Origin: Paenibacillus sp. BIC5C1
Lineage (GTDB): Bacteria; Bacillota; Bacilli; Paenibacillales; Paenibacillaceae
Assembly (NCBI RefSeq): GCF_032399705.1
Contig: NZ_CP135922.1
Location: 1,674,001-1,738,000, forward strand
Reading direction: 5' to 3'
DNA length: 64,000 nt
Shown here: in pieces, positions 1 to 64,000 of the stretch
Position numbering within the stretch: the first letter of the stretch is position 1
Layout of the letters: every line of letters begins with the position of its first letter
Notes under the pieces: generated by a model
Told to the model about the DNA's origin: nothing
Database searches by the model: none
What the model saw: only the letters and a program-made list of their open reading frames with translations
Program-made: the position numbers and the translations under genes

Positions 1-440
1 AGCAGTACCCGCTTGCCGGCAAGCATATTCCAGAAGCGGGGCACCTGAGCGAGTTCCCGATTGACACAGGCATGGCAAGTTAGTGTCGGAGCGATGCCAA
101 AATGCGCGAACACCGTATCGGTCAGCTGTCTTTTGAGATGCTCCGGGGCTTTGATGGTACTGTCCCCGTGAGGAAGAACACCTACGATATCTGCCCGTTG
201 CAAGGAAGCGGCAACCTCGTCCCGAAGCTGCAGATTAGGTAGACGCAGTCCTTTTTGCCCCAGATTAGCTTTGATAGCCCATCGTTCCTGCAGAACCTGT
301 TCCGTACTCCAGACTGTTTCCTGGGACATGACGATATTCTCCCCATCGCCCACACGGACCAGAGAGAAGGGACGCTTATCCCTCACGGCCGCTTCAAGTT
401 GATCCAGCACACCATCCATTTCAAGATAGATTGGACTCAT
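1..440 (-). CDS. GT-D fold glycosyltransferase, partial (runs off left edge)
   Basis: Reading the minus strand from an ATG at 440 gives an open frame that leaves the window at base 1. The N-terminus MSPIYLEMDGVLDQLEAAV is followed by FSLVRVGDGEN, the motif typical of GT-D fold glycosyltransferases (SP_1767/DUF1792 type) that extend O-glycans on surface proteins. The start has a perfect AAGGAGG upstream (451-457). It is divergent from the glycan genes to its right and probably belongs to the same glycosylation locus. About 146 codons are visible, so the C-terminal half is missing only because the window ends. The family call rests on one motif and on context. Confidence 0.7.
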   Translation of the reverse strand, partial: MSPIYLEMDGVLDQLEAAVRDKRPFSLVRVGDGENIVMSQETVWSTEQVLQERWAIKANLGQKGLRLPNLQLRDEVAASLQRADIVGVLPHGDSTIKAPEHLKRQLTDTVFAHFGIAPTLTCHACVNRELAQVPRFWNMLAGKRVL

Positions 441-795
441 TGTGGTATAAGGCCTCCTTTGAAAATTCAATTGCTCTATTCTATGTTGCGGCTTCGGCAA
501 CGTTTTGTGCGTTCGACCCGCAGGGCGCATCTTCGGTTATATATCAATCTGCTTTCGAGACCGGAAAGTGTTGATGGGCTTATGTAAAAGCTGATTTATG
601 CAAGAACCCGTGCAAGTGTCCGGACCAGTTCTATTATTTTTTCATACGTTATAGAGTCGGCTGGATTGGAGAGAGAGCTTCTGTATAGCAGTTTCGGGCT
701 GACGGAGGCATTTTTGGCGTGGAAAGGGCTGTAAAAACTATGAAAATAGTCTGATTGAATTGAAAGAAGTTCACAGAAGGATGAGGAGGAAGGGT
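441..795. other. divergent intergenic region
   Basis: This 355-bp AT-rich gap lies between divergently transcribed glycan genes. I expect promoters for both directions, but I cannot assign a clear -35/-10 pair. No gene is supported here. Confidence 0.5.
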
Positions 796-1485
796 ATGTC
801 CAGAAAAGTGGTTATTGAGATCAATTTCAACAATTACGGAATGGACCCGCAGCGCTTGACAAGAGAGTGGCTGGAGCGGCGAATGAGCATTTTCCGTACT
901 TTCACCCTTCATTGTCTTAAGGCGCAGACGAATCAGGATTTTCTGACGGTGGTGAAGCTGTCCAAGGAATCGGGGGACTTGATGCAAGAGATTTTAGCTG
1001 AGCAGGAGCCGCTGCCATCCAATATTCGTTTTGGAACAACCATCGAAAGTGTGCGGGCTATCCTGGCTTATGCAGAGGGGGCAGAGGATATCTATATAGC
1101 ACGACTGGATTCGGACGATCTGTATCACAGGACCTTTGTTCAGCAGCTTTATGACGTGAAGCCGCAGCCCGGAACGATGGCACTCATCAACCAGAATGGA
1201 TACTTGTGGGACAGCGTGAATCATGAGATGGCTCCAGCGTTTCACCGTTCCCCACAGTTCTATGTTTACCTGTATAAAACGGCTGAGTACGCTGTGGGAT
1301 ACCGGGTGAAGCTGCCGGGCCGGGGAACACATGGCAATGTCATTGAGCTGCCGCATGAACTGCTGGCTCCGCGCAATTACGTGAATATTGTGCATTCCAA
1401 CAATACATCCATCAAAAAAGTACCACCGAAAGACCGATTGAGCCGGGAAGAGATGGCTGCGGTATTACGCGAATTCATGATTTGA
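796..1485 (+). CDS. putative rhamnosyltransferase-like glycosyltransferase
   Basis: The protein (229 aa) starts MSRKVVIEINFNNYGMD. I chose ATG 796 because GAGGAGGA lies just upstream (783-790); an upstream in-frame start at 760 has no ribosome site. The RLDSDD motif at residues 103-108 is the metal and nucleotide-sugar binding DxD of GT-A folds. The overall layout matches the 'putative rhamnosyl transferase' family, which has GT2-like N-terminal strands followed by a short C-terminal helix region. It is the first gene of a co-directional run with a PseB-like dehydratase and a sugar dehydrogenase, so a cytoplasmic role in building a surface or flagellar glycan is likely. The sugar transferred is not known. 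Confidence 0.65.
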   Translation: MSRKVVIEINFNNYGMDPQRLTREWLERRMSIFRTFTLHCLKAQTNQDFLTVVKLSKESGDLMQEILAEQEPLPSNIRFGTTIESVRAILAYAEGAEDIYIARLDSDDLYHRTFVQQLYDVKPQPGTMALINQNGYLWDSVNHEMAPAFHRSPQFYVYLYKTAEYAVGYRVKLPGRGTHGNVIELPHELLAPRNYVNIVHSNNTSIKKVPPKDRLSREEMAAVLREFMI

Positions 1486-1502
1486 ACAAGGAGGGATTCA
1501 CC

Positions 1503-2492
1503 ATGATTAAAGGACAAACGATTCTGATCACCGGAGGCACGGGCTCCTGGGGGCAAAAGCTGACCGAGGTACTGCTGGAACAGAATCCAGCCGAGATTCG
1601 GATTCTCTCGCGTAATGAGTACGCCCAGATAACGATGCAGCGGGATTTCGGTCATGATGAACGTTTGCGTTTTGTCATTGGGGACATTCGCGACTATCGG
1701 GCTGTGGAGGAAGCTTGTCGCGGGGTTGATGTTCTTTTCCATCTGGCTGCACTGAAACACGTCCCGGTATGCGAGGATCAGCCGGATGAAGCGTTCAAGA
1801 CCAACGTCATCGGCACGCAAAATATTATTCGTGCTGCGATTCACATGCAGGTTGCCAAAGTCATTGATGTCTCCACCGACAAGGCGGTAGATCCGATTAA
1901 CGTGTACGGCATGACCAAGGCTTTGGGGGAAAAGATGATGATTCGTGCCAATGGGCTGAGCGAGTCCACCCGTTTTGTGTGTATTCGCGGGGGCAATGTG
2001 CTCGGGACCAGCGGCAGTGTCGTTCCGTTGTTCCGTCGTCAGATTGATGAAGGCAAGAGCCTGACCATTACGGACAAAGGCATGACCCGCTTTTTCCTGA
2101 CGCGGACGGAAGCTATTCATTTGTTGCTGAAGGCGGCTGAGGCAGCCGTGGGCGGCGAGACTTTTGTAATGAAAATGAAGGCCTGCAAAATGACGGATCT
2201 GGCTTCGGTCATGCTGGAACAGGCAGGTCGTCCGGCTCACGACTATAAAGTAACCGGGATTCGACCAGGCGAAAAATTGCATGAAGTACTCATTTCTCCC
2301 TTTGAGGCACCACGTACCTACAAATATGACGAACAATATTATGTAATTTTGCCACAGGAACCGGACAAGCGCCTGACAGATCCATACAATGGGCTGCCTC
2401 GCGTGACCTTTTCCGAGTATCGTTCAGACAGCGCAATGATGAACCGTTCCGCTATTGCCCAATTTTTACGTGCAGGCGGCTTTATTCATTAA
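1503..2492 (+). CDS. PseB/CapD-like nucleotide-sugar 4,6-dehydratase
   Basis: The protein (329 aa) is an extended short-chain dehydrogenase. The NAD(P)-binding motif TGGTGSWG is at residues 10-17. STDK at 124-127 and YGMTK at 135-139 carry the catalytic Asp/Lys and Tyr/Lys of the UDP-GlcNAc inverting 4,6-dehydratase (PseB) and CapD/FnlA group. These enzymes start synthesis of pseudaminic acid or UDP-6-deoxy sugars used in flagellin and capsule glycans. ATG 1503 follows AAGGAGG by seven bases, which favours it over an in-frame codon at 1482 inside the preceding gene. The exact product cannot be told from sequence alone because no PseC or PseH partner is visible here. Confidence 0.75.
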   Translation: MIKGQTILITGGTGSWGQKLTEVLLEQNPAEIRILSRNEYAQITMQRDFGHDERLRFVIGDIRDYRAVEEACRGVDVLFHLAALKHVPVCEDQPDEAFKTNVIGTQNIIRAAIHMQVAKVIDVSTDKAVDPINVYGMTKALGEKMMIRANGLSESTRFVCIRGGNVLGTSGSVVPLFRRQIDEGKSLTITDKGMTRFFLTRTEAIHLLLKAAEAAVGGETFVMKMKACKMTDLASVMLEQAGRPAHDYKVTGIRPGEKLHEVLISPFEAPRTYKYDEQYYVILPQEPDKRLTDPYNGLPRVTFSEYRSDSAMMNRSAIAQFLRAGGFIH

Positions 2493-2526
2493 TAGAAGGG
2501 AGGCGGACCGTTTGGAGGTGGAAGGA

Positions 2527-4104
2527 ATGGTAGAGGGCAGCAAGAACGAAGGGAATAAGGAAACAGAGGAACGTACCACGCTTCAAAACATAAACAACCG
2601 CTCCCTGAAAGCCGCCGTCATTGGTCTTGGGTATGTCGGGTTACCGATGGCGGTGGAGATGGCACAGGCTGGGTATCAGGTGCAAGGAATTGACATCGAT
2701 GGGGCGAAAGTGGCTAAGCTGCGTGCCGGGAAATCGTACGTGATCGGCATTGAAGATAAGGTTGTGCAATCCCTTGCTCAGGCTGGATTATTGATGGCGG
2801 GGACCGATTTCGCAGCGGTAGGGCAGGCGGATGTGATTGTTATCTGTGTGCCTACGCCTTTGACTGCGGAGCACCAGCCGGACATTTCATTTATCGCTGC
2901 AGCAGTGGATGGGATAACGCCTTATCTTCAGGAGGACTGCCTTGTCATTTTGGAGAGTACTACGTATCCCGGCACCACCGAGGAGCGTGTGAAGCAGCCA
3001 ATCGAAGCTGCAAAAGGGTGGAAAGTAGGGCAGCAGTTCCATGTCTGTTATTCTCCAGAACGGGTAGATCCCGGAAGTGTGCATTACGGGGTGAAAAATA
3101 CACCGAAGATCATTGGCGGCTCCACGCCAGCCTGTCTATCCTATGGAAAAGCATTCTACGGTTCGTTCCTGAACGAGATCGTTCCCGTCAGTTCAACGAC
3201 AGTGGCGGAGACGGCAAAGTTGTTCGAAAATACGTTTCGCAGCGTGAACATCGCGCTCGTGAACGAACTGACACCCGCCTGTGAGCAAATGGGTGTGAAC
3301 ATCTGGGAGGTGCTGGACGCTGCAGCAACCAAGCCGTTCGGTTATATGCCGTTCTATCCGGGTCCGGGTATTGGTGGACACTGCATTCCAATTGACCCGA
3401 TCTATCTGTCCTGGGCCGCAGGCCGTCAGGGATCGGAGCTGCAATTCATTTCGCTAGCGGATGCGACCAATCGGCAAATGCCGGAAAGAGTAGTAAAGCG
3501 TGCCGCAGAGCTGCTCCAACAGAACGGTTCGTCGATGCAGAGAGCTCGAATTGTGTTGGCGGGTATGGCGTACAAAAAAGATATCGACGATCTGCGTGAA
3601 TCGCCAGCGCTGGATGTCTATAGACTGCTTTGTGAAGCAGGGGCAGACGTCGTCTTCACCGACCCGATGGTGCCTGTATTTCGTAAGGAGGATGGCACGG
3701 TTGCTCATGCTCAACCCGCATCACCTGAACTATGGGCCAGGGCGGATCTGGTAATGATTACGACAGATCATACGGACTTCAATTATCAGGAGATGGCGGA
3801 TCATGCCAGGATGATCTTTGATACACGCAATGCCACAGCCGGATGTGTTGGTGGAAATATCGTGGTGCTTGGACAACCGGTTCGACCGGAAGTAAACGTC
3901 GTGCAGGACACCAAGGAAGAACATGAAATACAAATTCACGAAAACATGCGAGTGTCTCGGACGAAGGATGGGGAAAAGCAGGGACACACCGAATCTATCC
4001 AGTCAGACAATGAGGCAAATGTTAAAGCACACATTGAAACGACCATCGAAACAACCAACGAACACTCGCACGAAAATTCTGGAGGCAGCCATGGCAAATC
4101 ATGA
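2527..4104 (+). CDS. UDP-sugar 6-dehydrogenase (WecC/WbpA type) with low-complexity tail
   Basis: The protein (525 aa) shows the dinucleotide-binding GLGYVGLP at residues 33-40 and the catalytic cysteine at residue 286 in GGHCIPIDP, typical of UDP-N-acetyl-mannosamine/glucosamine dehydrogenases. These make uronic acid sugar nucleotides for surface polysaccharides. ATG 2527 has GGAGGTG six bases upstream; an earlier in-frame start at 2455 lies inside the preceding gene. Two oddities: the first ~27 residues are hydrophilic and precede the Rossmann fold, and the last ~65 residues are a His/Glu/Thr-rich, probably disordered tail not seen in the family. The 3' end overlaps the next gene by 14 bp, suggesting translational coupling. 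Confidence 0.8.
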   Translation: MVEGSKNEGNKETEERTTLQNINNRSLKAAVIGLGYVGLPMAVEMAQAGYQVQGIDIDGAKVAKLRAGKSYVIGIEDKVVQSLAQAGLLMAGTDFAAVGQADVIVICVPTPLTAEHQPDISFIAAAVDGITPYLQEDCLVILESTTYPGTTEERVKQPIEAAKGWKVGQQFHVCYSPERVDPGSVHYGVKNTPKIIGGSTPACLSYGKAFYGSFLNEIVPVSSTTVAETAKLFENTFRSVNIALVNELTPACEQMGVNIWEVLDAAATKPFGYMPFYPGPGIGGHCIPIDPIYLSWAAGRQGSELQFISLADATNRQMPERVVKRAAELLQQNGSSMQRARIVLAGMAYKKDIDDLRESPALDVYRLLCEAGADVVFTDPMVPVFRKEDGTVAHAQPASPELWARADLVMITTDHTDFNYQEMADHARMIFDTRNATAGCVGGNIVVLGQPVRPEVNVVQDTKEEHEIQIHENMRVSRTKDGEKQGHTESIQSDNEANVKAHIETTIETTNEHSHENSGGSHGKS

Positions 4105-4849
4105 CCGAGTGAGCGAACGTTATTATGGCGAGATCAATTCGGAGGAATCGCACGAAGCCACACGTACCCGTGTTCACTGGATGTGCCGCGAAGCAACAGG
4201 CAAACGAATTCTGGATGTCGGATGCAGTCAGGGCATCACTTCCATTTTGCTGGCGCGTGAAGGGTTTCGTGTTACAGGTATTGATCTGGAGGAAGAAAGT
4301 ATCCGGTATGCACAGGGAGAGCTCGCCAAAGAGTCCAGACCTGTTCGAAGCAATGTCAATTTCCGGATGCTGGACATTACGCAATGGAAAGTAAAGACCA
4401 CCTTTGACACCGTGCTGCTTGGAGAAGTTCTGGAGCATTTTGCCCATCCAGAGACGTTATTGATCCAAATTCATCGGCTGCTGCAAGAGGAAGGAACCCT
4501 GATTGTAACTGTTCCGTACGGTTACCATCCGTTCTATGATCACAAGCAAACGTTCTATGCAGGAAACCTGGCGATGTGTCTGATGCCGTATTTTGAAGTC
4601 TTGAAGCTGGAAGTTCATCATAAATATCTATGTTGCGTGGCACGCAAAAGACGGAAAACGCAGCTTCATATGTCACCCACTCTTAATCAGCTGACAGAAT
4701 GGATGGAGCTGGATCATGTGCATTTTGCCGAGGTGGAGCAACAGCATCTGCGCGTCATGAAGCAGCGCAAAAAGGCGTTGGACAGTGCGGTGGAGCAGGT
4801 TAAACGGCTGCGTTTTCAGGATAATGGGGCGGGAAATGTAGAAGCGTAA
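4091..4849 (+). CDS. SAM-dependent class I methyltransferase
   Basis: The protein (252 aa) has motif I, ILDVGCSQG, near residues 40-48. The acidic residue of motif II is in VTGIDLEEE, and a DTVLLGEVLEH motif IV stretch follows, as in methyltransferases of the Methyltransf_11/25 type. The C-terminal ~50 residues are charged and helical, perhaps a coiled coil. The start at 4091 has GGAGGC upstream and lies inside the end of the sugar dehydrogenase gene, so the two are probably translated together. In this setting it may methylate a glycan sugar, but that is inference. An in-frame extension to 3923 would lie entirely within the dehydrogenase gene and is rejected. Confidence 0.75.
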   Translation: MANHDRVSERYYGEINSEESHEATRTRVHWMCREATGKRILDVGCSQGITSILLAREGFRVTGIDLEEESIRYAQGELAKESRPVRSNVNFRMLDITQWKVKTTFDTVLLGEVLEHFAHPETLLIQIHRLLQEEGTLIVTVPYGYHPFYDHKQTFYAGNLAMCLMPYFEVLKLEVHHKYLCCVARKRRKTQLHMSPTLNQLTEWMELDHVHFAEVEQQHLRVMKQRKKALDSAVEQVKRLRFQDNGAGNVEA

Positions 4850-4989
4850 TGGATGGAAGTTGGATGAAGTTGAAGCATGAGAATGAAGGCCAGGGATGAG
4901 AAGGCAAGAAAGGAAGAAAAGTGATAAGTAGAAAAAAAGCATGGATATAACACAACTAAGTGCGTGTATGACAGGAAGGGGCTTAAACC

Positions 4990-6108
4990 GTGATCACCAT
5001 CAGTCTGTGTATGATTGTGAAGAACGAACAATGCACACTTGCGCGCTGTTTCGACTCGGTCGCCGGCATCGCGGACGAGATCGTGATTGTAGATACCGGT
5101 TCATCCGACCGTACCATGGAGATTGCTGCGCAATATACCGACCGGGTCTACACGTATGAATGGAAGGATGATTTCGCCGCAGCGCGGAATTATTCATTCG
5201 ATCTGGCCACACAGGAATATATCCTGTGGCTGGATGCGGATGATGTGATGCTGCCCGCGGAACGGGCGAAGCTTGAAAGGCTGAAGCAGCAGCTTCCGTC
5301 CGGCGGTGAGACGGCGGCTGTGATCCTGGGCTATACGCTGGCCGAGGGGCCGGAGGGAAGTCCGCTCGTGACGGACCGACGGTTGCGCCTCGTCAAGCGG
5401 GAAGCGGGATGCCGCTGGCATGGCCGGCTGCACGAGCAGTTAGGCTTCCCGCGGAGCGGTGTCATTACGGCAGATATTGCCGTCACGCACCGCCGCGAAG
5501 CGGGTCATCATTCGGCGCGAAACGTGCGCATCCTGCGCAAATGGATCGCCGAAGAGGGCGCAGCCCAGGGACGCCTGCTGTTCTATTATGCAGGCGAATG
5601 TTACGACCGCCAGCGTTATGCGGCGGCGGTTCGGACGTACGAGAAGCTGCTGCTGGAGCCGAGCGGTTATCGCGAGGATCGGCTCATCGCCTGCGCACGA
5701 CTGGCGGAATGTTATGAGCGGCTTGGCGAGCCGGGCCGGAAGCTGGGTGCACTGCTGCAGTCCTTTCAATTCGACCTGCCGCATGCCGACTTCTGCTGCG
5801 CCATCGCTGCCTGTTTCCAGGAGCGGCAGGAGCTGGTCTCCGCCATCTACTGGTATATGCAAGCGCTCGATGTCAGCAGCCGCGATCCGGGTCTTCGTCC
5901 CATGCCTGCGGCATGCCGCACATGGCTGCCCCACGCACGGCTCTCCCTTTGCTACGCTCACATGGGAAACTGGGAGCACGCGCTTCTGCATAACAGCAAA
6001 GCAAGGGAGTATCTGCCAAATGACCCCGGCCTGCTCGCCAATTCGCAGAAGCTTGAAGCGGTGGTGAGTAAGGGGAACAGCGGCTTGGAAGAGAAAGAGA
6101 AAGAGTAG
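4990..6108 (+). CDS. GT2 family glycosyltransferase with TPR-like C-terminus
   Basis: The protein (372 aa) begins ITISLCMIVKNE, followed by IVDTGSSDRT and LDADD (residues 81-85), the core of GT2 enzymes of the SunS/'TPR-domain glycosyltransferase' group. The C-terminal ~180 residues contain repeated helical pairs (YAAAVRTYEKLL, YWYMQALDVSS, WEHALLHNSKA) like tetratricopeptide repeats. The start is GTG 4990 behind AGGAAGGGG. GC content is higher than in the genes upstream. It closes the glycan cluster and is followed by a strong terminator. Its acceptor is probably a peptide or glycan on the cell surface or flagellum, by context only. Confidence 0.75.
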   Translation: MITISLCMIVKNEQCTLARCFDSVAGIADEIVIVDTGSSDRTMEIAAQYTDRVYTYEWKDDFAAARNYSFDLATQEYILWLDADDVMLPAERAKLERLKQQLPSGGETAAVILGYTLAEGPEGSPLVTDRRLRLVKREAGCRWHGRLHEQLGFPRSGVITADIAVTHRREAGHHSARNVRILRKWIAEEGAAQGRLLFYYAGECYDRQRYAAAVRTYEKLLLEPSGYREDRLIACARLAECYERLGEPGRKLGALLQSFQFDLPHADFCCAIAACFQERQELVSAIYWYMQALDVSSRDPGLRPMPAACRTWLPHARLSLCYAHMGNWEHALLHNSKAREYLPNDPGLLANSQKLEAVVSKGNSGLEEKEKE

Positions 6109-6137
6109 TGTTGATCTGATCTAGAGGTGGAAGAAGA

Positions 6138-6190
6138 GCAGCCCCGCTTGCCATGAGAGTCGGCGAGCGGGGCTGCTTATTTGTGTTTTT
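6138..6190 (+). terminator. Rho-independent terminator after glycan cluster
   Basis: The 11-bp arms GCAGCCCCGCT (6138-6148) and AGCGGGGCTGC (6166-6176) form a GC-rich hairpin followed by a T-rich run. It can also serve the convergent gene on the minus strand. Confidence 0.85.
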
Positions 6191-6710
6191 ATTTTTCGGG
6201 TGCCAGGCATCGAACGTACTGGTCCTTCATGCGCAGGCTTTGGCATGCCCAGCCCCGGCCGTCATAGATTTCTTCATCGATGTTTAGCGTAATGGTTTCA
6301 TCTACATACTCATTCCAGTTTTCGATTCGGAGGGTATTTTCACTTTTCCATTCCAAATGGTTATGTCCATGGTACTCGGCGCGATATATGTTTTTTACGA
6401 TGGAATCATTAAGAGCGTTCGTTTTCTTCACATCGACCCAGATTGTGACTCCGCCAGCTGCACCACCATAAGGCACACCGTAAATCTCGGCGGTATATTC
6501 TCCGTTCCGTGAAGGCATGGAGTAGCTCAAATCTCCTTGTTTGGAACGATCAAACGTGGAGAAGTAAGGGCGAAGCCAGAAATACAGGAATACAGCGGCA
6601 AACAGGACAAAAATCAATATCGAAAATGTGGTGAATATCGGGTGTCGGCGTATCCACGATTTTGGTGGTGAGATGTTTGAAGAGTCAATAGCATGTGCAT
6701 GTTGTTTCAT
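6189..6710 (-). CDS. DUF5412-like single-pass membrane protein
   Basis: The protein (173 aa) has a short cytoplasmic N-terminus, one hydrophobic helix around residues 30-50 (IFTTFSILIFVLFAAVFLYF), then an extracellular domain with YTAEIYGVPYGGAAGG and a W/N-rich stretch. This arrangement matches small DUF5412 proteins of Bacillota, whose function is unknown. The start at 6710 is chosen because AAAGGAGGT lies upstream; the longer in-frame start at 6779 has none. It converges on the glycan cluster and is likely a single-gene unit. Confidence 0.6.
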   Translation of the reverse strand: MKQHAHAIDSSNISPPKSWIRRHPIFTTFSILIFVLFAAVFLYFWLRPYFSTFDRSKQGDLSYSMPSRNGEYTAEIYGVPYGGAAGGVTIWVDVKKTNALNDSIVKNIYRAEYHGHNHLEWKSENTLRIENWNEYVDETITLNIDEEIYDGRGWACQSLRMKDQYVRCLAPEK

Positions 6711-6887
6711 AATAAGTTCAACCTCCTTTATGAGGTGCGAATTTGATATGTATTTAGGATCTTTTCTATAGTAAATCATTCATTGATGATATCATATTGA
6801 TGATTGAAATTAATAACAAATAAGTGGAATAATTCTAGTTGTAATGGGGAATTTGATCTTATTTAAAGTAGAATAATTTGTAAAGCT

Positions 6888-7208
6888 TTGATTAACTGGC
6901 TTTTGTTCCTGAAGGGTGCTGACAAATCTAACTGGGAGGTGCTGCAAATGAATGAACCTACATTGAAGAAAGCGATGGATACGCTGGAGTTTCTGAGTCA
7001 AGATCGTGAGGCGCGTCGCTTGTATGAAGAACGGCAGAAGTATTTGCACGATGAAGCCTCGATGATTGAATGGGCTACGGAAAAGGGATTAGCGGAAGGT
7101 GAAAAAAGAAAGGCGATTGAAATAGCTAAAAATATGCTTTCATTCGGCATTGAAGTTTCAATCATTGCCAAAACGAGTGGTCTAACGGAATCTGAGGTTG
7201 AGCGCTAA
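6888..7208 (+). pseudogene. C-terminal remnant of an Rpn/PD-(D/E)XK family transposase-nuclease
   Basis: The frame reads WEVLQMNEPTLKKAMDTLEFLSQD, then ARRLYEERQKYLHDEASMIEWA, and ends AIEIAKNMLSFGIEVSIIAKTSGLTESEVER. This is the highly characteristic C-terminal third of Rpn-family (recombination-promoting nuclease, formerly 'putative transposase') proteins. The PD-(D/E)XK catalytic domain of about 200 residues is absent and no ATG with a ribosome site is present, only an in-frame TTG. I call it a 5'-deleted remnant. A terminator hairpin follows. Confidence 0.7.
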
Positions 7209-7234
7209 AAGATTAGCAAATGAACTTTAAATCC

Positions 7235-7277
7235 AAACAATCGTCTTGTCCCCAAAAGGGCAGGCGGTTGTTTTTTT
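7235..7277 (+). terminator. Rho-independent terminator
   Basis: An imperfect hairpin (arms around 7235-7252 and 7258-7272, loop CCAAAA) is followed by seven T residues, immediately downstream of the Rpn remnant. Confidence 0.65.
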
Positions 7278-7558
7278 AATTTACTGGAATGCTCAATCAC
7301 ACCTGATTCTACTTGCTTTCTTTCCGATCACTTAGGTGATGCCGTTGTTACACATTTGCCAAAGATCGTTTTACAGTAAAACGCGGTTGCTCATTCGGGG
7401 CTGGGCCGTTAAACTAAAGGGAGCGGCGTTTGCTTGACGGACAAGTCATGAGAACGCCATTTTGTTGTCAAGGATGCGGTATAAGCCGCTTTCGGATGTC
7501 AGAATCGGATCGGACCAAGCTGGTGGAAGAACACCGGTGATAAGTAAGGAGTCTTTAC
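7278..7558. other. recQ upstream region
   Basis: About 280 bp without a gene. It must carry the recQ promoter, but I cannot pick a convincing -35/-10 pair. A ribosome site TAAGGAG lies at 7544-7550. Confidence 0.4.
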
Positions 7559-9439
7559 ATGAGTGTGCAAACACCTACATTAGAAGAAGCGCAGGGTCTC
7601 CTGCAAAAATATTATGGCTACCCCGACTTCCGTGAGGGACAGAAAAAGATCGTAGCCAGCCTGCTCGAACGTGAAGATACACTGGGCATTATGCCAACCG
7701 GGGGCGGGAAATCGATCTGTTATCAGATCCCCGCTTTGTTATATTCGGGATTGACGCTTGTCGTCTCCCCGTTGATATCGCTTATGAAGGACCAGGTCGA
7801 TGCCTTGACCACGGCTGGTATTGCAGCCGCCTATATTAATAGTACGCTCAGCGGCAAAGAAGTGAATGATCGCATCCGCGCGGCGCAGCGCGGTGAGCTG
7901 AAGCTGCTCTATGTCGCGCCTGAGCGACTGGAGCTGGATTGGTTCCGCGAGGAGATGGGCTATTTGCCAATCTCGTGCGTTGCTGTGGATGAGGCCCACT
8001 GTGTGTCGCAGTGGGGGCATGATTTTCGGACAAGCTACCTGGCGGTAGCGCCGTTTGTGGACAGTTTGCCGGAGCGGCCGGTGGTTGCGGCCTTTACGGC
8101 TACAGCGACGCCCGAGGTTATGGGCGATATTCTGCGGCTGCTGCGTTTGCAGGACCCGCAGACGTATGTGACCGGACTTGGGCGGGATAATCTGGCGTTC
8201 AGCGTGCTGCGCGGCGAGAGCAAAAAAGACTTTGTCCTGAATTACGCGCGCGAGCACGCCAGCGAGCCGGGTATTGTGTACGCCGCGACCCGTAAGGACG
8301 TGGACGATCTGCATCAGCGTTTGCTGCAGGCGGGATTGCCAGCAGGACGCTATCATGCCGGGATGACGGACGATGAACGGGCCCAGAGCCAGGAAGCTTT
8401 TTTGTACGATGATATCCGGGTGATGGTGGCGACCAATGCGTTCGGGATGGGAATTGATAAATCGAACGTACGTTACGTTATTCATAACAGCATGCCGAAA
8501 AACATGGAAGCCTATGTGCAGGAAGCCGGTCGTGCGGGACGGGATGGAGAGCCGAGCCAGTGCATTTTGTTATTCGGGGCACAGGACATTATCACCCAGA
8601 AGTTTCTGATCGAGCAGAACCCGATGGAGGGTGACCGCAAGCAGAACGATTACCGGAAGCTGCAACAGATGGTGGATTACTGTTACACGACGCGCTGTCT
8701 GCGCAGTGCACAGCTGGATTATTTCGGTGAGGTGCATGAGGACAAGCCGTGCGGCATTTGCAGTTCATGTACGGACGACCGTGAGCTGGTGGATATGACG
8801 ATTGATGCGCAGAAAATATTCAGCTGCATTCACCGCATGCGTGAACGGTATGGTGTATCACTGGTCGCTTCGGTGCTCAAAGGCTCCCGTGCCAAAAAAG
8901 TACTTGATTACGGCTTCAACTCCCTGCCAACCTACGGCGTGATGGGTAATCGCACGGAACGTGAGATCGCCGAGATCATTAACGTGATGGTATCGGAAGG
9001 CTACCTGATGCTTTCCGAGGGGCAGTATCCGGTCGTTCGTTTGCAGCCACTGGCGGTGGAAGTGCTCAAAGGCCAGCGTGAAGTGATGCAGCGGGTGGTG
9101 CGCAAGACGGCGGCGACGGCTTCGGGTACGAACTATGGCGGACGTCGCGGACGCGACGCGATGCCATCTGCGGTTAACGAGACGGTATTTGAGCAGCTGC
9201 GTCTGATCCGTCGTGATCTGGCGGCGAAAGAACATGTGCCGTCGTACATTATTTTCAATGATGCGACCTTGCGCGAGATGAGTGTGGTATGTCCACAGAC
9301 GGAACGTGACATGCTGGATATTAAAGGGGTCGGTGAGGTCAAGTACCGCAAGTATGGGCTGCCTTTCCTTGAGTTTTTCCAGAAGCAAACGGGCGAAGAC
9401 GTGGATACGGATGATGATGCGTTTTACGAGTATGAGTGA
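7559..9439 (+). CDS. recQ: ATP-dependent DNA helicase RecQ
   Basis: The protein (626 aa) is a complete RecQ helicase. Walker A PTGGGKS is at residues 46-52, the DEAH box at 144-147, and helicase motif VI at [10 protein letters not shown]. The zinc-binding cysteines are in CYTTRCLR and CGICSSC, a winged-helix region follows, and a C-terminal HRDC domain (roughly 540-612, [13 protein letters not shown] to LPFLEFF) completes it. RecQ unwinds DNA 3' to 5' in recombination and fork repair in the cytoplasm. The start follows TAAGGAG by eight bases. Its length and domain order are usual for Bacillota RecQ; nothing indicates transfer. It stands alone, with 570 bp of non-coding DNA after it. Confidence 0.95.
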
Positions 9440-10008
9440 GTGTGGAATCTGAATAGTGAATTGTTGAATTCGCGCTTTCCAATAATTGAAGTTCAAGTGC
9501 GTAAAGCTTAAATATTCGAAAAGATGCTATGTATGCATTAGTGAGAGACCGATGGTTTGTCCATGATACGGGGGAAGCGTTCTGTACAGGTTCGAGGCTA
9601 GAGCCTCAAGCCAGTAAGATGTGGATAACAAATTGTGGATGAAACGCGAATGAGGTCTTTTACAAATTGAAATTGAATGTAATGTCTCTGTGTTGTGGAC
9701 AAAAGAAAGCGGATTGTCTTTCAAAGGGTGGACATTGGCGTTGGTAATGGCTGACCATATCGAATACAACATGTGGAAATAATGTATTTAGTGTGTACTG
9801 TATGTTGCGTTTTTGTTGTGATGGGGCGCATATGTCTTTTTCAAAAGAGTGTCCACTCTTTGAAAGACAAAAGTTGGATATGTCCATGTGACATGGAATG
9901 GCTATCAAAAGAGGTTTGCATGAACAGCGTCCGGGGCCGGATGGATGGCTGCGCAGCTTTCCTTTTACCAAAAATATGGTCTGGGTGTCCAGGCAAAGGT
10001 TGTGAACC
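9440..10008. other. 570-bp intergenic region
   Basis: No credible gene: the longest reading frames lack ribosome sites and have cysteine-rich, non-protein-like composition. One perfect DnaA-box-like 9-mer TGTGGATAA occurs at 9620-9628, and a pair of 20-bp inverted repeats is listed separately. Confidence 0.5.
9715..9869. repeat. 20-bp inverted repeat pair, 115 bp apart
   Basis: TGTCTTTCAAAGGGTGGACA (9715-9734) pairs with 9850-9869 at 19 of 20 positions. The 115 bp between them is AT-rich and has no clear gene. It could be the ends of a small miniature element or a long RNA hairpin. Confidence 0.6.
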
Positions 10009-12045
10009 ATGAAGGTTATTCTTTCTACATTAAATGCAAAGTACATCCATACCTCGCTGGCTTTGCGGTGTTTGAAGGCGTACAGTGAGAAGGATTTTGA
10101 TATTGAGCTGGCCGAGTATACGATCAAGGACCCGGTGATGAATATTGTGTCTGATCTGTACCAGCGCGGTGCGGACGTAATTGGGTTCTCGTGTTACATC
10201 TGGAACATTGAAGAGACGATCAAGGTCATTGATATTTTGAAAAAGGTTATGCCTGAGGTCAAAATTTTGCTGGGCGGTCCGGAAGTGTCCTACGACACGG
10301 AATATTGGATGAACCGGATTCCCAATGTCGATTTCATCGTGATGGGTGAAGGGGAAGAGACGCTGCATCAACTCTTGACGGAGCTGGAAGGAAGCAAGAA
10401 ATTCCACTTTGTCTATGGACTGGCGTATCGCAAAGGGGAAGAAGTCATTCTCATGCCAGGACGGCCAAAAGCGGATCTGAACAATCTGCCGTCACCGCAC
10501 CGTTTTGCAGAGGATATCCCGGAGCTTGGGAAACGTGTTGTTTATTTTGAGACCAGCCGTGGCTGTCCGTTCAGTTGTCAGTTCTGTCTGTCCAGTATTG
10601 AGGTCGGCGTGCGGTATTACGATATTGAGCGGACAAAGTCGGACATTCTGTACCTGATTGAGAAGGGTGCGAAGCTGATCAAGTTTGTGGACCGGACCTT
10701 TAACATCAAGCGGGATTATGCGCTCGAAATGTTCAAATTCCTGATCGAGAATCATCAGGGGACGGTGTTCCAGTTTGAAATTACAGCGGACATCATGCGT
10801 CCCGAGGTACTGGACTATCTGGCAGAGAATGCGCCGCCGGGCACATTCCGGTTCGAAATTGGGGTTCAGTCTACCAATGATCCGACCAATGAACTGGTGA
10901 AACGCCGCCAGAACTTCTCGAAGCTGAGTCGTACCGTGAACAAGGTGAAAGCCAGCGGCAAAATCGATCAGCATCTGGATCTCATCGCCGGACTGCCAGA
11001 GGAAGATTACAATACGTTCCGCAAGACGTTTAACGATGTATTTGCCCTGGGACCGGAAGAGCTTCAACTCGGATTCCTTAAAATGCTGCGTGGTACCGGT
11101 CTGCGTCTGGATGCGGAGAAGTATAACTACACGTATATGGATCACGCGCCGTATGAGATTTTGGGCAGTGACGTGCTGCCGTTCAGCGACATCGTGCGCC
11201 TGAAGCGACTGGAGGATGTGCTGGAGAAATACTGGAACGCACACCGAATGGACCATACGCTGAAGTATCTGATGGAGCAGGAGTTCGATTCGCCATTTGA
11301 TTTCTTCCAGGCGTTCGGGGATTACTGGGAGGGTCAGGGCTGGCAGAAAATCGGTCACCAGCTGGAGGATCTGTTCACCCGTCTGCACAGCTTCCTGGAG
11401 TCGCGCAACACACCGCACATGGATGTTGTGCTTGGCCTGATGAAGCTCGATTATTTCCTCGGTCACAAATACAAACCACGCAAAATCTGGTGGGAAGATC
11501 CGCTCCAGAAAGACCAGTGGGCGGGTTATATGAAAACGTTGGCTGAACGTCCGGAAGACGTTCGCCTTCCACGCGTTGCCGGTGCCGCAGGCACGGCATG
11601 GTTGGAAAGCAGCGGCACGAGTACGAGTGCCGCCGGAGCAAGTTCGGCTGCTGCCGGGGAAAACTCTGCCGCAGATGCGGCGGGTGTAATCGGCAGCGAT
11701 GGCGCAGCGTCGCTCCCTTCGGGCGACGCAACAGGGTCCGCCGCGGATGGAGCGGCGGACGGGGTGGACGGCAACGCTTCGCGTGCGTTGCCGATGACCT
11801 CGGCCATGACCGCACAGACGGTCATGGAAGCCCGTGCTTTCGCCGACCTCGGTCTCGGCGAAAAGGAACTGCAGAAGCACACCGTATTGGATGTGCTTCC
11901 GTTCCGGCTTGAGCGTGTGCTAGCTGGCGCCAGCCCGCTTGCCGCGAAAGGCCGGACGCTGCTGGTCGTAGTATACCAGCAGCATGAAGGGCAGCAGGCG
12001 CAGTATTACACGCTGCCGCTGGGAGAAGAAGCCGCTGCCATGTAG
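10009..12045 (+). CDS. B12-binding domain radical SAM protein (DUF4080 type)
   Basis: The protein (678 aa) begins MKVILSTLNAKYIHTSLALR, the start typical of DUF4080 radical SAM proteins. A cobalamin-binding-like Rossmann domain (about 1-130, with ILLGGPEVS) precedes the radical SAM core with the cluster-binding cysteines 186, 190 and 193 in CPFSCQFC. The DUF4080 C-terminal part follows to about residue 510. Residues about 525-605 are an Ala/Gly/Ser-rich linker, highly GC-biased and unlike the rest, before a final short domain. The substrate is unknown. It is likely transcribed alone; two GC-rich hairpins follow. No classical ribosome site is visible before ATG 10009, but the start is fixed by the conserved N-terminus. 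Confidence 0.85.
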   Translation: MKVILSTLNAKYIHTSLALRCLKAYSEKDFDIELAEYTIKDPVMNIVSDLYQRGADVIGFSCYIWNIEETIKVIDILKKVMPEVKILLGGPEVSYDTEYWMNRIPNVDFIVMGEGEETLHQLLTELEGSKKFHFVYGLAYRKGEEVILMPGRPKADLNNLPSPHRFAEDIPELGKRVVYFETSRGCPFSCQFCLSSIEVGVRYYDIERTKSDILYLIEKGAKLIKFVDRTFNIKRDYALEMFKFLIENHQGTVFQFEITADIMRPEVLDYLAENAPPGTFRFEIGVQSTNDPTNELVKRRQNFSKLSRTVNKVKASGKIDQHLDLIAGLPEEDYNTFRKTFNDVFALGPEELQLGFLKMLRGTGLRLDAEKYNYTYMDHAPYEILGSDVLPFSDIVRLKRLEDVLEKYWNAHRMDHTLKYLMEQEFDSPFDFFQAFGDYWEGQGWQKIGHQLEDLFTRLHSFLESRNTPHMDVVLGLMKLDYFLGHKYKPRKIWWEDPLQKDQWAGYMKTLAERPEDVRLPRVAGAAGTAWLESSGTSTSAAGASSAAAGENSAADAAGVIGSDGAASLPSGDATGSAADGAADGVDGNASRALPMTSAMTAQTVMEARAFADLGLGEKELQKHTVLDVLPFRLERVLAGASPLAAKGRTLLVVVYQQHEGQQAQYYTLPLGEEAAAM

Positions 12046-12165
12046 GTTGCAGCGGCATTGGGGAGCTGCATGGCCGATGGCTGCATGCAGTGATGGAAGC
12101 ACCATGGCTTTGCCGTTCTGGTGCTACAACGTTGAGCACCGCGGTTATGGACGCGGTGCAATCCC

Positions 12166-12198
12166 GTGAGGTGCTGCCCATTGGGCGCAGCACCTCAC
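12166..12198 (+). terminator. GC-rich hairpin downstream of radical SAM gene
   Basis: GTGAGGTGCTGC (12166-12177) and GCAGCACCTCAC (12187-12198) form a perfect 12-bp stem, and a second 8-bp stem (12204-12211/12222-12229) follows. There is no T-run, so termination is plausible but not certain. Confidence 0.55.
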
Positions 12199-12273
12199 CC
12201 TGACGCGGCTTTCCACTGCACAAGCCGCGCTCCGCTTCACCTTTTATCAGAGCATATATGATCCGAAAGCATC

Positions 12274-12320
12274 GGAAGGTCGTCTGATTCCCTAGTGGAT
12301 GAAGAAGGGCCTTCCTTTTT
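12274..12320 (+). terminator. terminator-like hairpin just upstream of the recombinase
   Basis: GGAAGG (12274-12279) and CCTTCC (12310-12315) enclose about 30 bases and are followed by a T-run. A closely similar sequence occurs at 47262-47310. It may shield or attenuate expression of the recombinase that starts at 12362. Confidence 0.55.
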
Positions 12321-12361
12321 GTTTTTCAGGTATAACAACTTCAAGCAAAGGAGAGCTTCAG

Positions 12362-13480
12362 ATGACTAATAAGGCTACAACCAAGGAAACGATAACTATA
12401 ACAGTAGGTTCCACTGATTCACTGCACATTCGCATCCCATACAACCTCGGATATATTCAGTGTATTCGCCAGATTACGGGCAGACGTTGGGAGCCCCAAC
12501 TGAAAGTGTGGATCATCCCTTACACTATTGATGCAGTACAGGAGTTCATAAGCCAGTTCGATCCAAATGATGTTCATATTACCCCAGAGTTATGGATTGA
12601 GAGCGAAGATCTACAGTGCTGGAAAGCGAGTAGAGGAAACAATAACTCATGGAGCAAAGAATCATTGCAAAAGGCACTAAAGTTACGAGGATACAGCCGC
12701 AAAACGATTAAAGCGTATTGTAATCAGGTCGAACGTTTTCTGAGTAGCCGTGCCTTTAAAGATACCGATGTGACTACTTCCAATGTTCAGACGTATTGTT
12801 TAGGTTTGCTTGAGCGAGGGATCTCCCATTCAAGCGTGAATCAGACGATTAGCGCGCTCCGCTTTTATTGCAAACATGTACTCCATCACCCTACCGAAAT
12901 CCAGTATATTCGCCCCAAGAAGCAGACCAAGCTGCCGCAAGTTTTGTCTGAAAGAGAAGTTGCCCAATTACTCACATCCGTAACTAATCTCAAGCATAAA
13001 ACGATTCTGTTTCTCACGTATTCGTCTGGTCTTCGTGTAGGTGAAGTCGTTCGTCTTCGATGCAGCGATTTGGATATTGAGCGTCAGACCCTTATTGTAA
13101 GGCAGGGAAAAGGACAGAAGGATAGAAGAACGCTACTCTCCAATATTGCTTGGGAAATTGTACAGGAATACATAAAGGAGTATAGACCCCAACGTTGGTT
13201 GTTTCCGGGACAATCTTCGGATCGGCATCTGACAGAGCGTAGCGTGCAAAAGGTTTTTGAAGAAGCCAGACAACGCGCAGGTATTGACAAAAAGGTTAGT
13301 ATTCATGTCTTACGACACTCTTTCGCTACACATTTGCTGGAAAACGGAACAGACCTGCGCTATATCCAGGAGCTGCTTGGTCACACGAGTGCACAAACAA
13401 CCCAGCGATATACGCATGTGAGTACGAAGAATATTCAGCTTTTTCAGAGCCCATTGGATCGTTTGGATTTGGGAGATTAA
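12362..13480 (+). CDS. tyrosine recombinase of the integron-like array (IntI/Xer-like, no I2 insertion)
   Basis: The protein (372 aa) has all tyrosine recombinase catalytic residues: R225 (SSGLRVGEV), K250 (GKGQKDR), H315 and R318 (HVLRHSFATHLL), H341 (LLGHTS) and the nucleophile Y350 (RYTHVS). It ends with SPLDRL, as many integron integrases do. A SAM-like core-binding domain (about 95-180) precedes it. The first ~75 residues form an extra module (RIPYN...RRWEPQLKVWIIP) reminiscent of HARP-like domains. The ~16-residue IntI-specific insertion between the catalytic patches is absent: PQRWLFPGQSSDRHLTERSV is compact as in XerC/D. ATG 12362 has AAAGGAG upstream. It is transcribed towards the cassette array, which starts 126 bp beyond its stop, and probably recombines the attC-like sites; that is inference. 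Confidence 0.85.
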   Translation: MTNKATTKETITITVGSTDSLHIRIPYNLGYIQCIRQITGRRWEPQLKVWIIPYTIDAVQEFISQFDPNDVHITPELWIESEDLQCWKASRGNNNSWSKESLQKALKLRGYSRKTIKAYCNQVERFLSSRAFKDTDVTTSNVQTYCLGLLERGISHSSVNQTISALRFYCKHVLHHPTEIQYIRPKKQTKLPQVLSEREVAQLLTSVTNLKHKTILFLTYSSGLRVGEVVRLRCSDLDIERQTLIVRQGKGQKDRRTLLSNIAWEIVQEYIKEYRPQRWLFPGQSSDRHLTERSVQKVFEEARQRAGIDKKVSIHVLRHSFATHLLENGTDLRYIQELLGHTSAQTTQRYTHVSTKNIQLFQSPLDRLDLGD

Positions 13481-13539
13481 GTGCTTCAATATATCTACCT
13501 TTTTCATCAAATTCTTCTTCGCAAATACTACACCATAGG

Positions 13540-13612
13540 TTATCATATACGTAGTTCTCATATCATGCAGGATGTGTGGTATTTACGAAGTACATAAATT
13601 AGATGTTAGGCG
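13540..13612 (+). other. candidate attI site at the array boundary
   Basis: The first R'-like box GTTAGGC (13606-13612) occurs here without the left half of an attC site, between the recombinase and the first cassette. That is the position expected of the primary recombination site. The exact extent is a guess. Confidence 0.45.
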
Positions 13613-13666
13613 AAATTACCGTATTATTTAAAAGACGAAAATACAATACAAAGGGGAATAAACAGC

Positions 13667-14347
13667 ATGTCAAATGAATTAGAAAAGTTTGATGAACTTA
13701 TTGATGGAATACCTGATGAACTCAAAACAAAAGCTGTTGGTTTTTTGGGAGAATTAGTTGGACAACCATTAAGGGAAGTAGGCAATATTGTATTTGATAA
13801 TATCCGTTATTTAAGAGTGAAAAATCAAGTGAATTTATTAATAAAAGCAAGAGAATATTTTACTTCCAATGGAATACAACCTAAAAAGATACCCATGCAG
13901 ATTTTAGTACCGTTATTAGAACAAGGATCTCTTGAAGAAGATGAAACACTTTCAAAGAAGTGGACAGCCTTGTTAATTAATGCTAGTAAGGATGAGGGAT
14001 ATACAGTAAGACCAAGCTATCTAGATATACTTAAACAATTAACCCCACTTGAGGCAAAAATATTAGATTATTTATATGATGCTTATATAGATTTTGATTT
14101 TCCTTTGAGACACGTTAAGAAGCGAACCTATAGAGAATTTAATATTACTGAGAAAGATTTATTAATTTGTGTAGATAATTTTCTGAGATTAAAACTTTGG
14201 AATTCAGAATTGCCAGACAAATTATATGAGATCATTTCAAAGATGGGAGAGGAACAGGAGAAACTAGGATTGATTTTATACGAGAAAACAACATACTCTT
14301 TCACTGTATTAGGGAAAGATTTTATTAAATCATGTAGAACAAAGTGA
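13667..14347 (+). CDS. cassette 1: Abi-alpha / DUF4393 protein
   Basis: The protein (226 aa) matches the DUF4393 (Abi-alpha) pattern. It has an N-terminal amphipathic region (LKTKAVGFLGELVGQPLREVGNIVFDNIRY), then PKKIPMQILVPLLEQGSLEEDETLSKKW and PSYLDILKQLTPLEAKILDYL. Members of this family include abortive-infection proteins, so a role in phage defence is plausible but not shown. The ribosome site is AAAGGGG ten bases upstream of the ATG. It occupies the first cassette, the position that in integrons is the most recently acquired and best expressed. Base composition is clearly more AT-rich than recQ and the radical SAM gene. Confidence 0.75.
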   Translation: MSNELEKFDELIDGIPDELKTKAVGFLGELVGQPLREVGNIVFDNIRYLRVKNQVNLLIKAREYFTSNGIQPKKIPMQILVPLLEQGSLEEDETLSKKWTALLINASKDEGYTVRPSYLDILKQLTPLEAKILDYLYDAYIDFDFPLRHVKKRTYREFNITEKDLLICVDNFLRLKLWNSELPDKLYEIISKMGEEQEKLGLILYEKTTYSFTVLGKDFIKSCRTK

Positions 14348-14384
14348 TTAGTATTAAAGCTGGTTCATTGATGACAGTAAGATC

Positions 14385-14532
14385 GCCTAACACCACATTC
14401 ACGCTTCGGGCATGCGCCCTCGGTCCAGACCGAGGTGGAAGAGATGTGGGTGAATCCAGCCGGACACATCCATTCCCCTAAGATAAGAGCTATCTAAGGG
14501 GAATGGACGTCGTGAATACAAGAACGTTATAC
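14385..14532 (+). repeat. attC-like site 1 (148 bp)
   Basis: R'' GCCTAAC at 14385, exactly complementary to the GTTAGGC that opens cassette 1; R' GTTATAC at 14526. ATTCACG/CGTGAAT arms pair inside. It carries an extra inner hairpin (14477-14499) identical to one in site 10. Confidence 0.8.
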
Positions 14533-14577
14533 GACAGAATCTCATAGAAAAAGCATTTTACAAAAGGGAGATCAAAA

Positions 14578-15186
14578 ATGAATTCTGGAAATTTTTCATG
14601 GACAGAAGTCTACTCGTCTTGGAAATATTTTGTTGAGAATTATAGCTATAAATCTATTAAAGATCCGCTCTTCAAACAAGTTCAAATACAATCACAATCG
14701 AATCCTAATCTTAACATTGGAACTGGAATAATAGATTGGTGGCCGACTAATGAAATTGAATATAGAACAAAAAAGTTAAATGACAGAGGTATCCTAGGTG
14801 CTGATTGGGATACGGTAGTAAGTTTTAACCGAACAGCTGAAATGTTATGGGAAAACAAAGAAAATAATGAAAAACAAGCTCTGATTTGGATTGCTGCTGG
14901 ATTGAATGAAATATTAACTCATCTCCCAGAAGAATGGAGAGGAAACTCGTATAGATTTATCTACGAAACTAAATTGAATATTATGAAAGAATTTAAAGAT
15001 AGAAATATGTGGTCATGGCACGCCTCGACCAAGAATTTCTTGCCTGTCAAAGTTAATAAATTCATGCAATTATATTCTGCCCCGTTGGAGATATATAACT
15101 TAATAAATATCATAGCTATCGATAGTGCTCTTTCGAGAAATGCTTGGACATTAGTGCATGTTTCTCGAGAAGATGACTCCGTATAA
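14578..15186 (+). CDS. cassette 2: hypothetical protein
   Basis: I do not recognise this 202-aa protein (MNSGNFSWTEVYSSWKYFVE...). It is soluble, rich in aromatic residues and has no signal peptide or membrane segment; the second half looks helical. The ribosome site AAAGGGAG precedes the ATG. The stop codon TAA lies inside the R'' box of the closing repeat (GTATAAC at 15181), so gene and recombination site are tightly packed, as in integron cassettes. No function is proposed. Confidence 0.75.
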   Translation: MNSGNFSWTEVYSSWKYFVENYSYKSIKDPLFKQVQIQSQSNPNLNIGTGIIDWWPTNEIEYRTKKLNDRGILGADWDTVVSFNRTAEMLWENKENNEKQALIWIAAGLNEILTHLPEEWRGNSYRFIYETKLNIMKEFKDRNMWSWHASTKNFLPVKVNKFMQLYSAPLEIYNLINIIAIDSALSRNAWTLVHVSREDDSV

Positions 15187-15277
15187 CATAATATTCTCGC
15201 TGAGGGCGTACTCCCTTGGTTGAACATTTAGTAGGACACTCAGCATGGGCTGAGTCGTAAATACAGGAACGTTATAT
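15181..15277 (+). repeat. attC-like site 2 (97 bp)
   Basis: R'' GTATAAC complements the opening GTTATAC of cassette 2; R' GTTATAT at 15271. Left arm ATAATATTCTCGC, right arm TAAATACAGGAAC. Confidence 0.75.
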
Positions 15278-15314
15278 GACAGCGCGATGATAGAAATTAA
15301 GGAGGGAACTTGTT

Positions 15315-15833
15315 ATGAATAAAGAATACAAAGAGCTAGTAGAAGCTAAGTATGGTAAGTCCCTAAAAGAAATAATGTATGAATTGTGTGTGGATAGAAG
15401 ATTAGATAAATGGGATGGAGCAAAAATATTAGACGTGCCTGAAAAAACATTTGTTGCTTGGAGAACCCAATTTCGTTTTGGTCCTGATCAATTAAGATAT
15501 GATCATGCTGTAAAGAAGAGGATTGAAAGCATTAGTGAATATAAAGAGCAATTGGAAAACATAAATCTACGAAGAAAATTTACACATAATAAAGATAAAT
15601 CCTTAAAAGGATTTCGAGAACTAGTTGAAAGGAAAATGGAACTGGAGAAGCTAAGAAGAACTTTATTAGAAGAAGAGGATTCGTTTAGTGATATGTCTGT
15701 TCTAATAAGAATTGGAATGCTTGAAGGTGTGCTAAACTATCTAGATGAGTATGAAAAGCACGAGAAGAATATAGAAGCTCATTTTCTTAAAGAAGTAGAG
15801 ATGATGGAGTTATTCTTAAACAGAGAAGTCTAA
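15315..15833 (+). CDS. cassette 3: HTH-like hypothetical protein
   Basis: The protein (172 aa) begins with about 60 residues that resemble a helix-turn-helix of phage terminase-small-subunit or transposase type (DKWDGAKILDVPEKTFVAWRTQFRFGP). A long, highly charged helical region, likely coiled coil, follows. The ribosome site is AAGGAGG, upstream of ATG 15315. The last ~30 codons and the closing repeat are present again at 54046-54161, so this cassette once had a second copy. Function unknown. Confidence 0.7.
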   Translation: MNKEYKELVEAKYGKSLKEIMYELCVDRRLDKWDGAKILDVPEKTFVAWRTQFRFGPDQLRYDHAVKKRIESISEYKEQLENINLRRKFTHNKDKSLKGFRELVERKMELEKLRRTLLEEEDSFSDMSVLIRIGMLEGVLNYLDEYEKHEKNIEAHFLKEVEMMELFLNREV

Positions 15834-15856
15834 AACAATTAACTCAAGGAACCGAC

Positions 15857-15963
15857 ATACAACAGTACATTCACACTTCGGATAAGTCGCGTTCCGGCAG
15901 ATGGATTTCTAGGAAGTTGGTGTAGCTGTACACCCCCGCATTGCGAATACAGGAACGTTATAC
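15857..15963 (+). repeat. attC-like site 3 (107 bp)
   Basis: R'' ATACAAC (two mismatches over ten bases to the cassette's GTTATATGAC opening); R' GTTATAC at 15957. Left arm CATTCACACTTCGG, right arm GCGAATACAGGAAC. Confidence 0.7.
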
Positions 15964-16004
15964 GACAGAATCAAAAAGAATAGAAAAGAGGATCATATGA
16001 TCCT

Positions 16005-16292
16005 CTAAATGCTAGAGTTTTTCAATTCACCAAAAAGTTGTAGAGCGTCTTTGAAACCTTGTATGTAGATACTTCTTTCTAAGATGGATTGAAGAGAAAT
16101 TTGAGCGTCTTCGTAAAGGAAAACTGTATTTTGAAGTTGATCAGGCAAAGCATCGCGAAGTGTTTTAAAGTATTGATCTGTCTCAGTAGAAAGTTGATTA
16201 TATTCCGTATGGCATTTCACAAGTTCAGTATAGAGTAATTCTAGACGTATTCTTATCAGCGGTTCTGTTAGCAATTCTAATGTATTAATCAT
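16005..16292 (-). CDS. cassette 4a: small helical protein, divergent from HTH gene
   Basis: This 95-aa protein reads on the minus strand, opposite to almost all other cassette genes. It is predicted fully helical (LTEPLIRIRLELLYTELVKCHTEYNQL...) and contains no catalytic motif I recognise. The start at 16292 has AAGGGAGGA upstream. It is divergent from a small XRE-type regulator in the same cassette, and three operator-like palindromes lie between them. The pair may be a toxin/antitoxin-like or self-regulated module; this is inference from layout only. Confidence 0.65.
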   Translation of the reverse strand: MINTLELLTEPLIRIRLELLYTELVKCHTEYNQLSTETDQYFKTLRDALPDQLQNTVFLYEDAQISLQSILERSIYIQGFKDALQLFGELKNSSI

Positions 16293-16312
16293 ATAATATT
16301 CCTCCCTTAATT

Positions 16313-16380
16313 AACTCTATAGAGTTATTATATAACCTTATAAAGTTAATTACAAGGTGAATATTTGACTTTGTAGAGTT
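16313..16380. promoter_or_regulatory. three operator palindromes between divergent genes
   Basis: AACTCTATAGAGTT (16313-16326) is a perfect palindrome. AACCTTATAAAGTT (16334-16347) and GACTTTGTAGAGTT (16367-16380) are variants. Centres are 21 and 33 bp apart, about two and three helical turns. They probably bind the XRE-type protein encoded at 16446. Confidence 0.7.
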
Positions 16381-16445
16381 AAAATTTCGCTTTTCGTTGA
16401 TGATTACTAATGAGGGAGATAAGATAGAACTATGGAGGGGAAAAG

Positions 16446-16670
16446 ATGAACGTAATCAAGTGCAATATACGAGAACTCATGGCAGAACATCGAATAGATG
16501 ATATAACAGAATTGATGGCAAAATCGGGCTTAAGTCGGAATTCGATCAATAAGCTCTATAGGGAAACTAATATAGAAACAACAAAGCTGGAAACCTTATT
16601 CAAGCTATGCGATACATTTAATTGTAAATTATCTGAATTGATTGAATACGTACCTGAAGAAGAAAAATAG
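16446..16670 (+). CDS. cassette 4b: small XRE-type (YozG-like) regulator
   Basis: The 74-aa protein is little more than a helix-turn-helix of the Cro/C1 YozG type: IRELMAEHRIDDITELMAKSGLSRNSINKLYRE followed by TTKLETLFKLCDTFNCKLSELIEYVPEEE. The ribosome site TGGAGGGG lies seven bases upstream. It faces away from 16005-16292 across three palindromes and probably represses both genes. The cassette is closed by site 4, whose R'' matches the cassette opening over ten bases, so the two-gene module moves as one unit. Confidence 0.8.
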   Translation: MNVIKCNIRELMAEHRIDDITELMAKSGLSRNSINKLYRETNIETTKLETLFKLCDTFNCKLSELIEYVPEEEK

Positions 16671-16699
16671 TGAAGTTATATTCGAGAAGTGATTCCGTC

Positions 16700-16821
16700 G
16701 TATAACATAATATTAACGCTGCGGCTCCTTTGGAGCCTTGGTCTGCTGGATGAATTTTGTGGAAGCGTTTCAGCAGACACATCCGACTACGTCGAACATC
16801 GTGAATACAGAAACGTTATGT
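16700..16821 (+). repeat. attC-like site 4 (122 bp)
   Basis: GTCGTATAAC at its left end is the perfect 10-nt complement of the GTTATACGAC that opens cassette 4; R' GTTATGT at 16815. Arms ATAATATTAACGC and CGTGAATACAGAAAC. Confidence 0.85.
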
Positions 16822-16857
16822 GCAATTGCATAAAAATATATTTTAAGGAGCAGAAAA

Positions 16858-17652
16858 ATGAACAATAATTCAGTATATCCAACTCAAAGACAAATTCATA
16901 GGCCTTTGCTACTTGAGCTTCATGCGAGAGGAGGAATGGAAAAACCTAAAAATTTATACGATACCTTAGCTACTTATTTTAATTTGACAGAAGAAATGAA
17001 AAGGTTAAAGCAAAATGATGGTAGAAACAAATGGAAAAATGATGTTCAATATGCCAGGCTCCAATTAGTTCAAAAAGGACTAATTAAAAAACCATCAAAA
17101 GAAGAAAAAGGGACATGGCAGCTAACCGAGTTAGCTTATACTAAAATACTTGACCTCAATAATGAGAGCGTTATAGAAAATGAATTGACCGTAGATAAAA
17201 TGACACAGAAAGCATTAGAGGAGATACTCAAAATACAAAAGGCTATTGGTGATTTTGGAGAAGAAATTGTTAAAAATTATGAAATAGAAAAATTGAATAC
17301 ATTAGGAATGAGTGATTTGTGTGAAAAAGTGAAGATTATTTCCGGATCAGATTGTAGAGCTGGTTTTGACATAATGTCTTTTGATGAACAAGGGAATGAA
17401 AAATATATTGAAGTAAAAAGTAGTACTACAGATGAGTCGGATTTTTATATATCTTTAAACGAGATTAATAAATCAAAAGAATTAAAAAATGGTTATTGTT
17501 TATATCTTGTAAGAGGAATTGATTTATCTAAAAAAACATACAAAAAAATAATTGAACTAAATGATGTTAGTAATCTTTTGGATTCAAATCTTATTGAATT
17601 ATTGCCTATTAAATGGAGAGGTTCTCTAAGTCACTTACATAAAAGTAAGTAG
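16858..17652 (+). CDS. cassette 5: winged-helix + DUF3883 (PD-(D/E)XK) restriction-like nuclease
   Basis: The protein (264 aa) starts with an Mrr-N-type winged-helix region (RQIHRPLLLELHARGG ... YARLQLVQKGLIKKPS, about residues 8-95) as in solitary restriction endonucleases. It ends with a DUF3883-like nuclease core: IGDFGEEIVKNYE, then AGFDIMSFDEQGNEKYIEVKSS, where the D and the E-V-K are the PD-(D/E)XK catalytic residues. No methyltransferase partner exists nearby, so a modification-dependent or stand-alone restriction role is possible. The ribosome site is AAGGAG, and the cassette ends pair over nine bases. Confidence 0.75.
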   Translation: MNNNSVYPTQRQIHRPLLLELHARGGMEKPKNLYDTLATYFNLTEEMKRLKQNDGRNKWKNDVQYARLQLVQKGLIKKPSKEEKGTWQLTELAYTKILDLNNESVIENELTVDKMTQKALEEILKIQKAIGDFGEEIVKNYEIEKLNTLGMSDLCEKVKIISGSDCRAGFDIMSFDEQGNEKYIEVKSSTTDESDFYISLNEINKSKELKNGYCLYLVRGIDLSKKTYKKIIELNDVSNLLDSNLIELLPIKWRGSLSHLHKSK

Positions 17653-17662
17653 AAGCAACAGC

Positions 17663-17758
17663 ACATAACATAATATTCACGCTGCGGGCATGCGGCCTTG
17701 TTCTGGCATACGCCAGACACCCGACATGCGTCGGGTCGTGAATACAGGAACGTTAAGT
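17663..17758 (+). repeat. attC-like site 5 (96 bp)
   Basis: GCACATAAC perfectly complements GTTATGTGC at the start of cassette 5; R' GTTAAGT at 17752. Arms ATAATATTCACGC and CGTGAATACAGGAAC; one of the cleanest copies. Confidence 0.85.
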
Positions 17759-17790
17759 GAAATTCCAGTGAGAGCTATAGGCTTGTGAAG

Positions 17791-17799
17791 TGGTATAAT
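17791..17799 (+). promoter_or_regulatory. extended -10 promoter inside cassette 6
   Basis: TGGTATAAT is an extended -10 element 27 bp before the first gene of the cassette, so this cassette carries its own promoter. Confidence 0.55.
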
Positions 17800-17828
17800 A
17801 TAACCATTAAAATAGAGGAGGGACAATG

Positions 17829-18071
17829 ATGAAATGGCAAGAAGTTCAACAGATTTTTCCAAATCAATTCGTGAAATTTGAAGTTCTTCATTCTGAAGAA
17901 ACAGACAATCAAGAGATCATTGATGATGTGGCCGTGATTGGCCCGATCAGTGATGAAGAAGCGACTCGCGAACTATTGAACAGTAGGGACAAGACTCTGG
18001 TTTACCATACTTCCAAAGATCGAATCGTTGTGAAGGTACGGAAAAATATAGGATTAAGGAGAAATCTTTAA
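17829..18071 (+). CDS. cassette 6a: small MKWQEV protein, partner of retropepsin-like gene
   Basis: The 80-aa protein (MKWQEVQQIFPNQFVKFEVLHSE...) has a predicted alpha/beta fold with DDVAVIGPISDEEATRELLNSRDKTLVYH, but no known catalytic motif. ATG 17829 follows AGAGGAGGGA; ATG 17826 is an equally possible neighbour. Its stop codon directly abuts the start of the aspartic-protease-like gene (0 nt), implying coupled translation and a shared role. A broken copy of this gene is found at 51602-51769 near another attC-like half site. Function unknown. Confidence 0.75.
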   Translation: MKWQEVQQIFPNQFVKFEVLHSEETDNQEIIDDVAVIGPISDEEATRELLNSRDKTLVYHTSKDRIVVKVRKNIGLRRNL

Positions 18072-18449
18072 ATGAATATTGAATATAGAGATGGGCTGTT
18101 ATTCACGGAAATAACAGTCCATTTCAATGAGCAGAAGAAAGTAATATCAAACATCGTGATCGATACAGGAGCCAGTCATAGCTTGATTTCACAAGATGAA
18201 GTGGATGAGATTGGGATACTAGTGAGTATGGAAGATGAAATTATAACTAGCTACGGAATCGGAGGTAAAGAGCATGCCTTCAGTAAGCGAATCGACGGTA
18301 TACAGGTAGGGGATTTCATTTTAAAGGATGTATACATAGACTTTACTTCATTTAAATATCACAACATTAACGGACTTTTGGGACTGGATGTACTGATGGA
18401 AGGGAAATTTAATATTGATCTAAAGAAATTTAAATTACTTCGTTCATAA
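18072..18449 (+). CDS. cassette 6b: retropepsin-like aspartic protease domain protein
   Basis: The 125-aa protein has one retropepsin fold half: hydrophobic-IVIDTGASHSLIS with the catalytic DTG at about residues 36-38, then flap-like GIGGKEHAF and the second conserved NGLLGLDVL motif. Such single-domain proteins act as dimers. Start and preceding stop are adjacent (0 nt). As an intracellular protease paired with a small protein it might process or degrade that partner, but nothing here proves it. Cassette ends match over nine bases. Confidence 0.8.
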   Translation: MNIEYRDGLLFTEITVHFNEQKKVISNIVIDTGASHSLISQDEVDEIGILVSMEDEIITSYGIGGKEHAFSKRIDGIQVGDFILKDVYIDFTSFKYHNINGLLGLDVLMEGKFNIDLKKFKLLRS

Positions 18450-18502
18450 GAGATAAAAGACGCAAGAGGATTGAGTGGTGATTCGAGGAAGACTGAAACA
18501 TC

Positions 18503-18618
18503 ACTTAACATAATATTAAAGCTGCGGCTCCTTTGGAGCCTTGGTCTGCACGATGGATTTCGAGGAGGGATTTCAACAGACAACCCCTTTGGGGTTCATG
18601 AATACAGGAACGTTATCT
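18503..18618 (+). repeat. attC-like site 6 (116 bp)
   Basis: TCACTTAAC perfectly complements GTTAAGTGA at the start of cassette 6; R' GTTATCT at 18612. Middle GGCTCCTTTGGAGCC hairpin is shared with sites 4 and 8. Confidence 0.85.
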
Positions 18619-18749
18619 GAAATAATGCCCCAAAACAATTGAAGGAGCCACATTCGTAACGTCCTGTTGCTTATTGATATATATTAATGGCGATGATTAT
18701 TTAACAAAGGTCAGGTGAGCAGATTCTCTATTTACCAGGGAGGAGCCGA

Positions 18750-19673
18750 TTGAGGAATATGGGAAGTTCGAATCAATGGGATGCAGAATGGGAAGTATCA
18801 GAAGAATTAGCGCATAAATTAATAAGCACTCAGTTCCCACAATTAGCTTCAAAAAGCGTACGAAAACTAGGACATGGTTGGGATAACACGGTTTATCTTG
18901 TCGGGATCGAATATGTATTTCGATTTCCAAGAAGAGAAGTTGCGATTAATTCTTTAAGGATGGAAGGAAAGATGTTGCCTAAGCTTAAAGAATATTGTTC
19001 CATTGCCTATTCGATCCCGTTATTTTTTGGGGTAGGGGATTATGGTTATCCAGCACCCTTCTTAGGCTACTCCTATTTATCCGGAGAATTTCCAATCGGA
19101 TTAACTGACAAGCAACGTGCACTTTCAGCAAATACGCTTGCGGTATTTCTAAAAAGCTTACATGCATTCCCAGTGCAAATTGCCCAAGAAAATGGAGTTA
19201 AACTTGATCATAGAAATCTGACTGATCTTGCGATGCGCAAAGAAAAGATGCATAAATTCCTTTCGGATATTGCACTACATTTAAGTGATGAAGAGTATCG
19301 TGCTTTATCGAATTATATCGAACAGCTTAGAACTAAAAAAGTGAAGCAAAAGTATACATTCCTTCATGGCGACCTTCATTTCAAAAATATGTTGGTAAAT
19401 GAGAGTGGAATAATTTCAGGAATTATCGACTGGGGAGATATCAACATAGGTCATCCTGCTTGTGACCTGAATGTTGTGTATAGCTTTTTACCACCGGATG
19501 CGCGTTCAAACTTTTTCAAAGTATATGGGGAAGTTGATGAAGAAACGAAGATCTTAGCTCGATTGATTGCCATATATATCCCCATTTTAATCATGCTACA
19601 GGCAATTGATCATAATGACATGAGTTTAATTGATGAAGCAAAGGCGAACATAAAACGTGCTCTCGCTGATTAA
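18750..19673 (+). CDS. cassette 7: aminoglycoside phosphotransferase family kinase
   Basis: The protein (307 aa) is an APH-type kinase: glycine loop region LGHGWDNTVYLV, the ATP lysine replaced by FRFPRRE as in macrolide/aminoglycoside kinases, the catalytic HGDLHFKNML and the metal-binding IIDWGD. Enzymes of this family phosphorylate aminoglycosides, macrolides or small metabolites in the cytoplasm. Which substrate applies cannot be told. A TTG start at 18750 lies near GGGAGGAG; ATG 18759 is the alternative. Its presence in a cassette array recalls the resistance genes of mobile integrons. Confidence 0.8.
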   Translation: MRNMGSSNQWDAEWEVSEELAHKLISTQFPQLASKSVRKLGHGWDNTVYLVGIEYVFRFPRREVAINSLRMEGKMLPKLKEYCSIAYSIPLFFGVGDYGYPAPFLGYSYLSGEFPIGLTDKQRALSANTLAVFLKSLHAFPVQIAQENGVKLDHRNLTDLAMRKEKMHKFLSDIALHLSDEEYRALSNYIEQLRTKKVKQKYTFLHGDLHFKNMLVNESGIISGIIDWGDINIGHPACDLNVVYSFLPPDARSNFFKVYGEVDEETKILARLIAIYIPILIMLQAIDHNDMSLIDEAKANIKRALAD

Positions 19674-19786
19674 GATTTGTCATTCCGTAAAAAGAAAACG
19701 ATTGTTGATTCGATTAATAAATATCTCTGAAAATATAACGAGGGTCGACGTCTTGTCTGTAATTCGAAGAAGTGGGGCATTCCATT

Positions 19787-19932
19787 AGATAACTTCGCAT
19801 TCACGCATCGGGCCTAACGGCCCTTGGTCCCGGAAGTAGGGACGGGCGAGGAAGCGATTGCCGGGTCACATCTGAGAGCCTAAGTGCAACTGCACTTAGG
19901 CTCTCGACATTGTGAATGCAAGAACATTATAA
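19787..19932 (+). repeat. attC-like site 7 (146 bp)
   Basis: R'' AGATAAC complements the GTTATCT that opens cassette 7; R' is degenerate (ATTATAA at 19926). An inner hairpin (GAGAGCCTAAGTGC/GCACTTAGGCTCTC) extends the structure. Confidence 0.7.
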
Positions 19933-19960
19933 GAAATCGGGATAATTGCTTAAATTCAGG

Positions 19961-19969
19961 TGCTATAAT
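19961..19969 (+). promoter_or_regulatory. extended -10 promoter inside cassette 8
   Basis: TGCTATAAT lies about 40 bp upstream of the proposed start of the phosphatase-like gene. Confidence 0.5.
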
Positions 19970-20005
19970 AAAACAAAATAATAGATATGAGATAGGTGAC
20001 GAAGC

Positions 20006-20335
20006 ATTAAATTACTATTTATTTGTAGTCGAAACAAATGGCGCAGCTTAACAGCAGAGAAGATTATTAATGGATACAATGGATATCAAGTGCGATCTGC
20101 TGGAACAGAAGAGGGAGCTAGAATTAGAGTCACTGAAGGACACATTGGATGGGCAGAAATGATTTTTGTAATGGAGAAAAAACATGTAAGAAGACTTAAA
20201 GATAAATTCTCAAATAAACTAATAAACAAACGTTTGGTATGCTTAAATATACCGGATGATTATGAATATATGGATGAAGAATTAATAGAGATATTGAAAT
20301 CTAGAGTATCGGAATACGTTGAAGTACCAGAATAA
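20006..20335 (+). CDS. cassette 8: small low-molecular-weight tyrosine phosphatase-like protein, apparent ATT start
   Basis: In the frame running to the TAA at 20335, the 109-aa protein reads (I/M)KLLFICSRNKWRSLTAEKI, with the P-loop C-x5-R-S of low-molecular-weight protein tyrosine phosphatases. It goes on with VRSAGTEEGARIRVT, WAEMIFVMEKKH and LNIPDDYEYMDEELIEIL, the usual pattern of the short phosphatase-like family. No ATG, GTG or TTG exists in frame before the P-loop. The only fitting start is ATT 20006, six bases after AGGTGA. A start at 20090 would remove the active site. Either ATT is used or the start codon has mutated. Confidence 0.75.
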   Translation: MKLLFICSRNKWRSLTAEKIINGYNGYQVRSAGTEEGARIRVTEGHIGWAEMIFVMEKKHVRRLKDKFSNKLINKRLVCLNIPDDYEYMDEELIEILKSRVSEYVEVPE

Positions 20336-20408
20336 TAGTTAAGAACAAAAGCAACTGAGTACGAAAAAAGAGCATTTTGTAAGTAGCTGAAGGGGGACCC
20401 CGACATCT

Positions 20409-20523
20409 TATAAACTAATATTCAGGCAGCGGCTCCGATGGAGCTTTGGTCTTCGAGAAGGGATTCGGAGAGGCATCTCAGCAGACAACCCGTTTGGGGT
20501 TCATGAATACAGGAACGTTATCC
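20409..20523 (+). repeat. attC-like site 8 (115 bp)
   Basis: R'' TATAAAC is degenerate, as is the opening of cassette 8; R' GTTATCC at 20517 with TGAATACAGGAAC before it. Confidence 0.65.
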
Positions 20524-20565
20524 GAAAGACTCGCAAATACTATTAATTAAGATAGAGGTGTATGT

Positions 20566-21093
20566 ATGTTTTTTTTACAGATGTCAGGATTCCCTGGTTC
20601 AGGAAAGTCGACATTAGCAAGACAGATTAGCCAAACAACTGGGGCTGTCATTGTTGATCATGACATTTCTAAAACAGCAATCTTAAAATCGCTATCATCA
20701 CAAGGATACACGATGGAAGGTAAAGCAATAGGACAACTGTCCTATGATAGATTGGTCGTTGGTGGATTATTATTTATCGAATGGACATAGCGTGATCATG
20801 GATAGTCCTTGTTTGTACAGCAATTTATTAGAAACTGGGCTTGAATTAGCGAGAAAACACAAAAAGAAATATAAGTATGTGGAATGTTATGTCGAAGACA
20901 TTGAATTAATTCGAAATCGATTAAAAATCAAGAAAGACTTTTGAGTCAAATCGAAGCATCATCATCAGAAGAAGGCTTTTATAGAGCTTTAATAAACAGT
21001 AAAAAACCAGAAGAAGAGAATTATATAGTGGTAGATTCATCGAAACCAATCGCAGAATACTTGTCAAAAGTCCAAGAATACATAAACGAATGA
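20566..21093 (+). pseudogene. cassette 9: P-loop kinase/AAA ATPase, two frameshifts
   Basis: The first frame has Walker A GFPGSGKSTLARQI and VDHDISKTAI and ends early at 20790. The sense continues in another frame from about 20745 (IDWSLVDYYLSNGHSVIMDSPC) to 20944. It then continues in a third frame from an A-run near 20928 (NQERLLSQIEASSSEEGFYRAL) to TGA 21093. Joined, these give about 175 residues of a small P-loop kinase of the zeta-toxin/shikimate-kinase-like class. Two single-base shifts therefore inactivated it. Confidence 0.75.
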
Positions 21094-21141
21094 AAACAAA
21101 AGTAAAGACGATGAAAGCAGAATCAAGAAGGCAAGTCCATT

Positions 21142-21148
21142 GGATAAC
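21142..21148 (+). repeat. left half of attC-like site 9
   Basis: GGATAAC followed by ATAGTATCTACG complements GTTATCC of cassette 9. The right half is missing; an IS110-like fragment and a minus-strand gene follow. Confidence 0.5.
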
Positions 21149-21158
21149 ATAGTATCTA

Positions 21159-21264
21159 CGTCGCCCTCGGAAATGTCTGGGCTGGAAAACTGCCCACGGA
21201 ATCTTTCACAGAGAAACAATTGGTGGCGTATGCAGGATCTGTAAGTATCAAAAACCCGACATAA
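21159..21264 (+). pseudogene. possible IS110-family transposase remnant
   Basis: Translation in one frame gives NVWAGKLPTESFTEKQLVAYAGS and then a stop at 21264. The part ESFTEKQLVAYAG resembles the C-terminal region of IS110 transposases (compare QFSDAKQLVAFAGLDPG in the intact copy at 37813). Only about 30 residues remain, so this is tentative. Confidence 0.35.
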
Positions 21265-21284
21265 ATTGCGGGTTTTTGATACTT
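21243..21284. terminator. bidirectional terminator
   Basis: A perfect 16-bp stem, AAGTATCAAAAACCCG (21243-21258) with CGGGTTTTTGATACTT (21269-21284), lies just downstream of the minus-strand CAP gene. Confidence 0.75.
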
Positions 21285-21306
21285 TATTGTTGGGAGATGA
21301 AAGGCG

Positions 21307-22014
21307 CTACCCAGTAAATTCCTGGACCCATGTGTTGTTATAATAAGCAATACCGATATGAGTATAACTATTATTCAGTATATTGGCTTTGTGGCCAGGG
21401 CTATTCATCCACTCCTTCATAACCTGGGTAGGGGTGGTTTGCCCTTTTGCGATGTTTTCTCCAGCGGTATTATATGTGATCCCGAATTCCTTCATCATAT
21501 CGAAGGGGGATCCATGTGTTGGCGAATTATGATCAAAGTAACTGTTGTTGTACATGTCCTGTGCCTTGACCATAGCCACATTTGACAATTCTTCATTCCT
21601 ACTCAAGGAACTTAATCCTGTTTTGGCCCTTTCTTGATTGACTAGATCCAGAACCTGCTGCTCAAAATCGGTTTTATCCGTAGTATTTTTTTTACCTTCC
21701 TGTACTTGTCCTGTTGGCTCCTTATTTTCAGGATTTCCTGCAGGTGCCTGGTTTACTGGACTTCCATCCGGTGTTCGAACCAGATCCAACAAATCCAATG
21801 GAATTCCATTTTGGGCTTCTTTTGTTGTAATAGATCTCTCTTGCCAAGATGTAGCTGTTGATGATGCCTGTGTGAGGACAGAGTTTGGTGCAGCAGCATG
21901 ATCATGAATTGAAATTTGTTTTTGCTCAGGAGTCACTTGTTTTTGCATCATATTGTTATGGGACGAACAGCCTGCCACCAATAATAATATTATCAAAACG
22001 AAAAACTTTGCCAT
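21307..22014 (-). CDS. CAP/SCP-domain lipoprotein (YkwD-like)
   Basis: The protein (235 aa) has a lipoprotein signal (FFVLIILLLVAGCSS, lipobox LVAGC). A Pro/Asn/Gln-rich spacer follows to about residue 115. The C-terminal CAP domain has VNQERAKTGLSSLSRNEELSNVA, FDHNSPTHGSPFDMM, AGENIAKG and WMNSPGHKANILN. These extracytoplasmic proteins are common in spore formers; their role is unclear. The start has AGGAGGT upstream. It is one of only two genes in the array on the minus strand and has an ordinary terminator, so it may have been inserted between cassettes by another route. Confidence 0.85.
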   Translation of the reverse strand: MAKFFVLIILLLVAGCSSHNNMMQKQVTPEQKQISIHDHAAAPNSVLTQASSTATSWQERSITTKEAQNGIPLDLLDLVRTPDGSPVNQAPAGNPENKEPTGQVQEGKKNTTDKTDFEQQVLDLVNQERAKTGLSSLSRNEELSNVAMVKAQDMYNNSYFDHNSPTHGSPFDMMKEFGITYNTAGENIAKGQTTPTQVMKEWMNSPGHKANILNNSYTHIGIAYYNNTWVQEFTG

Positions 22015-22401
22015 TTGCCGACCTCCTAGATCCGTTAGTTAATGAAGTTCCCGGATTTATGTTTTCCTGTATGCCATTTACTTATTCCTAATATGGTTCT
22101 CTCCTTATCCAGTACTTTTTTATGATCGATACCATTTAGATAGCCTTGTCTTTTTTTTGTGTCTCGAGGAAAGCATGTTGCGAATGGTTATGGATAAAGA
22201 AGGCCATATCGGGTCATAAATGCATCACGGGATGAATGTTATCCTTTTCAATGGGATTCCTGATGATTGGAGTATTTCGATGGATAATTGGGAGAATCTA
22301 TTCAAACTAATAGACAATTTTATGGAATATAAACCATATGCTGCATCATATAAAACAAACTGAAAGCAAATATTTGATAATTCGATGAAGTCAGAAACTG
22401 C
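22015..22401. other. AT-rich stretch, possible cassette-gene debris
   Basis: Between the CAP gene and site 10 there is no convincing full gene. A 47-codon frame at 22220-22363 (MHHGMNVILFNGIPDDW...) lacks a ribosome site and may be the end of a lost cassette gene. Confidence 0.4.
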
Positions 22402-22547
22402 GTTTAACACAGTATTCAAGCTGTAGGGCTATCGTCCCTCGATTGAAAGATGTATAATCATGGAAGAAATCTCAGTCAACAAACGCCCCAGCCTAAGATA
22501 AGAGCTATCTAAGGCCGGGGCGTTTCGTGAATACAAGAAAGTTATGA
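22402..22547 (+). repeat. attC-like site 10 (146 bp)
   Basis: Left box GTTTAAC, then ACAGTATTCAAGCTG; right arm CGTGAATACAAGAAA and R' GTTATGA at 22541. Contains the inner hairpin at 22492-22514 shared with site 1. Confidence 0.7.
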
Positions 22548-22660
22548 GAAATCATCGTAAATAAATTACAAGATAGGAACTGTATAATGCTACGCATTAT
22601 ATACAGTTATGGCTAAGTGCTTGAAATATTCGTTTTAACTAATCTTATGAGGTGGTTATT

Positions 22661-23170
22661 ATGCAAATAAGAAAAGCAACGATTAATGATGCAGAAGGCA
22701 TTGCAAAAGTTCATGTGGATAGTTGGAGAACAACTTACAAAGGTATTATTCCAGATGAATTCTTATATAATCTATCATATAAAAAAAGAACTGAATTATG
22801 GATCGAAAATATTGAAAGAGAAGATAATTTTGTAGTTATAGCAGAAAACCCAGAAGGAGAAATTATTGGATTTGCAGATTCTTGGAAGAGAGAAACAAAT
22901 ATAGTAGCCAATTCTAGTGATTTAACATCTATATACATACTTAAGGAATATCACGGAAGAGGTTTAGGGAAAGAATTACTTAAACAACTATTTCTACATT
23001 TTAAATTCTTAGGCTATCAAAAGATATTTGTTGAAGTTCTAGAAGATAATAAGACACGATATTTCTATGAACATTATGGAGCTAAATTATGTAAATCAAT
23101 TCAAATAATAATCGGAGGAAAAGTTCTAAATGAATTAATTTATGAATGGGATAACATTGATGAGGTTTGA
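22661..23170 (+). CDS. cassette 11: GNAT family N-acetyltransferase
   Basis: The protein (169 aa) opens with IRKATINDAEGIAKVHVDSWRTTYKGIIP, the usual start of GNAT enzymes. It has the acetyl-CoA binding motif A in LTSIYILKEYHGRGLGKELLKQL, and FVEVLEDNKTRYFYEHYGAKL as motif B. It transfers an acetyl group to an unknown amine; several relatives are antibiotic or peptide acetyltransferases. ATG 22661 follows GAGGTGG by five bases. The closing repeat is reduced to its right half, so the cassette end is partly deleted. Confidence 0.85.
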   Translation: MQIRKATINDAEGIAKVHVDSWRTTYKGIIPDEFLYNLSYKKRTELWIENIEREDNFVVIAENPEGEIIGFADSWKRETNIVANSSDLTSIYILKEYHGRGLGKELLKQLFLHFKFLGYQKIFVEVLEDNKTRYFYEHYGAKLCKSIQIIIGGKVLNELIYEWDNIDEV

Positions 23171-23204
23171 GCCTCTCAGATTCGTGAATACAGCAACGTT
23201 ATCT
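23171..23204 (+). repeat. right half of attC-like site 11
   Basis: TTCGTGAATACAGCAAC followed by R' GTTATCT (23198). A GGATAAC inside the end of the GNAT gene (23149) may act as a left box, but it does not complement the cassette opening. Confidence 0.6.
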
Positions 23205-23252
23205 AAAATCAGGACAAATATGTAATATCAAAATCTAGGAGTGGGATTCGAC

Positions 23253-23636
23253 TTGGAGAACTCAAATTTAAAAGATCTTATTGAAAAATACCTGAGCGCA
23301 TATAACACGTTTAACATTGATGGAATGGTAGGAGTTTTGAATGAAAATATTCATTTTCGAAACATTTCTAAAGGTGAAGTGAATTTGGAAACAAAGGGGA
23401 TTCAGGAATTTCGCACATTAGCAGAGCAGTCAATTCAGGTATTTTCTCAAAGGCGTCAAGTAATAAAGAACATTATTTTCGCAGGAGATAAAGCAGAGGT
23501 TGACATTGATTATGAGGGAATATTGTCCAGTGATCTCCCTAATGGAATGAAGGCAGGAGAAACATTAAAACTTCAAGGGAAATCAATATTTCAAATGAAA
23601 GATAAGAAGTTAATACTGATTGAAGATCATAGTTGA
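23253..23636 (+). CDS. cassette 12: SnoaL/NTF2-like protein
   Basis: The protein (127 aa) has the cone-shaped NTF2-like pattern: an N-terminal helix pair (LKDLIEKYLSAYNTFNIDGMVGVLNENIHFRNI), followed by strands with RRQVIKNIIFAGDKAEVDIDYEG and GETLKLQGKSIFQMKDKKLILIEDHS. This is typical of SnoaL-like proteins of unknown substrate. The start is TTG 23253 at good distance from AGGAGTGG; GTG 23241 is the alternative but overlaps the ribosome site. Confidence 0.75.
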   Translation: MENSNLKDLIEKYLSAYNTFNIDGMVGVLNENIHFRNISKGEVNLETKGIQEFRTLAEQSIQVFSQRRQVIKNIIFAGDKAEVDIDYEGILSSDLPNGMKAGETLKLQGKSIFQMKDKKLILIEDHS

Positions 23637-23674
23637 AACAGTATTGAAAGTTATTCATAGATTACCCTGAAATC

Positions 23675-23797
23675 AGATAACAATATATTCACGCATCGAG
23701 CATACGCCATCGGTTCGGCAGAAGCATTACAGGGAAGCAGAGGCTTGCCGGACACACTTGGCATTTGCCAAGCGTCATGAATACAACAACGTTAGTC
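23675..23797 (+). repeat. attC-like site 12 (123 bp)
   Basis: R'' AGATAAC complements the GTTATCT of cassette 12; R' GTTAGTC at 23791. Arms ATATATTCACGC and CATGAATACAACAAC. Confidence 0.8.
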
Positions 23798-23828
23798 GAA
23801 AGAAGTTTTTAGTTTAGGAGGAGTCTAT

Positions 23829-24596
23829 ATGATATTAGAAAAAGTTATAAATAGAATTGCAATACAAAGTGAATATAAGGATTTTGTTGATAAGTATGTG
23901 AATCATATCCTTAACGAATTTAAAGATAAGATTCATAGCATTTATATGTGTGGCTCAGTTCCAAAAGGAACGGCTACACCTTTTAAGTCAGATGCAGACT
24001 TTACTATTGTATGTGCAAATCCCAAAGATATTGATTACGAAAGATTGTCAAATATTAAAGACAGGCTTTTGGAAGAATATCAAGTCCTAACTAAGATCGA
24101 TACGATTATTTGCTCGATTGACGATGTATTAAGTAAACCACATGAGTGGGGTTTTTGGGTTAAGATCATTTGTGTTTGCATACATGGGGATGACATTGGT
24201 GAAAAAGTACCCCCGATCATGATTTCTCCAGAATTCATTTTAGACTTAAATACAGAGACCAAGGAGGAAGTGGATCGTGTACATCGTTCACTTTCTAATG
24301 CTAGTGATAACACAATGAAAACTAGATATATTAAAGGTTACTCTAAGAGATTAATTCGTGCATTATACTCTTTGGTTCTAGAAGATACAGGGGTATGGCA
24401 AGATGACATTATTAAGATGAAGAATGCCATATTAAACTATTGTGAGATTGACTCCGCTTTAGTTGATTATCTGTATGCTTGTTACTTGGATAGTGATGTA
24501 CTTGTTGAAGAGTTTCTGGGAATTGCAGATGAAGTATATAGCTATTTTGAGAACGCCTTAAATGCAATGGCTGCTTCCAAAACTTCCTTCGACTAA
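23829..24596 (+). CDS. cassette 13: nucleotidyltransferase-fold protein
   Basis: The protein (255 aa) contains the polymerase-beta-like nucleotidyltransferase signature, with GSVPKGTATPFKSDADFTIV at about residues 41-60 (the GS and the D-x-D metal ligands). A third carboxylate is near KIDTIIC, and a helical C-terminal domain follows. Aminoglycoside adenylyltransferases share this plan, but substrate residues cannot be judged. The ribosome site is AGGAGG. The stop TAA lies inside the R'' box GACTAAC, and cassette ends match over ten bases (GTTAGTCGAA with TTCGACTAAC). Confidence 0.8.
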   Translation: MILEKVINRIAIQSEYKDFVDKYVNHILNEFKDKIHSIYMCGSVPKGTATPFKSDADFTIVCANPKDIDYERLSNIKDRLLEEYQVLTKIDTIICSIDDVLSKPHEWGFWVKIICVCIHGDDIGEKVPPIMISPEFILDLNTETKEEVDRVHRSLSNASDNTMKTRYIKGYSKRLIRALYSLVLEDTGVWQDDIIKMKNAILNYCEIDSALVDYLYACYLDSDVLVEEFLGIADEVYSYFENALNAMAASKTSFD

Positions 24597-24744
24597 CATT
24601 GCTCGGGGTCACTCTGAGAAGCGAGTGAGCCCATCCAGCCCGCTAAACCCGTCGGGACGTTACTGCATTAGGTGTTCGGCAAGCCTCACAACTATAAGCA
24701 GCGACTCTAAGGGGCCAGGACGTCGTCAATACAAAACGTTTATC
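24591..24744 (+). repeat. attC-like site 13 (154 bp)
   Basis: R'' GACTAAC perfectly fits its cassette; R' is GTTTATC (24738) with one extra T. The middle differs from the other sites, suggesting a different source. Confidence 0.7.
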
Positions 24745-24777
24745 TGACATAAACCTATTACATTTTAGGAGCAAATA

Positions 24778-25497
24778 ATGAATATCACTTTCTCGAAATG
24801 GGTGCAATATTATCGGAGAAATAATCAAAACCTCAAATATATTCATTGGGATGACAACTATAAATTAACAACTAATGAAAGAGAAATAATCATTAAGTCA
24901 ATTCAACAGTTTCAATTAGGAGAAAACTCTGAAGGTAAATATCTAATTAAACGTGCGCAAGAATATGTACATCAGACACAAGATCAGGATTACTATGAAG
25001 CACTTATAGAATTCATTAAAGAAGAACAGAGGCACGCTAGAGATCTGGGCAGATTTATGAAGGTACAGGGAATCCCGCTCCTTCGTAGACATTGGGTGGA
25101 CAATGTATTTAGAAGATTACGTCGATATGCGAGTCTAGAACAATCAGTCATTGTTCTATTAACTGCTGAGATCATTGCTAAGTTGTACTATAAAGCCTTG
25201 CAAAAATCTACAAAATCAAAAATATTAATCGATTTATGTAATCAGATTTTAAATGATGAGGAGAAACATGTTCAGTTTCAATCCGAAACACTTTATAAAT
25301 TTGCTCAAAATAGAAACGTTCTCTTTAACAGAATAGTTTATATCCTTCGTAGAATCCTTTTTGAAGGAACGCTAATTATAGTGTGGTATCAACATAAGCC
25401 TGTATTTAAAGCTGGGGGATATAAATTCAAAAGTTATTACTATGAGTGTCGTCATGAGTTTAACTTAACAAAGAAGATTATAGCTAATGCACAGTAG
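24778..25497 (+). CDS. cassette 14: ferritin-like di-iron protein
   Basis: The protein (239 aa) has the two half-motifs of a ferritin-like four-helix bundle: EFIKEEQRHARDLGRFM and LNDEEKHVQFQSE (each E-x-x-H), with a further Glu in LTAEIIAKLYY. Such proteins bind two iron atoms and include small oxygenases or peroxide-detoxifying enzymes; the substrate is unknown. The C-terminus has a hydrophobic stretch (GTLIIVWYQHKPVF). The ribosome site TTAGGAG precedes ATG 24778. The cassette is followed by only the left half of an attC-like site. Confidence 0.75.
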   Translation: MNITFSKWVQYYRRNNQNLKYIHWDDNYKLTTNEREIIIKSIQQFQLGENSEGKYLIKRAQEYVHQTQDQDYYEALIEFIKEEQRHARDLGRFMKVQGIPLLRRHWVDNVFRRLRRYASLEQSVIVLLTAEIIAKLYYKALQKSTKSKILIDLCNQILNDEEKHVQFQSETLYKFAQNRNVLFNRIVYILRRILFEGTLIIVWYQHKPVFKAGGYKFKSYYYECRHEFNLTKKIIANAQ

Positions 25498-25508
25498 AGG
25501 TTTACGTC

Positions 25509-25515
25509 AGATAAC
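25509..25515 (+). repeat. left half of attC-like site 14; end of array 1
   Basis: GTCAGATAAC (25506-25515) matches the opening of cassette 14 over ten bases if the inserted T is ignored. No right half follows, so the array ends or is truncated here. Confidence 0.6.
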
Positions 25516-25554
25516 ATTATATCCAAGATTTCAAAAAGAGAGGTAAATGTAAAA

Positions 25555-26064
25555 ATGAAAAGAGAACTTTTGGATAAGGCCATACAACTTCGCGAAGAGG
25601 GACGAGCTAAGCAGGATCAAGCGATACTTGCTGAAGTGCGTGCAATGCTTTTAGATTTGCTTATCACTTACCCGGACGATGCGGAGATCCATTTTCAGGC
25701 GGCTGTTGCTCATGACAATTCAGGACTAGGGAAAGAAGCCATTCCATTTTATGTTCGAGCTATTGAACAAGGACTATCCGGGCCGGATCTTGAAAGAGCA
25801 TTGCTTGGTCTGGGAAGCACATATCGATATTTAGGATTTTATCAGGAAGCAGAGGAAACATTGCGTCGAGGTGTAAAAGAGTTCCCTGATCATAGAGGCC
25901 TTCAAGTGTTTCTGGCGATCTCTCTTTATAATACGGGAAAATACAAAGAATCGACTGAACTTCTTTTAGCTAATTTGCTAGAAACAACTTCAGATGAAAA
26001 ACTTCAGTATTTTAGCAGACCGATCCAATACTATGCACAACATCTTGATGAAACCTGGGGATGA
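25555..26064 (+). CDS. tetratricopeptide repeat protein
   Basis: The protein (169 aa) has three to four TPR-like helix pairs: AEIHFQAAVAHDNSGLGKEA, ALLGLGSTYRYLGFYQEAEETLRRG and LQVFLAISLYNTGKYKESTELLL. Small proteins of this kind (B. subtilis and Paenibacillus 'TPR protein') are soluble protein-binding scaffolds. The ATG follows AGAGAGG. GC content is higher than in the cassettes before it, so it may already be native chromosome. It is followed by a 19-codon frame at 26088-26147 of doubtful meaning. Confidence 0.75.
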   Translation: MKRELLDKAIQLREEGRAKQDQAILAEVRAMLLDLLITYPDDAEIHFQAAVAHDNSGLGKEAIPFYVRAIEQGLSGPDLERALLGLGSTYRYLGFYQEAEETLRRGVKEFPDHRGLQVFLAISLYNTGKYKESTELLLANLLETTSDEKLQYFSRPIQYYAQHLDETWG

Positions 26065-26293
26065 GTGTTAAGAAGGGAGTTGTAGTCATGGCAAAGATTA
26101 CTGGGAATTTTAAACGCGGCAATGAGAAAGATAACAAATCTGAGTAGTAAAATGCAGCTGATGCGTGAAGGTCTGACATCAATTAATACCATAGCGCGTT
26201 GAGGGCGCCCTTTGGGGGATTAAGGTTGTTGGATTTGGGATATATCTAATCTAATGATATTTAAAATTTGATGATAGACAGGAGCTGGAAACG

Positions 26294-26641
26294 ATGATAA
26301 AAGGCTTCGGAGGGATTTTTTGGAGAACTAAGAATCTTGAAGTGATAAAAAAATGGTACAGTGATGTGCTGAAGATTGAAATAGAAGATTGGAATGGAAC
26401 TGTGATCAAACCCGAACCAGGTAATGAAACTATCTTTTCTTTCTTTCCGGAGAATGATAGTTATTTTCCGACAGAACAACAAGTGATGTTAAATTTCCAA
26501 GTGCATGATCTAGACGAGACTATTCAACATCTTGAACATATTGGGGTACCTCTTGTTAAGAAACAAGAGATTAGTGAATTTGGGAAGTTTGTCTGGATTG
26601 AAGATCCTGAGGGTCGACTGATCGAGCTTTGGGAAAAATAA
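26294..26641 (+). CDS. VOC (glyoxalase/bleomycin-resistance) family protein
   Basis: The protein (115 aa) has a single VOC domain: GIFWRTKNLEVIKKWYSDVLKIEI, NFQVHDLDETIQHLEHIGVPLV and the C-terminal metal ligand Glu in WIEDPEGRLIELWE. Members include glyoxalase I, fosfomycin and bleomycin resistance proteins and dioxygenases; the specific reaction is not predictable. The ribosome site AGGAG lies upstream. A terminator follows at 26694. Confidence 0.85.
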   Translation: MIKGFGGIFWRTKNLEVIKKWYSDVLKIEIEDWNGTVIKPEPGNETIFSFFPENDSYFPTEQQVMLNFQVHDLDETIQHLEHIGVPLVKKQEISEFGKFVWIEDPEGRLIELWEK

Positions 26642-26693
26642 CGCGTTGTAATTCAGTTGTGTTATCGACTCAATATTCGAGAAAATGAGTGAG

Positions 26694-26737
26694 AAGCTTG
26701 CACAGGTCACAGGAGTGATCGTGCAGGCTTTTTTTGT
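26694..26737 (+). terminator. Rho-independent terminator
   Basis: Imperfect stem (AAGCTTGCAC with GTGCAGGCTT) followed by seven T residues, downstream of the VOC gene. Confidence 0.7.
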
Positions 26738-26866
26738 TTAAATGAGGGTTATCTACAAAAAAAAGTTGAAAGCGTTTTATAAGTGTGATACTATTTTATC
26801 AAGATAATAATTTATTATTTGTAAAATAAAAATACATTGCTGAATGAGAGAAGGGTGTTCAAATTG

Positions 26867-27550
26867 ATGGGGAGTGAGAATTGGCAGTATCTTGAGAGAT
26901 TTTTTCCGATCGCTTCATTTATTGCGGCAATTATAGGACCTAAATGTGAAGTCGTCGTACATGATATCAGTGATCCGGAGCACTCTATTGTTTTTATTGA
27001 GAACGGTTATATTAGCGGACGTGAAGTAGGCGATGCATCCACTGACCTTGTCTTAAAAATTCTCAAATCGGAAGCGTATCATGAGGAACAGTATATAGCC
27101 AACTACAAAGCGTCAGGCAAATTCGGTCAGAGTTTCCGATCGTCTACCTACTATATAAAGAATGATAAGAATAAGCTGGTTGGTCTGCTTTGCCTGAATA
27201 TAGACGTTACTCATATGGAAGTAGCGGCTGAATGGGTTCAACATATTTTACAAGGAGGACCTAACCCGTATGTAATGCCTGCTGCTGCTGCTGAAAAGAC
27301 CAAGGAAGAAAAGCAAACAACGGAGTACCTGCAGGGAAATGCAGATGATCTGCTGCAGCATATGATAACTTCGGTTATTGGCAAATTAAAAATTCCGCCG
27401 GAACGTTTGTCATCGCAGGAGAAGATTGAAGTTGTCCGCGAATTAAACGAGCTTGGAGTTTTCTTACTGAAAGGCGGGGTTTCACAGGTAGCAGCTTCTT
27501 TATCAATATCTGAACCTACGGTATATCGCTATTTACAAAAGCTGAAATAA
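26867..27550 (+). CDS. YheO/DauR-like PAS-HTH transcriptional regulator
   Basis: The protein (227 aa) has a YheO-like PAS domain at the N-terminus (AAIIGPKCEVVVHDISDPEHSIVFIENGYISGR ... SSTYYIKNDKNKLVGLLCLNID). Its C-terminal HTH_22 type domain (LSSQEKIEVVRELNELGVFLLKGGVSQVAASLSISEPTVYRYLQKLK) places it near DauR, the D-arginine utilisation repressor. ATG 26867 lies about eleven bases after AGAAGGG. It is followed after 36 bp by the PatB-NhaC-RidA genes and probably controls them; the ligand is unknown. Confidence 0.8.
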   Translation: MGSENWQYLERFFPIASFIAAIIGPKCEVVVHDISDPEHSIVFIENGYISGREVGDASTDLVLKILKSEAYHEEQYIANYKASGKFGQSFRSSTYYIKNDKNKLVGLLCLNIDVTHMEVAAEWVQHILQGGPNPYVMPAAAAEKTKEEKQTTEYLQGNADDLLQHMITSVIGKLKIPPERLSSQEKIEVVRELNELGVFLLKGGVSQVAASLSISEPTVYRYLQKLK

Positions 27551-27586
27551 ACAGAAATCCAGATGGAAAACAAGAAGGTGAGATAC

Positions 27587-28756
27587 ATGAGCTATAACTT
27601 TGATCAAGTGATTAGCAGAGTAGGCACCAATAGCGCGAAGTGGGACGGGGTAGTGAACAGCTTGGGGGACGATATGATCGTTCTCTCTGTTGCGGATATG
27701 GATATCCAAGCGCCTCCTCAAGTCGTGAATAAGGTGAGCGAGATGGCACGGCATGGAATCTACGGATATACCGATGCGTTCCCTCCGTATTATGAGGTCG
27801 TCCAGAAGTGGCTTAATAAAGCCTACAGATGGGATGTACCGCAAGAATGGATCGTGTTCTGTCCGCGGATTGTACAGGCCGTATCGATTATAATCGAGAG
27901 ACTCACAGAACCTGGTGACCGAATTTTGATGCATACTCCGGCATATCAACCTATCGCTAATGCTGTTGAAATCAACGATAGAAAACTCGTAGAGAGTCGG
28001 CTGGTACTTAGTAATGGACGATATGAAATCGATTTTGATGATATGGAGCGCCAAATGAGTGCAGGGGTCAAGATTGTTCTCTTAATCTCTCCACATAATC
28101 CGACCGGGCGTGTATGGACAAAAGCGGAATTGGAACGCATAGCCGAGCTCTGCATCCGTTATGATGCACTGCTCGTATCGGATGACATTCATGCCGATTT
28201 TATTCACGAAGGACATGAACATACGATTATCGCGAAATTATCAGAGCAGATTGCGGAGCGTTCCATTATTTGCACTTCGCCAGGTAAAACCTTTAACTTA
28301 GCAAGTCTTGAAATCGCTAATATTGTGATCCCAAATATGCAGTTAAGAGAGCGATTCCAACTGGGGTTACGACAAGCTGGTATTCATAATCCTACTTTTT
28401 TTGCCATCCCTGCTTTGGAAGTGGCTTATACGGAGTGTGATGATTGGCTTAACGAGCTTCGATCTTATATTACGGACAATATTTCATTTACGGAAGATTT
28501 TTTTGCTGAACATATGCCTGAACTTAAAATCGTGAGGGCAGAAGGAACCTACCTTCTGTGGGTAGATTGTACGGCCCTTAGCAGGAATGAAAGCGATTTA
28601 ATGGCATGGATTCAACAAAAGAGCCGGGTTAGCGTCAGTTTTGGTTCGTCCTTTGGCGTGGATGGCGAAGGATTTATTCGCCTGAATCTCGGTGCTCCCA
28701 GGGCACTATTGCAAGAGGCTTTTGAGCGAATGGCCAGCAATTACCCTTTAAAGTAA
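27587..28756 (+). CDS. patB: MalY/PatB family PLP-dependent C-S lyase/aminotransferase
   Basis: The protein (389 aa) is a fold-type I PLP enzyme of the MalY/PatB class. It begins NFDQVISRVGTNSAKWD and has VADMDIQAPPQV, SPHNPTGRVW, VSDDIHADF and the PLP lysine in TSPGKTFNLASL. MalY/PatB enzymes cleave cystathionine or other C-S bonds and some have transaminase activity. The start at 27587 has AGAAGGTGAG upstream; ATG 27563 has none. It sits in a likely operon with a Na+/H+ antiporter and RidA, which removes reactive enamines made by such PLP enzymes, so the pairing makes biochemical sense. Confidence 0.85.
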   Translation: MSYNFDQVISRVGTNSAKWDGVVNSLGDDMIVLSVADMDIQAPPQVVNKVSEMARHGIYGYTDAFPPYYEVVQKWLNKAYRWDVPQEWIVFCPRIVQAVSIIIERLTEPGDRILMHTPAYQPIANAVEINDRKLVESRLVLSNGRYEIDFDDMERQMSAGVKIVLLISPHNPTGRVWTKAELERIAELCIRYDALLVSDDIHADFIHEGHEHTIIAKLSEQIAERSIICTSPGKTFNLASLEIANIVIPNMQLRERFQLGLRQAGIHNPTFFAIPALEVAYTECDDWLNELRSYITDNISFTEDFFAEHMPELKIVRAEGTYLLWVDCTALSRNESDLMAWIQQKSRVSVSFGSSFGVDGEGFIRLNLGAPRALLQEAFERMASNYPLK

Positions 28757-28795
28757 CAGATAACTTCTTACATCATCGATAGGGGGAACCTTACA

Positions 28796-30283
28796 ATGGC
28801 TACGCCAAATAAGGAAAAGACGGTTAAACAACCTACTCTGTTTTTAGCTTTATTACCGATTGTTACTATGGTTTTACTGTTATGTTTAGGATATGTTCTA
28901 TTCGAATTGCCGCCTGAGCCGTTAATCATTATATCTACAGTAGTTGCGGGAATCATCGCTATTAAGCTGGGTCACAACTATGACGACATTATGAATTCCA
29001 TCGCACAAAAGATCGCAAAGACCATGCCGGCTATCTTGATCCTGATTACTGTCGGTTTTATGATTGGCGCCTGGATGATCGGCGGTACGATACCGATGAT
29101 GATCTATTACGGACTTGATATTATTAATCCGCAATTTTTGCTGATTACGGCATTCATTGTCACTTCCATTGTCTCCTTATGTACAGGAACCTCCTGGGGA
29201 TCAGCAGGTACGATCGGCGTAGCATTTATGGGGGTAGGAGCGGGCCTTGATGCGAATCTGGCTGCTGTTGCAGGTGCAGTCGTAGCTGGTGCCTATTTTG
29301 GAGACAAACTGTCCCCTTTATCAGATACAACAAACTTGGCAGCGCTATCAACAGGAGTTAACTTGTATGAACATATAGGTCATTTGCTGTATACGACGGT
29401 CCCATCATTTATCGTGGCTGGAGCGGTCTTCTTGATCACTGGTTTTAATAGCGGTGGCTCGGATATGGCTATTCCTGAGAAGGTTGTTACGATTATGGAT
29501 ACTTTAAGTACAGTGTTCAACTGGAATTTACTATTACTGCTTCCGGTACTGATCGTATTGTATGGGTCGATTCGCAAGAAGCCTACAATCCCGGTTATGT
29601 TAATCTCCTCTGTTGTAGCGATGGCGAACGGTATGATCTTTCAAGGGTTTACACTGCATGATGTAATTACTTCCGTCATTAACGGCTTCGATGTAGCTAT
29701 GGTTCACATTCAAGGCTTCGATGCAGCTGCTGTGATTCCGGATATTCCTCGCCTTCTGAATCGCGGTGGGATGAACTCCATGATGGGTACATTGTTGATC
29801 TGTTTCTGTGCTATTACGTTCGCCGGTACCATTTCGTTGACCAAATCTCTGGAACTGATTGTAGGTAAGATCCTTAAATTTGTGCATTCGACAGGATCGC
29901 TGATTTTGGCAACAATTGCTACCGGTCTGACTATGATTGGTGTAACAAGTAATGGGCAGGTATCGATCCTGATGCCTGGTGAAATGCTGCGAGAGGCTTA
30001 CATTCGCCGCGGACTGCATCCGAAGAACCTGGGTCGAACCATTGAGGACTCTGCTACCATTATTGAACCGATCTTGCCGTGGACAGCAGCAGGGGCTTAT
30101 ATGGCTGGTACTCTTGGCGTCGCAACTCTGGCATATTTGCCTTGGGCAGTCCTTTGCTGGACAGGTATTATCTTTGCGATCATATGGGGTTTCACAGGCT
30201 TTGGAATCACCAAGCTGACTCCGGAGCAGCAGCAGGAAATGCTCAAAGAATATGATGATGCAAAAGCAGCTAAATCATTATAA
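28796..30283 (+). CDS. nhaC: NhaC family Na+/H+ antiporter
   Basis: The protein (495 aa) has about eleven to twelve membrane segments and the NhaC-type motifs GTSWGSAGTIGVA, GAYFGDKLSPLSDTTNLA and EDSATIIEPILPWTAAGAYMAGTLGV. NhaC proteins exchange Na+ and H+, and relatives transport organic anions or amino-acid pairs (for example malate/lactate MleN). In an operon with PatB and RidA under a DauR-like regulator it may import an amino acid; this is inference. The ribosome site TAGGGGGA precedes ATG 28796. Confidence 0.85.
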   Translation: MATPNKEKTVKQPTLFLALLPIVTMVLLLCLGYVLFELPPEPLIIISTVVAGIIAIKLGHNYDDIMNSIAQKIAKTMPAILILITVGFMIGAWMIGGTIPMMIYYGLDIINPQFLLITAFIVTSIVSLCTGTSWGSAGTIGVAFMGVGAGLDANLAAVAGAVVAGAYFGDKLSPLSDTTNLAALSTGVNLYEHIGHLLYTTVPSFIVAGAVFLITGFNSGGSDMAIPEKVVTIMDTLSTVFNWNLLLLLPVLIVLYGSIRKKPTIPVMLISSVVAMANGMIFQGFTLHDVITSVINGFDVAMVHIQGFDAAAVIPDIPRLLNRGGMNSMMGTLLICFCAITFAGTISLTKSLELIVGKILKFVHSTGSLILATIATGLTMIGVTSNGQVSILMPGEMLREAYIRRGLHPKNLGRTIEDSATIIEPILPWTAAGAYMAGTLGVATLAYLPWAVLCWTGIIFAIIWGFTGFGITKLTPEQQQEMLKEYDDAKAAKSL

Positions 30284-30359
30284 GAGGGGGGATCACACCC
30301 CTCGCTTGTGAAAACAGAAAAAAAGCATATTAATGCGTGGATAAAGGGAGAGAATTTCT

Positions 30360-30743
30360 ATGACAAAACAAGAGAGAAAAACAATTGCAACTTCAAACGC
30401 TCCAGGTGCTATCGGTCCTTACTCACAGGCTGTACAATTTGGGAATATGATGATTACTTCCGGGCAGCTTGGAATGAATGCAGCAGGAGAGTTTCCGGAT
30501 TCTATATCGGAGCAAGCCAAGCAATCGCTAACTAATGTGAAGGCAATTTTGGAAGCGGCAGATTATGCCATGGAGCATGTAGTGAAAACGACGGTATTTC
30601 TAAAAGACATGAACGATTTCCAAACGGTTAATGAAGTCTATGCTACTTTCTTTGCGGAGCCTTATCCGGCACGTAGTGCCGTTGAGGTTGCGAAGCTGCC
30701 GAAGGGCGGACTTGTGGAGATTGAAGTGATCGCGGTAAAATAA
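30360..30743 (+). CDS. ridA: RidA family enamine/imine deaminase
   Basis: The protein (127 aa) matches YjgF/YER057c/UK114: APGAIGPYSQAVQFGNMMITSGQLGMN, SLTNVKAILEAADYAMEHVVKTTVFLKDMNDF and the catalytic Arg in YPARSAVEVAKLPKGGLVEIEVIA. RidA hydrolyses reactive enamines or imines released by PLP enzymes in the cytoplasm, consistent with the PatB gene two positions upstream. ATG 30360 follows AAAGGGAGAG. A clean terminator follows. Confidence 0.9.
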   Translation: MTKQERKTIATSNAPGAIGPYSQAVQFGNMMITSGQLGMNAAGEFPDSISEQAKQSLTNVKAILEAADYAMEHVVKTTVFLKDMNDFQTVNEVYATFFAEPYPARSAVEVAKLPKGGLVEIEVIAVK

Positions 30744-30756
30744 CTAGGATTCGATG

Positions 30757-30783
30757 AGCCTCCGGGAAACCGGGGGCTTTTTT
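30757..30783 (+). terminator. Rho-independent terminator
   Basis: AGCCTCCGG, a GAAA loop and CCGGGGGCT with a T-run close the patB-nhaC-ridA unit. Confidence 0.85.
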
Positions 30784-30918
30784 ATCGGACAGATTGTCAA
30801 ACCAAGGGCGACAGTTCCTCTGAGCGGTTCTCCAGCCCGAACATCGTGGTCTATGACCATTTAACAGGAGAGACTGAAGCCTTCCGACGCTCCTCATAAG
30901 CGCTCTGGGCTTGTTTAA

Positions 30919-30947
30919 TTGACGCCAAAATATTACAATATTATGAT
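30919..30947 (+). promoter_or_regulatory. sigma-A promoter for the LacI regulator
   Basis: TTGACG (30919-30924), 17-bp spacer, TATGAT (30942-30947), about 60 bp before the regulator start. Confidence 0.75.
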
Positions 30948-31007
30948 ATGATCATTGCTAAACATAAATTTTGGCTCCAAATGAAGAGAGCAAGGGGAGG
31001 TGCTGTA

Positions 31008-32051
31008 ATGCCAAAATTAAAAGATATCGCAGAACGTGTAGGCGTATCCATATCAACGGTTTCGCGTGCGATCAGCAATGATACCAATCGACCGGTCAAT
31101 GAAGGGACAAAGCGAAAAATTAGAGAAGCTGCTCTTGAGTTGGGATACAATTTGGATGAATCCACCAAATCCATTGGCAAAGAGATTACCTCAGCCAAAC
31201 GGATAGCTTGTATCGTGCCACAGATTTTGATGGATGATCATCCGTACTTTGCACAGGTACTGACTGGTTTTCACGTTAAAATGACGGAACTGGGGCTGCC
31301 TCCAGCAATTGTCCGCACTTGCGAAGAACTTGGTGACACCGAACGGATAAAGATGATGCTTCAGGAAACGGGTACTCAAGGTATAGTCGCAATCAGCTGG
31401 TACGATGAAAAATTGTTTGAGATGCTTGAGCAAGAGAATATCACTGTACTGGGTGTAAGTCTCAATGACGAAAGGCTTAATGTACCGGTCGTTGACTGTG
31501 ACCGAATATTTTCTGCCCGCACAGCAGTCCGTCATTTGATCGAGCAGGGCCATACCCGGATTGGGTTTATCGGTGGCCCCGCATATTCGGAACAAATAGA
31601 GAGCGAAGAAAGGTATGTCGGTTATAAATTTGCCATGCTGGAAGCAAACCTGAATCTGAATGAACATTGGATTATCAACACCAACTGGAATGTGAATCTC
31701 AGCTACAGCAGACTGACGGATCTCCTGACCAAGACGCCCAAGTCTGATTGGCCGACGGCAATTTTTTGTGCAAGTGATATGCTCGCTATTCCTGCCATGC
31801 GGGCAGTGGTTGAACAAAATGGCCGTATTCCTCAAGATATCGCATTCGTGGGCATGGATAATATTTCTATGGCGCAGTATACGACACCACCTCTGACATC
31901 CGTGCAAGTTCCCAAATATGAGATCGGCAAAGTGGCGGCACAATTAATTAACGATTATCTGGAAGGACGTTATTCATCTCTGCATAAAGTGTTGTTGCCT
32001 AGCACCCTTATTGTACGGGAATCATCTGTTTATGATCGTACAAATGACTAG
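31008..32051 (+). CDS. LacI/GalR family transcriptional regulator
   Basis: The protein (347 aa) begins with the LacI HTH (PKLKDIAERVGVSISTVSRAISNDTNRPVNEGTKRKI). A sugar-binding periplasmic-like domain follows, with HLIEQGHTRIGFIGG and FCASDMLAIPAMRAV and ending TTPPLTSVQVP. The start at 31008 is set by AGGGGAGGTG; an upstream in-frame codon at 30948 overlaps the promoter. It stands before an Lpl-type ABC sugar operon that it probably regulates, although the 600-bp gap between them has its own promoter. The effector sugar is unknown. Confidence 0.88.
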   Translation: MPKLKDIAERVGVSISTVSRAISNDTNRPVNEGTKRKIREAALELGYNLDESTKSIGKEITSAKRIACIVPQILMDDHPYFAQVLTGFHVKMTELGLPPAIVRTCEELGDTERIKMMLQETGTQGIVAISWYDEKLFEMLEQENITVLGVSLNDERLNVPVVDCDRIFSARTAVRHLIEQGHTRIGFIGGPAYSEQIESEERYVGYKFAMLEANLNLNEHWIINTNWNVNLSYSRLTDLLTKTPKSDWPTAIFCASDMLAIPAMRAVVEQNGRIPQDIAFVGMDNISMAQYTTPPLTSVQVPKYEIGKVAAQLINDYLEGRYSSLHKVLLPSTLIVRESSVYDRTND

Positions 32052-32662
32052 TTAGTTGTGTGATATTATATTACATATAAAACCCGATAACTTTAATATA
32101 AATCCTGCGAGGATGCATCCGCGTGGGTTTTTCTTGTTTTTAGCCAAATGAAATCCAAATTAAGCCAAAAAAATGTTTGACAACCGTCTGTGGGCTATAT
32201 TATGATGTATGAAATTAAGCGTTTGGATTTATTTTCTATATTTTGGATTTAGCCAGCAGCTAAGATCATATCTTAAACCAAATTAATGATTGCGCTTTCA
32301 TCCCCTTTAAATCAATGTTTATATAAAATAAACAAGAATCCTCTAAAACTCTTATAACCTATTATCCAAACTAATACCTACCAATTTACATATAATATAT
32401 TCCAAACTGTTACCAAAATTAAACCAAATAAATATCCAAATATATATCCAAAAAACCTCCTTGCATTAGATAGTGAAGTCATCTGTTAACGGTCTTCACT
32501 CACTTTGTGTAACAACTTCTAACATATAAGTACTTTAAATCAAATCTTAGAAATCATGAAAGAAAGGTGGGAACTGCTTCTAGCAGCGTTAGGACGCTGG
32601 TGATTTAACACAAAGACACTTTGCCAGGCAGAATTGTAGTGACAACTCCAGGGGGGATGTTC
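32052..32662. other. long leader with G-depleted segment upstream of ABC operon
   Basis: A 610-bp non-coding stretch. A promoter lies near its start (32177). The segment 32341-32460 contains a single G on the plus strand, and a small hairpin (GTGAAG/CTTCAC, 32473-32499) follows it. No gene is seen. Confidence 0.6.
32177..32206 (+). promoter_or_regulatory. promoter of the Lpl-type ABC operon
   Basis: TTGACA (32177-32182), 18-bp spacer, TATGAT (32201-32206). It implies a leader of about 450 nt. Confidence 0.65.
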
Positions 32663-33625
32663 ATGGCCAATACAACTGTACAACCTGCAATGAATGCAGT
32701 ACATGAAAAGAAGAGAAGAAGACGTCAAAAGTGGAACCCCATTTTACGAAATTGGCAGCTTTATTTGTTAATCTCGCCAGTTGTTGCTTATTACATTGTC
32801 TTTCAGTACTTGCCGATGTATGGCATTCAAATCGCATTTAAGGATTTCATTGCAACGAAGGGAATCTGGGGAAGTCCCTGGATCGGTGTTGAACATTTTG
32901 AACGTTTTTTTCACAGTTATTACTTCTGGAGATTAATTAAAAATACGCTTGGTCTTGGGTTGTACAGCTTGGCGGTAGGTTTTCCAGTACCTATCATTTT
33001 GGCGCTTCTGATGAATGAGGTAAGGGCGGAAAAGTTTAAAAAATTTGTTCAGACCATAACCTATGCGCCGCACTTTCTATCAACTGTCGTGGTCGTAGGC
33101 ATGATGATGATGTTTTTATCGCCGCGATACGGAATCATTAATCACTTCATTGGTATGTTTGGTGGCAATCCCATTAATTTCTTGTCTGAACCATCCTGGT
33201 TCAAGACCTTGTTTGTGATGTCGGATGTATGGCAGACCATGGGCTGGAGCTCAATTATTTATTTGGCGGCATTAGCCGGCGTGGACTCTCAACTTCATGA
33301 AGCAGCGCGTGTGGATGGGGCAACCCGCTTGCAGCGGATATGGCATATTAATATACCGAGTATTATGCCGACAATTATCATTTTGTTCATTTTAAATATC
33401 GGAAGCATCATGGGTATTGGTTTCGAGAAGGTCCTGCTGATGCAGAACACACTGAATTTGGAAACCTCGGACATTATCTCTACCTACGTCTACCGGAGCG
33501 GGATACAAGATGCTGAATACAGCTTCTCGGCGGCAATTGGTCTGTTTAACTCCATCATCAATTTCATCTTATTAGTTACTGTTAACCAGATCTCAAAACG
33601 TATGAGTGAAACGAGCCTATGGTAA
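32663..33625 (+). CDS. LplB-type ABC sugar permease
   Basis: The protein (320 aa) is an ABC permease of the LplB family: an Arg/Lys-rich cytoplasmic start, six membrane helices and the EAA loop EAARVDGATRLQRIWHINIPSIMPT. It imports oligosaccharides (pectin/hemicellulose type in relatives) with a second permease and a large lipoprotein. ATG 32663 is preferred, six bases after AGGGGGG. The next gene begins 15 bp later. No ATPase gene is in the operon; such systems usually share an MsmX-like ATPase encoded elsewhere. Confidence 0.88.
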   Translation: MANTTVQPAMNAVHEKKRRRRQKWNPILRNWQLYLLISPVVAYYIVFQYLPMYGIQIAFKDFIATKGIWGSPWIGVEHFERFFHSYYFWRLIKNTLGLGLYSLAVGFPVPIILALLMNEVRAEKFKKFVQTITYAPHFLSTVVVVGMMMMFLSPRYGIINHFIGMFGGNPINFLSEPSWFKTLFVMSDVWQTMGWSSIIYLAALAGVDSQLHEAARVDGATRLQRIWHINIPSIMPTIIILFILNIGSIMGIGFEKVLLMQNTLNLETSDIISTYVYRSGIQDAEYSFSAAIGLFNSIINFILLVTVNQISKRMSETSLW

Positions 33626-33640
33626 GGGAGTTGCTGATGC

Positions 33641-34525
33641 ATGCTTGTTGAATCTAGAGGAGATCGTATTTTTAATATAGTTAACCATTTTTTGTTAATT
33701 ATAATTACGCTTATCGTAATCTACCCGCTTGTTTTTGTGTTAAGTGCTTCGTTCAGTGATCCGCAGGCCGTCCTGCGTGGTGAAATGTTCCTATGGCCCA
33801 AGGGAATCAATCTCCATTCTTACGAGAAGATTTTTCAGAACAAAGATATCCTCAGAGGTTATACCAATACACTGATCTATACATCAGTGGGGACGCTGAT
33901 TAATCTCGTTATGACGATTCTGGCGGCATATCCGCTATCTCGAAAGGATTTTATAGGCCGCAATGCCATCATGGCCCTGTTTGTTTTCACGATGTTCTTC
34001 AGTGGCGGACTAATTCCAACCTATATGCTAATCAAAAACCTTGGCATGTTAAACACATTTTGGGTCATGATCATTCCGAATGCCGTTTCGATCTGGAACA
34101 TCATCATTATGCGGACATTCTTCCAGCAATCGATTCCAAATGAGTTGCATGAGGCGGCCACGATTGATGGCTGCTCCAATATCCAAACGTTAACCCGGAT
34201 TATCCTGCCATTATCCATGCCCATTATCGCGGTGACGATTCTGTTCTATGCTGTTGGGCACTGGAACGCCTTCTTTAACGCAATGTTGTATCTGTCAGAC
34301 AAGGACAAGTTTCCACTTCAACTCATTTTGCGGGAAATTCTGATTCAAGGGCAGACGAACGATATGGTCAAAATGTCAACCGAGTCTGCGATTAAACAGC
34401 AAAGGGAAGTGGAAGGGATCAAATATGCTGTACTCGTCGTTGCCAACATACCGGTGCTCCTGCTTTATCCTTTCCTGCAAAGATATTTTGTTAAAGGCGT
34501 AATGATTGGTGCCATTAAGGGATGA
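33641..34525 (+). CDS. LplC/YtcP-type ABC sugar permease
   Basis: The protein (294 aa) has six membrane segments, the EAA motif ELHEAATIDGCSNIQTLTRIILPLS and the C-terminal GVMIGAIKG typical of LplC/YtcP carbohydrate permeases. It pairs with the LplB-like protein encoded upstream to form the membrane channel. AAGGGAG lies ten bases before ATG 33641. Confidence 0.88.
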   Translation: MLVESRGDRIFNIVNHFLLIIITLIVIYPLVFVLSASFSDPQAVLRGEMFLWPKGINLHSYEKIFQNKDILRGYTNTLIYTSVGTLINLVMTILAAYPLSRKDFIGRNAIMALFVFTMFFSGGLIPTYMLIKNLGMLNTFWVMIIPNAVSIWNIIIMRTFFQQSIPNELHEAATIDGCSNIQTLTRIILPLSMPIIAVTILFYAVGHWNAFFNAMLYLSDKDKFPLQLILREILIQGQTNDMVKMSTESAIKQQREVEGIKYAVLVVANIPVLLLYPFLQRYFVKGVMIGAIKG

Positions 34526-34566
34526 TTCCTTGTATGGATAACGATGGGACAAAGGGAGGAATAAGA

Positions 34567-36192
34567 ATGACGCTCAAAAAGTGGGGAAGTATCGCTCTGG
34601 TTTGTATGATGTCTGTTTCGATGCTGGCCGGGTGCAATTCCAAGGATGCTGATTCGGGAAGTAGCAAGGATAAAGGCGCTGCCAATGGCAAAGTCAATGC
34701 GAGCGGATTTCCGATCGTCAATGACACCATTACAGTGAGCGGATTTGCCGGAAAGTTTTTTGCCAATGCGGACTGGAATAATCTTAGACTCTGGAAAGAG
34801 TATGAGAAGATGTCCAATGTTCATATCCAGTGGGATACGGTGCAGAAGGATAATTTGAAGGAAAAACGCAATCTCCTGCTGGCAGGTGGCGCTTACCCGG
34901 AGATGTTCTACGCATCGGCGTTTTCCAGATCGGATCTGCTTAAATACGGCAAGCAGGGCGCATTCATTCCTCTAAATGATCTGATCGACCAATATGCGCC
35001 TAACTTTAAGGCTCTAATGAAGAAGTATCCGGTTATTGGCAAAGGGATTACGATGCCAGATGGCAATATATATGGGCTGCCAACCTTGTATGATCCGGAA
35101 TTTAAGTCGGTTCTGTACGGAACACCTTGGGTGAAGAAAGAGTGGCTTGATAAATTAGGTTTGCAGGAACCGCAGACATTAGATGACTTCTATACTATGT
35201 TGAAAGCTTTTAAAGAAAAGGGCCCGAACGGCAACGGGCAAAAGGACGAGATTGCTTGGGGCGGGGTGGGAACGAATGGTGTGGTGAACTACCTGCGAGG
35301 TTCATTTGGGTTGAATAATCATGGCACCTCCAACATTAACATTGATACAGACCCTCAGACGGATAAAGTACGCTTTATTCCAACCGATCCCCAATACAGG
35401 GAGCTGCTGCAGTTCGTGAATAAGCTCTACAAGGACGGATTGCTCGAGCAGGATATTGTATCTGTTAAGAGTACCGAAGTGGATGCTAAGGGTATGGAAG
35501 GCCTGATCGGAGTCGTGGATAATGTCGATCCGGTTGCGATATACAATCAGCAAGGTTATGTTGGCATGCCCGTACTGAAGGGTCCTCATGGCGATCAGAC
35601 ATACAACGCCTATGGTTCTCCACTCGGTAATATCGGGATGTTTGTACTGACAGATAAAGCCCAAAATCCAGAGGCCATGATTCGCTGGATGGATTATTTC
35701 TACAGCGATGAGGGCATCAAGACATTCTTCATGGGCTGGAAAGATGAGACGTATAAAGAAGACGCAGACGGTAACGTAGACTATGTCGACAATATCAAAA
35801 ACAACCCGGATGGCCTTAATCTGGACCAGGCAGTAGGTCAATACCTGATCTGGCCGGGTGGATACTACCCTGGTTTTGTGAAGCAGAAATACTTCAAGGG
35901 TGCTGAAGGTCTGCCAACTTCGGTTGAAAATGCCAAAAAAGCAGAGTCTCACATCTTACCACAAGATCAAATTTGGCCTCCATTTAATTTCACGCAGGAA
36001 GAGCAGCGGGATCTGACCACTTTCCAGACGGATATTGAAACGTATGTAGATGAAATGCGTGACAAATTCATTACTGGAAATGAATCCTTTGACAATTGGG
36101 ATCAGTATGTGGCAGCTCTCCAAAAGATGGGTGTAGAACGATATGTAGCCATCTATCAATCAGCAGCAGACCGTTATACCCAAGCCGATTAG
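34567..36192 (+). CDS. LplA-type extracellular sugar-binding lipoprotein
   Basis: The protein (541 aa) has a lipoprotein signal (ALVCMMSVSMLAGCNSKD, lipid-modified Cys) and the size and motifs of the large Bacillota binding proteins (WKEYEKMSNVHIQWDTVQ, NGLNL...WPGGYYPGF). It captures an oligosaccharide outside the membrane for the two permeases upstream. ATG 34567 follows AAAGGGAGGA; an in-frame codon at 34522 overlaps the permease end. It is the third gene of the operon, followed by a sugar oxidoreductase. Confidence 0.88.
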   Translation: MTLKKWGSIALVCMMSVSMLAGCNSKDADSGSSKDKGAANGKVNASGFPIVNDTITVSGFAGKFFANADWNNLRLWKEYEKMSNVHIQWDTVQKDNLKEKRNLLLAGGAYPEMFYASAFSRSDLLKYGKQGAFIPLNDLIDQYAPNFKALMKKYPVIGKGITMPDGNIYGLPTLYDPEFKSVLYGTPWVKKEWLDKLGLQEPQTLDDFYTMLKAFKEKGPNGNGQKDEIAWGGVGTNGVVNYLRGSFGLNNHGTSNINIDTDPQTDKVRFIPTDPQYRELLQFVNKLYKDGLLEQDIVSVKSTEVDAKGMEGLIGVVDNVDPVAIYNQQGYVGMPVLKGPHGDQTYNAYGSPLGNIGMFVLTDKAQNPEAMIRWMDYFYSDEGIKTFFMGWKDETYKEDADGNVDYVDNIKNNPDGLNLDQAVGQYLIWPGGYYPGFVKQKYFKGAEGLPTSVENAKKAESHILPQDQIWPPFNFTQEEQRDLTTFQTDIETYVDEMRDKFITGNESFDNWDQYVAALQKMGVERYVAIYQSAADRYTQAD

Positions 36193-36234
36193 AAGGTCAT
36201 CTGTAGATTTCAGATCATAAAGGAGTGAACAAAT

Positions 36235-37506
36235 ATGAGTCAAATGAAAGCAGTCCTGATTGGAGCAGGTGCGAGGGGAGCGGGTGGTTATGCACCCTAT
36301 GCACTTGATTATCCGCATGAGCTTACCTTCATTGCGGTTGCCGAAGCTGATCCAGTGAGAAGAGCAAGATTTGCTGAGAAGCACGGGATTCCGCCGGAAC
36401 ACTGTTATGCGTCGTGGGAGCCCCTGTTGGCTGAACCTAAGCTGGCTGATATTGCGGTTATTTGTACGCAGGACAGAATGCATTATGGCCCAACCATGCA
36501 GGCTTTAGATAAGAAGTATCATGTCATGCTGGAGAAGCCGATGTCACCTGATCCAAAGGAATGTCTTGAGATGGAACAAGCGGCCAGAGATAATGACCGG
36601 CTGCTGACGATCTGCCATGTGCTGCGGTACACACCGTTCTGGAATACAATCAAGAAGGTGATACAAGAAGGGCGTATCGGAGAAATTGTCTCCATTCAGC
36701 TGAATGAGAACGTGGGTTACTGGCATATTGCCCACAGCTTTGTGCGGGGAAATTGGAACAATTCCAACACATCCAGCCCGATGATCCTGTCCAAGTCTTG
36801 CCATGATATGGACGTATTATCCTGGCTCATGGATCAGCCTTGTCTCAAGGTCAGTTCGTTCGGATCTCTTAAACATTTTCATGAAGGCAATGCACCGGAA
36901 GGTTCCGCTGATCGATGCTTGGATTGTGCTGTAGAACCAACCTGCGCGTACTCTGCACCAAGATTTTATTTGAGTGAACAGTTCAGGGGTTGGGCAGGAC
37001 ATTTTACACAGGAGCTGACGAAGCCGAATATCATACAGGGCTTGCGTGATACCGATTACGGTCGGTGTGTATACCGGAGTGACAATAATGTGGTAGATCA
37101 TCAGGTCGTGAATATGGAATTTGAAGGTGGAGCTACGGCCATGTTCAGTATGTGCGGGTTTACATTTGAGCAGGAACGTAGAATCCAGATCATGGGGACG
37201 AAAGGAGAACTTCGTGGTGAGGAAGATCAAATTACCGTGTACGACTTTTTGACGAACCAAAAAACAGAAATCACAATCCCTTCTCAAACCAGCGGCCATG
37301 GTGGGGGAGACAGCGGCATTGTGAGGAATTTTATGAATGAGGTGCGTCACTATAACGGCCAGGAAAGCCTGACATCGGCTGCAGCTTCCGTCCGGAGTCA
37401 CCTGATCGCATTCGCAGCTGAAAAGTCGCGGCTGAACGGGGGCGAGTCTATCGATTTGAATGAATATGCCCGTCAGCTTATGGTGAAGGAAGAGCTATCT
37501 AAATAA
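36235..37506 (+). CDS. Gfo/Idh/MocA family oxidoreductase
   Basis: The protein (423 aa) has an N-terminal Rossmann domain (MKAVLIGAGARGAGGYAPYA, with modified GxGxxG). VICTQDRMHYGP and the conserved MLEKPMSPDPKE follow, and then the Gfo/Idh C-terminal sheet. A cysteine cluster (CLDCAVEPTC) is seen in a subset of these enzymes. They oxidise or isomerise sugar hydroxyls with NAD(P). As the last gene of the Lpl-type operon it probably acts on the imported sugar. AAAGGAG precedes the ATG; a terminator follows. Confidence 0.85.
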   Translation: MSQMKAVLIGAGARGAGGYAPYALDYPHELTFIAVAEADPVRRARFAEKHGIPPEHCYASWEPLLAEPKLADIAVICTQDRMHYGPTMQALDKKYHVMLEKPMSPDPKECLEMEQAARDNDRLLTICHVLRYTPFWNTIKKVIQEGRIGEIVSIQLNENVGYWHIAHSFVRGNWNNSNTSSPMILSKSCHDMDVLSWLMDQPCLKVSSFGSLKHFHEGNAPEGSADRCLDCAVEPTCAYSAPRFYLSEQFRGWAGHFTQELTKPNIIQGLRDTDYGRCVYRSDNNVVDHQVVNMEFEGGATAMFSMCGFTFEQERRIQIMGTKGELRGEEDQITVYDFLTNQKTEITIPSQTSGHGGGDSGIVRNFMNEVRHYNGQESLTSAAASVRSHLIAFAAEKSRLNGGESIDLNEYARQLMVKEELSK

Positions 37507-37522
37507 TCAGCAGTGTATCGAT

Positions 37523-37567
37523 AAGCTGCCCCTCAAGGTATGAATATATTTTGAGGGACGGCTTTTT
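37523..37567 (+). terminator. Rho-independent terminator of Lpl-type operon
   Basis: AAGCTGCCCCTCAA pairs imperfectly with TTGAGGGACGGCTT and is followed by T residues. Confidence 0.75.
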
Positions 37568-37577
37568 CGTATTATCA

Positions 37578-37609
37578 GGTTAGCCAGTAATTACTGGTTG
37601 GCCTTTTTT
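37578..37609 (+). terminator. second hairpin with T-run, near IS110 left end
   Basis: GGTTAGCCAGTAATTACTGG TTGGCC forms a stem followed by seven T. It may be the real operon terminator or part of the IS end. Confidence 0.55.
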
Positions 37610-37812
37610 TGTGGTCGTTTTACGATGGGGGGAGCCGGGAGAACGTGGCGGCTTTAGGGGCTAGGACCTCGTAACAAAAACAGTTCTCCCACGACCTCCA
37701 AAAGACCATGTTTGGGCTGGTAGGGGCAGTTGACCCCGTATAACAAGCGAAGCTATGGGTTTGGAACCATCGTGGAAAAGGACCGGCGAAACAAAAGATA
37801 AGGAGTGAGGAC
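37610..37812 (+). ncRNA. candidate IS110 left-end bridge/seek RNA region
   Basis: About 200 bp of non-coding DNA precede the transposase. GGGAGAAC (37637-37644) pairs with GTTCTCCC (37683-37690), and other short stems are possible. In the IS110 group the left non-coding end encodes a guide RNA that pairs with donor and target. The location fits; I have not folded the RNA. Confidence 0.45.
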
Positions 37813-38991
37813 ATGGAACCTGTTGTCGGTGTGGATGTTGCCAAAGGTTCGAGTGTAGTTCAAGCGTTTAGGAAGAGAAATGAACCGTATGGCAAAGCAG
37901 TAGAGATTATACATGAAAAGAATGGATTCGAACGTTTCTCGGTCATGCTAGACACGCTTCAGGCCGAAACGGGCTTGGCGCCCGTGGTGGTTCTGGAAGC
38001 GACAGGGCATTACCATCGCGCATTGGTTTCGTACTTGGAACGAAGTGGCTACACCTACTATATGGTGAATCCGTTGCAGTCCAAACGAGCCAAGGGAGCC
38101 CAGCTACGCAAAGTCAAAACGGATGCACTGGATGCTTGGCATCTGGCAGAGATGTACTACCGTGGCGACGTGAAGCCGCACCGGACCTGGGATGAGACGT
38201 ATACGGAGTTGCAACATTTGACACGGCAGCATGAATTCGTTACAGGAATCTTTGTGCAGGCAAAACTGAACAGTAGAGCCCTATTGGAGCAAGTGTTTCC
38301 GAGGTACGAAGGGTTATTTTCGAATGTGTTTTCGGTAACGTCATTGACGATACTAGCCCGTTGTTTAGAGGAAGGTACAGCGGATTGGATTGAAATTATT
38401 CAAGGAGGCACACGAAAATCTCGTTCCCAGCAGTGGGCGATTGAAAAAGTCGGAAAACTGGAGGAAATGCTGTGTGACTGGAAAAAAACTCGGCGTAGTC
38501 CGTCTCAAAGCCAGGCTCTTCTCGGGATGGTCACGTTATTGCTGACAATAATCGGGCAACTGGAGGGGCTCGAAAAGCAAATGGAGGAAATAGCGGCAAG
38601 CCTACCCGAAGTTGAACTTGTGAAAAGCATCCCGGGAATTGGAATGAAATTGGCGGCAGCTATTGTAGCTGAACTAGGTGATGTAAAACAGTTTAGTGAT
38701 GCGAAGCAACTTGTGGCGTTTGCAGGCCTTGACCCAGGGATTTTCAGTTCAGGAAAGTTCACAGCGACCAGTACACGAATCACGAAACGAGGCTCTAAAA
38801 GGCTCAGACGATCGCTGTATTTAGCGGTGCAATGCGGAATGCGGAAGAATGCAAATGCAAGAATCCATTCGTACTACGAGAAAAAAAGAAACGAGGGCAA
38901 GCCCTACAAGGTGGTTGTGATCGCTTGCGCGAACAAGCTGTTGCATCACATTTTCGCCATCTTGCAGAAGGGGCAGCCCTACCAAGCGTAA
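37813..38991 (+). CDS. IS110 family transposase (DEDD)
   Basis: The protein (392 aa) is complete. The N-terminal DEDD catalytic residues are D8 (GVDVAKG), E62 (LEATGHYH), D104 and D107 (KTDALDA). The C-terminal Transposase_20 part has IPGIGMKLAAAIVAELGDVKQFSDAKQLVAFAGLDPGIFSSGKF with the Ser-containing motif. IS110 enzymes recombine via a guide RNA without terminal inverted repeats. ATG 37813 follows AAGGAGTGAG. The copy looks intact and sits between two sugar operons. Confidence 0.92.
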   Translation: MEPVVGVDVAKGSSVVQAFRKRNEPYGKAVEIIHEKNGFERFSVMLDTLQAETGLAPVVVLEATGHYHRALVSYLERSGYTYYMVNPLQSKRAKGAQLRKVKTDALDAWHLAEMYYRGDVKPHRTWDETYTELQHLTRQHEFVTGIFVQAKLNSRALLEQVFPRYEGLFSNVFSVTSLTILARCLEEGTADWIEIIQGGTRKSRSQQWAIEKVGKLEEMLCDWKKTRRSPSQSQALLGMVTLLLTIIGQLEGLEKQMEEIAASLPEVELVKSIPGIGMKLAAAIVAELGDVKQFSDAKQLVAFAGLDPGIFSSGKFTATSTRITKRGSKRLRRSLYLAVQCGMRKNANARIHSYYEKKRNEGKPYKVVVIACANKLLHHIFAILQKGQPYQA

Positions 38992-39366
38992 TCCATATTT
39001 AACCAAAACCTCCATGGCCGTGGAGGTTATTCGTGTTGGTCGAAAAAAGTATAACACGAAAAGAGAACTCATCCAACCTGAAATGCTTGACAAACATTAG
39101 CTGGTTTTTGTTCGTTTGGGGTTCGAGAGTTTTCTTCACGGACCTTCAATACCATCGCATCCACTAAGATAAACGGGAATCGGCTGTCGACTTAGGGCCA
39201 GTTATTCCATGACCCTGCCAGGGGGTCTAACTGTAAGGAGAGGTCTGACACAATAGACTTGGAAAACGCCATGCCACAGAAGTTCGCCGGTAATCTGAGT
39301 AACTTTGCGAATTACTTCTTGTGTAATATACTTAGTATACTAATATTATGATGTCAGGGTGGTTTT
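38992..39366. other. IS110 right end and upstream region of GntR-LacI regulator
   Basis: A small hairpin AACCTCCA/TGGAGGTT (about 39006-39028) lies near the likely right IS boundary. Further right no gene is visible until the regulator; operator sequences are at 39327-39339. Confidence 0.45.
39327..39339. promoter_or_regulatory. operator palindrome upstream of GntR-LacI regulator
   Basis: TATACTTAGTATA, a 13-bp palindrome, 28 bp before the start codon; a related half-site follows (TATACTAATATTA, 39336-39348). The identical 13-mer precedes the ABC operon at 40718, implying autoregulation. Confidence 0.75.
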
Positions 39367-40491
39367 GTGGAATTGCATTTATACGAGCAGATATATGTCT
39401 CTATTGTACAAGAGATTAAAGAAGGTCGATTAAAAGAAGGAGACCGAGTCTCTTCTGAAAAAGAGTTGGCTGAAAAATTTGGCGTCAGTCGTATTACATC
39501 TAAAAAGGCTTTGGAGAAATTGGCGGATTCCGGGGTTATTAAACGAATACAAGGAAAAGGTTCATATGTGTCCGATGGTATAATTGGAGGACAAGAACCG
39601 AAGCACTATTCAGAGGTAAAAACGACCTTGGTGCCTGAGGATGATAAACGGTTGATCGGTTTTATTATACCGAATTTTTCTGACGAGTTTGGCCTACAAC
39701 TTCTTAGATCGATGGAAAAGCGGAGTGCTGAGCATAATTATCAACTTATTATCAAGCGAACTTGCGGGGATCGGGATGAGGAAAAACGCGCGATCGACTT
39801 ATTTATTGGTTTGGGCATCAAAGGATTAATCGTGACCCCCATTCATGGTCAACACTATAATTCGGAGCTGCTTCGACTTGTATTAGATCGGTTTCCAATT
39901 GTTTTGGTCGATAGATATCTAAAAGGAATTCCGGTTTGTTCGGTGTACACAGACAATAAGAAAGCAGCCATGGATCTTACGCGTCATCTGATTAGCAAAG
40001 GTCACAAAAAAATTGCCTTTTTATCTCCGCCGGAAGAGAACACTTCAACATTGGAGGAAAGGCTGCTCGGATATACGTTTGCCTTCACCCAAGAAGGAAT
40101 GAACTTGAACAAAGATTATGTATTGACGAACTTGAAGGGCACCCTTCCCATGAACATAAACGGAACAGCGATTGAAAGTGATAAAGAAACAGTAATGCAT
40201 TTTTTGAAACAAAACCCTGATGTAAAGGCGTTTGTCGCGTCGGAATTTCTAATAGCTACCATGCTGGCTCAAGTCATCCACTCGATGGGGAAATCTCTGG
40301 AGGAATTCGAGATTGTTTGTTTCGACTCCCTGAATGATCACTTGGGTCAACCCATCTTCACACATATTAAGCAGGATGAGAAGCAGATGGGTGAATTAGC
40401 AGTGGATATGCTAATCTCTCAGCTGCATGGAACAGCAGTTCCCGAGCTGAACATTATTGAACATCGTATGGTCATGAAAAATAACAGGTAG
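39367..40491 (+). CDS. GntR-LacI hybrid (AraR-like) sugar regulator
   Basis: The protein (374 aa) joins a GntR winged helix (LYEQIYVSIVQEIKEGRLKEGDRVSSEKELAEKFGVSRITSKKALEKLADSGVIKRIQGKGSYV) to a LacI-type sugar-binding domain (LIGFIIPNFSDEFGLQLL, HLISKGHKKIAFLSPP). That is the architecture of AraR. The start is GTG 39367. It is divergent in function, not in strand, from the ABC operon beginning at 40910, and shares an identical 13-bp operator with it, so it is very likely the local repressor. The inducer is not known. Confidence 0.88.
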   Translation: MELHLYEQIYVSIVQEIKEGRLKEGDRVSSEKELAEKFGVSRITSKKALEKLADSGVIKRIQGKGSYVSDGIIGGQEPKHYSEVKTTLVPEDDKRLIGFIIPNFSDEFGLQLLRSMEKRSAEHNYQLIIKRTCGDRDEEKRAIDLFIGLGIKGLIVTPIHGQHYNSELLRLVLDRFPIVLVDRYLKGIPVCSVYTDNKKAAMDLTRHLISKGHKKIAFLSPPEENTSTLEERLLGYTFAFTQEGMNLNKDYVLTNLKGTLPMNINGTAIESDKETVMHFLKQNPDVKAFVASEFLIATMLAQVIHSMGKSLEEFEIVCFDSLNDHLGQPIFTHIKQDEKQMGELAVDMLISQLHGTAVPELNIIEHRMVMKNNR

Positions 40492-40909
40492 GATTAATAT
40501 AAGCGATAAGCATAGCTCAACAAAATCAAGGATATTGTTCAAGGTGTCGAGAAGTCCCCAGGGGCTTATCGGCACTTTTTTTGATATCAGAAATATAAAC
40601 TTCGAAGCATGGACCTTCATGACCTGATATCGCAAGAAAAACTCCATCTAGATGCGGTCTGTATTTGTAAAGTGTGTCGTAATATTGCAATTGACATGGT
40701 TTATGATGTCATATTAATATACTTAGTATAATTAGTATAGCCAGCAGAATTCTTATAAAAAATTCACTTCGTTCATCATTTTCTGATTTTAATAGTTCAT
40801 ATCACCAATCTTGTTAACGCTTACATAAAATGTGGATTGATCAGAACATGGAGTGGATTTTATAGGAATTCAAGTTAAACTAATTAATTTAACTTAAGGG
40901 GGACTTTGA
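40492..40909. other. promoter region of second sugar ABC operon
   Basis: A 418-bp non-coding stretch carrying the promoter and operators listed separately; otherwise AT-rich, no gene. Confidence 0.5.
40691..40739 (+). promoter_or_regulatory. promoter with two operators for the sugar ABC operon
   Basis: TTGACA (40691-40696), 18-bp spacer, TAATAT (40715-40720). The palindrome TATACTTAGTATA (40718-40730) overlaps the -10 end, and TATAATTAGTATA (40727-40739) follows. The position suits repression by the GntR-LacI protein. Confidence 0.75.
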
Positions 40910-42211
40910 ATGAGGAGATCCAAAAAATTCGCATTTCCAATTCTTGTTTACTTTCTGGCTATGTCACTACTTGTAACCGCTTGCTCAACGAAGGGGGACT
41001 CAAGCGATCAGGCCGGAGAGGGGAATACAACGGTTACGATGTGGCATGGTCTTACCTCCATTGATTTAGATAATTTGAATAAAGTCGTGAAGGCATTTGA
41101 AGAGAAAAATCCTACCATCAAAATGAAATTGGTTTATACAGAATCCAGCGAGGGATCCGATCAGAAGCTGCTGACTGCAGTCGCAGGCGGCAATCCTCCT
41201 GACGTTGCACTTTTTGACCGGTTTAAGGTCGGTACTTGGGCTGCGCAAGGTTCTTTGACTGACTTATCCTCGATGGCAGCAGAATCTGGAATTCTTAAGG
41301 AAATGTATTATCCATTTGCTTGGGAGGAGTCCAGTTATCAAGGAAAGCTTTATGCAATGCCGATGGATACGGACTCTCGCCTGCTATTTTACAATAAGGA
41401 TCATTTCACAGAAGTAGGGCTGGATCCCAACAAGCCACCACAAACGATCGCCGAGCTTGAAACGGCCGCCGAAAAGTTAACCATCAAGGAAGGTAAACGT
41501 TTCAAACGGATCGGGTTCATCCCATGGTATTCGCAAGGCTGGTTGTATACTTGGGGATGGACATTTGGAGGAGAATTCCAGGATGCTGCCACCGGCAAAA
41601 TTACCGCCAATGATCCTAAAGTCGTTGAAGCGCTGCAATGGATGACCGACTTCGGCAAAAAATACAACGTCGAGGATATTGCCGGATTCACAAGCGCAGC
41701 TGGCACGGAGGAAATGGATCCGTTCATTTCCGGTCAAGTCAGCATGAAGATAAGTGGAAACTTCACGGTGAAGGGTATCGAAAAATTTAAGCCGGATTTA
41801 AATTACGGTGTTGCACCAATACCGACCCCAACAGGTACTAATTTTACGACATGGTCGGGAGGCGGGTCCGCTATTATCCCTAAAGGCGCCAAGAACGTTG
41901 CTGCTGCTTGGAAATTCCTCGAATTCTTAGGGAAAGAAGAGGGGCAAACATTATTAAACGCTGACTCTCAAATTTCCGTTATCGATTCGGTTAACGACAA
42001 ATACGGTTACAAGGACGATCCGATTATGAAGGAATTTATTAATATTTTGCCCAATTCACACAACCGGCCAGTTATTCCTGAAGGACAGCTGTTGTGGAAT
42101 GAGTTAGCTTCCGCTACGGAAAAGGCTACCCGCGGAAACGGTACTCCGAAAGAGAACCTGGATAGAGTAACAGAGACTATTAATAAGGCTTTAGAAAAAT
42201 ACGACAAATAG
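40910..42211 (+). CDS. sugar ABC transporter binding lipoprotein (family 1)
   Basis: The protein (433 aa) has a lipoprotein signal ending LLVTACSTKG, then VTMWHGLTSIDLDNLNKVVKAFEEKNPTIKMKLVYTE, the usual opening of UgpB/MalE-like binding proteins. GNPPDVALFD and SGGGSAIIPKGAKN are further family motifs. It captures an oligosaccharide outside the cell for the permeases encoded at 42290 and 43243. TAAGGGGGA precedes ATG 40910. Confidence 0.9.
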   Translation: MRRSKKFAFPILVYFLAMSLLVTACSTKGDSSDQAGEGNTTVTMWHGLTSIDLDNLNKVVKAFEEKNPTIKMKLVYTESSEGSDQKLLTAVAGGNPPDVALFDRFKVGTWAAQGSLTDLSSMAAESGILKEMYYPFAWEESSYQGKLYAMPMDTDSRLLFYNKDHFTEVGLDPNKPPQTIAELETAAEKLTIKEGKRFKRIGFIPWYSQGWLYTWGWTFGGEFQDAATGKITANDPKVVEALQWMTDFGKKYNVEDIAGFTSAAGTEEMDPFISGQVSMKISGNFTVKGIEKFKPDLNYGVAPIPTPTGTNFTTWSGGGSAIIPKGAKNVAAAWKFLEFLGKEEGQTLLNADSQISVIDSVNDKYGYKDDPIMKEFINILPNSHNRPVIPEGQLLWNELASATEKATRGNGTPKENLDRVTETINKALEKYDK

Positions 42212-42289
42212 GGTGCACGGTAGGCAGGGAGCGAAGCGAACCTTTCTCTCCTTGCCTATTAATGAATGACTATTGGAAGGAGAATGCAC

Positions 42290-43225
42290 ATGGCGAAACT
42301 GGTCGATTCAGTTCAAGTAAACGCAATTCCATCGGCAAGGAAACGAGCACTCCACAGAACTAACGTGATTGGGTGGCTGTTTGCTTCACCTTGGGTTATA
42401 GGGCTGCTATGCTTTTATGCAATTCCGATGCTAATGTCCATCTACTTCAGCTTCACTACTTACAGCATTCTGCAGCCTGGTGAATTTGTCGGAATGAGTA
42501 ATTATATAGATCTATTTCATGATCCTCTGTTTTGGAAATCCATATACAACACGCTTTATTTCACCGTATTTTTTGTTCCATTAAGTATATTTTTTGGTGT
42601 GGCACTCGCTATGATGTTGAATATGAAGGTCAAGGGGATGGCTATATTCAGAACGATCTTTTTCTTGCCTACACTTGTTCCACAAGTGGCTTTGGCTGTT
42701 CTGTGGATGTGGCTGTTACATCCAAACTTCGGATTGGTGAACGGGATGTTAGCGAATATCGGTATCGATGGGCCTTCTTGGCTTGGTGGTGAGTCATGGT
42801 CCAAGCCTTCGCTCATTTTGATGTCGCTTTGGGGTATTGGGCAAGCCGTCGTCATCTACCTTGCTGGATTAGGAGACATCCCTGATGAGTACTATGAAGC
42901 AGCGCAGATCGATGGAGCTAACTGGTTTCAGAAAACGAGAAAGGTAACCCTGCCTTTGCTCACTCCCGTTATTTTCTATAACCTTGTTATGGGAATGATC
43001 GGTGCATTTCAACAGTTTACTCTTCCCTATACGTTGACCAAAGGGCAAGGAACTCCTGCAAATTCCATGACTTTTTACGTCATGTATTTATATGAGAACG
43101 GATTCAGGTATTTCAAAATGGGTTATGCCTCCGCAATGGCCTGGATCTTATTTATTATCGTTATGGCATTAACCGGAATTATTTTTATTACGTCTAAACG
43201 CTGGGTTCATTATCAAGGGAAATAA
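42290..43225 (+). CDS. sugar ABC permease (UgpA/MalF type)
   Basis: The protein (311 aa) has six membrane helices, the EAA loop YYEAAQIDGANWFQKTRKVTLPLLTPV, and the N-terminal LFASPWVIGLLCFYAIPM typical of MalF/UgpA-like permeases. The start at 42290 is set by GGAAGGAG; 42266 lacks one. It is the second gene of the operon and pairs with the 43243 product. An ATPase is not encoded here. Confidence 0.9.
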   Translation: MAKLVDSVQVNAIPSARKRALHRTNVIGWLFASPWVIGLLCFYAIPMLMSIYFSFTTYSILQPGEFVGMSNYIDLFHDPLFWKSIYNTLYFTVFFVPLSIFFGVALAMMLNMKVKGMAIFRTIFFLPTLVPQVALAVLWMWLLHPNFGLVNGMLANIGIDGPSWLGGESWSKPSLILMSLWGIGQAVVIYLAGLGDIPDEYYEAAQIDGANWFQKTRKVTLPLLTPVIFYNLVMGMIGAFQQFTLPYTLTKGQGTPANSMTFYVMYLYENGFRYFKMGYASAMAWILFIIVMALTGIIFITSKRWVHYQGK

Positions 43226-43242
43226 GGAGGAGGAAGTAAGGG

Positions 43243-44079
43243 ATGAATCCTACCGCTATCAGAAGAATCAATCGTGCGTTAGCCTATTTATGTCTAATTG
43301 TTGCTTCTGCATTTTTCATTATTCCGTTCATTTGGCTGCTTTCGACTTCTCTTAAACCACTCACACAAATCTTTACATTTCCCCCAGAGTGGATTCCGCA
43401 TCCAATTCTGTGGAGTAATTATTCCCGTGCCGTTGAGTATATCCCGTTCTGGACATATCTGAAAAATACGGCGATTATAACAATCGTTAGTACCCTTGGT
43501 GTGATCATATCCTGTCCCTTGGTTGCATATAGCTTTGCCAAGTTAGAGTATCGTGGGAGAGGTATACTTTTCTTTGTTACCCTCGCTGTTATGATGATCC
43601 CCGGACAGGTGACGATGATTCCTCTATTCCTGTTGTTTACTAAATTGGGTTGGGTAGGAACATCTCTTCCGCTGATTGTACCCCAGTTTTTTGGAGTGCC
43701 CATTTACATTTTTCTATTGCGACAGTTTTTCATGGGACTGCCTGATGCCCTGCGCGAAGCGGCCCGCTTAGACGGCGCTAGTGAATTCCGCATATATTTA
43801 CAGATCATGTTTCCACTAGCCAAATCCGCCGTTTTGGCCGTGGCATTGTTTCAATTTATGGGGAGCTGGACTGATTTCATGGGCCCCTTGCTCTATTTAA
43901 CCAATGAACCATCTTACACGGTTTCGCTCGGATTGCAGCAATTTCAGAGTCAAAAGGGATCCGAATGGGGTCTATTAATGGCCGTATCGACCTTGATGAC
44001 ATTACCTATTATTGTTTTGTTCTTTTTCCTTCAAAAGACGTTTATTAGCGGCATTACATTTAGCGGTATAAAAGGTTGA
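43243..44079 (+). CDS. sugar ABC permease (UgpE/MalG type)
   Basis: The protein (278 aa) has six membrane segments, the EAA motif ALREAARLDGASEFRIYLQIMFPL, and the C-terminal QKTFISGITFSGIKG that marks MalG/UgpE-like permeases. AAGGAGGAGG lies just upstream and the gap to the previous gene is 17 bp. It is the last recognisable gene of the operon; no glycosidase follows. Confidence 0.9.
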   Translation: MNPTAIRRINRALAYLCLIVASAFFIIPFIWLLSTSLKPLTQIFTFPPEWIPHPILWSNYSRAVEYIPFWTYLKNTAIITIVSTLGVIISCPLVAYSFAKLEYRGRGILFFVTLAVMMIPGQVTMIPLFLLFTKLGWVGTSLPLIVPQFFGVPIYIFLLRQFFMGLPDALREAARLDGASEFRIYLQIMFPLAKSAVLAVALFQFMGSWTDFMGPLLYLTNEPSYTVSLGLQQFQSQKGSEWGLLMAVSTLMTLPIIVLFFFLQKTFISGITFSGIKG

Positions 44080-44240
44080 ACATCCTTTGTATGAATAAAG
44101 CTCCAGCGATGCGGAATTCCAGGGATGTTAGGACGAACCAAGGCAAAGATGGGATGCTGGATTTGATTAAGCGGCGCAGGCACATATAGCATTTTCGGAA
44201 AAACGATTACGTTCAAATTTGCGGACGGCAAGACTGAGCG

Positions 44241-44288
44241 GTTCGTATTCTTCGTCCATCGGGGAAAAGATGGACGAAGAATACGAAC
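44241..44288. repeat. 20-bp perfect inverted repeat
   Basis: The arms at 44241-44260 and 44269-44288 (GTTCGTATTC... and ...GAATACGAAC) are exact complements around an 8-nt loop. There is no T-run. Confidence 0.75.
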
Positions 44289-44361
44289 TCGTAGGGTATC
44301 CAAATCGACGACCGCAATTTTTATGTAAATAACGATTGATAGGTCCGTTGGAAAAAGTTAA

Positions 44362-44409
44362 TAAGCAAAAAGGCGGCGATGTGTAATGCAGAAGCTGCCT
44401 TTTTGCTTA
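44362..44409. terminator. bidirectional terminator
   Basis: TAAGCAAAAAGGC (44362-44374) is exactly complementary to GCCTTTTTGCTTA (44397-44409). Confidence 0.75.
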
Positions 44410-44575
44410 CCAAAATAAGGGCTCTGGACTGACTCATAAGAAGCAACCTGTCGGAGATGGAGGATTAGCCCTCTCTTCATCTAATAATATATATAGAACA
44501 TTAAGCGAATTCGTAGAAAAGACGTTATCAGAAACTCTTGAAATCCTGAAAAAACAATAAAGGAAGTGAGAAAGA

Positions 44576-44893
44576 TTGATTAATAGCCAGGAAGTCATCA
44601 AACGTTTTTTAGAAGATGAGGTTTCATCACAAGAACTTTATGAGGCCATATATGATTTTATCGATTCCGTTCATATTCGTAACGGTGAGTTCGAGGGGAA
44701 CTATTTTATCATTAAGAAGATGGATGTAACCAATTTTATTATCTATGCAGAGAATATCTATCCAGAGAATATCTATCCAGATGAAAACCATAGAGAAATT
44801 CCATATAGTACTTCAATTTATAAAGAGAACTTGCTTAGAGAAATAAATGAGCGGGCAAGAGACAAAAAATACATATTAAAACCTAGAAACTAG
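44576..44893 (+). CDS. hypothetical protein in second cassette region
   Basis: The 105-aa protein (MINSQEVIKRFLEDEVSSQELYEAIYDFIDS...) is acidic and soluble, with no known motif. A 15-bp tandem duplication (44749-44778) repeats ENIYP within it. The start is TTG 44576 after AAGGAAGTGAG. A degenerate R' box lies 46 bp upstream and the right half of an attC-like site follows the gene, so it was probably a cassette. Confidence 0.55.
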   Translation: MINSQEVIKRFLEDEVSSQELYEAIYDFIDSVHIRNGEFEGNYFIIKKMDVTNFIIYAENIYPENIYPDENHREIPYSTSIYKENLLREINERARDKKYILKPRN

Positions 44894-44932
44894 AATAGGT
44901 AGAATAAATTCAGGAGAAGTTGATGCAGTCGG

Positions 44933-44975
44933 ACATCCCAGCATTCGTTGGGGCGTGAATATAGGAACGTATAGG
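44933..44975 (+). repeat. attC-like right half (array 2)
   Basis: GGCGTGAATATAGGAAC followed by GTATAGG (44969), one base short of the usual GTTA. The left half is absent. Confidence 0.55.
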
Positions 44976-45010
44976 AAATATCCGAGAACTATTTAGAAAG
45001 GAGCTTGAGT

Positions 45011-45436
45011 ATGATTGCCCAATTCTCAGGAAGCCAAAAACTTCAAGATATATTAAAAATAATAGAAATAGAGCCTGAAAATTATTCTGATGTAGAAATC
45101 GTACAATGTGTAGCTAAATTTCTACCAAGCTATAATGGTGAGGGAGCTGCAAAAGGATATTTCTCTATTATTTCGCATCTTTGTTATTATAGGCCTGATC
45201 TTGAATTTCCATTAATGAAGGTTGCATTGAGACCTTTGTATTATCTTGGAATGGAAGATCCAGATTTTGTTATCGAATGGGTTCAATTTTATGTAAGTGA
45301 CATAAACACCAATTATTATTACACATCTAAACAAGGTAATGCATGGATTAAAGAAAGTTTGAAAAGTAAGCGCGACATCATAGCCGCAATTTTTAAAGAA
45401 ATAGATTTTGAAGATAATACTGAATGGGACAGATAA
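45011..45436 (+). CDS. hypothetical protein in second cassette region
   Basis: The 141-aa protein (MIAQFSGSQKLQDILKIIEIEPENYSDVEIVQCVAKFLPSYNG...) looks alpha-helical with conserved-looking aromatic residues and no signal peptide. I do not recognise a family. ATG 45011 follows AAAGGAG. It lies directly after the attC-like half at 44975, consistent with a former cassette. Confidence 0.65.
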   Translation: MIAQFSGSQKLQDILKIIEIEPENYSDVEIVQCVAKFLPSYNGEGAAKGYFSIISHLCYYRPDLEFPLMKVALRPLYYLGMEDPDFVIEWVQFYVSDINTNYYYTSKQGNAWIKESLKSKRDIIAAIFKEIDFEDNTEWDR

Positions 45437-45473
45437 ATTAATAGGTGAAAGCTAGAGAAGTCAGAGGGAGCCG

Positions 45474-45860
45474 GAAGCATTGTTCCCGTCGGAAAAAAAT
45501 GTGAGAAGCAGCTTAGAAAATTGAGCGGACCTAACTATTCGGACTTTGCAAAGAATGAAGAATTAATGAGACACTGGTATTATCTTCTAAAATATTTTAA
45601 TAACAAGTCTATGTTGAAGCACAGGATTCAAATTGTCGGTGATTCGGAACTCAGCATCAAAGCTGGAGCGTAACAACCTGAATTTTGAGATCATTCGAGA
45701 TGCCGGTCATGCCATTAACCACGAACAAGCGTATCTCATAACAAGAAAATCATTGAATTTTGGAGTGAATGATATACAACAAGTAGAAACCAGCTCCGAC
45801 TTAGTGACACAATTGTTTGCTCTGAAAGGTACTGCCAATTTTATAGATAAGGGTGATTGA
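45474..45860 (+). pseudogene. alpha/beta hydrolase C-terminal remnant with frameshift
   Basis: One frame reads YSDFAKNEELMRHWYYLLKYF...IQIVGDSELSIKAGA and stops at about 45673. Another continues SKLERNNLNFEIIRDAGHAINHEQA to 45860. GDSE and DAGHAINHE match the acid and catalytic-His region of alpha/beta hydrolases. The N-terminal half with the nucleophile is missing, so this is a decayed gene. Confidence 0.6.
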
Positions 45861-45861
45861 T

Positions 45862-46458
45862 ATGGAACGAGGACTCATTATATTTTTGAACGGAACGTCA
45901 AGTTCGGGAAAGACAAGCATCGCGATGGAAATGAAAAATCAGGGAGAGATTCCATTTCATCATCTGTCTGTAGATCAATTTGCCCAAAATTATGATCAGT
46001 TTATCGACAATACATACCCAGATATGAAACCAACAAGAGAATTGGAACCCTATGTGATGACAGATATCCTGTTCGACCCCATCAATTCGTTGTACTGTGC
46101 AACCATTAAACTGTTTTCGGAAATGGGTTTGAATGTCATCGTGGATACGGTCATCAGCAATGATAAGTTGTTTAACGGTTTTTATGATTTGCTTTCGGAT
46201 TATCCGATATTGTTTGTAGGTGTACACTGTTCGAAAGAAGAACTCACCAGAAGAGAGCAGAGCAGAGGAGATCGCGCAATTGGACTTGCCCAATCCCAGT
46301 TCGACTACATATACGCCTATGATGAGTATGATCTGGAAGTGAACACGGAAGAGCTTAGCTCAGCTGCATGTGCGGAAAAGATATTAAGTTATATAAATTC
46401 TAGTCAGGAATACTCGGCATTTAAGAAATTAAGTAGAAGAGAGGTTGAAAATGTCTGA
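45862..46458 (+). CDS. chloramphenicol phosphotransferase-like (CPT) P-loop kinase
   Basis: The protein (198 aa) has Walker A LNGTSSSGKTSIAMEM near the N-terminus, HHLSVDQF, NVIVDTVISN, and the family motif VGVHCSKEELTRREQSRGDRAIGLAQSQ. Together these mark CPT-like kinases. Chloramphenicol phosphotransferase modifies the 3-hydroxyl of the antibiotic, but most relatives have unknown substrates. ATG 45862 follows AAGGGTGA. It overlaps the next gene by 8 bp. Confidence 0.85.
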   Translation: MERGLIIFLNGTSSSGKTSIAMEMKNQGEIPFHHLSVDQFAQNYDQFIDNTYPDMKPTRELEPYVMTDILFDPINSLYCATIKLFSEMGLNVIVDTVISNDKLFNGFYDLLSDYPILFVGVHCSKEELTRREQSRGDRAIGLAQSQFDYIYAYDEYDLEVNTEELSSAACAEKILSYINSSQEYSAFKKLSRREVENV

Positions 46459-47059
46459 AAATAAGCGGTTTAATCCTAATTCAAAGGCAGTTCATGACTA
46501 TTGGAGATCTAATTTTAATAGATTTAATGACATAACAGTTACTTGGATATCAAAAGCTCATGAGCTTAAGTTAGCATCTGATGCAATCTACAGAGAATTT
46601 AAAGAGGCTCTAGATAATAATATGAGTAGTGCTGGGGAGCTGGATCAACGAGAGGGTTTTAGTTCAATCTGGATGATGCTATGTGGATATAGCCTAGAAT
46701 GCCTTTTGAAAGGTTTATATTTCTCTATAAATCCTAATCAGAATATTAAGGACGGTAAGATTATTGTTGACTGGAAAGGGTCAGGTCATAATTTAATAAC
46801 TTTAGTATCTCTGTGTGATGAGTATTTACAAGAGTCTTATAGAATAGGTCTCAGTGAAGATGAGAAGAATTACTTACTTCGGGCCAGCGAATTCACTACA
46901 TGGGCTGGGAAATATCCGTTACCAAAAACGTTTACTAAAACTATGCCCGTTGAACAGTTTGGAGGAATTGCTCCACTTACATTGATAAATGTCGTTGGGG
47001 ACAAGTTGACTTTCGAATCTTTGTATTCTAAATTTTCAAATTACATGACCAATTGTTAA
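46451..47059 (+). CDS. HEPN-like hypothetical protein
   Basis: The protein (202 aa) has the helical pattern of HEPN-like proteins: SSIWMMLCGYSLECLLKGLYFSINPN, then GHNLITLVSLCDEYL and LLRASEFTTWAGKYPLP. No clear R-x4-6-H RNase motif is visible, so catalytic activity is doubtful. The start at 46451 lies inside the kinase gene, with GAGAGG upstream, implying coupling. HEPN proteins are frequent in toxin and defence modules; that role is inference here. Confidence 0.6.
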   Translation: MSENKRFNPNSKAVHDYWRSNFNRFNDITVTWISKAHELKLASDAIYREFKEALDNNMSSAGELDQREGFSSIWMMLCGYSLECLLKGLYFSINPNQNIKDGKIIVDWKGSGHNLITLVSLCDEYLQESYRIGLSEDEKNYLLRASEFTTWAGKYPLPKTFTKTMPVEQFGGIAPLTLINVVGDKLTFESLYSKFSNYMTNC

Positions 47060-47261
47060 GCACAGTACGACAGTCTTACTGATACGAATTCATAACTCAT
47101 TTTCATGAGCATTTATGTACATCTCTGATTGACTTAATCGGATGAGCGAGTGGTTTCGTTGGAAGTATGCTTAGGTGAGGTTCTACATGGGAGCCACGGT
47201 TTCTTTTGAAATTACTATGCCTTTCCCTACTGTTAAAGATTATAGATGTTTCGAAAGTATT

Positions 47262-47310
47262 GGAAGGTCGTCTGATTCCCTATGGGGAGAAGAAAGACCT
47301 TCCTTTTTTT
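47262..47310 (+). terminator. terminator-like hairpin, near-copy of 12274-12320
   Basis: GGAAGGTC (47262-47269) and GACCTTCC (47296-47303) flank a loop region and are followed by seven T. About 60 bp around it are very similar to the sequence before the recombinase. Confidence 0.65.
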
Positions 47311-47352
47311 TCATCATTTCAGTCGAGTTCGCTCCAATTCTATTAAAAATAT

Positions 47353-47652
47353 GTGCTTAATTTTATTCAAAAACGTATCTGCAAAGATCATATCCAACAC
47401 GTGTTACAGGCAATCATTGAACGTACACAATCCATCATCAACGATAGTCGTAAACAATCCTTCGGCTCTTTGGAATATTTCTTGGAGCATATTATAGAGT
47501 ACCGGGATGAACAGCAATACTTGTCAAACGAGTGGCATATCCGTACACCGCGCTGGCTAGGGGAGTATGGAAATACGCCGGAGGAAGAAGAGCTTCTTTC
47601 AGACATTTACCGACTGCAAGCGTATATCGCGAAGAAATTAAAGGGCGGATAA
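47353..47652 (+). CDS. small hypothetical protein
   Basis: The 99-aa frame (starting at a GTG, MLNFIQKRICKDHIQHVLQAIIERTQSII...) has a helical, charged composition and ends with EEEELLSDIYRLQAYIAKKLKGG. No ribosome site is clear and no family is recognised. It may be a truncated gene. Codon use looks protein-like, which is the main reason to list it. Confidence 0.4.
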   Translation: MLNFIQKRICKDHIQHVLQAIIERTQSIINDSRKQSFGSLEYFLEHIIEYRDEQQYLSNEWHIRTPRWLGEYGNTPEEEELLSDIYRLQAYIAKKLKGG

Positions 47653-47743
47653 GCGGCTGGTGATGTCGCATTAGTCCGGCTGAAATGTCGCAAAAGTACA
47701 TGGTAACGCGATATGCAGTTCGTATATACTCTCTTTATGTTTC

Positions 47744-47762
47744 GATAATGAAAATCATTATC
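47744..47762. promoter_or_regulatory. Fur box
   Basis: GATAATGAAAATCATTATC differs from the 19-bp Fur consensus GATAATGATAATCATTATC at one position. It lies 28 bp before the siderophore-binding protein gene. Confidence 0.9.
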
Positions 47763-47789
47763 AACAATATACATAAGGGGGATTTACAA

Positions 47790-48830
47790 ATGAATCAAGG
47801 AACAAACGGGCAAGCGGCTGGAAGCAAAGCCTATGCTGCCCACAAATCACGATTATTCATGGGCTTGATGTTGGCCCTTATTCTTGTCCTGACGGCTTGC
47901 GGTGCAGGAACAGGTACAGATAGCGGCAAGCAGTCTGCGGCAACGCCAGAAGAGACATCTGCGAATGCGGAAAAGCAGACGGACGGAGCTTTTCCTGTAA
48001 CAATCAAGGGTATGAAGGGTGACATCACTCTAAACGAAAAACCACAGAAAATTGCGGTGCTGGATGTTAAGTTTTTGGATCAAATGTTAGCCATTGGAGA
48101 GAAGCCGGCAGGCAGTGTTATTGCTGGAGGCAACACCGATTTTCCAGAATACTTAGGTGATCAGCCGAGTGACGTACAGGTTCTGGGTACACGCGATGAG
48201 CCTAATCTGGAAGCAATTGTAGCGTTGGACCCGGATCTGATTATCATGACCGACTTCCAGGAGAAACAGTATGAGAGTGTAAGCAAAATTGCACCTACCC
48301 TAGTACTCGATTTCTACGAAGACTGGCATGATACATTAGCTTCAGTGGCTAAGATTACAGACAAGCAGGACGAGGCAGAGAAAGTGCGCACAGCGTATGA
48401 AGACAAAATTGCCGGGCTGAAGACAAAATTGTCAGAGAAGCTGGGCGATGAAACGGTTGCGATCATTCGTCCACGAAAAGAAGGAATTCGTGTTCACGGT
48501 ATTGAGCACCGCATTGGCGGTATTATGTACAATGACTTGGGGCTGAAGATGCCCGCTATGGTACAGGAGATTAATGAAGATGGTTCCGTAGAAATCTCGA
48601 TGGAAAAAGTTCCTGACATTGGGGCAGATCGTTATTTTGTACTGTCGGATGAGCTATTTGCGGCAGAAGCAGAGGCTATGTTGACTAATCCAGTGTGGAA
48701 ATCCCTCGATGCTGTGAAAAATAACCTTACGTATGACGTAAACTCAACACTTTGGATCGCTTATTATGGACCGCTTGCGATTAATCTGATTGTAGATCAA
48801 GCAGCGGAAGCCCTGCTCGAATCGAACTAA
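47790..48830 (+). CDS. iron-siderophore ABC binding lipoprotein
   Basis: The protein (346 aa) has a lipoprotein signal (MGLMLALILVLTACGAG) and the FecB-type binding fold: PQKIAVLDVKFLDQMLAIGEKPAGSVIAGG, LGTRDEPNLEAIVALDPDLIIMTD and SKIAPTLVLDFYEDWHDTLASVAKITDK. It binds a ferric siderophore outside the membrane. ATG 47790 follows AAGGGGGA. A Fur box lies upstream, so iron represses it. The downstream FhuF-like and Btr-like genes complete the unit; the membrane permease must be elsewhere. Confidence 0.9.
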   Translation: MNQGTNGQAAGSKAYAAHKSRLFMGLMLALILVLTACGAGTGTDSGKQSAATPEETSANAEKQTDGAFPVTIKGMKGDITLNEKPQKIAVLDVKFLDQMLAIGEKPAGSVIAGGNTDFPEYLGDQPSDVQVLGTRDEPNLEAIVALDPDLIIMTDFQEKQYESVSKIAPTLVLDFYEDWHDTLASVAKITDKQDEAEKVRTAYEDKIAGLKTKLSEKLGDETVAIIRPRKEGIRVHGIEHRIGGIMYNDLGLKMPAMVQEINEDGSVEISMEKVPDIGADRYFVLSDELFAAEAEAMLTNPVWKSLDAVKNNLTYDVNSTLWIAYYGPLAINLIVDQAAEALLESN

Positions 48831-48831
48831 T

Positions 48832-49608
48832 ATGAATCCATATCTCTTGACAGACTTATGGAAAGAGACGGTAGAGGATCATTCGATTTTGCTTGGTGAG
48901 CCCCCTGAACATAGTGTCCGTACCATTGCTTTGAGTGAGTTGCATGACGAAGAGGCGTGTCGAGAGTATATCCGCTGGTTTCAGGACTATATCGATGCAC
49001 CAGACATGAAGGTTGCTGCTTCCATGTTAGCCAAGCGGCTTGGCTATCTATGGACGACTCCGCTCGTGACCGCGATGACGTTTCATCATCAGCATGTAAC
49101 CTTTCAGCTGGAGAACAGCTTTCTCTATCATCCGAAGCTCGAAGAGCATGAAGAGGGTACGCGTTTTCCTTTTCTAGCGGTGAACGGACTTCAAGCAGAA
49201 GCTTTAACAGGAGACCGAGCATTGTGGCGGGAAAAAGTGGCCCAGGAGATGTTTGCGGTGCAGCTTACACCACTGTTAAAGACGCTTACTGCGGTTGCAC
49301 CTCTTTCCATGAGTATTCTCTGGGAGAATATCATGGTACGCATTGGCCCACTTTATATACCTGATGAAGACGAGATAGAGCGGGGAAGAAAGCACGTTCA
49401 GGCGGATTTTTCATATCTGACGCAAGTGGCATCCGGGCAGGTATTTGGTGTGAGAAAGAATCCGTTGACCCGCTTCACCGAATGCAAAGACAATGGCTAC
49501 GTTGCCAAAAGCGAGCGGATCACCTGCTGTTTTTACTACCAGATGTCAGGGGAATATTGCAGGAAATGTCCGAAAATTGACAATGAGAATGAATCTCAAT
49601 TAAAATGA
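48832..49608 (+). CDS. FhuF-like siderophore-iron reductase
   Basis: The protein (258 aa) ends with CCFYYQMSGEYCRKCPKI, the cysteine motif binding the [2Fe-2S] cluster of FhuF-type ferric reductases. The preceding region (about 60-200) has the usual FhuF helical layout. It would release iron from imported siderophores in the cytoplasm. It starts one base after the binding-protein stop, so it is co-transcribed under the Fur box at 47744. Confidence 0.8.
   Translation: MNPYLLTDLWKETVEDHSILLGEPPEHSVRTIALSELHDEEACREYIRWFQDYIDAPDMKVAASMLAKRLGYLWTTPLVTAMTFHHQHVTFQLENSFLYHPKLEEHEEGTRFPFLAVNGLQAEALTGDRALWREKVAQEMFAVQLTPLLKTLTAVAPLSMSILWENIMVRIGPLYIPDEDEIERGRKHVQADFSYLTQVASGQVFGVRKNPLTRFTECKDNGYVAKSERITCCFYYQMSGEYCRKCPKIDNENESQLK
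49584..49598. promoter_or_regulatory. second Fur-like box before the AraC-type regulator
   Basis: TGAGAATGAATCTCA has the 7-1-7 layout of Fur sites (TGATAATnATTATCA) with a few differences. It lies within the end of the FhuF-like gene, 55 bp before the next start. Confidence 0.6.
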
Positions 49609-49652
49609 CAGCAGCAACAATGTACCTATGCTATTGTCAGGAGATGAGAGAA

Positions 49653-51374
49653 ATGCCGCTGCAAGAACAGACAAGTGGTTGGAGTGATACGGCGATCAAG
49701 ATGCTTGCCGGGTATAGCGGTACTTTGCAGACAGGCGGCGTTCTAAGCGAAACGGATTTAAGTTCAAATGTCTTGCTGCTGGCATGCGGAGGGGAAGGGG
49801 AGCTTGCAATGAATGGCGAGGGTTGCCACATTGGGGCTTCTTTTGCCTGTCATGTGGTGGAGGGGGCATCCTTCACGCTGACGGCCAGATCAGAGGACAT
49901 TCATTATATTGTGATCATGTACAAGGCTTCTTCCATGGAGGGAGCCTCTCTTGTTGTGCCTTCGTATCGTAAACACCCGCTGCGCAGGTCATTTGTGCAA
50001 AACTCCGTAGTCCATGCCGAATGGATCGAAAACGCGGAAAAAATTGTGGCCAAATGGCGCCGCGGCGAAGGGCTGGAACGTTTCTATGCCAATTCGCTGC
50101 TCCAGGGGATGATCTACGAGCTGATCATGGAGTACGAACATGGTCAAGGGGGACCGGAGTCCGACATGGTGGATGTGGTCGCTTCCTATATAACTTCGCA
50201 TTATCGCCAGAATCTGGAGCTAAAAGAGCTGGCGGCCCTTGCGGGATGCAGCGTAAGGCAGTTACAGCGCCGATTCAAACAAGAGAAGCAGCTCGGCCCG
50301 ATGGAGTACGTCATTCAGCTGCGGATGGAAAGTGCCTCGCGCATGCTGCGTCATACGGATGCTTCCATCGGTGAAATTGCGGACAAAATGGGCTATCAGG
50401 ACATGTATTATTTCAGCAGAGCGTTTAAAAAATATTATGGCGTCCCCCCGTTGCATTACCGACTTGCCTCCGCTTCAAGAACAGATGCAGACTATGCCAA
50501 TGCTTTGCTGCAAAACCGCACAGCTTCATCATATGAATCTGCCCAAGGCTCAGTCATCTGCCATATGCGAGGGGAGTATACCGTCACCGAATCACCACAA
50601 CGTATTGCTGTCCTCGATGTGCAATACGCCGATCACCTGCTTGCACTCGGGTTGTCTCCAGCAGGAAGTGTCGGAGTGGGAAGTACCGTGTTAACGTTTC
50701 CTCCATCACTTCGGGCAGGACTCCAGGATACCGAATTACTTGGAACGTATGAATACCCCGATCTGCCTAGAGTGGAGCGAATAGCTCCGGATCTGATTAT
50801 CTGCACCGAGGTGCATGATCAGCATTATGAACGGTTAAGCGGAATCGCTCCAGTGCTCATGTTCAAGCGCAACGAAAGCTGGCAGACGATCCTGAGCCTG
50901 TTCGGTGAACTGACAGGTAAGCGAGCAGAGGCCAAGCAAATTATTGCGAATTATCACCGACGAACAGCTTTGCTGTCCGAAGAACTGGCTTCGGTACTGG
51001 CAGGCAAAAGTGTGGCCCTGATCCGTCCATTGGAATCTCTCGTGCGCGTGCACTCTGCTGCTCATCGTACAGGTGCTGTGCTGTACCGTGATCTGGGTCT
51101 GCCCGTTCCATTATTTGTAGCAGACACCTTCGACACGGCCTATCACATCTCGGTGGAGAGACTACCAGCTGTACAAGCCAGCCACTACTTTTTGCTCAGT
51201 AATGAACTGATGCAAAATGGCATCTCTGCTACAGAGCAGCGTGTTTGGGGGATGCTGGATTCGGGTGAGCGTCAGCACATACACTCGGTAGATGCTGCGA
51301 CATGGATCGGTTGTTATGGGCCGATGGGGATTAACGGGATTGTGGATCAGATTGAACAGGCGTTGTTGGCTTGA
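49653..51374 (+). CDS. Btr-like AraC regulator fused to siderophore-binding domain
   Basis: The protein (573 aa) has three parts. An N-terminal sensor region is at about 1-165, and two AraC HTHs at 175-275 (LELKELAALAGCSVRQLQRRFKQEK, ASIGEIADKMGYQDMYYFSRAFKKYYGVPPLHYR). A C-terminal FecB-like domain at about 300-573 (SPQRIAVLDVQYADHLLALGLSPAGSVGVG ... RIAPDLIICTEVHDQHYERLSGIAPVL) parallels the binding protein encoded at 47790. B. subtilis Btr has the same design and activates siderophore uptake when it binds the siderophore. ATG 49653 follows AGGAGATGAG; 49605 is possible. Confidence 0.85.
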   Translation: MPLQEQTSGWSDTAIKMLAGYSGTLQTGGVLSETDLSSNVLLLACGGEGELAMNGEGCHIGASFACHVVEGASFTLTARSEDIHYIVIMYKASSMEGASLVVPSYRKHPLRRSFVQNSVVHAEWIENAEKIVAKWRRGEGLERFYANSLLQGMIYELIMEYEHGQGGPESDMVDVVASYITSHYRQNLELKELAALAGCSVRQLQRRFKQEKQLGPMEYVIQLRMESASRMLRHTDASIGEIADKMGYQDMYYFSRAFKKYYGVPPLHYRLASASRTDADYANALLQNRTASSYESAQGSVICHMRGEYTVTESPQRIAVLDVQYADHLLALGLSPAGSVGVGSTVLTFPPSLRAGLQDTELLGTYEYPDLPRVERIAPDLIICTEVHDQHYERLSGIAPVLMFKRNESWQTILSLFGELTGKRAEAKQIIANYHRRTALLSEELASVLAGKSVALIRPLESLVRVHSAAHRTGAVLYRDLGLPVPLFVADTFDTAYHISVERLPAVQASHYFLLSNELMQNGISATEQRVWGMLDSGERQHIHSVDAATWIGCYGPMGINGIVDQIEQALLA

Positions 51375-51499
51375 GGGGCAGTTTTTCATGAGGAAAAAAC
51401 AAAAGAAACTTTTTCGTAGTAAATGGAAGTGAGAGCAACCATATACCAAAGGAGACGGTTTCTTTGTACATTTTACATACTCAAGTGAGGATACATTGG

Positions 51500-51535
51500 A
51501 CTAGATCGGGTGTTATGAATACAGGAATGATATAT
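51500..51535 (+). repeat. degenerate attC-like right half
   Basis: TTATGAATACAGGAAT followed by GATATATGAAGT; matches the right arm of the array-1 repeats with a mutated R' box. Confidence 0.55.
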
Positions 51536-51601
51536 GAAGTAAGGGGTATATGTTAAAATGCTAGAAAGTTGAACTAATTCGAATAACAGGAGGTATAACA
51601 C

Positions 51602-51769
51602 ATGAAATGGTAGGAAGTTAGAAAACTGTTCCCTGACCAATTTGTTCTGGTTAATATCATTCATTATCATGAGGAAGATAACAAAAAAATCGTAGATGAA
51701 GTTGCACCAGGATTCATCCAAACATATTTCAGAAATTATAGTAGAAGATATAAGAAAATTCTGGATTAA
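51602..51769 (+). pseudogene. broken copy of cassette gene 6a (MKWQEV family)
   Basis: Translation gives MKW-stop-EVRKLFPDQFVLVNIIHYHEEDNKKIVDEV, parallel to MKWQEVQQIFPNQFVKFEVLHSEETDNQEIIDDV at 17829. A stop replaces the fourth codon, and the second half differs or is frameshifted; no retropepsin partner follows. The ribosome site AGGAGG is still present. Confidence 0.75.
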
Positions 51770-52067
51770 ATGAAGATTTCAATTAATATATATTTTCTGA
51801 TTAATTATTTCTAAAGTGTTTCAGGTAGAATGAGAGATCACATAACAAAAGTTTAACGCCACGAGATCGCCCTTGATTGTATGAAGCAGATACAAGTAGA
51901 AGCATAACCACAGGACATAAACTCCAGTGAAAATAACTGTAATTTAAATTTGTGAATTTTTTTTTTTGAAAAGAGTATTCCAAAACACTAGAATAGTAAG
52001 ATTTATGCTTCTTCATTAAAACGAATTAATAATTTATAGCAGGGATGCGGGAATTCTGAGAATATTT

Positions 52068-52742
52068 TTGAAGTCAATCTACTTATTATCTGCTGTAGGA
52101 GTCGGCGTTGGATGTTTTTATTCATTCATATTTTTTATTTTTAATATTGGCGGTGGTTTTATGAGTAATGATAACAAGCCTGCCGCTTTCGGGGTTGCTG
52201 CTTTGGCGATAGTAGGAACAATCGTTTTTTTACTGCTTGGCAGACTCATTTACAATTCCAACTCCTATATTGGCCCAAGTATTGTAATCATAGTTGTTAC
52301 TGCTATTCTGACTTTGCCAGTTGTAAATGTGGCTGATAATGTGATTGATACTTATCAAACATACCGCGCGAAGCCTTACGTGGAAAGTTATATGAATGAC
52401 TTGAAAAAAGGTTTTGTTGAAACAATAGCACCATTAGAATTTGATTATAAAGAAAGCAAGACTGAAACTCTACGTTACTGGAGTAATAATGGACATGATA
52501 TTTGGATTAAATTAAGAAAGAAAAATGAAACACTGACATCAGAGGATTTAAATAACGTAATTAATGCCTTACCTTCAGCTAAGTATAAAGTAAGAGTATT
52601 CATATATTATAAGAGCTTTAAAGAGTATCCAAACGATCAGTATTTTATTGATTTTACGATTCGAAATAGCCCAACTGTTCCACCATATTGTAATTCAGAT
52701 GACTTTGAACATAATCTATGTGATTTTGTAATAGGAAAATAA
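52068..52742 (+). CDS. hypothetical membrane protein
   Basis: The 224-aa protein has three hydrophobic segments in the first ~100 residues (LLSAVGVGVGCFYSFIFFIF, AFGVAALAIVGTIVFLLLG, IGPSIVIIVVTAILTLPVV). A soluble, probably extracellular domain of ~120 residues follows, with YKVRVFIYYKSFKEYPNDQYF. No family is recognised. The TTG at 52068 has no strong ribosome site, so the true start may differ. It is followed closely by a lipoprotein gene and may act with it. Confidence 0.6.
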   Translation: MKSIYLLSAVGVGVGCFYSFIFFIFNIGGGFMSNDNKPAAFGVAALAIVGTIVFLLLGRLIYNSNSYIGPSIVIIVVTAILTLPVVNVADNVIDTYQTYRAKPYVESYMNDLKKGFVETIAPLEFDYKESKTETLRYWSNNGHDIWIKLRKKNETLTSEDLNNVINALPSAKYKVRVFIYYKSFKEYPNDQYFIDFTIRNSPTVPPYCNSDDFEHNLCDFVIGK

Positions 52743-52760
52743 ATTCAAAGGAGTTTCCAA

Positions 52761-53216
52761 ATTGAAGAATCAAAGCGTTCAATGATTTTAATATTCCTTT
52801 TAATGATACTAGCCCTAAGTGGATGTATTTCATACAATATAAAGACGGATAAAATGGTTGAGGATGGGTTCATAATAAACTCAATTTCATTTGGACTGGG
52901 TGAGAGCGAAGAAGATGCAGGTGTTACAGTCGTAACATACAATTTCGCTCTTCGAAATAGAACCAATAAATCAATCATGTTAAAAACAGTTGAACCGATC
53001 TTGAGTAAGGATATTCAGGAGCGATTAATTGATAGGGACATTAAATTGGACATAAATGAGAAAGTTGATGGTAATAGCTCGGAAGAACTGACAGGTACTT
53101 TTAAATTAGATACTAAAGCGCTGGATAAAGAGGGAATAATCAATTTAAACATTAATGTTAACGAATTTAATGTAGCAATTGAACAAGTCATAGGAATGAA
53201 TGAAGTAAATAACTAA
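52761..53216 (+). CDS. hypothetical lipoprotein, possible ATT start
   Basis: The frame gives (I/M)EESKRSMILIFLLMILALSGC, a complete lipoprotein signal with basic n-region, hydrophobic core and LSGC lipobox. A ~120-residue beta-rich domain follows (TYNFALRNRTNKSIMLKTVEPILSKD). The ribosome site AAAGGAG sits at normal distance from ATT 52761, while ATG 52782 is 26 bases away and would drop the basic n-region. So initiation at ATT is suspected. Function unknown; it likely pairs with the upstream membrane protein (18 bp gap). Confidence 0.6.
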   Translation: MEESKRSMILIFLLMILALSGCISYNIKTDKMVEDGFIINSISFGLGESEEDAGVTVVTYNFALRNRTNKSIMLKTVEPILSKDIQERLIDRDIKLDINEKVDGNSSEELTGTFKLDTKALDKEGIINLNINVNEFNVAIEQVIGMNEVNN

Positions 53217-53263
53217 TTTGAGATATCTCCAAGAAAACATACTTAACAAAGAGGTGTATCTTT

Positions 53264-53722
53264 ATGGAAAGAAAAAAAGATGAAAACAATGAGATGGCTG
53301 TAATTCCAGAGCACCATAGCCCTATTCGACATATCCTTAATGAAGCAAATGGACAACCGAACAATCAATTTATAGACAGTTTTAAGAAAGCTTTGGATAC
53401 TCCAGATGCATATGTAATTATGGAAGGTGATGATGGAGGACAAATCTACTTGTCTTGCCCTATGAAACTAATCAATTGCAGTGAGGAGACATTACATACT
53501 CTATTAAAAGATTTAGATACCATTGCATGGGACTGTAATGAGGGAGAAGGCCAAGGACTATTTTACGAAAAACTCTTTCCTGGTGATGGGATTTGTGGAG
53601 GTATGGGGGGAGGAGATGTTGAGGAAGGACTATGGATTCATGAAGAATTTATAGATTTACAATTATATGATGAAATTCATGAAGTCATATTAGGCAATAA
53701 AACAAGAATAACAAAACAATAA
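53264..53722 (+). CDS. hypothetical protein
   Basis: The 152-aa protein (MERKKDENNEMAVIPEHHSPIRHILNEANGQ...) is soluble and acidic, with a conserved-looking GEGQGLFYEKLFPGDGICGGMGGGDVEEGLWIHEEF stretch. I do not recognise the family. AAGAGGTG precedes the ATG. A GGATAAC box (53752) shortly after the stop could be the remnant of a closing R'' box, so it may be a former cassette. Confidence 0.65.
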   Translation: MERKKDENNEMAVIPEHHSPIRHILNEANGQPNNQFIDSFKKALDTPDAYVIMEGDDGGQIYLSCPMKLINCSEETLHTLLKDLDTIAWDCNEGEGQGLFYEKLFPGDGICGGMGGGDVEEGLWIHEEFIDLQLYDEIHEVILGNKTRITKQ

Positions 53723-53829
53723 AATGAATGATCATAAGGCCCATCAACATCGGATAACAAAGTGTTCATGTGGATGGGCAAACTGTTGAAGTACTGCATA
53801 CAGAGAAAAAGGAAGATGTGAGGTAAGTT

Positions 53830-54045
53830 ATGGGCGTAAGAAAAAAATATAAACGTAAAATCGTTCGATCCAATCGATTATTTTATTGGTATGTTGAACC
53901 GGATTTTGACGATGAAGGGATAATCAAATTACATATTGTTTCTGAGGATAAGAAGTTAATCGTCACTTATGAAGTGGGACAACATAGTATTAAGAACAAG
54001 ATCCCATTTATAGTCATCATCGGAGAAGAATTCGAAGGCATCTAG
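53830..54045 (+). pseudogene. truncated small hypothetical gene fused to a cassette-3 fragment
   Basis: The 71 codons (MGVRKKYKRKIVRSNRLFYWYVEPDFDDEGIIKLHIVSEDKK...IVIIGEEFEGI) end exactly where sequence homologous to the end of cassette 3 begins (ATCTAGATGAG). The stop TAG is supplied by that fragment, so the original C-terminus was lost by a deletion or recombination. Confidence 0.55.
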
Positions 54046-54154
54046 ATGAGTATGAAAAGCATGAGAAGAATATAGAAGCTCGTTTTCTTAAAGAAGTAGA
54101 GATAATGGAGTTATTTCTAAACAGAGTCTAATACAATTAACTCAAGGCACCGAC
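54046..54154 (+). pseudogene. 3' fragment of cassette gene 3
   Basis: About 85 bp (GAGTATGAAAAGCA..., EKHEKNIEA, EVEIMELFLNRV) match the end of the gene at 15315-15833, together with the untranslated spacer that follows it. No start codon or upstream part is present. Confidence 0.75.
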
Positions 54155-54274
54155 ATATAACAGTGTACATTCCCCCTTGGGCATAGCCTCGGTTCAGTAG
54201 ATGATTTTCAACGAAGTAGAGGCAGCTGGACACACCCAGTATTCGCTGGGCATCGTGATGTAGAAACGTTAGGC
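54155..54274 (+). repeat. attC-like site (array 2, copy of site 3)
   Basis: R'' ATATAAC at 54155, R' GTTAGGC at 54268. The left part is homologous to site 3 but keeps ATATAAC where site 3 has ATACAAC. Confidence 0.75.
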
Positions 54275-54304
54275 GAAATTACATAAAAGGGATGGTTATT
54301 TAGA

Positions 54305-55354
54305 ATGAAATTTTACTATTCATCTTTGTATATACATGAAACACTGAGCTCATTTGAAGACATTAAAAATAAAATAGATCTCCAATTAATTGAATTGTGT
54401 TTGGATACAAATATTTGTATATATCTAACCAGATTTTATAAGGAACCAAGTAATCTTTTAGGTCAAAAAGATAACACTCTTGAAGAATTATTGAGTTTGC
54501 TTAAGAATATTGAGATGAATAATTTATTAGTTGACTTTTCTCTTGGACTGGAAGAATCATGTCGAGAACTAAGCAACTTTGAAATTAATATGTCCAAGTT
54601 CCGTGACATGAGTAATGCAATTAGATCTTTATTTGAGATGGATTACTTTCAAATGTTACAGCACAGCAAAATTATAAAGTTTGAGCCATTCATTAAACAC
54701 GAAACACTAAAAACGGACAGTAAAACAAATAGTCTAGAGAGCGTAAGTAGTTTCCAGCGCCTTCTATTTGTTTCGTATGCTTGTTTGTTAAAAATGTACA
54801 TATTGGATAAGCAAAAAGAGTCGAAAAGTAATACTCAATTAATAACTGAGTATTTTGAGTTCGTGGAAAAGGAAGTAAATATTTTTAGTGCTTCAACAAC
54901 AATATTTGCTCATTATTATTTTAGTGGTAACAATAAAATTAGAAAGCTTATCCATAAAACAAAGAATAATGATGAAGATAGGCTGCATGCAATATGGAAT
55001 GCATCGTTAGACTTAACATTTCCAACATTGGTGAGTCAAAAGCTTTTAAAAGATAAGATTGTACCAGTTTTTGTAACAGCAGATGAAAATTTATCGTTAA
55101 TTTTTGACTCTATGAAAATGAAATTTATGGTCGCGAATGAGAATGAAGCAGCATTGCCTCCATTTTTAGAAATAGATTATACAAGAACCAACTGGACCCA
55201 AGTTGAGTTACAAGAAATTAATAATTATTACGATAGAATTATGGAACGAAGAAGATATAACTTCGTGTTTAATAATTTTGATCAAGAAGAAGTAATCAAT
55301 CGTTTGCGGATATTATGCTTCAATTTAGAAAAAGAACTGAAGAATTCTTTCTAG
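54305..55354 (+). CDS. PIN-like domain protein
   Basis: The 349-aa protein has features of a PIN-like nuclease. The first acidic residue is in IELCLDTNICIYLTRF (about residue 34), there is a mid-protein EESCRE, and RLHAIWNASLDLTFP is followed by VFVTADENLSLIFDSM, the typical last acidic motif. A helical insert separates the parts. PIN proteins are metal-dependent RNases found in toxins and defence systems; no antitoxin is visible. It opens with the same GTTAGGCGAAATTAC as cassette 1 and is closed by a short attC-like site, so it is a cassette. Confidence 0.65.
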   Translation: MKFYYSSLYIHETLSSFEDIKNKIDLQLIELCLDTNICIYLTRFYKEPSNLLGQKDNTLEELLSLLKNIEMNNLLVDFSLGLEESCRELSNFEINMSKFRDMSNAIRSLFEMDYFQMLQHSKIIKFEPFIKHETLKTDSKTNSLESVSSFQRLLFVSYACLLKMYILDKQKESKSNTQLITEYFEFVEKEVNIFSASTTIFAHYYFSGNNKIRKLIHKTKNNDEDRLHAIWNASLDLTFPTLVSQKLLKDKIVPVFVTADENLSLIFDSMKMKFMVANENEAALPPFLEIDYTRTNWTQVELQEINNYYDRIMERRRYNFVFNNFDQEEVINRLRILCFNLEKELKNSF

Positions 55355-55452
55355 AATCATCGAAGATGCGAATTGTGCTACTCCAGCAGTGGAGAATAGG
55401 TACAAAATAAAAACATTTAAAAGGTGTGTTTTCAAAAAAAAGTGAGAGCATC

Positions 55453-55528
55453 ATCTGACATAATATTCACGCTTGAACATTCGTTCTGGTCCGGCATAAG
55501 CTGGGCCATGAATACAGAAAGGTTATAC
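55453..55528 (+). repeat. short attC-like site (76 bp)
   Basis: Left ATCTGACATAATATTCACGC (TAAC mutated to TGAC), right CATGAATACAGAAAG and R' GTTATAC at 55522. Confidence 0.7.
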
Positions 55529-56469
55529 GACAGACCGAAGTGATATTATGAAATCTGTCAGAATCTATTTGCAATTTAACTTAATAATCATCATCTTAAT
55601 AAAGGAGAAAACATAATAAAAAATTAATACATAGAAGAAAACCCCACCATAACAAAAAATATTAACCTCTGTAATTCAGTTGGTTAGACAGACTATATGA
55701 TTCAATTTTCGGAGGATGAAATCGGTAAACAACCCTTGATTTAATTGGGCAGACAAGCAATCCAATTTTTGAGGGCCTAAATCAGAGCGAAAGCTTTTTA
55801 AGCAATTTCGTTAATGAGATCAAGCAGCTGTTGCAAAGGCACCCATCTAGCATCCCCACTTCGTTGCAGAGGAAATAAAACAAGCCGGTAAGGAACAGTG
55901 TCAGTACACTGCAAAGCCAGGCACAATATATCGAAAGAACACAATTGTGGTATGATTCAGCAAATAATAGGAACGGCCTTGAAACTCTTTTTGAGAACGA
56001 AGCATCGACTGCTTGTATTAAAAAACTTCAATATCCCAACGGATTGCGTAAATACGATTCACATTTTACGTTGGATTTGAAGAGAAATGTCGATTATTAG
56101 AACAGTGAGCCATACATTTTTTCAGAACGATGACTTACGAACATGATGTGGACCGGAATACCGGGTGCCAATCCGGTTCCAATGCTGCGAGGGAGGCTTC
56201 GCTTTATGCTTACAAGAGTGACGCCGTTGTGCATAGATCTTGGAGGGAGAAATACCTGCTATTTTTTAATCTTTAAAATGTACCTTAACCGAATTGGAGC
56301 ATGCTATTTAGGAATGAAAAAAATTATATAATTGTTGTAGGGCTGATTTAATAAAAATTTAAGTAGTAATGCTTGATAAACGATTAGTGTGGACAGGATG
56401 AAATTAATGCTCCCCTTGCGATTAAAGCAAGTTTTAATAATAAAAATTTTAAAGTAGAAGGTGAAAGAA
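55529..56469. other. non-coding/decayed stretch
   Basis: No intact gene in 940 bp. A decayed frame is listed separately at 55777. Another frame near 56145-56270 (SNAARE, YAYKSDAVVHRSWREKYLLFF) also looks like gene debris. Confidence 0.5.
55777..56100 (+). pseudogene. decayed gene of unknown family
   Basis: One frame reads ESFLSNFVNEIKQLLQRHPSSIPTSLQRK, a stop, then NSVSTLQSQAQYIERTQLWYDSANN and IKKLQYPNGLRKYDSHFTLDLKRN up to TAG 56100. It looks like real protein with one internal stop and no start. Family not recognised. Confidence 0.45.
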
Positions 56470-58113
56470 ATGAGTCAGGTCTGTCATTATGAGATTGAAT
56501 TAGATGTTATTAATAATTTACCGTATCTGATAGTTCGTTGCAGTAATTTACTCACATATAATGATTTGAAGAATAAGCTCCTCCTCCAAAATTCATTGTT
56601 AAGAAAAGAATCGAATCTTGATCATTACTTTATAGATGTAGAAGAAGATATCGAGTTTCGAATAAATTTAAAAATGAGGACAATTAGGGTTAAATCAAAA
56701 AAAAATAAATTTATACTATTGCAATCAGAGATAATAGAAGATGATGAGACCATCGCAGATTATTCGAAAGAGTTAGCAAAAACTCAGAATTTATATATTC
56801 ACGTTTATTATATTGAAGAAACAATATATGAAGAATTTGTTGTCATGGTTAAGGACATCACTATCAATCAAAAGAAAGTAAATAACGTGGATATTCAAGA
56901 AGGAAAAATGTTGTTCAATCGATTACCAAATAGTAGAGAGTTCTTTAGTGAAGGCATAATATATCCATCGGGAGTAGGACTTGGAACTTATGAAAAAGAA
57001 AAGGGTAATGAAATTTCAATAATTGTTTTAGAATATCCTAATAATGAAATACATCGGATTTTTAAAGAGAATCTAGATGAAAACTTAATTGTAAATAATG
57101 GTTATGCTGAAAATCTAAGTGTCCTTGTTGATGAAGTTCAAAATAATCTAGTAATTATAAAATTGCAACTTACTGAGACTAAAGTTGCGATTGAATCCAC
57201 AACTTCAATAAAAGTTACTGAAAATTATGAAAGATTCAAATCAAATTATCTATTAACAGGTTATGCAGATATTCATTTTATGATTGGAAAAGAAGGCGTA
57301 AGCTCAGAATCATATGTAAAAACAGATAATGTTATAATTTTAAACGATCAAAGAAAAAAAGAGTTATTAGCTTGGATCGATCCAATTGAACTTGACTTGG
57401 GTGGAATGGACAGTAATAAAAAAGTTCTAATAAACCCTGCTACATTGGAAATGGGTATTTATAAGTACTTTATGAATTATGAGTTAGATAAAAACAACAT
57501 TCGAAAGTTTGTGAATGAACTGTTATCTTACAACATAGGTAAAGAACTTGATTTACCAGTAGTTGAAACTATATTTCATATGGATAAAGATACAACAGGC
57601 ATAATCTCGAAAGTTATTACTCCTCCTGTTTATAAATTTGATGAGATACCATTTGAAAAAATAGAAGATAAAAAAAAACTTATTAGTATGGTAGCTTTTG
57701 ATATATTCATATGTAATACGGATAGACATTCAGGAAACATTTGTTTACAAAAAGATGGAGATTATTATCTCCCGAGATTAATTGATCATAGTCGATCTTT
57801 TGGAGGATATTATGAAGACTCATTTACAAGATTGTCAAATAATACTTTTTCGTACCCATTAAACCTACTAGGGTTGAATGATATCAATAACTTAATAACT
57901 GATTTGAGTGTATTTACTAGTTTTATTTTGAAACTAGAAGAGTTAGATGTTCAAAGAATAGTAACATCAACTTTTGTTGGTGAATTAAATACATTGATAT
58001 ATTCACAGAAGACATATCAAGATAAAAACTATATACAGTCAATAATTAATTTGCTCAGCTGGCGTAAAGAGAATATACTAACTATCTTGAAGAAAAGTTT
58101 AGGATTTGAATGA
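56470..58113 (+). CDS. HipA-like kinase domain protein
   Basis: The 547-aa protein has a C-terminal HipA-like kinase core. FDIFICNTDRHSGNICLQ (catalytic N-D-R-H-x-G-N) and YLPRLIDHSRSFGG (metal-binding D-H) are preceded by ELDLPVVETIF and KVITPPV. The N-terminal ~300 residues are unfamiliar, mostly beta-strand-like. HipA kinases phosphorylate glutamyl-tRNA synthetase or other targets in toxin-antitoxin systems, but stand-alone relatives exist and no HipB-like HTH lies next to it. ATG 56470 follows GAAGGTGA. AT-rich codon use resembles the cassettes. Confidence 0.7.
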   Translation: MSQVCHYEIELDVINNLPYLIVRCSNLLTYNDLKNKLLLQNSLLRKESNLDHYFIDVEEDIEFRINLKMRTIRVKSKKNKFILLQSEIIEDDETIADYSKELAKTQNLYIHVYYIEETIYEEFVVMVKDITINQKKVNNVDIQEGKMLFNRLPNSREFFSEGIIYPSGVGLGTYEKEKGNEISIIVLEYPNNEIHRIFKENLDENLIVNNGYAENLSVLVDEVQNNLVIIKLQLTETKVAIESTTSIKVTENYERFKSNYLLTGYADIHFMIGKEGVSSESYVKTDNVIILNDQRKKELLAWIDPIELDLGGMDSNKKVLINPATLEMGIYKYFMNYELDKNNIRKFVNELLSYNIGKELDLPVVETIFHMDKDTTGIISKVITPPVYKFDEIPFEKIEDKKKLISMVAFDIFICNTDRHSGNICLQKDGDYYLPRLIDHSRSFGGYYEDSFTRLSNNTFSYPLNLLGLNDINNLITDLSVFTSFILKLEELDVQRIVTSTFVGELNTLIYSQKTYQDKNYIQSIINLLSWRKENILTILKKSLGFE

Positions 58114-58265
58114 TTTTTTCTTGCATTACGATTCTAGTAAAATTTTTCTTCACGAAAAATCTCTCTTGAGGTACCGCATATGTAGGTAAGTGCTGCTTAA
58201 ATGCATATAAGTACTTAAATTATATGTTTTCTGAAATTATTTCAATAGTTGAAGGAGATTCAAAC

Positions 58266-59024
58266 ATGAAAACACTTTTAGAAATTAAAGATTCTTTTAT
58301 TGATAAGCTTATTATTATTAGAACTTTTTATATGTCTTCTCTTATAGAAAATGAATTAGCAAATAATTTAATAGAGAAAAATAAACATGATGGTACTGCT
58401 TTGAAGTCAAAGTATAGAAGTGTAGATGATAAATTTATTTTTGGTCAGGGAATTACCTGGAACCTTAACACTGAAGTAGAAGTAAATGAATGTATTTATA
58501 TGATAACTAGAAATAACGAAAAAACAAAAATGCTAATAAATTTATTAACAATAAATCTTTGTTCAGCGTTTGAATCTTTTTTATTTGATTTGCTTGAATA
58601 TCATTTAAGGAACTTTCCCGAGTATATTAATAACTCTCAGAAAAGTGTAAAGCTTCAAGAAGTGTTCAAATTTAATAGTATTGATGATGTTAAAGAAGAT
58701 TTAATTGTTCGAGAAATCATAGACTATGGATATTACTCTCTAGATAAGCAAATCACAATGTTAGAAAAAAATTATAAGGTAGAATTTAGTTTTCGTTCCG
58801 AAATTAGAATTGCTAGAAGAATCTTCACTAAAAGGAATTGTATTGTACATAATCAAGGCATTGTTAGTAAGGAGCTATTTGAGATGTTCATTGACGAGCA
58901 AAAATCTAGAAATATAATAGGGGATCCGATAAATACTTCAGAATTTGAATTTAGTGAAGAGATTCATTTGTTGAATTTAATGGGTACAAGAATTATAAGA
59001 ACTATATCAGACAAAAACTTCTAG
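58266..59024 (+). CDS. HEPN domain protein (MAE_28990-like)
   Basis: The 252-aa protein is all-helical. MLINLLTINLCSAFESFLFDLLEYHL is followed by RIARRIFTKRNCIVHNQGIVSKELFEMF, where R-N-C-I-V-H fits the R-x4-H RNase motif of HEPN domains. HEPN proteins of this kind occur as toxins or defence effectors. ATG 58266 has GAAGGAG upstream; an in-frame codon at 58224 has none. A tandem 22-bp repeat follows the gene. Confidence 0.7.
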   Translation: MKTLLEIKDSFIDKLIIIRTFYMSSLIENELANNLIEKNKHDGTALKSKYRSVDDKFIFGQGITWNLNTEVEVNECIYMITRNNEKTKMLINLLTINLCSAFESFLFDLLEYHLRNFPEYINNSQKSVKLQEVFKFNSIDDVKEDLIVREIIDYGYYSLDKQITMLEKNYKVEFSFRSEIRIARRIFTKRNCIVHNQGIVSKELFEMFIDEQKSRNIIGDPINTSEFEFSEEIHLLNLMGTRIIRTISDKNF

Positions 59025-59034
59025 ATTAATTCAA

Positions 59035-59078
59035 TCAAGACACACATCCAAAAATGTCAAGACACACATCCAAAAATG
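59035..59078. repeat. tandem 22-bp duplication
   Basis: Two exact adjacent copies of a 22-bp unit (TCAAGACACACATCC...) at 59035-59056 and 59057-59078, directly after the HEPN gene. Confidence 0.85.
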
Positions 59079-59084
59079 TAATAA

Positions 59085-59185
59085 TTACGCATCGGATATT
59101 TACTCACGTTTCGGCATATAGATTTATGGGAATTAGAAGTATCTGGCCCCACTGGCTTCGCTAAGCATCGTGACAAAGAGAACCC
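59085..59185 (+). repeat. highly degenerate attC-like site
   Basis: AATTACGCATCGG on the left and GCATCGTGACAAAGAGAACCC on the right resemble the arms of other sites (ACGCATCGG in sites 7 and 12; CATCGTGA in the 54155 copy). R boxes are no longer recognisable. Confidence 0.4.
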
Positions 59186-59339
59186 TTACATACCCTAAGA
59201 GTCCAGAGCGAAAAATTATAACACACTCAAAATAAATGTTGGATATCTGGAAATTATTTAGAAATAACTTATCTTAGACATAAATTAAGGAGTGTCTTGA
59301 ATTCGAGGAGAAGAAAGAAATATAAACTCGAAGTTTGAA

Positions 59340-59760
59340 ATGAACTTAGCAAAGAAGGTGAATGAAGTCGATTTTTCATTAGAAATTTCGCATATTAAGG
59401 GTCGAGATGTAATGATTGATGTAGTTTCCCAATATAATGATCGCACACAAGTAGCGTATAAAATAATATTTATTTTACTGTTATAGTAGGTGATTCCGTG
59501 AAGGATATGAATTAACAGTAAAGAATTTTGGACCTGGAATAGCATTAAATATTAAACTTTTTCTAGATCCTAAATATACAAAAGAAACTGATCATAATAG
59601 ATATTCTGCTAGTATGTTGTTCGAAATATTCAAAGATAGATACCCTCTGATTGAGAGAGAAGTTTTTGAAATCGAAGTAAATCAGAGTATTAGTTTTATT
59701 TTTGAAGAAGGAATAATAAGACTAAACAAAATTTTATTATACTGGGAAACTATAACTTGA
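59340..59760 (+). pseudogene. decayed gene with frameshift
   Basis: Two frames join: MNLAKKVNEVDFSLEISHIKGRDVMIDVVSQYNDRT up to about 59485, then EGYELTVKNFGPGIALNIKLFLDP ... SISFIFEEGIIRLNKILLYWETIT ending at TGA 59760. The phrase NFGPGIALNI suggests a beta-sandwich protein. Function unknown. Confidence 0.5.
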
Positions 59761-60205
59761 GAGCGAATGATAATTTGAATTAAATAAGAGTCTCAAATAA
59801 TGGACGGATAAATATAACTCACTATAAGAGACTTAAATTTAAAAGTATCAAGAATATGAGTTTAAAACCTTACATATAATAGGAGGATCGATAGGACCTA
59901 CTGTTGAAAAATTTTTGGGAAAAGAAAGAAAAGGAGTCTAAAAAGTGGATACTTTAAAATTTTAAATGATAAGGAACTCAGATGTTATTATTTCGTGTCG
60001 AGTAAATAGATTAAAAGTGCATAAATGTTGGTTGAAACCCAAGCTAATAATGTATTTGATGTGAGTTTTAAATAGAAATTTTCAAAACAATATTACTCCT
60101 CTTATGCAAAGCTCTAAGTAAAATCAAATACATGAGAAGACTTGATTATGCCCTTTAAAATGTTATCTATAAACGTTAAGACAATATTATGGAGGCTATA
60201 CTAAT
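59761..60205. other. AT-rich non-coding stretch
   Basis: No gene or convincing repeat seen; probably decayed cassette DNA. Confidence 0.45.
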
Positions 60206-60574
60206 ATGACAAATAATAATAGTATTCTGAATTACATTTTCAAATATAAGGAAATTTATTTTCTTGTGCCTGCTATAATTTATGTTATTGGTTTTCTTTG
60301 TCTTCAAGGGAGTTTTAGCGCATTAAACGGAAACACATTAATGTCGGATATTGCATTCCCCTTGTATCCTTTTAATTTTGAAGTATATCTTTATAAAGGT
60401 TTATTTATCTCAATGGGATTATTACTGCCTTTTATTTGTTTTGTATTTCTACTGGTTCGCTTGTTTATCACCCAATTTAACTACCTATTAAAAACAGGGT
60501 TATCAATTATACCAGCGTCAATGGTGTTCCATTCGATTACACTAAATTTCTATCAAATGACTAAAAACTCTTAA
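60206..60574 (+). CDS. small membrane protein
   Basis: The 122-aa protein has three hydrophobic segments (IYFLVPAIIYVIGFLCL, LYKGLFISMGLLLPFICFVFLLVRL, LLKTGLSIIPASMVFHSITL). The start follows TATGGAGG at a normal distance. It precedes a second small membrane protein by about 50 bp and may act with it. No family recognised. Confidence 0.6.
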   Translation: MTNNNSILNYIFKYKEIYFLVPAIIYVIGFLCLQGSFSALNGNTLMSDIAFPLYPFNFEVYLYKGLFISMGLLLPFICFVFLLVRLFITQFNYLLKTGLSIIPASMVFHSITLNFYQMTKNS

Positions 60575-60624
60575 GCAATCATCTAAACCAAATACATATA
60601 TTAATTTATTTTTTTATCTATTTT

Positions 60625-60945
60625 TTGATATTTATCTATATTTTTCTTTGTGCTCATTCAAGCACAAGTAGCTACCGAAGGTTTACTCTTTTAACATCTT
60701 CTCTTTTTCTAGTAATTTCATTATGTACACATATTTATTGGGTTGGACAAATAACACAAGCTAACAAAGTATCAGACTTTTTAAAGGGGAGAGAAGTAAG
60801 AATAATGCATATAGAAACTGATAAAGAGACCTATGATTTATTAGTCTATGATATAAATAAAGAGCTAGCTACAGGTATTGATAAAAACAAAAATATTATT
60901 ACTATACCAATAGACAAGATTAACTCAATAGCAATAAAGAACTGA
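60625..60945 (+). CDS. small hypothetical membrane-anchored protein
   Basis: The 106-aa frame starts at a TTG without a clear ribosome site. It has two hydrophobic segments (MIFIYIFLCAHSS, LLTSSLFLVISLCTHIYWVG) and a C-terminal soluble part (VRIMHIETDKETYDLLVYDIN...IITIPIDKINSIAIKN). Because of the poor start it may be the 3' part of a longer gene that began in the 60574-60625 gap. Confidence 0.5.
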   Translation: MIFIYIFLCAHSSTSSYRRFTLLTSSLFLVISLCTHIYWVGQITQANKVSDFLKGREVRIMHIETDKETYDLLVYDINKELATGIDKNKNIITIPIDKINSIAIKN

Positions 60946-60961
60946 TAACGCAGAGCTAATT

Positions 60962-60987
60962 GATTGTAAAATGTACATTTTACAATC
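60962..60987. repeat. 26-bp perfect palindrome
   Basis: A 13-nt arm GATTGTAAAATGT is followed directly by its exact complement. AT-rich, no T-run afterwards; perhaps an operator. Confidence 0.7.
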
Positions 60988-60992
60988 CAAAA

Positions 60993-61150
60993 CTACCCGA
61001 ACAAATATCCGATAGGAACCTCCACAGCTTTCGCAATTGCAACTACTCTATAGAGTTTAGAACTAAGCGATATTGACCCTCCAGACCAGAAAGACTGGTC
61101 TGACTAATATCCAATCCTAAGTTGCAATCTAGCGAGGAATTCTCTAATTT
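60993..61150 (-). pseudogene. decayed XRE-type HTH gene
   Basis: On the minus strand one frame reads SLSSKLYRVVAIAKAVEVPIGYLFG and stops at 60993, the usual end of a Cro/C1 domain. Upstream, QTSLSGLEG is in another frame, so at least one frameshift separates the helices. The start is lost. Confidence 0.5.
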
Positions 61151-61362
61151 TTGTTGGAAATTACAATAGGAAACCAATGATTTTTTTTGACACCGAAAGT
61201 TTATAGCGGTGTGTTTCTTATTTTAATTCAATCTCCGCATTAAGGGAATTATAATTTATATTACAATTTGGATTAGACAAAGATATTGAATACAGCTTTT
61301 GGATACAGATAATCGCATTTAAAAATGACTACTCATTAGTTTCGACCCAGAGAGGTGGATGT

Positions 61363-61548
61363 ATGAGCCGGTTGTTTGACTTGTTGGAAGAGGAACGGCG
61401 CAAGCTTAATCAGCTTGGAGAGGCATCCTTGAAGCAAGCGATTCCGTTATCTGAGAATCCTGAAGTGCAGGAACAGAGCCGCAAGGTTGATAAACTGTTG
61501 GCTCGAGTTAGTGAAATGAAGGCGAGACATAGTCGAGTTTTACGATGA
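61363..61548 (+). CDS. Spo0E-like small protein
   Basis: The 61-aa peptide (MSRLFDLLEEERRKLNQLGEASLKQAIPLSENPEVQEQSRKVDKLLARV...) is a two-helix protein resembling Spo0E-family aspartyl-phosphate phosphatases, with SRKVDKLL in place of the SQxLDxLL motif. Such peptides dephosphorylate Spo0A and delay sporulation. The motif is not perfect, so activity is uncertain. AGAGGTGG precedes the ATG. The next gene follows 36 bp later. Confidence 0.55.
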   Translation: MSRLFDLLEEERRKLNQLGEASLKQAIPLSENPEVQEQSRKVDKLLARVSEMKARHSRVLR

Positions 61549-61584
61549 TGATTGAAGTACATAATGCGTAGGGGAGGAGAAGAA

Positions 61585-61896
61585 ATGGATTTTCCACCGT
61601 GGTTGCAACAAGCGATTCAGGCAAGGCTAGATGAGGTGTCTGCCCAGATCGAGCATGATCCTGAACTGAGTCGTGTACGTGGGGAAACAGATGAAGTGTT
61701 CGAAGCTTTGTTTGCTAGCAAAGATGTCGAGCAGACACCTGGATATGCTGTGTGGGAGAGCCGATACATTGTCACCAAAGGGATAGAGAATGAGCAGTTG
61801 TACATGCAAGGACTGAGGGACGGAATTCAGCTCACAGTTTCCTTGCTGGGGCAGTCAATGTTAACTGACAGGGATAATGATAGGCAGGATGCCTAA
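61585..61896 (+). CDS. hypothetical protein next to Spo0E-like gene
   Basis: The 103-aa protein (MDFPPWLQQAIQARLDEVSAQIEHDPELSRVRGETDEVFEALFAS...) is acidic and helical, ending GLRDGIQLTVSLLGQSMLTD. ATG 61585 follows GGGGAGGAG. It is probably co-transcribed with the peptide upstream. I know of no function. Confidence 0.65.
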   Translation: MDFPPWLQQAIQARLDEVSAQIEHDPELSRVRGETDEVFEALFASKDVEQTPGYAVWESRYIVTKGIENEQLYMQGLRDGIQLTVSLLGQSMLTDRDNDRQDA

Positions 61897-62028
61897 TTGC
61901 TTGAAAATATGTCTCATAAGAAGTAAGAAGAGTTGAGAACAGCAAAACGTAACCTGTGAGTTGTTAAAAGGTTTTAACCTACTAACGCAAACCCATAAGT
62001 CAGGGGAAGCGACCCCGATCTTTAACTT

Positions 62029-62075
62029 AAAAACCCGAGCCGAAGCGTGAATAACTCGCTTCGGCTCGGGTTTTA
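62029..62075. terminator. bidirectional terminator
   Basis: AAAACCCGAGCCGAAGCG pairs exactly with CGCTTCGGCTCGGGTTTT, between the convergent genes ending at 61896 and 62103. Confidence 0.9.
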
Positions 62076-62102
62076 ATGCTTTACTTTTCCAAAATCCAAT
62101 TC

Positions 62103-63785
62103 TTACTTCGCGCTTACCGACTTAAACCAATCATTCACTTCTTGCGTGATCTGATCTCCGCCGTTGGACTTCCAGTTGGCGACGAATTGGTCAAAGGCAT
62201 CAACCGGCAGTTGGCCGTAGATGATTTTGTTGAAGGTTTCCATCTCGGACTGGCGGAGCAGGTTCCATTTGGATACCATGGTTGGTGTGGCTGCGCCAGT
62301 GAAATAGTTTTGTTTACGGATGTCGATCTGGGACATCACGACTTTACCTGCATACCAGTTTTCTGGTTTACGGAATTCGGCCATTTGTTTCTCGTACGGT
62401 GTTTCAGGCTTCTCGCCGTTGGCCAGCTTCACGAGTGTTTTCATGTACAGATCTGGGATACGTGCTGGACCGGTCAGGAACGGGAACTCGTTGGAAAAGT
62501 CTTTGATCTTCTCTTTGTCACTGGTCGGTTGTCCGTCTACGATATCCCAGTCGTAACCTTTGGCGAAGCCGTATTCATACTCACTGCCCGCAGTCGGGTT
62601 AGCCAGGTTATCGAGCAGGTAGTTGTAGTACAGGAAGATGGCTTCTGGATGCTTCGCATCCTTGTTAATCATGATACTTGCGTTGACACCAGAGTTCTGC
62701 CACTTCGTACCGATCTTGCCGTCTGGGCCAGCCGGAACAGGGTAAGCTTTATATTTTGAGCCAGGTACGTTCTTCAGCAGGTCAGGTGCCGGCCAGTCGG
62801 GTACCCAGTTTGCGCCAGGCAGAATGCCCGCTTTGCCAGCGGTCCAGCTCTCAGCGGATTTACCTTCATCCCACAGGGCGGAGTCGGTATGGATATAACC
62901 TTTGTTCATCCATTCAGCCAGCTTGGCAAGGGCTTGTTTCGCACCCGGGTTAACGGAGCCGTACTCCAGATTGCCGTTTGCGTCTTTGTTCCATTGCTCC
63001 TCGATTGTGCCGTATGCACCGAACAACCAGTCGAGCCCGCCCATCCAGGTGTTGGTGTTATTTTTCAGCGAGATGGCCAGCGGGAATACTTTGTCTGGAG
63101 ACAGACCGTCCGGGTTCTCGTTTTTGAATTTGTCCATGATATTCTCAAGGTCTGCGATGGTTTTCGGAGCTTCCAGGTTCAGCTTCTCCATCCAGTCCTC
63201 GCGGAGCCAGAGCAGCGTATCGTCGTTATCGGTGTACTCCATGATCGGCATGTTGTATTTCTTGCCGTCCTTGGTGAACGGATACCACAGTTCAGGATGT
63301 GCTGCTGCGTGATCTTTCAGGGTCTGACTCGCGTACTTGTCGAACAACTCATCAATGGCGATGAATTGACCGGAGTCGATCAGTTGATTGGTCAATACCG
63401 CATTGGTCGGTACGGACACGAAATCAGGCAGCTTCTCGCCAGAGGCGATAGCCAGTTGCAGCTTTTGTCTGTATTGATCGTCATTGGCCGGATACCAGGT
63501 ATCTTTATGCTTCATACCCAGCGTTTCCAGCATCCAGCGATCGTGAACGTTATTTTCTTTGGTATCCCCTTGCACGTATTTCTTCGGCATCAATACCGAA
63601 CTGAATTCGATGGGTGGGTCGTATTTTCCTTTGGCAAAAGCAGCTTCTGCTTCAGCTGAACCGACGGTCGCCGGTGTATCATCTTTGGTACCATTGTCAC
63701 TGGCTGTATCGCCACTGCCGCACGCAGTGATCGTGATGAGCGCGATAACCATGAGCAGTGACCACCATGTTTTGAATTTGATCAT
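62103..63785 (-). CDS. LplA-type extracellular sugar-binding lipoprotein
   Basis: The protein (560 aa) has a lipoprotein signal (WWSLLMVIALITITACGSG) and the typical large Bacillota binding-protein body: MLETLGMKHKDTWYPAND, YDDLLWLREDWMEKLNLEAPKTI-like (TLLWLREDWMEKLNLEAPKTI) and AIFLYYNYLLDN. It would deliver an oligosaccharide to LplB/LplC-type permeases, expected to the left or right beyond the window on the minus strand. A ribosome site AGGGGGA is seen upstream of its ATG. The AraC-type regulator that follows on the right likely controls it. Confidence 0.9.
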   Translation of the reverse strand: MIKFKTWWSLLMVIALITITACGSGDTASDNGTKDDTPATVGSAEAEAAFAKGKYDPPIEFSSVLMPKKYVQGDTKENNVHDRWMLETLGMKHKDTWYPANDDQYRQKLQLAIASGEKLPDFVSVPTNAVLTNQLIDSGQFIAIDELFDKYASQTLKDHAAAHPELWYPFTKDGKKYNMPIMEYTDNDDTLLWLREDWMEKLNLEAPKTIADLENIMDKFKNENPDGLSPDKVFPLAISLKNNTNTWMGGLDWLFGAYGTIEEQWNKDANGNLEYGSVNPGAKQALAKLAEWMNKGYIHTDSALWDEGKSAESWTAGKAGILPGANWVPDWPAPDLLKNVPGSKYKAYPVPAGPDGKIGTKWQNSGVNASIMINKDAKHPEAIFLYYNYLLDNLANPTAGSEYEYGFAKGYDWDIVDGQPTSDKEKIKDFSNEFPFLTGPARIPDLYMKTLVKLANGEKPETPYEKQMAEFRKPENWYAGKVVMSQIDIRKQNYFTGAATPTMVSKWNLLRQSEMETFNKIIYGQLPVDAFDQFVANWKSNGGDQITQEVNDWFKSVSAK

Positions 63786-63923
63786 TGTTCAATCCCCCTA
63801 CGATGTATGATCTTTACAAGTGTAACTGTACCAATTTGGATGGGAGGGCATCTATATGAGTTTGTTAGTTTCGATAGGACTCTATTATGCAAGTTCAAAA
63901 AATTCGGTTTTCAGTCATGTTAT

Positions 63924-64000
63924 TTAATGTTGGTCTCTGTACTCCTGCGGTGTGACACCGAATTGACGCTTGAACACTTTGATAAAATAAGCCGGGTCCA
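63924..64000 (-). CDS. C-terminal end of AraC-type regulator (YesN-like), partial
   Basis: The minus strand from the right edge reads DPAYFIKVFKRQFGVTPQEYRDQH and then stops, the conserved last helix of an AraC HTH. In Paenibacillus such regulators (two-component YesN type) sit upstream of Lpl-type binding protein genes, as here. Only 25 codons are in the window. Confidence 0.8.
   Translation of the reverse strand, partial: DPAYFIKVFKRQFGVTPQEYRDQH

Follow-up and report, generated by a model that had tools for sequence, protein, structure and literature searches.

A tyrosine recombinase gene is followed, in the window analysed here (the whole 64,000-nucleotide stretch of the Paenibacillus sp. 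BIC5C1 chromosome), by an attI-like site and an array of gene cassettes with attC-like inverted repeats. This succession of recombinase and repeats had been noted in the original prediction and was borne out; against its estimate of about fourteen genes between repeats, 13 cassettes were counted, some of them untidy. Their starts fall at 13605, 14526, 15271, 15957, 16815, 17752, 18612, 19926, 20517, 22541, 23198, 23791 and 24738, with the intervals below opening on the next base.

12362–13480, plus strand: tyrosine recombinase, 372 aa (ATG 12362, stop 13480; Pfam Phage_integrase, 7.4e-42)
13481–13608, plus strand: attI-like site, with the crossover predicted from conservation in 18 relatives to follow G13605 (G^TTA)
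13518–13546, plus strand: candidate cassette promoter TTCGCA-N17-TATCAT within the attI region, predicted by promoter scan
13606–14526, plus strand: cassette 1, Abi_alpha gene 13667–14347; attC-like site 14388–14529
14527–15271, plus strand: cassette 2, unknown gene 14578–15186; attC-like site 15184–15274
15272–15957, plus strand: cassette 3, unknown gene 15315–15833; attC-like site 15860–15960
15958–16815, plus strand: cassette 4, DUF6809 gene 16005–16292 (minus strand) and Cro/C1-type HTH gene 16446–16670; attC-like site 16703–16818
16816–17752, plus strand: cassette 5, Mrr_N/NOV_C gene 16858–17652; attC-like site 17666–17755 (consensus 86-class)
17753–18612, plus strand: cassette 6, 81-aa frame and aspartyl-protease-like gene 18072–18449; attC-like site 18506–18615
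18613–19926, plus strand: cassette 7, APH-family phosphotransferase gene 18750–19673; attC-like site 19790–19929
19927–20517, plus strand: cassette 8, 81-aa frame 20090–20335; attC-like site 20411–20520
20518–21161, plus strand: cassette 9, AAA_33-like gene over two frames (20566–20944); 5′ half only of an attC-like site, 21145–21161
21307–22014, minus strand: interrupting CAP-domain gene, not a cassette, between the half site at 21145 and the next site
22405–22544, plus strand: attC-like site without a matching cassette start, at higher coordinates than the CAP-domain gene
22542–23198, plus strand: cassette 11, GNAT acetyltransferase gene 22652–23170; short attC-like site 23152–23201 with a poor 5′ arm
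23199–23791, plus strand: cassette 12, SnoaL-like gene 23241–23636; attC-like site 23678–23794
23792–24738, plus strand: cassette 13, nucleotidyltransferase gene 23829–24596; divergent attC-like site 24594–24741
24739–25528, plus strand: cassette 14 (the thirteenth counted, as the numbering has no cassette 10), ferritin-like gene 24778–25497
25512–25528, plus strand: terminal 5′ half site, end of the array

Domain searches found no family common to all the cassette genes, and phage-defence candidate families are represented among them. Array intervals of up to 2 kb, taken over the window and 18 relatives, number 120 (130 in the wider set); 111 have a co-oriented longest frame and nine an opposed one. 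This agrees with the first description of unrelated and almost all co-oriented genes.

The attI-like region is conserved up to G^TT and divergent thereafter across 18 Paenibacillus loci and the window (L014, one of 19 loci, was omitted because its recombinase lies at a contig end). A predicted G^TT insertion point therefore adjoins the recombinase, as it does in integrons. All 19 loci examined share the candidate promoter motif and its 17-nt spacing; the whole scan returned two promoter-like sites against 3.0 in shuffles.

attC-like sites and cassette ends

When up to three mismatches are allowed, the 3′ arm GTGAATACAGGAACGTTA occurs 14 times in the window and always on the plus strand, compared with a mean of 0.06 and a maximum of 1 in 100 dinucleotide shuffles. 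Eleven lie inside the array, and the other three start at 44955, 51515 and 55508. A 5′ arm partner was found for 116 of 131 3′ arms, giving R″/L″/L′/R′ inverted repeats with AAC...GTT cores of the integron kind. Site length ranges from 68 to 190 nt with variable middles, and a covariance model (R1) was built from 40 of the 116 paired sites.

Throughout these 116 sites the unpaired spacers are asymmetric, with 4 nt (88% A+T) on the R″–L″ side and 7 nt (52% G+C) on the L′–R′ side; in this asymmetry, as in the base preceding G^TT, the sites are like classical attC. In contrast to classical sites, where one or more bases, chiefly the L″ G, are extrahelical (PMC2727003), the L stem has no extrahelical base and is an ungapped 8-bp stem with 0–1 mismatch in 102 of the 116. 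A second paired box outside R adds an outer stem, and sites of the 86-nt class have a three-hairpin head. RNAalifold alone did not recover the L and R stems; the cloverleaf was named first and its pairs counted afterwards, so that the structure derives partly from the same sequences. Rfam gave no match for the sites over 9400–26500 (two matches in all, both under gathering scores), and the exact 18-nt 3′ arm had no match in IMG/VR viral contigs.

Among 110 cassettes, the first bases are complementary to the R″ arm at the cassette's own far end and not to that of its neighbour, the pattern that passage through circles would leave. The outer box pairs in 570 of 770 cases within its own cassette, versus 262 for the neighbour, and the mismatch at position 11 is conserved in kind, with A facing G in 92 of the 110. 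Irregular ends also occur in the window: the own-end match is poor in cassette 11 and one base off in the last cassette.

The recombinase and its relatives

The window's recombinase has an intact frame, with conserved family residues in place. R225, K250, H315 and R318 are invariant among 38 recombinase rows, while H341 and Y350 are kept in at least 90% of them; these six we take to be the catalytic residues. The best curated NCBIfam family is NF040815 (recomb_XerA_Arch), which passes its cut-off by little (221 bits vs 220), and the IntI family TIGR02249 remains under its own (203.6 vs 265). Comparison with IntI sequences revealed no IntI-specific domain: the alignment has a gap of ~40 residues in that region relative to the three IntI rows for which sequence was displayed, and 18 residues separate two aligned stretches that are 60 apart in IntI4. 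The original reading, in which this Bacillota chromosome carries an integron-like array whose recombinase is non-canonical, is supported.

Ten IntI rows form a group of their own in the tree (support 100/99), with the window recombinase outside; IntI and the Paenibacillus recombinase family occupy separate well-supported groups, and XerD is set apart. A single clade of IntI and the Paenibacillus family was not rejected in a one-clade test (p 0.066), and the family profile found IntI4 closest among solved structures (1.1e-55), with an archaeal Xer nearly equal (3.5e-55). Judged by its sequence, the protein is an XerA/IntI-like tyrosine recombinase, not an IntI. Its N-terminal domain (89 aa modelled) looks HARP/DRD-like, a fold that occurs in proteins binding to damaged or forked DNA, with the HARP domain PF07443 scoring below its gathering cut-off of 25 (14.5 for the window recombinase, 20.7 for P0094). 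Plasmid records gave no match to the recombinase at or above 60% identity.

Variation and distribution among genomes

Cassette content, on whose variation the original prediction had staked itself, does vary. In the one same-species pair compared, the flanks and distal cassettes are kept and the attI-proximal set is different, the change beginning at a site boundary. Some cassettes recur whole in other genomes, and cassettes are shared between genomes at different places in the array; cassette 6 is common to three other genomes and cassette 12 to two. The sites, likewise, are tied to attI or a recombinase and to gene boundaries, and do not occur widely without relation to them. They follow recombinases merely ~50% identical, and several relatives' recombinase copies carry stops.

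The proposed search of Paenibacillus genomes was performed with the covariance model, which matched 74 of 75 Paenibacillus genomes and 157 of 295 from the family. Across the whole BIC5C1 genome at E ≤ 1 there are 19 matches, of which 18 fall in the window or in a second array near 2.62 Mb and one, a weak match (E 0.52), lies elsewhere. This second array combines an attI-like site with attC-like ones; tblastn detected no recombinase in the 20 kb covered.

In other classes of Bacillota, array-like repeats with different arms and the same core lie behind related recombinases in five of 12 downstream stretches (L117, L118, L119, L121 and L124). The seven uncounted stretches are mixed: repeated 10-mers exceed shuffles in L116 and L120 and reach about twice the shuffled number in L115, and there are none in L122, L123, L125 and L126 (2.7–4.8 kb). 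A Chryseobacterium plasmid (L092) with a related recombinase and three copies of a 209-nt repeat was rejected as such an array, since its cassette starts do not, by eye, match the R″ arm.

Relation to integrons and proposed mechanism

Sedentary chromosomal integrons share much with this locus. In both, a tyrosine recombinase adjoins attI, the cassettes are co-oriented, the cores are G^TT/AAC, R and L form inverted repeats, the spacer is asymmetric (A-rich/GC-richer), cassette starts are complementary to R″, and variation lies at the attI end. They differ from it in that the Paenibacillus recombinase has the HARP/DRD-like domain and no IntI-specific one, and in the L stem, outer box and (86-nt class) three-hairpin head of its sites. 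XerA, XerC and XerD share the catalytic domain, XerA being the best curated match; in XerCD-dif (pdif) modules, however, dif sites are short, whereas those described here are long with variable middles, and XerD branches elsewhere. The second array resembles CALIN, which are attC arrays without an integrase, while the window array has its own recombinase. For the integron-like subgroup of simple tyrosine recombinases, the relevant passages of PMC8138268 describe no cassette arrays in members without the insertion, and its main text does not mention Paenibacillus.

By the usual definition, an integron has an integrase with an IntI-specific additional domain around patch III, and IntegronFinder recognises integrases by that domain (PMC9668308); such arrays are therefore visible to it at best as CALIN. 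Integrons are reportedly close to absent from Firmicutes, where IntegronFinder 2.0 found a single complete one and a few CALIN (PMC9024848). Among the matches listed from the open PMC literature, preprints excluded, no title or abstract concerned integrons of Paenibacillus, which is weak evidence; where PMC4909258, PMC3382206 and PMC7691350 name Paenibacillus, they deal with protein homologues or with a single isolate that lacks intI1.

The locus is very probably an integron-type gene-capture platform, comprising a recombinase without the IntI domain, an attI-like site and 13 cassettes, that would insert circular cassettes at attI via one folded attC strand. It works like an integron, yet is not one by the IntI definition, recombination being what we infer from the sequences. 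The window's recombinase would be the enzyme that acts on the array, recognising the folded bottom strand of the attC hairpin, and it likely captures cassettes singly at the fixed adjoining site, the cassettes presumably passing through circles. The outer stem could be formed solely by a cassette's own two ends, so that a site would fold more stably in the free circle than in the array, favouring capture over excision. The HARP/DRD-like domain may read the outer stem or the fixed mismatch in place of the missing IntI domain, and the predicted promoter-like motif in attI may drive the first cassettes. The original prediction had offered either an undescribed integron lineage or an independently evolved cassette system, and the former fits best.

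Other explanations account for parts of the evidence. The complementary ends may reflect the making of cassettes, for instance out of a precursor with hairpin ends, rather than their recombination; pairing of the outer box within the cassette alone suits this idea, as does the box itself, which to our knowledge is absent from classical sites, but the A/G mismatch conserved in kind suggests continuing selection, and the idea appears unlikely. A relic, built by such a system and now frozen with its recombinase no longer acting, would explain the broken site, the non-cassette gene within the array, the stops in relatives' recombinases and the distal cassettes conserved between two genomes; the intact frame with its family residues in the window and the attI-proximal differences within one species make it decidedly unlikely.

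It is highly improbable that this is an ordinary integron whose canonical IntI merely scored low in automatic models. The closeness of IntI4 (nearly tied with an archaeal Xer), the TIGR02249 match, and the classical-like spacer asymmetry and base before G^TT speak for it, but the missing domain largely refutes it, and the separate IntI group, the L stem without an extrahelical base and the outer stem count against it as well. Strong inverted repeats between genes might also be terminators or REP-like elements separating ordinary horizontally acquired genes, with the recombinase a bystander. This has almost no probability, being refuted in practice by R″ arms that track their own far ends; in addition, the sites are confined to arrays and follow distant recombinases, and attI conservation stops at G^TT.

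Beyond the gene-capture platform in Paenibacillus lies a bolder proposal, which is possible although the balance tips somewhat against it: that Bacillota have an integron class of their own, extending past the class of Paenibacillus, in which the recombinase never had the IntI domain and the HARP/DRD-like domain instead recognises an attC hairpin of greater length, with an outer stem that would exist only in the free circle and bias the reaction towards capture. If true, either cassette capture arose twice or it predates the acquisition of the domain by IntI.

The cassette genes include phage-defence candidate families, and the arrays thus constitute a searchable store of such genes. Should recombination be confirmed, the IntI domain would not be indispensable for cassette capture, a natural site design that possibly favours capture over loss would be open to study, and the range of the integron strategy would widen in a major Gram-positive phylum.

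The recombinase locus and its attI-like site

The window covers positions 1674001–1738000 of a 7.08 Mb single-contig genome, and the platform within it opens with one gene:

12362–13480 (+): tyrosine recombinase, 372 aa

The recombinase is followed by ~125 nt of conserved DNA and then by 13 cassettes ending at 25512. The genes on its 5′ side resemble, by their sequences, recQ and a radical-SAM gene. Of 19 related loci, 14 have this gene pair ahead of the recombinase, so the platform at this first place is sedentary; in the other five, no match to the pair occurs within the flank compared. Ahead of the recombinase is a leader (12258–12340) with the palindrome TCCGA..TCGGA and an overlapping GC stem that runs into a stretch of T. 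The leader is similar in the window and 11 loci, copies at another locus among them, and is possibly an attenuator; a terminator scan did not return it.

Downstream of the recombinase, the window and 18 relatives align well through ...AAATTAGATG^TTA and not past that point. Identity anchored on this boundary is 0.97 in the final ten bases ahead of the G, 0.78 in the following ten, and 0.44, 0.36 and 0.33 in successive blocks from +10. A promoter-like motif with a fixed 17-nt spacing lies within the attI region of all 19 loci; such motifs were not in excess in a promoter scan.

Pairing and predicted fold of the attC-like sites

The 3′ arm of the attC-like site occurs 14 times in the window versus 0.06 times in shuffles. 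From the window and 18 relatives, 131 such arms were collected, along with 116 sites possessing both arms; one locus, L014, has its recombinase at a contig end and contributed no site. The distance from the core of the R″ arm to the crossover ranges from 68 to 190 nt, with clusters near 86, 106, 112 and 136–160 nt.

In integrons, the first bases of a cassette are complementary to the R″ arm of its own site, because that site is complete only in the circular cassette. Among the 13 cassettes of the window, complementarity to the cassette's own end exceeds that to permuted ends (reached by none of 100,000 permutations). The larger test used the 110 cassettes whose start lies within 2.5 kb of one of the 116 sites. 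At positions 5–9, 495 of 550 cells match, versus 314 for the permuted mean and 321 for the neighbouring start, and the three variable positions alone give 293 of 330 versus 125. Starts are unique in 102 of the 110 cassettes, and near-copies are few.

Beyond the R pairing comes a two-base stretch, its second base almost always mismatched, and then complementarity resumes over seven positions (570 of 770 cells, versus 259 permuted and 262 with the neighbour), at least five of which match in 80 of 110 cassettes. This outer stem appears to be a new element of the site, and it is impossible in the array because the two arms there belong to different cassettes. Bottom-strand folding was carried out on the 80 of 110 cassettes with a construct of at most 150 nt and no N. 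The mean is −26.5 kcal/mol for the modelled circle junction versus −19.8 for the array form, the circle being more stable in 74 cassettes; the bottom strand is more stable than the top in 57 of 80. Sites of the 86-nt class (40 sites) carry a three-hairpin head in which 94.7% of cells pair. The head shows 75 double changes versus 27.9 in shuffles, and across these 40 sites the number of further pair types is not above shuffles.

In 102 of 116 sites, the L stem is an ungapped 8 bp carrying one mismatch or none, and it therefore lacks the extrahelical base typical of classical attC sites. In contrast, the asymmetric spacer and the C ahead of G^TT (108 of 116 sites) resemble those of classical attC.

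Shared cassettes, breaks in the array and cargo

Shared cassettes were defined by ≥80% identity across 80% of the shorter member of a pair. Of 130 intervals compared, 22 fall into eight families that occur in more than one genome, and a ninth family is a pair inside a single array. Several shared cassettes align end to end, from the first base after the G to the last base. For example, cassette 6 of the window is cassette 5 of L019, cassette 2 of L009 and cassette 1 of L007, while L005 holds window cassettes 2–4 in unchanged order.

The original prediction of an integron-like array proposed comparing cassette content between strains, and the one same-species pair supports it. G058, the sole genome listed as the same species, was compared over 81 kb (matches ≥90 nt), and its flanks are 94–99% identical to the window. 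The attI-proximal set differs, and cassettes 11–14 are retained at 97–99.6%, identity resuming at 21161 inside the half site of cassette 9. Between attI and that point, cassette 6 alone is found in G058 beyond its attC end; there it lies directly at attI, with 88.7% identity. This polarity, seen in one genome pair, is what cassette capture at attI would produce. Recombinase DNA (12299–13480) is 82% identical between the window and L007/G058, the flanks being 94–99% identical, and the recombinase gene itself may be subject to exchange.

Between a half attC-like site and an orphan site (21145–22405), an opposite-strand CAP-domain gene breaks the array, and the AAA_33-like gene of cassette 9 (20566–20944) is split across two reading frames. 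Downstream of the array lie three more 3′ arms (44955–44972, 51515–51532 and 55508–55525), of which the last is part of a site that is almost complete; an earlier array may have left them behind.

Among 117 cassette proteins, no family among the best 25 of 56 Pfam families occurs in more than four; these 25 include GNAT, aspartyl protease, APH-family kinase, AbiH, Abi_alpha and putAbiC. PADLOC matched 76 models, the best 25 of which include PDC-M08B (four proteins) as well as NucC, AbiH and AbiJ (one protein each).

Distribution in Paenibacillaceae and other Bacillota

Within the genus, a covariance model built from 40 sites matches 74 of 75 genomes (E ≤ 1e-3), several with one to five matches; within the family, it matches 157 of 295 (1e-4) in 15 of 19 genera. 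In a class sample of 299 genomes, 23 match, of which 20 belong to this family; the three from elsewhere have only one or two weak matches each. At 1e-50, 52 of the 75 genus genomes contain the recombinase, some copies being fragmented or carrying stops. Recombinases of 46–51% identity are also followed by same-strand sites, numbering 6 (L068), 18 (L067) and 23 (L065–L066). A canonical IntI passed the cut-off in one of 199 Bacillota genomes (G717, locus L094), and none did so in the source genome.

The source genome contains a second cassette array (G000:C1:2619685–2629889; L057 7685–17889) that has an attI-like site of its own; a tblastn search of a 20-kb stretch containing it yielded no recombinase. 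Several other genomes have site matches at comparable coordinates, which suggests a conserved second locus. In G058 and G041, decayed recombinase pieces are followed by attI-like sites (L063 17432–18179 and L060 4716–5043), and an additional attI-like site lies at L059 18227, pointing to several platforms in one genome.

With a Clostridia recombinase (P0094) as query, similar proteins (1e-60) were found in 31 of 398 Bacillota genomes, three of them Paenibacillus. Of 12 downstream stretches from other classes, five contain repeated elements with different arms and a shared core, e.g., TAACATGGGATT or CGGGAACGTTATATGAAAT. A start–R″ match of at least 11 of 13 positions, outer box included, is seen at 4 of 8 sites in L121, 2 of 5 in L117 and 2 of 6 in L119, with controls of 0, 0 and 0.8%, respectively. 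Run on the window, the identical script counted 5 of 7 sites, and on L067 it counted 8 of 14; another test, on L119 and L124, had a weak outcome. IntI passed the cut-off in none of eight such other-class genomes. Outside the phylum, a Bacteroidota plasmid (L092 5962–11771) carries a related recombinase followed by a 209-nt repeat in three copies, with GGCCGTTA at the repeat's end; this may be another cassette system.

Judged from its sequence, the platform appears to work like an integron, and it falls outside the integron as defined in its enzyme and in one feature of its site. A phylum-wide lineage is likely, although the case for it is not as strong as that for Paenibacillaceae.
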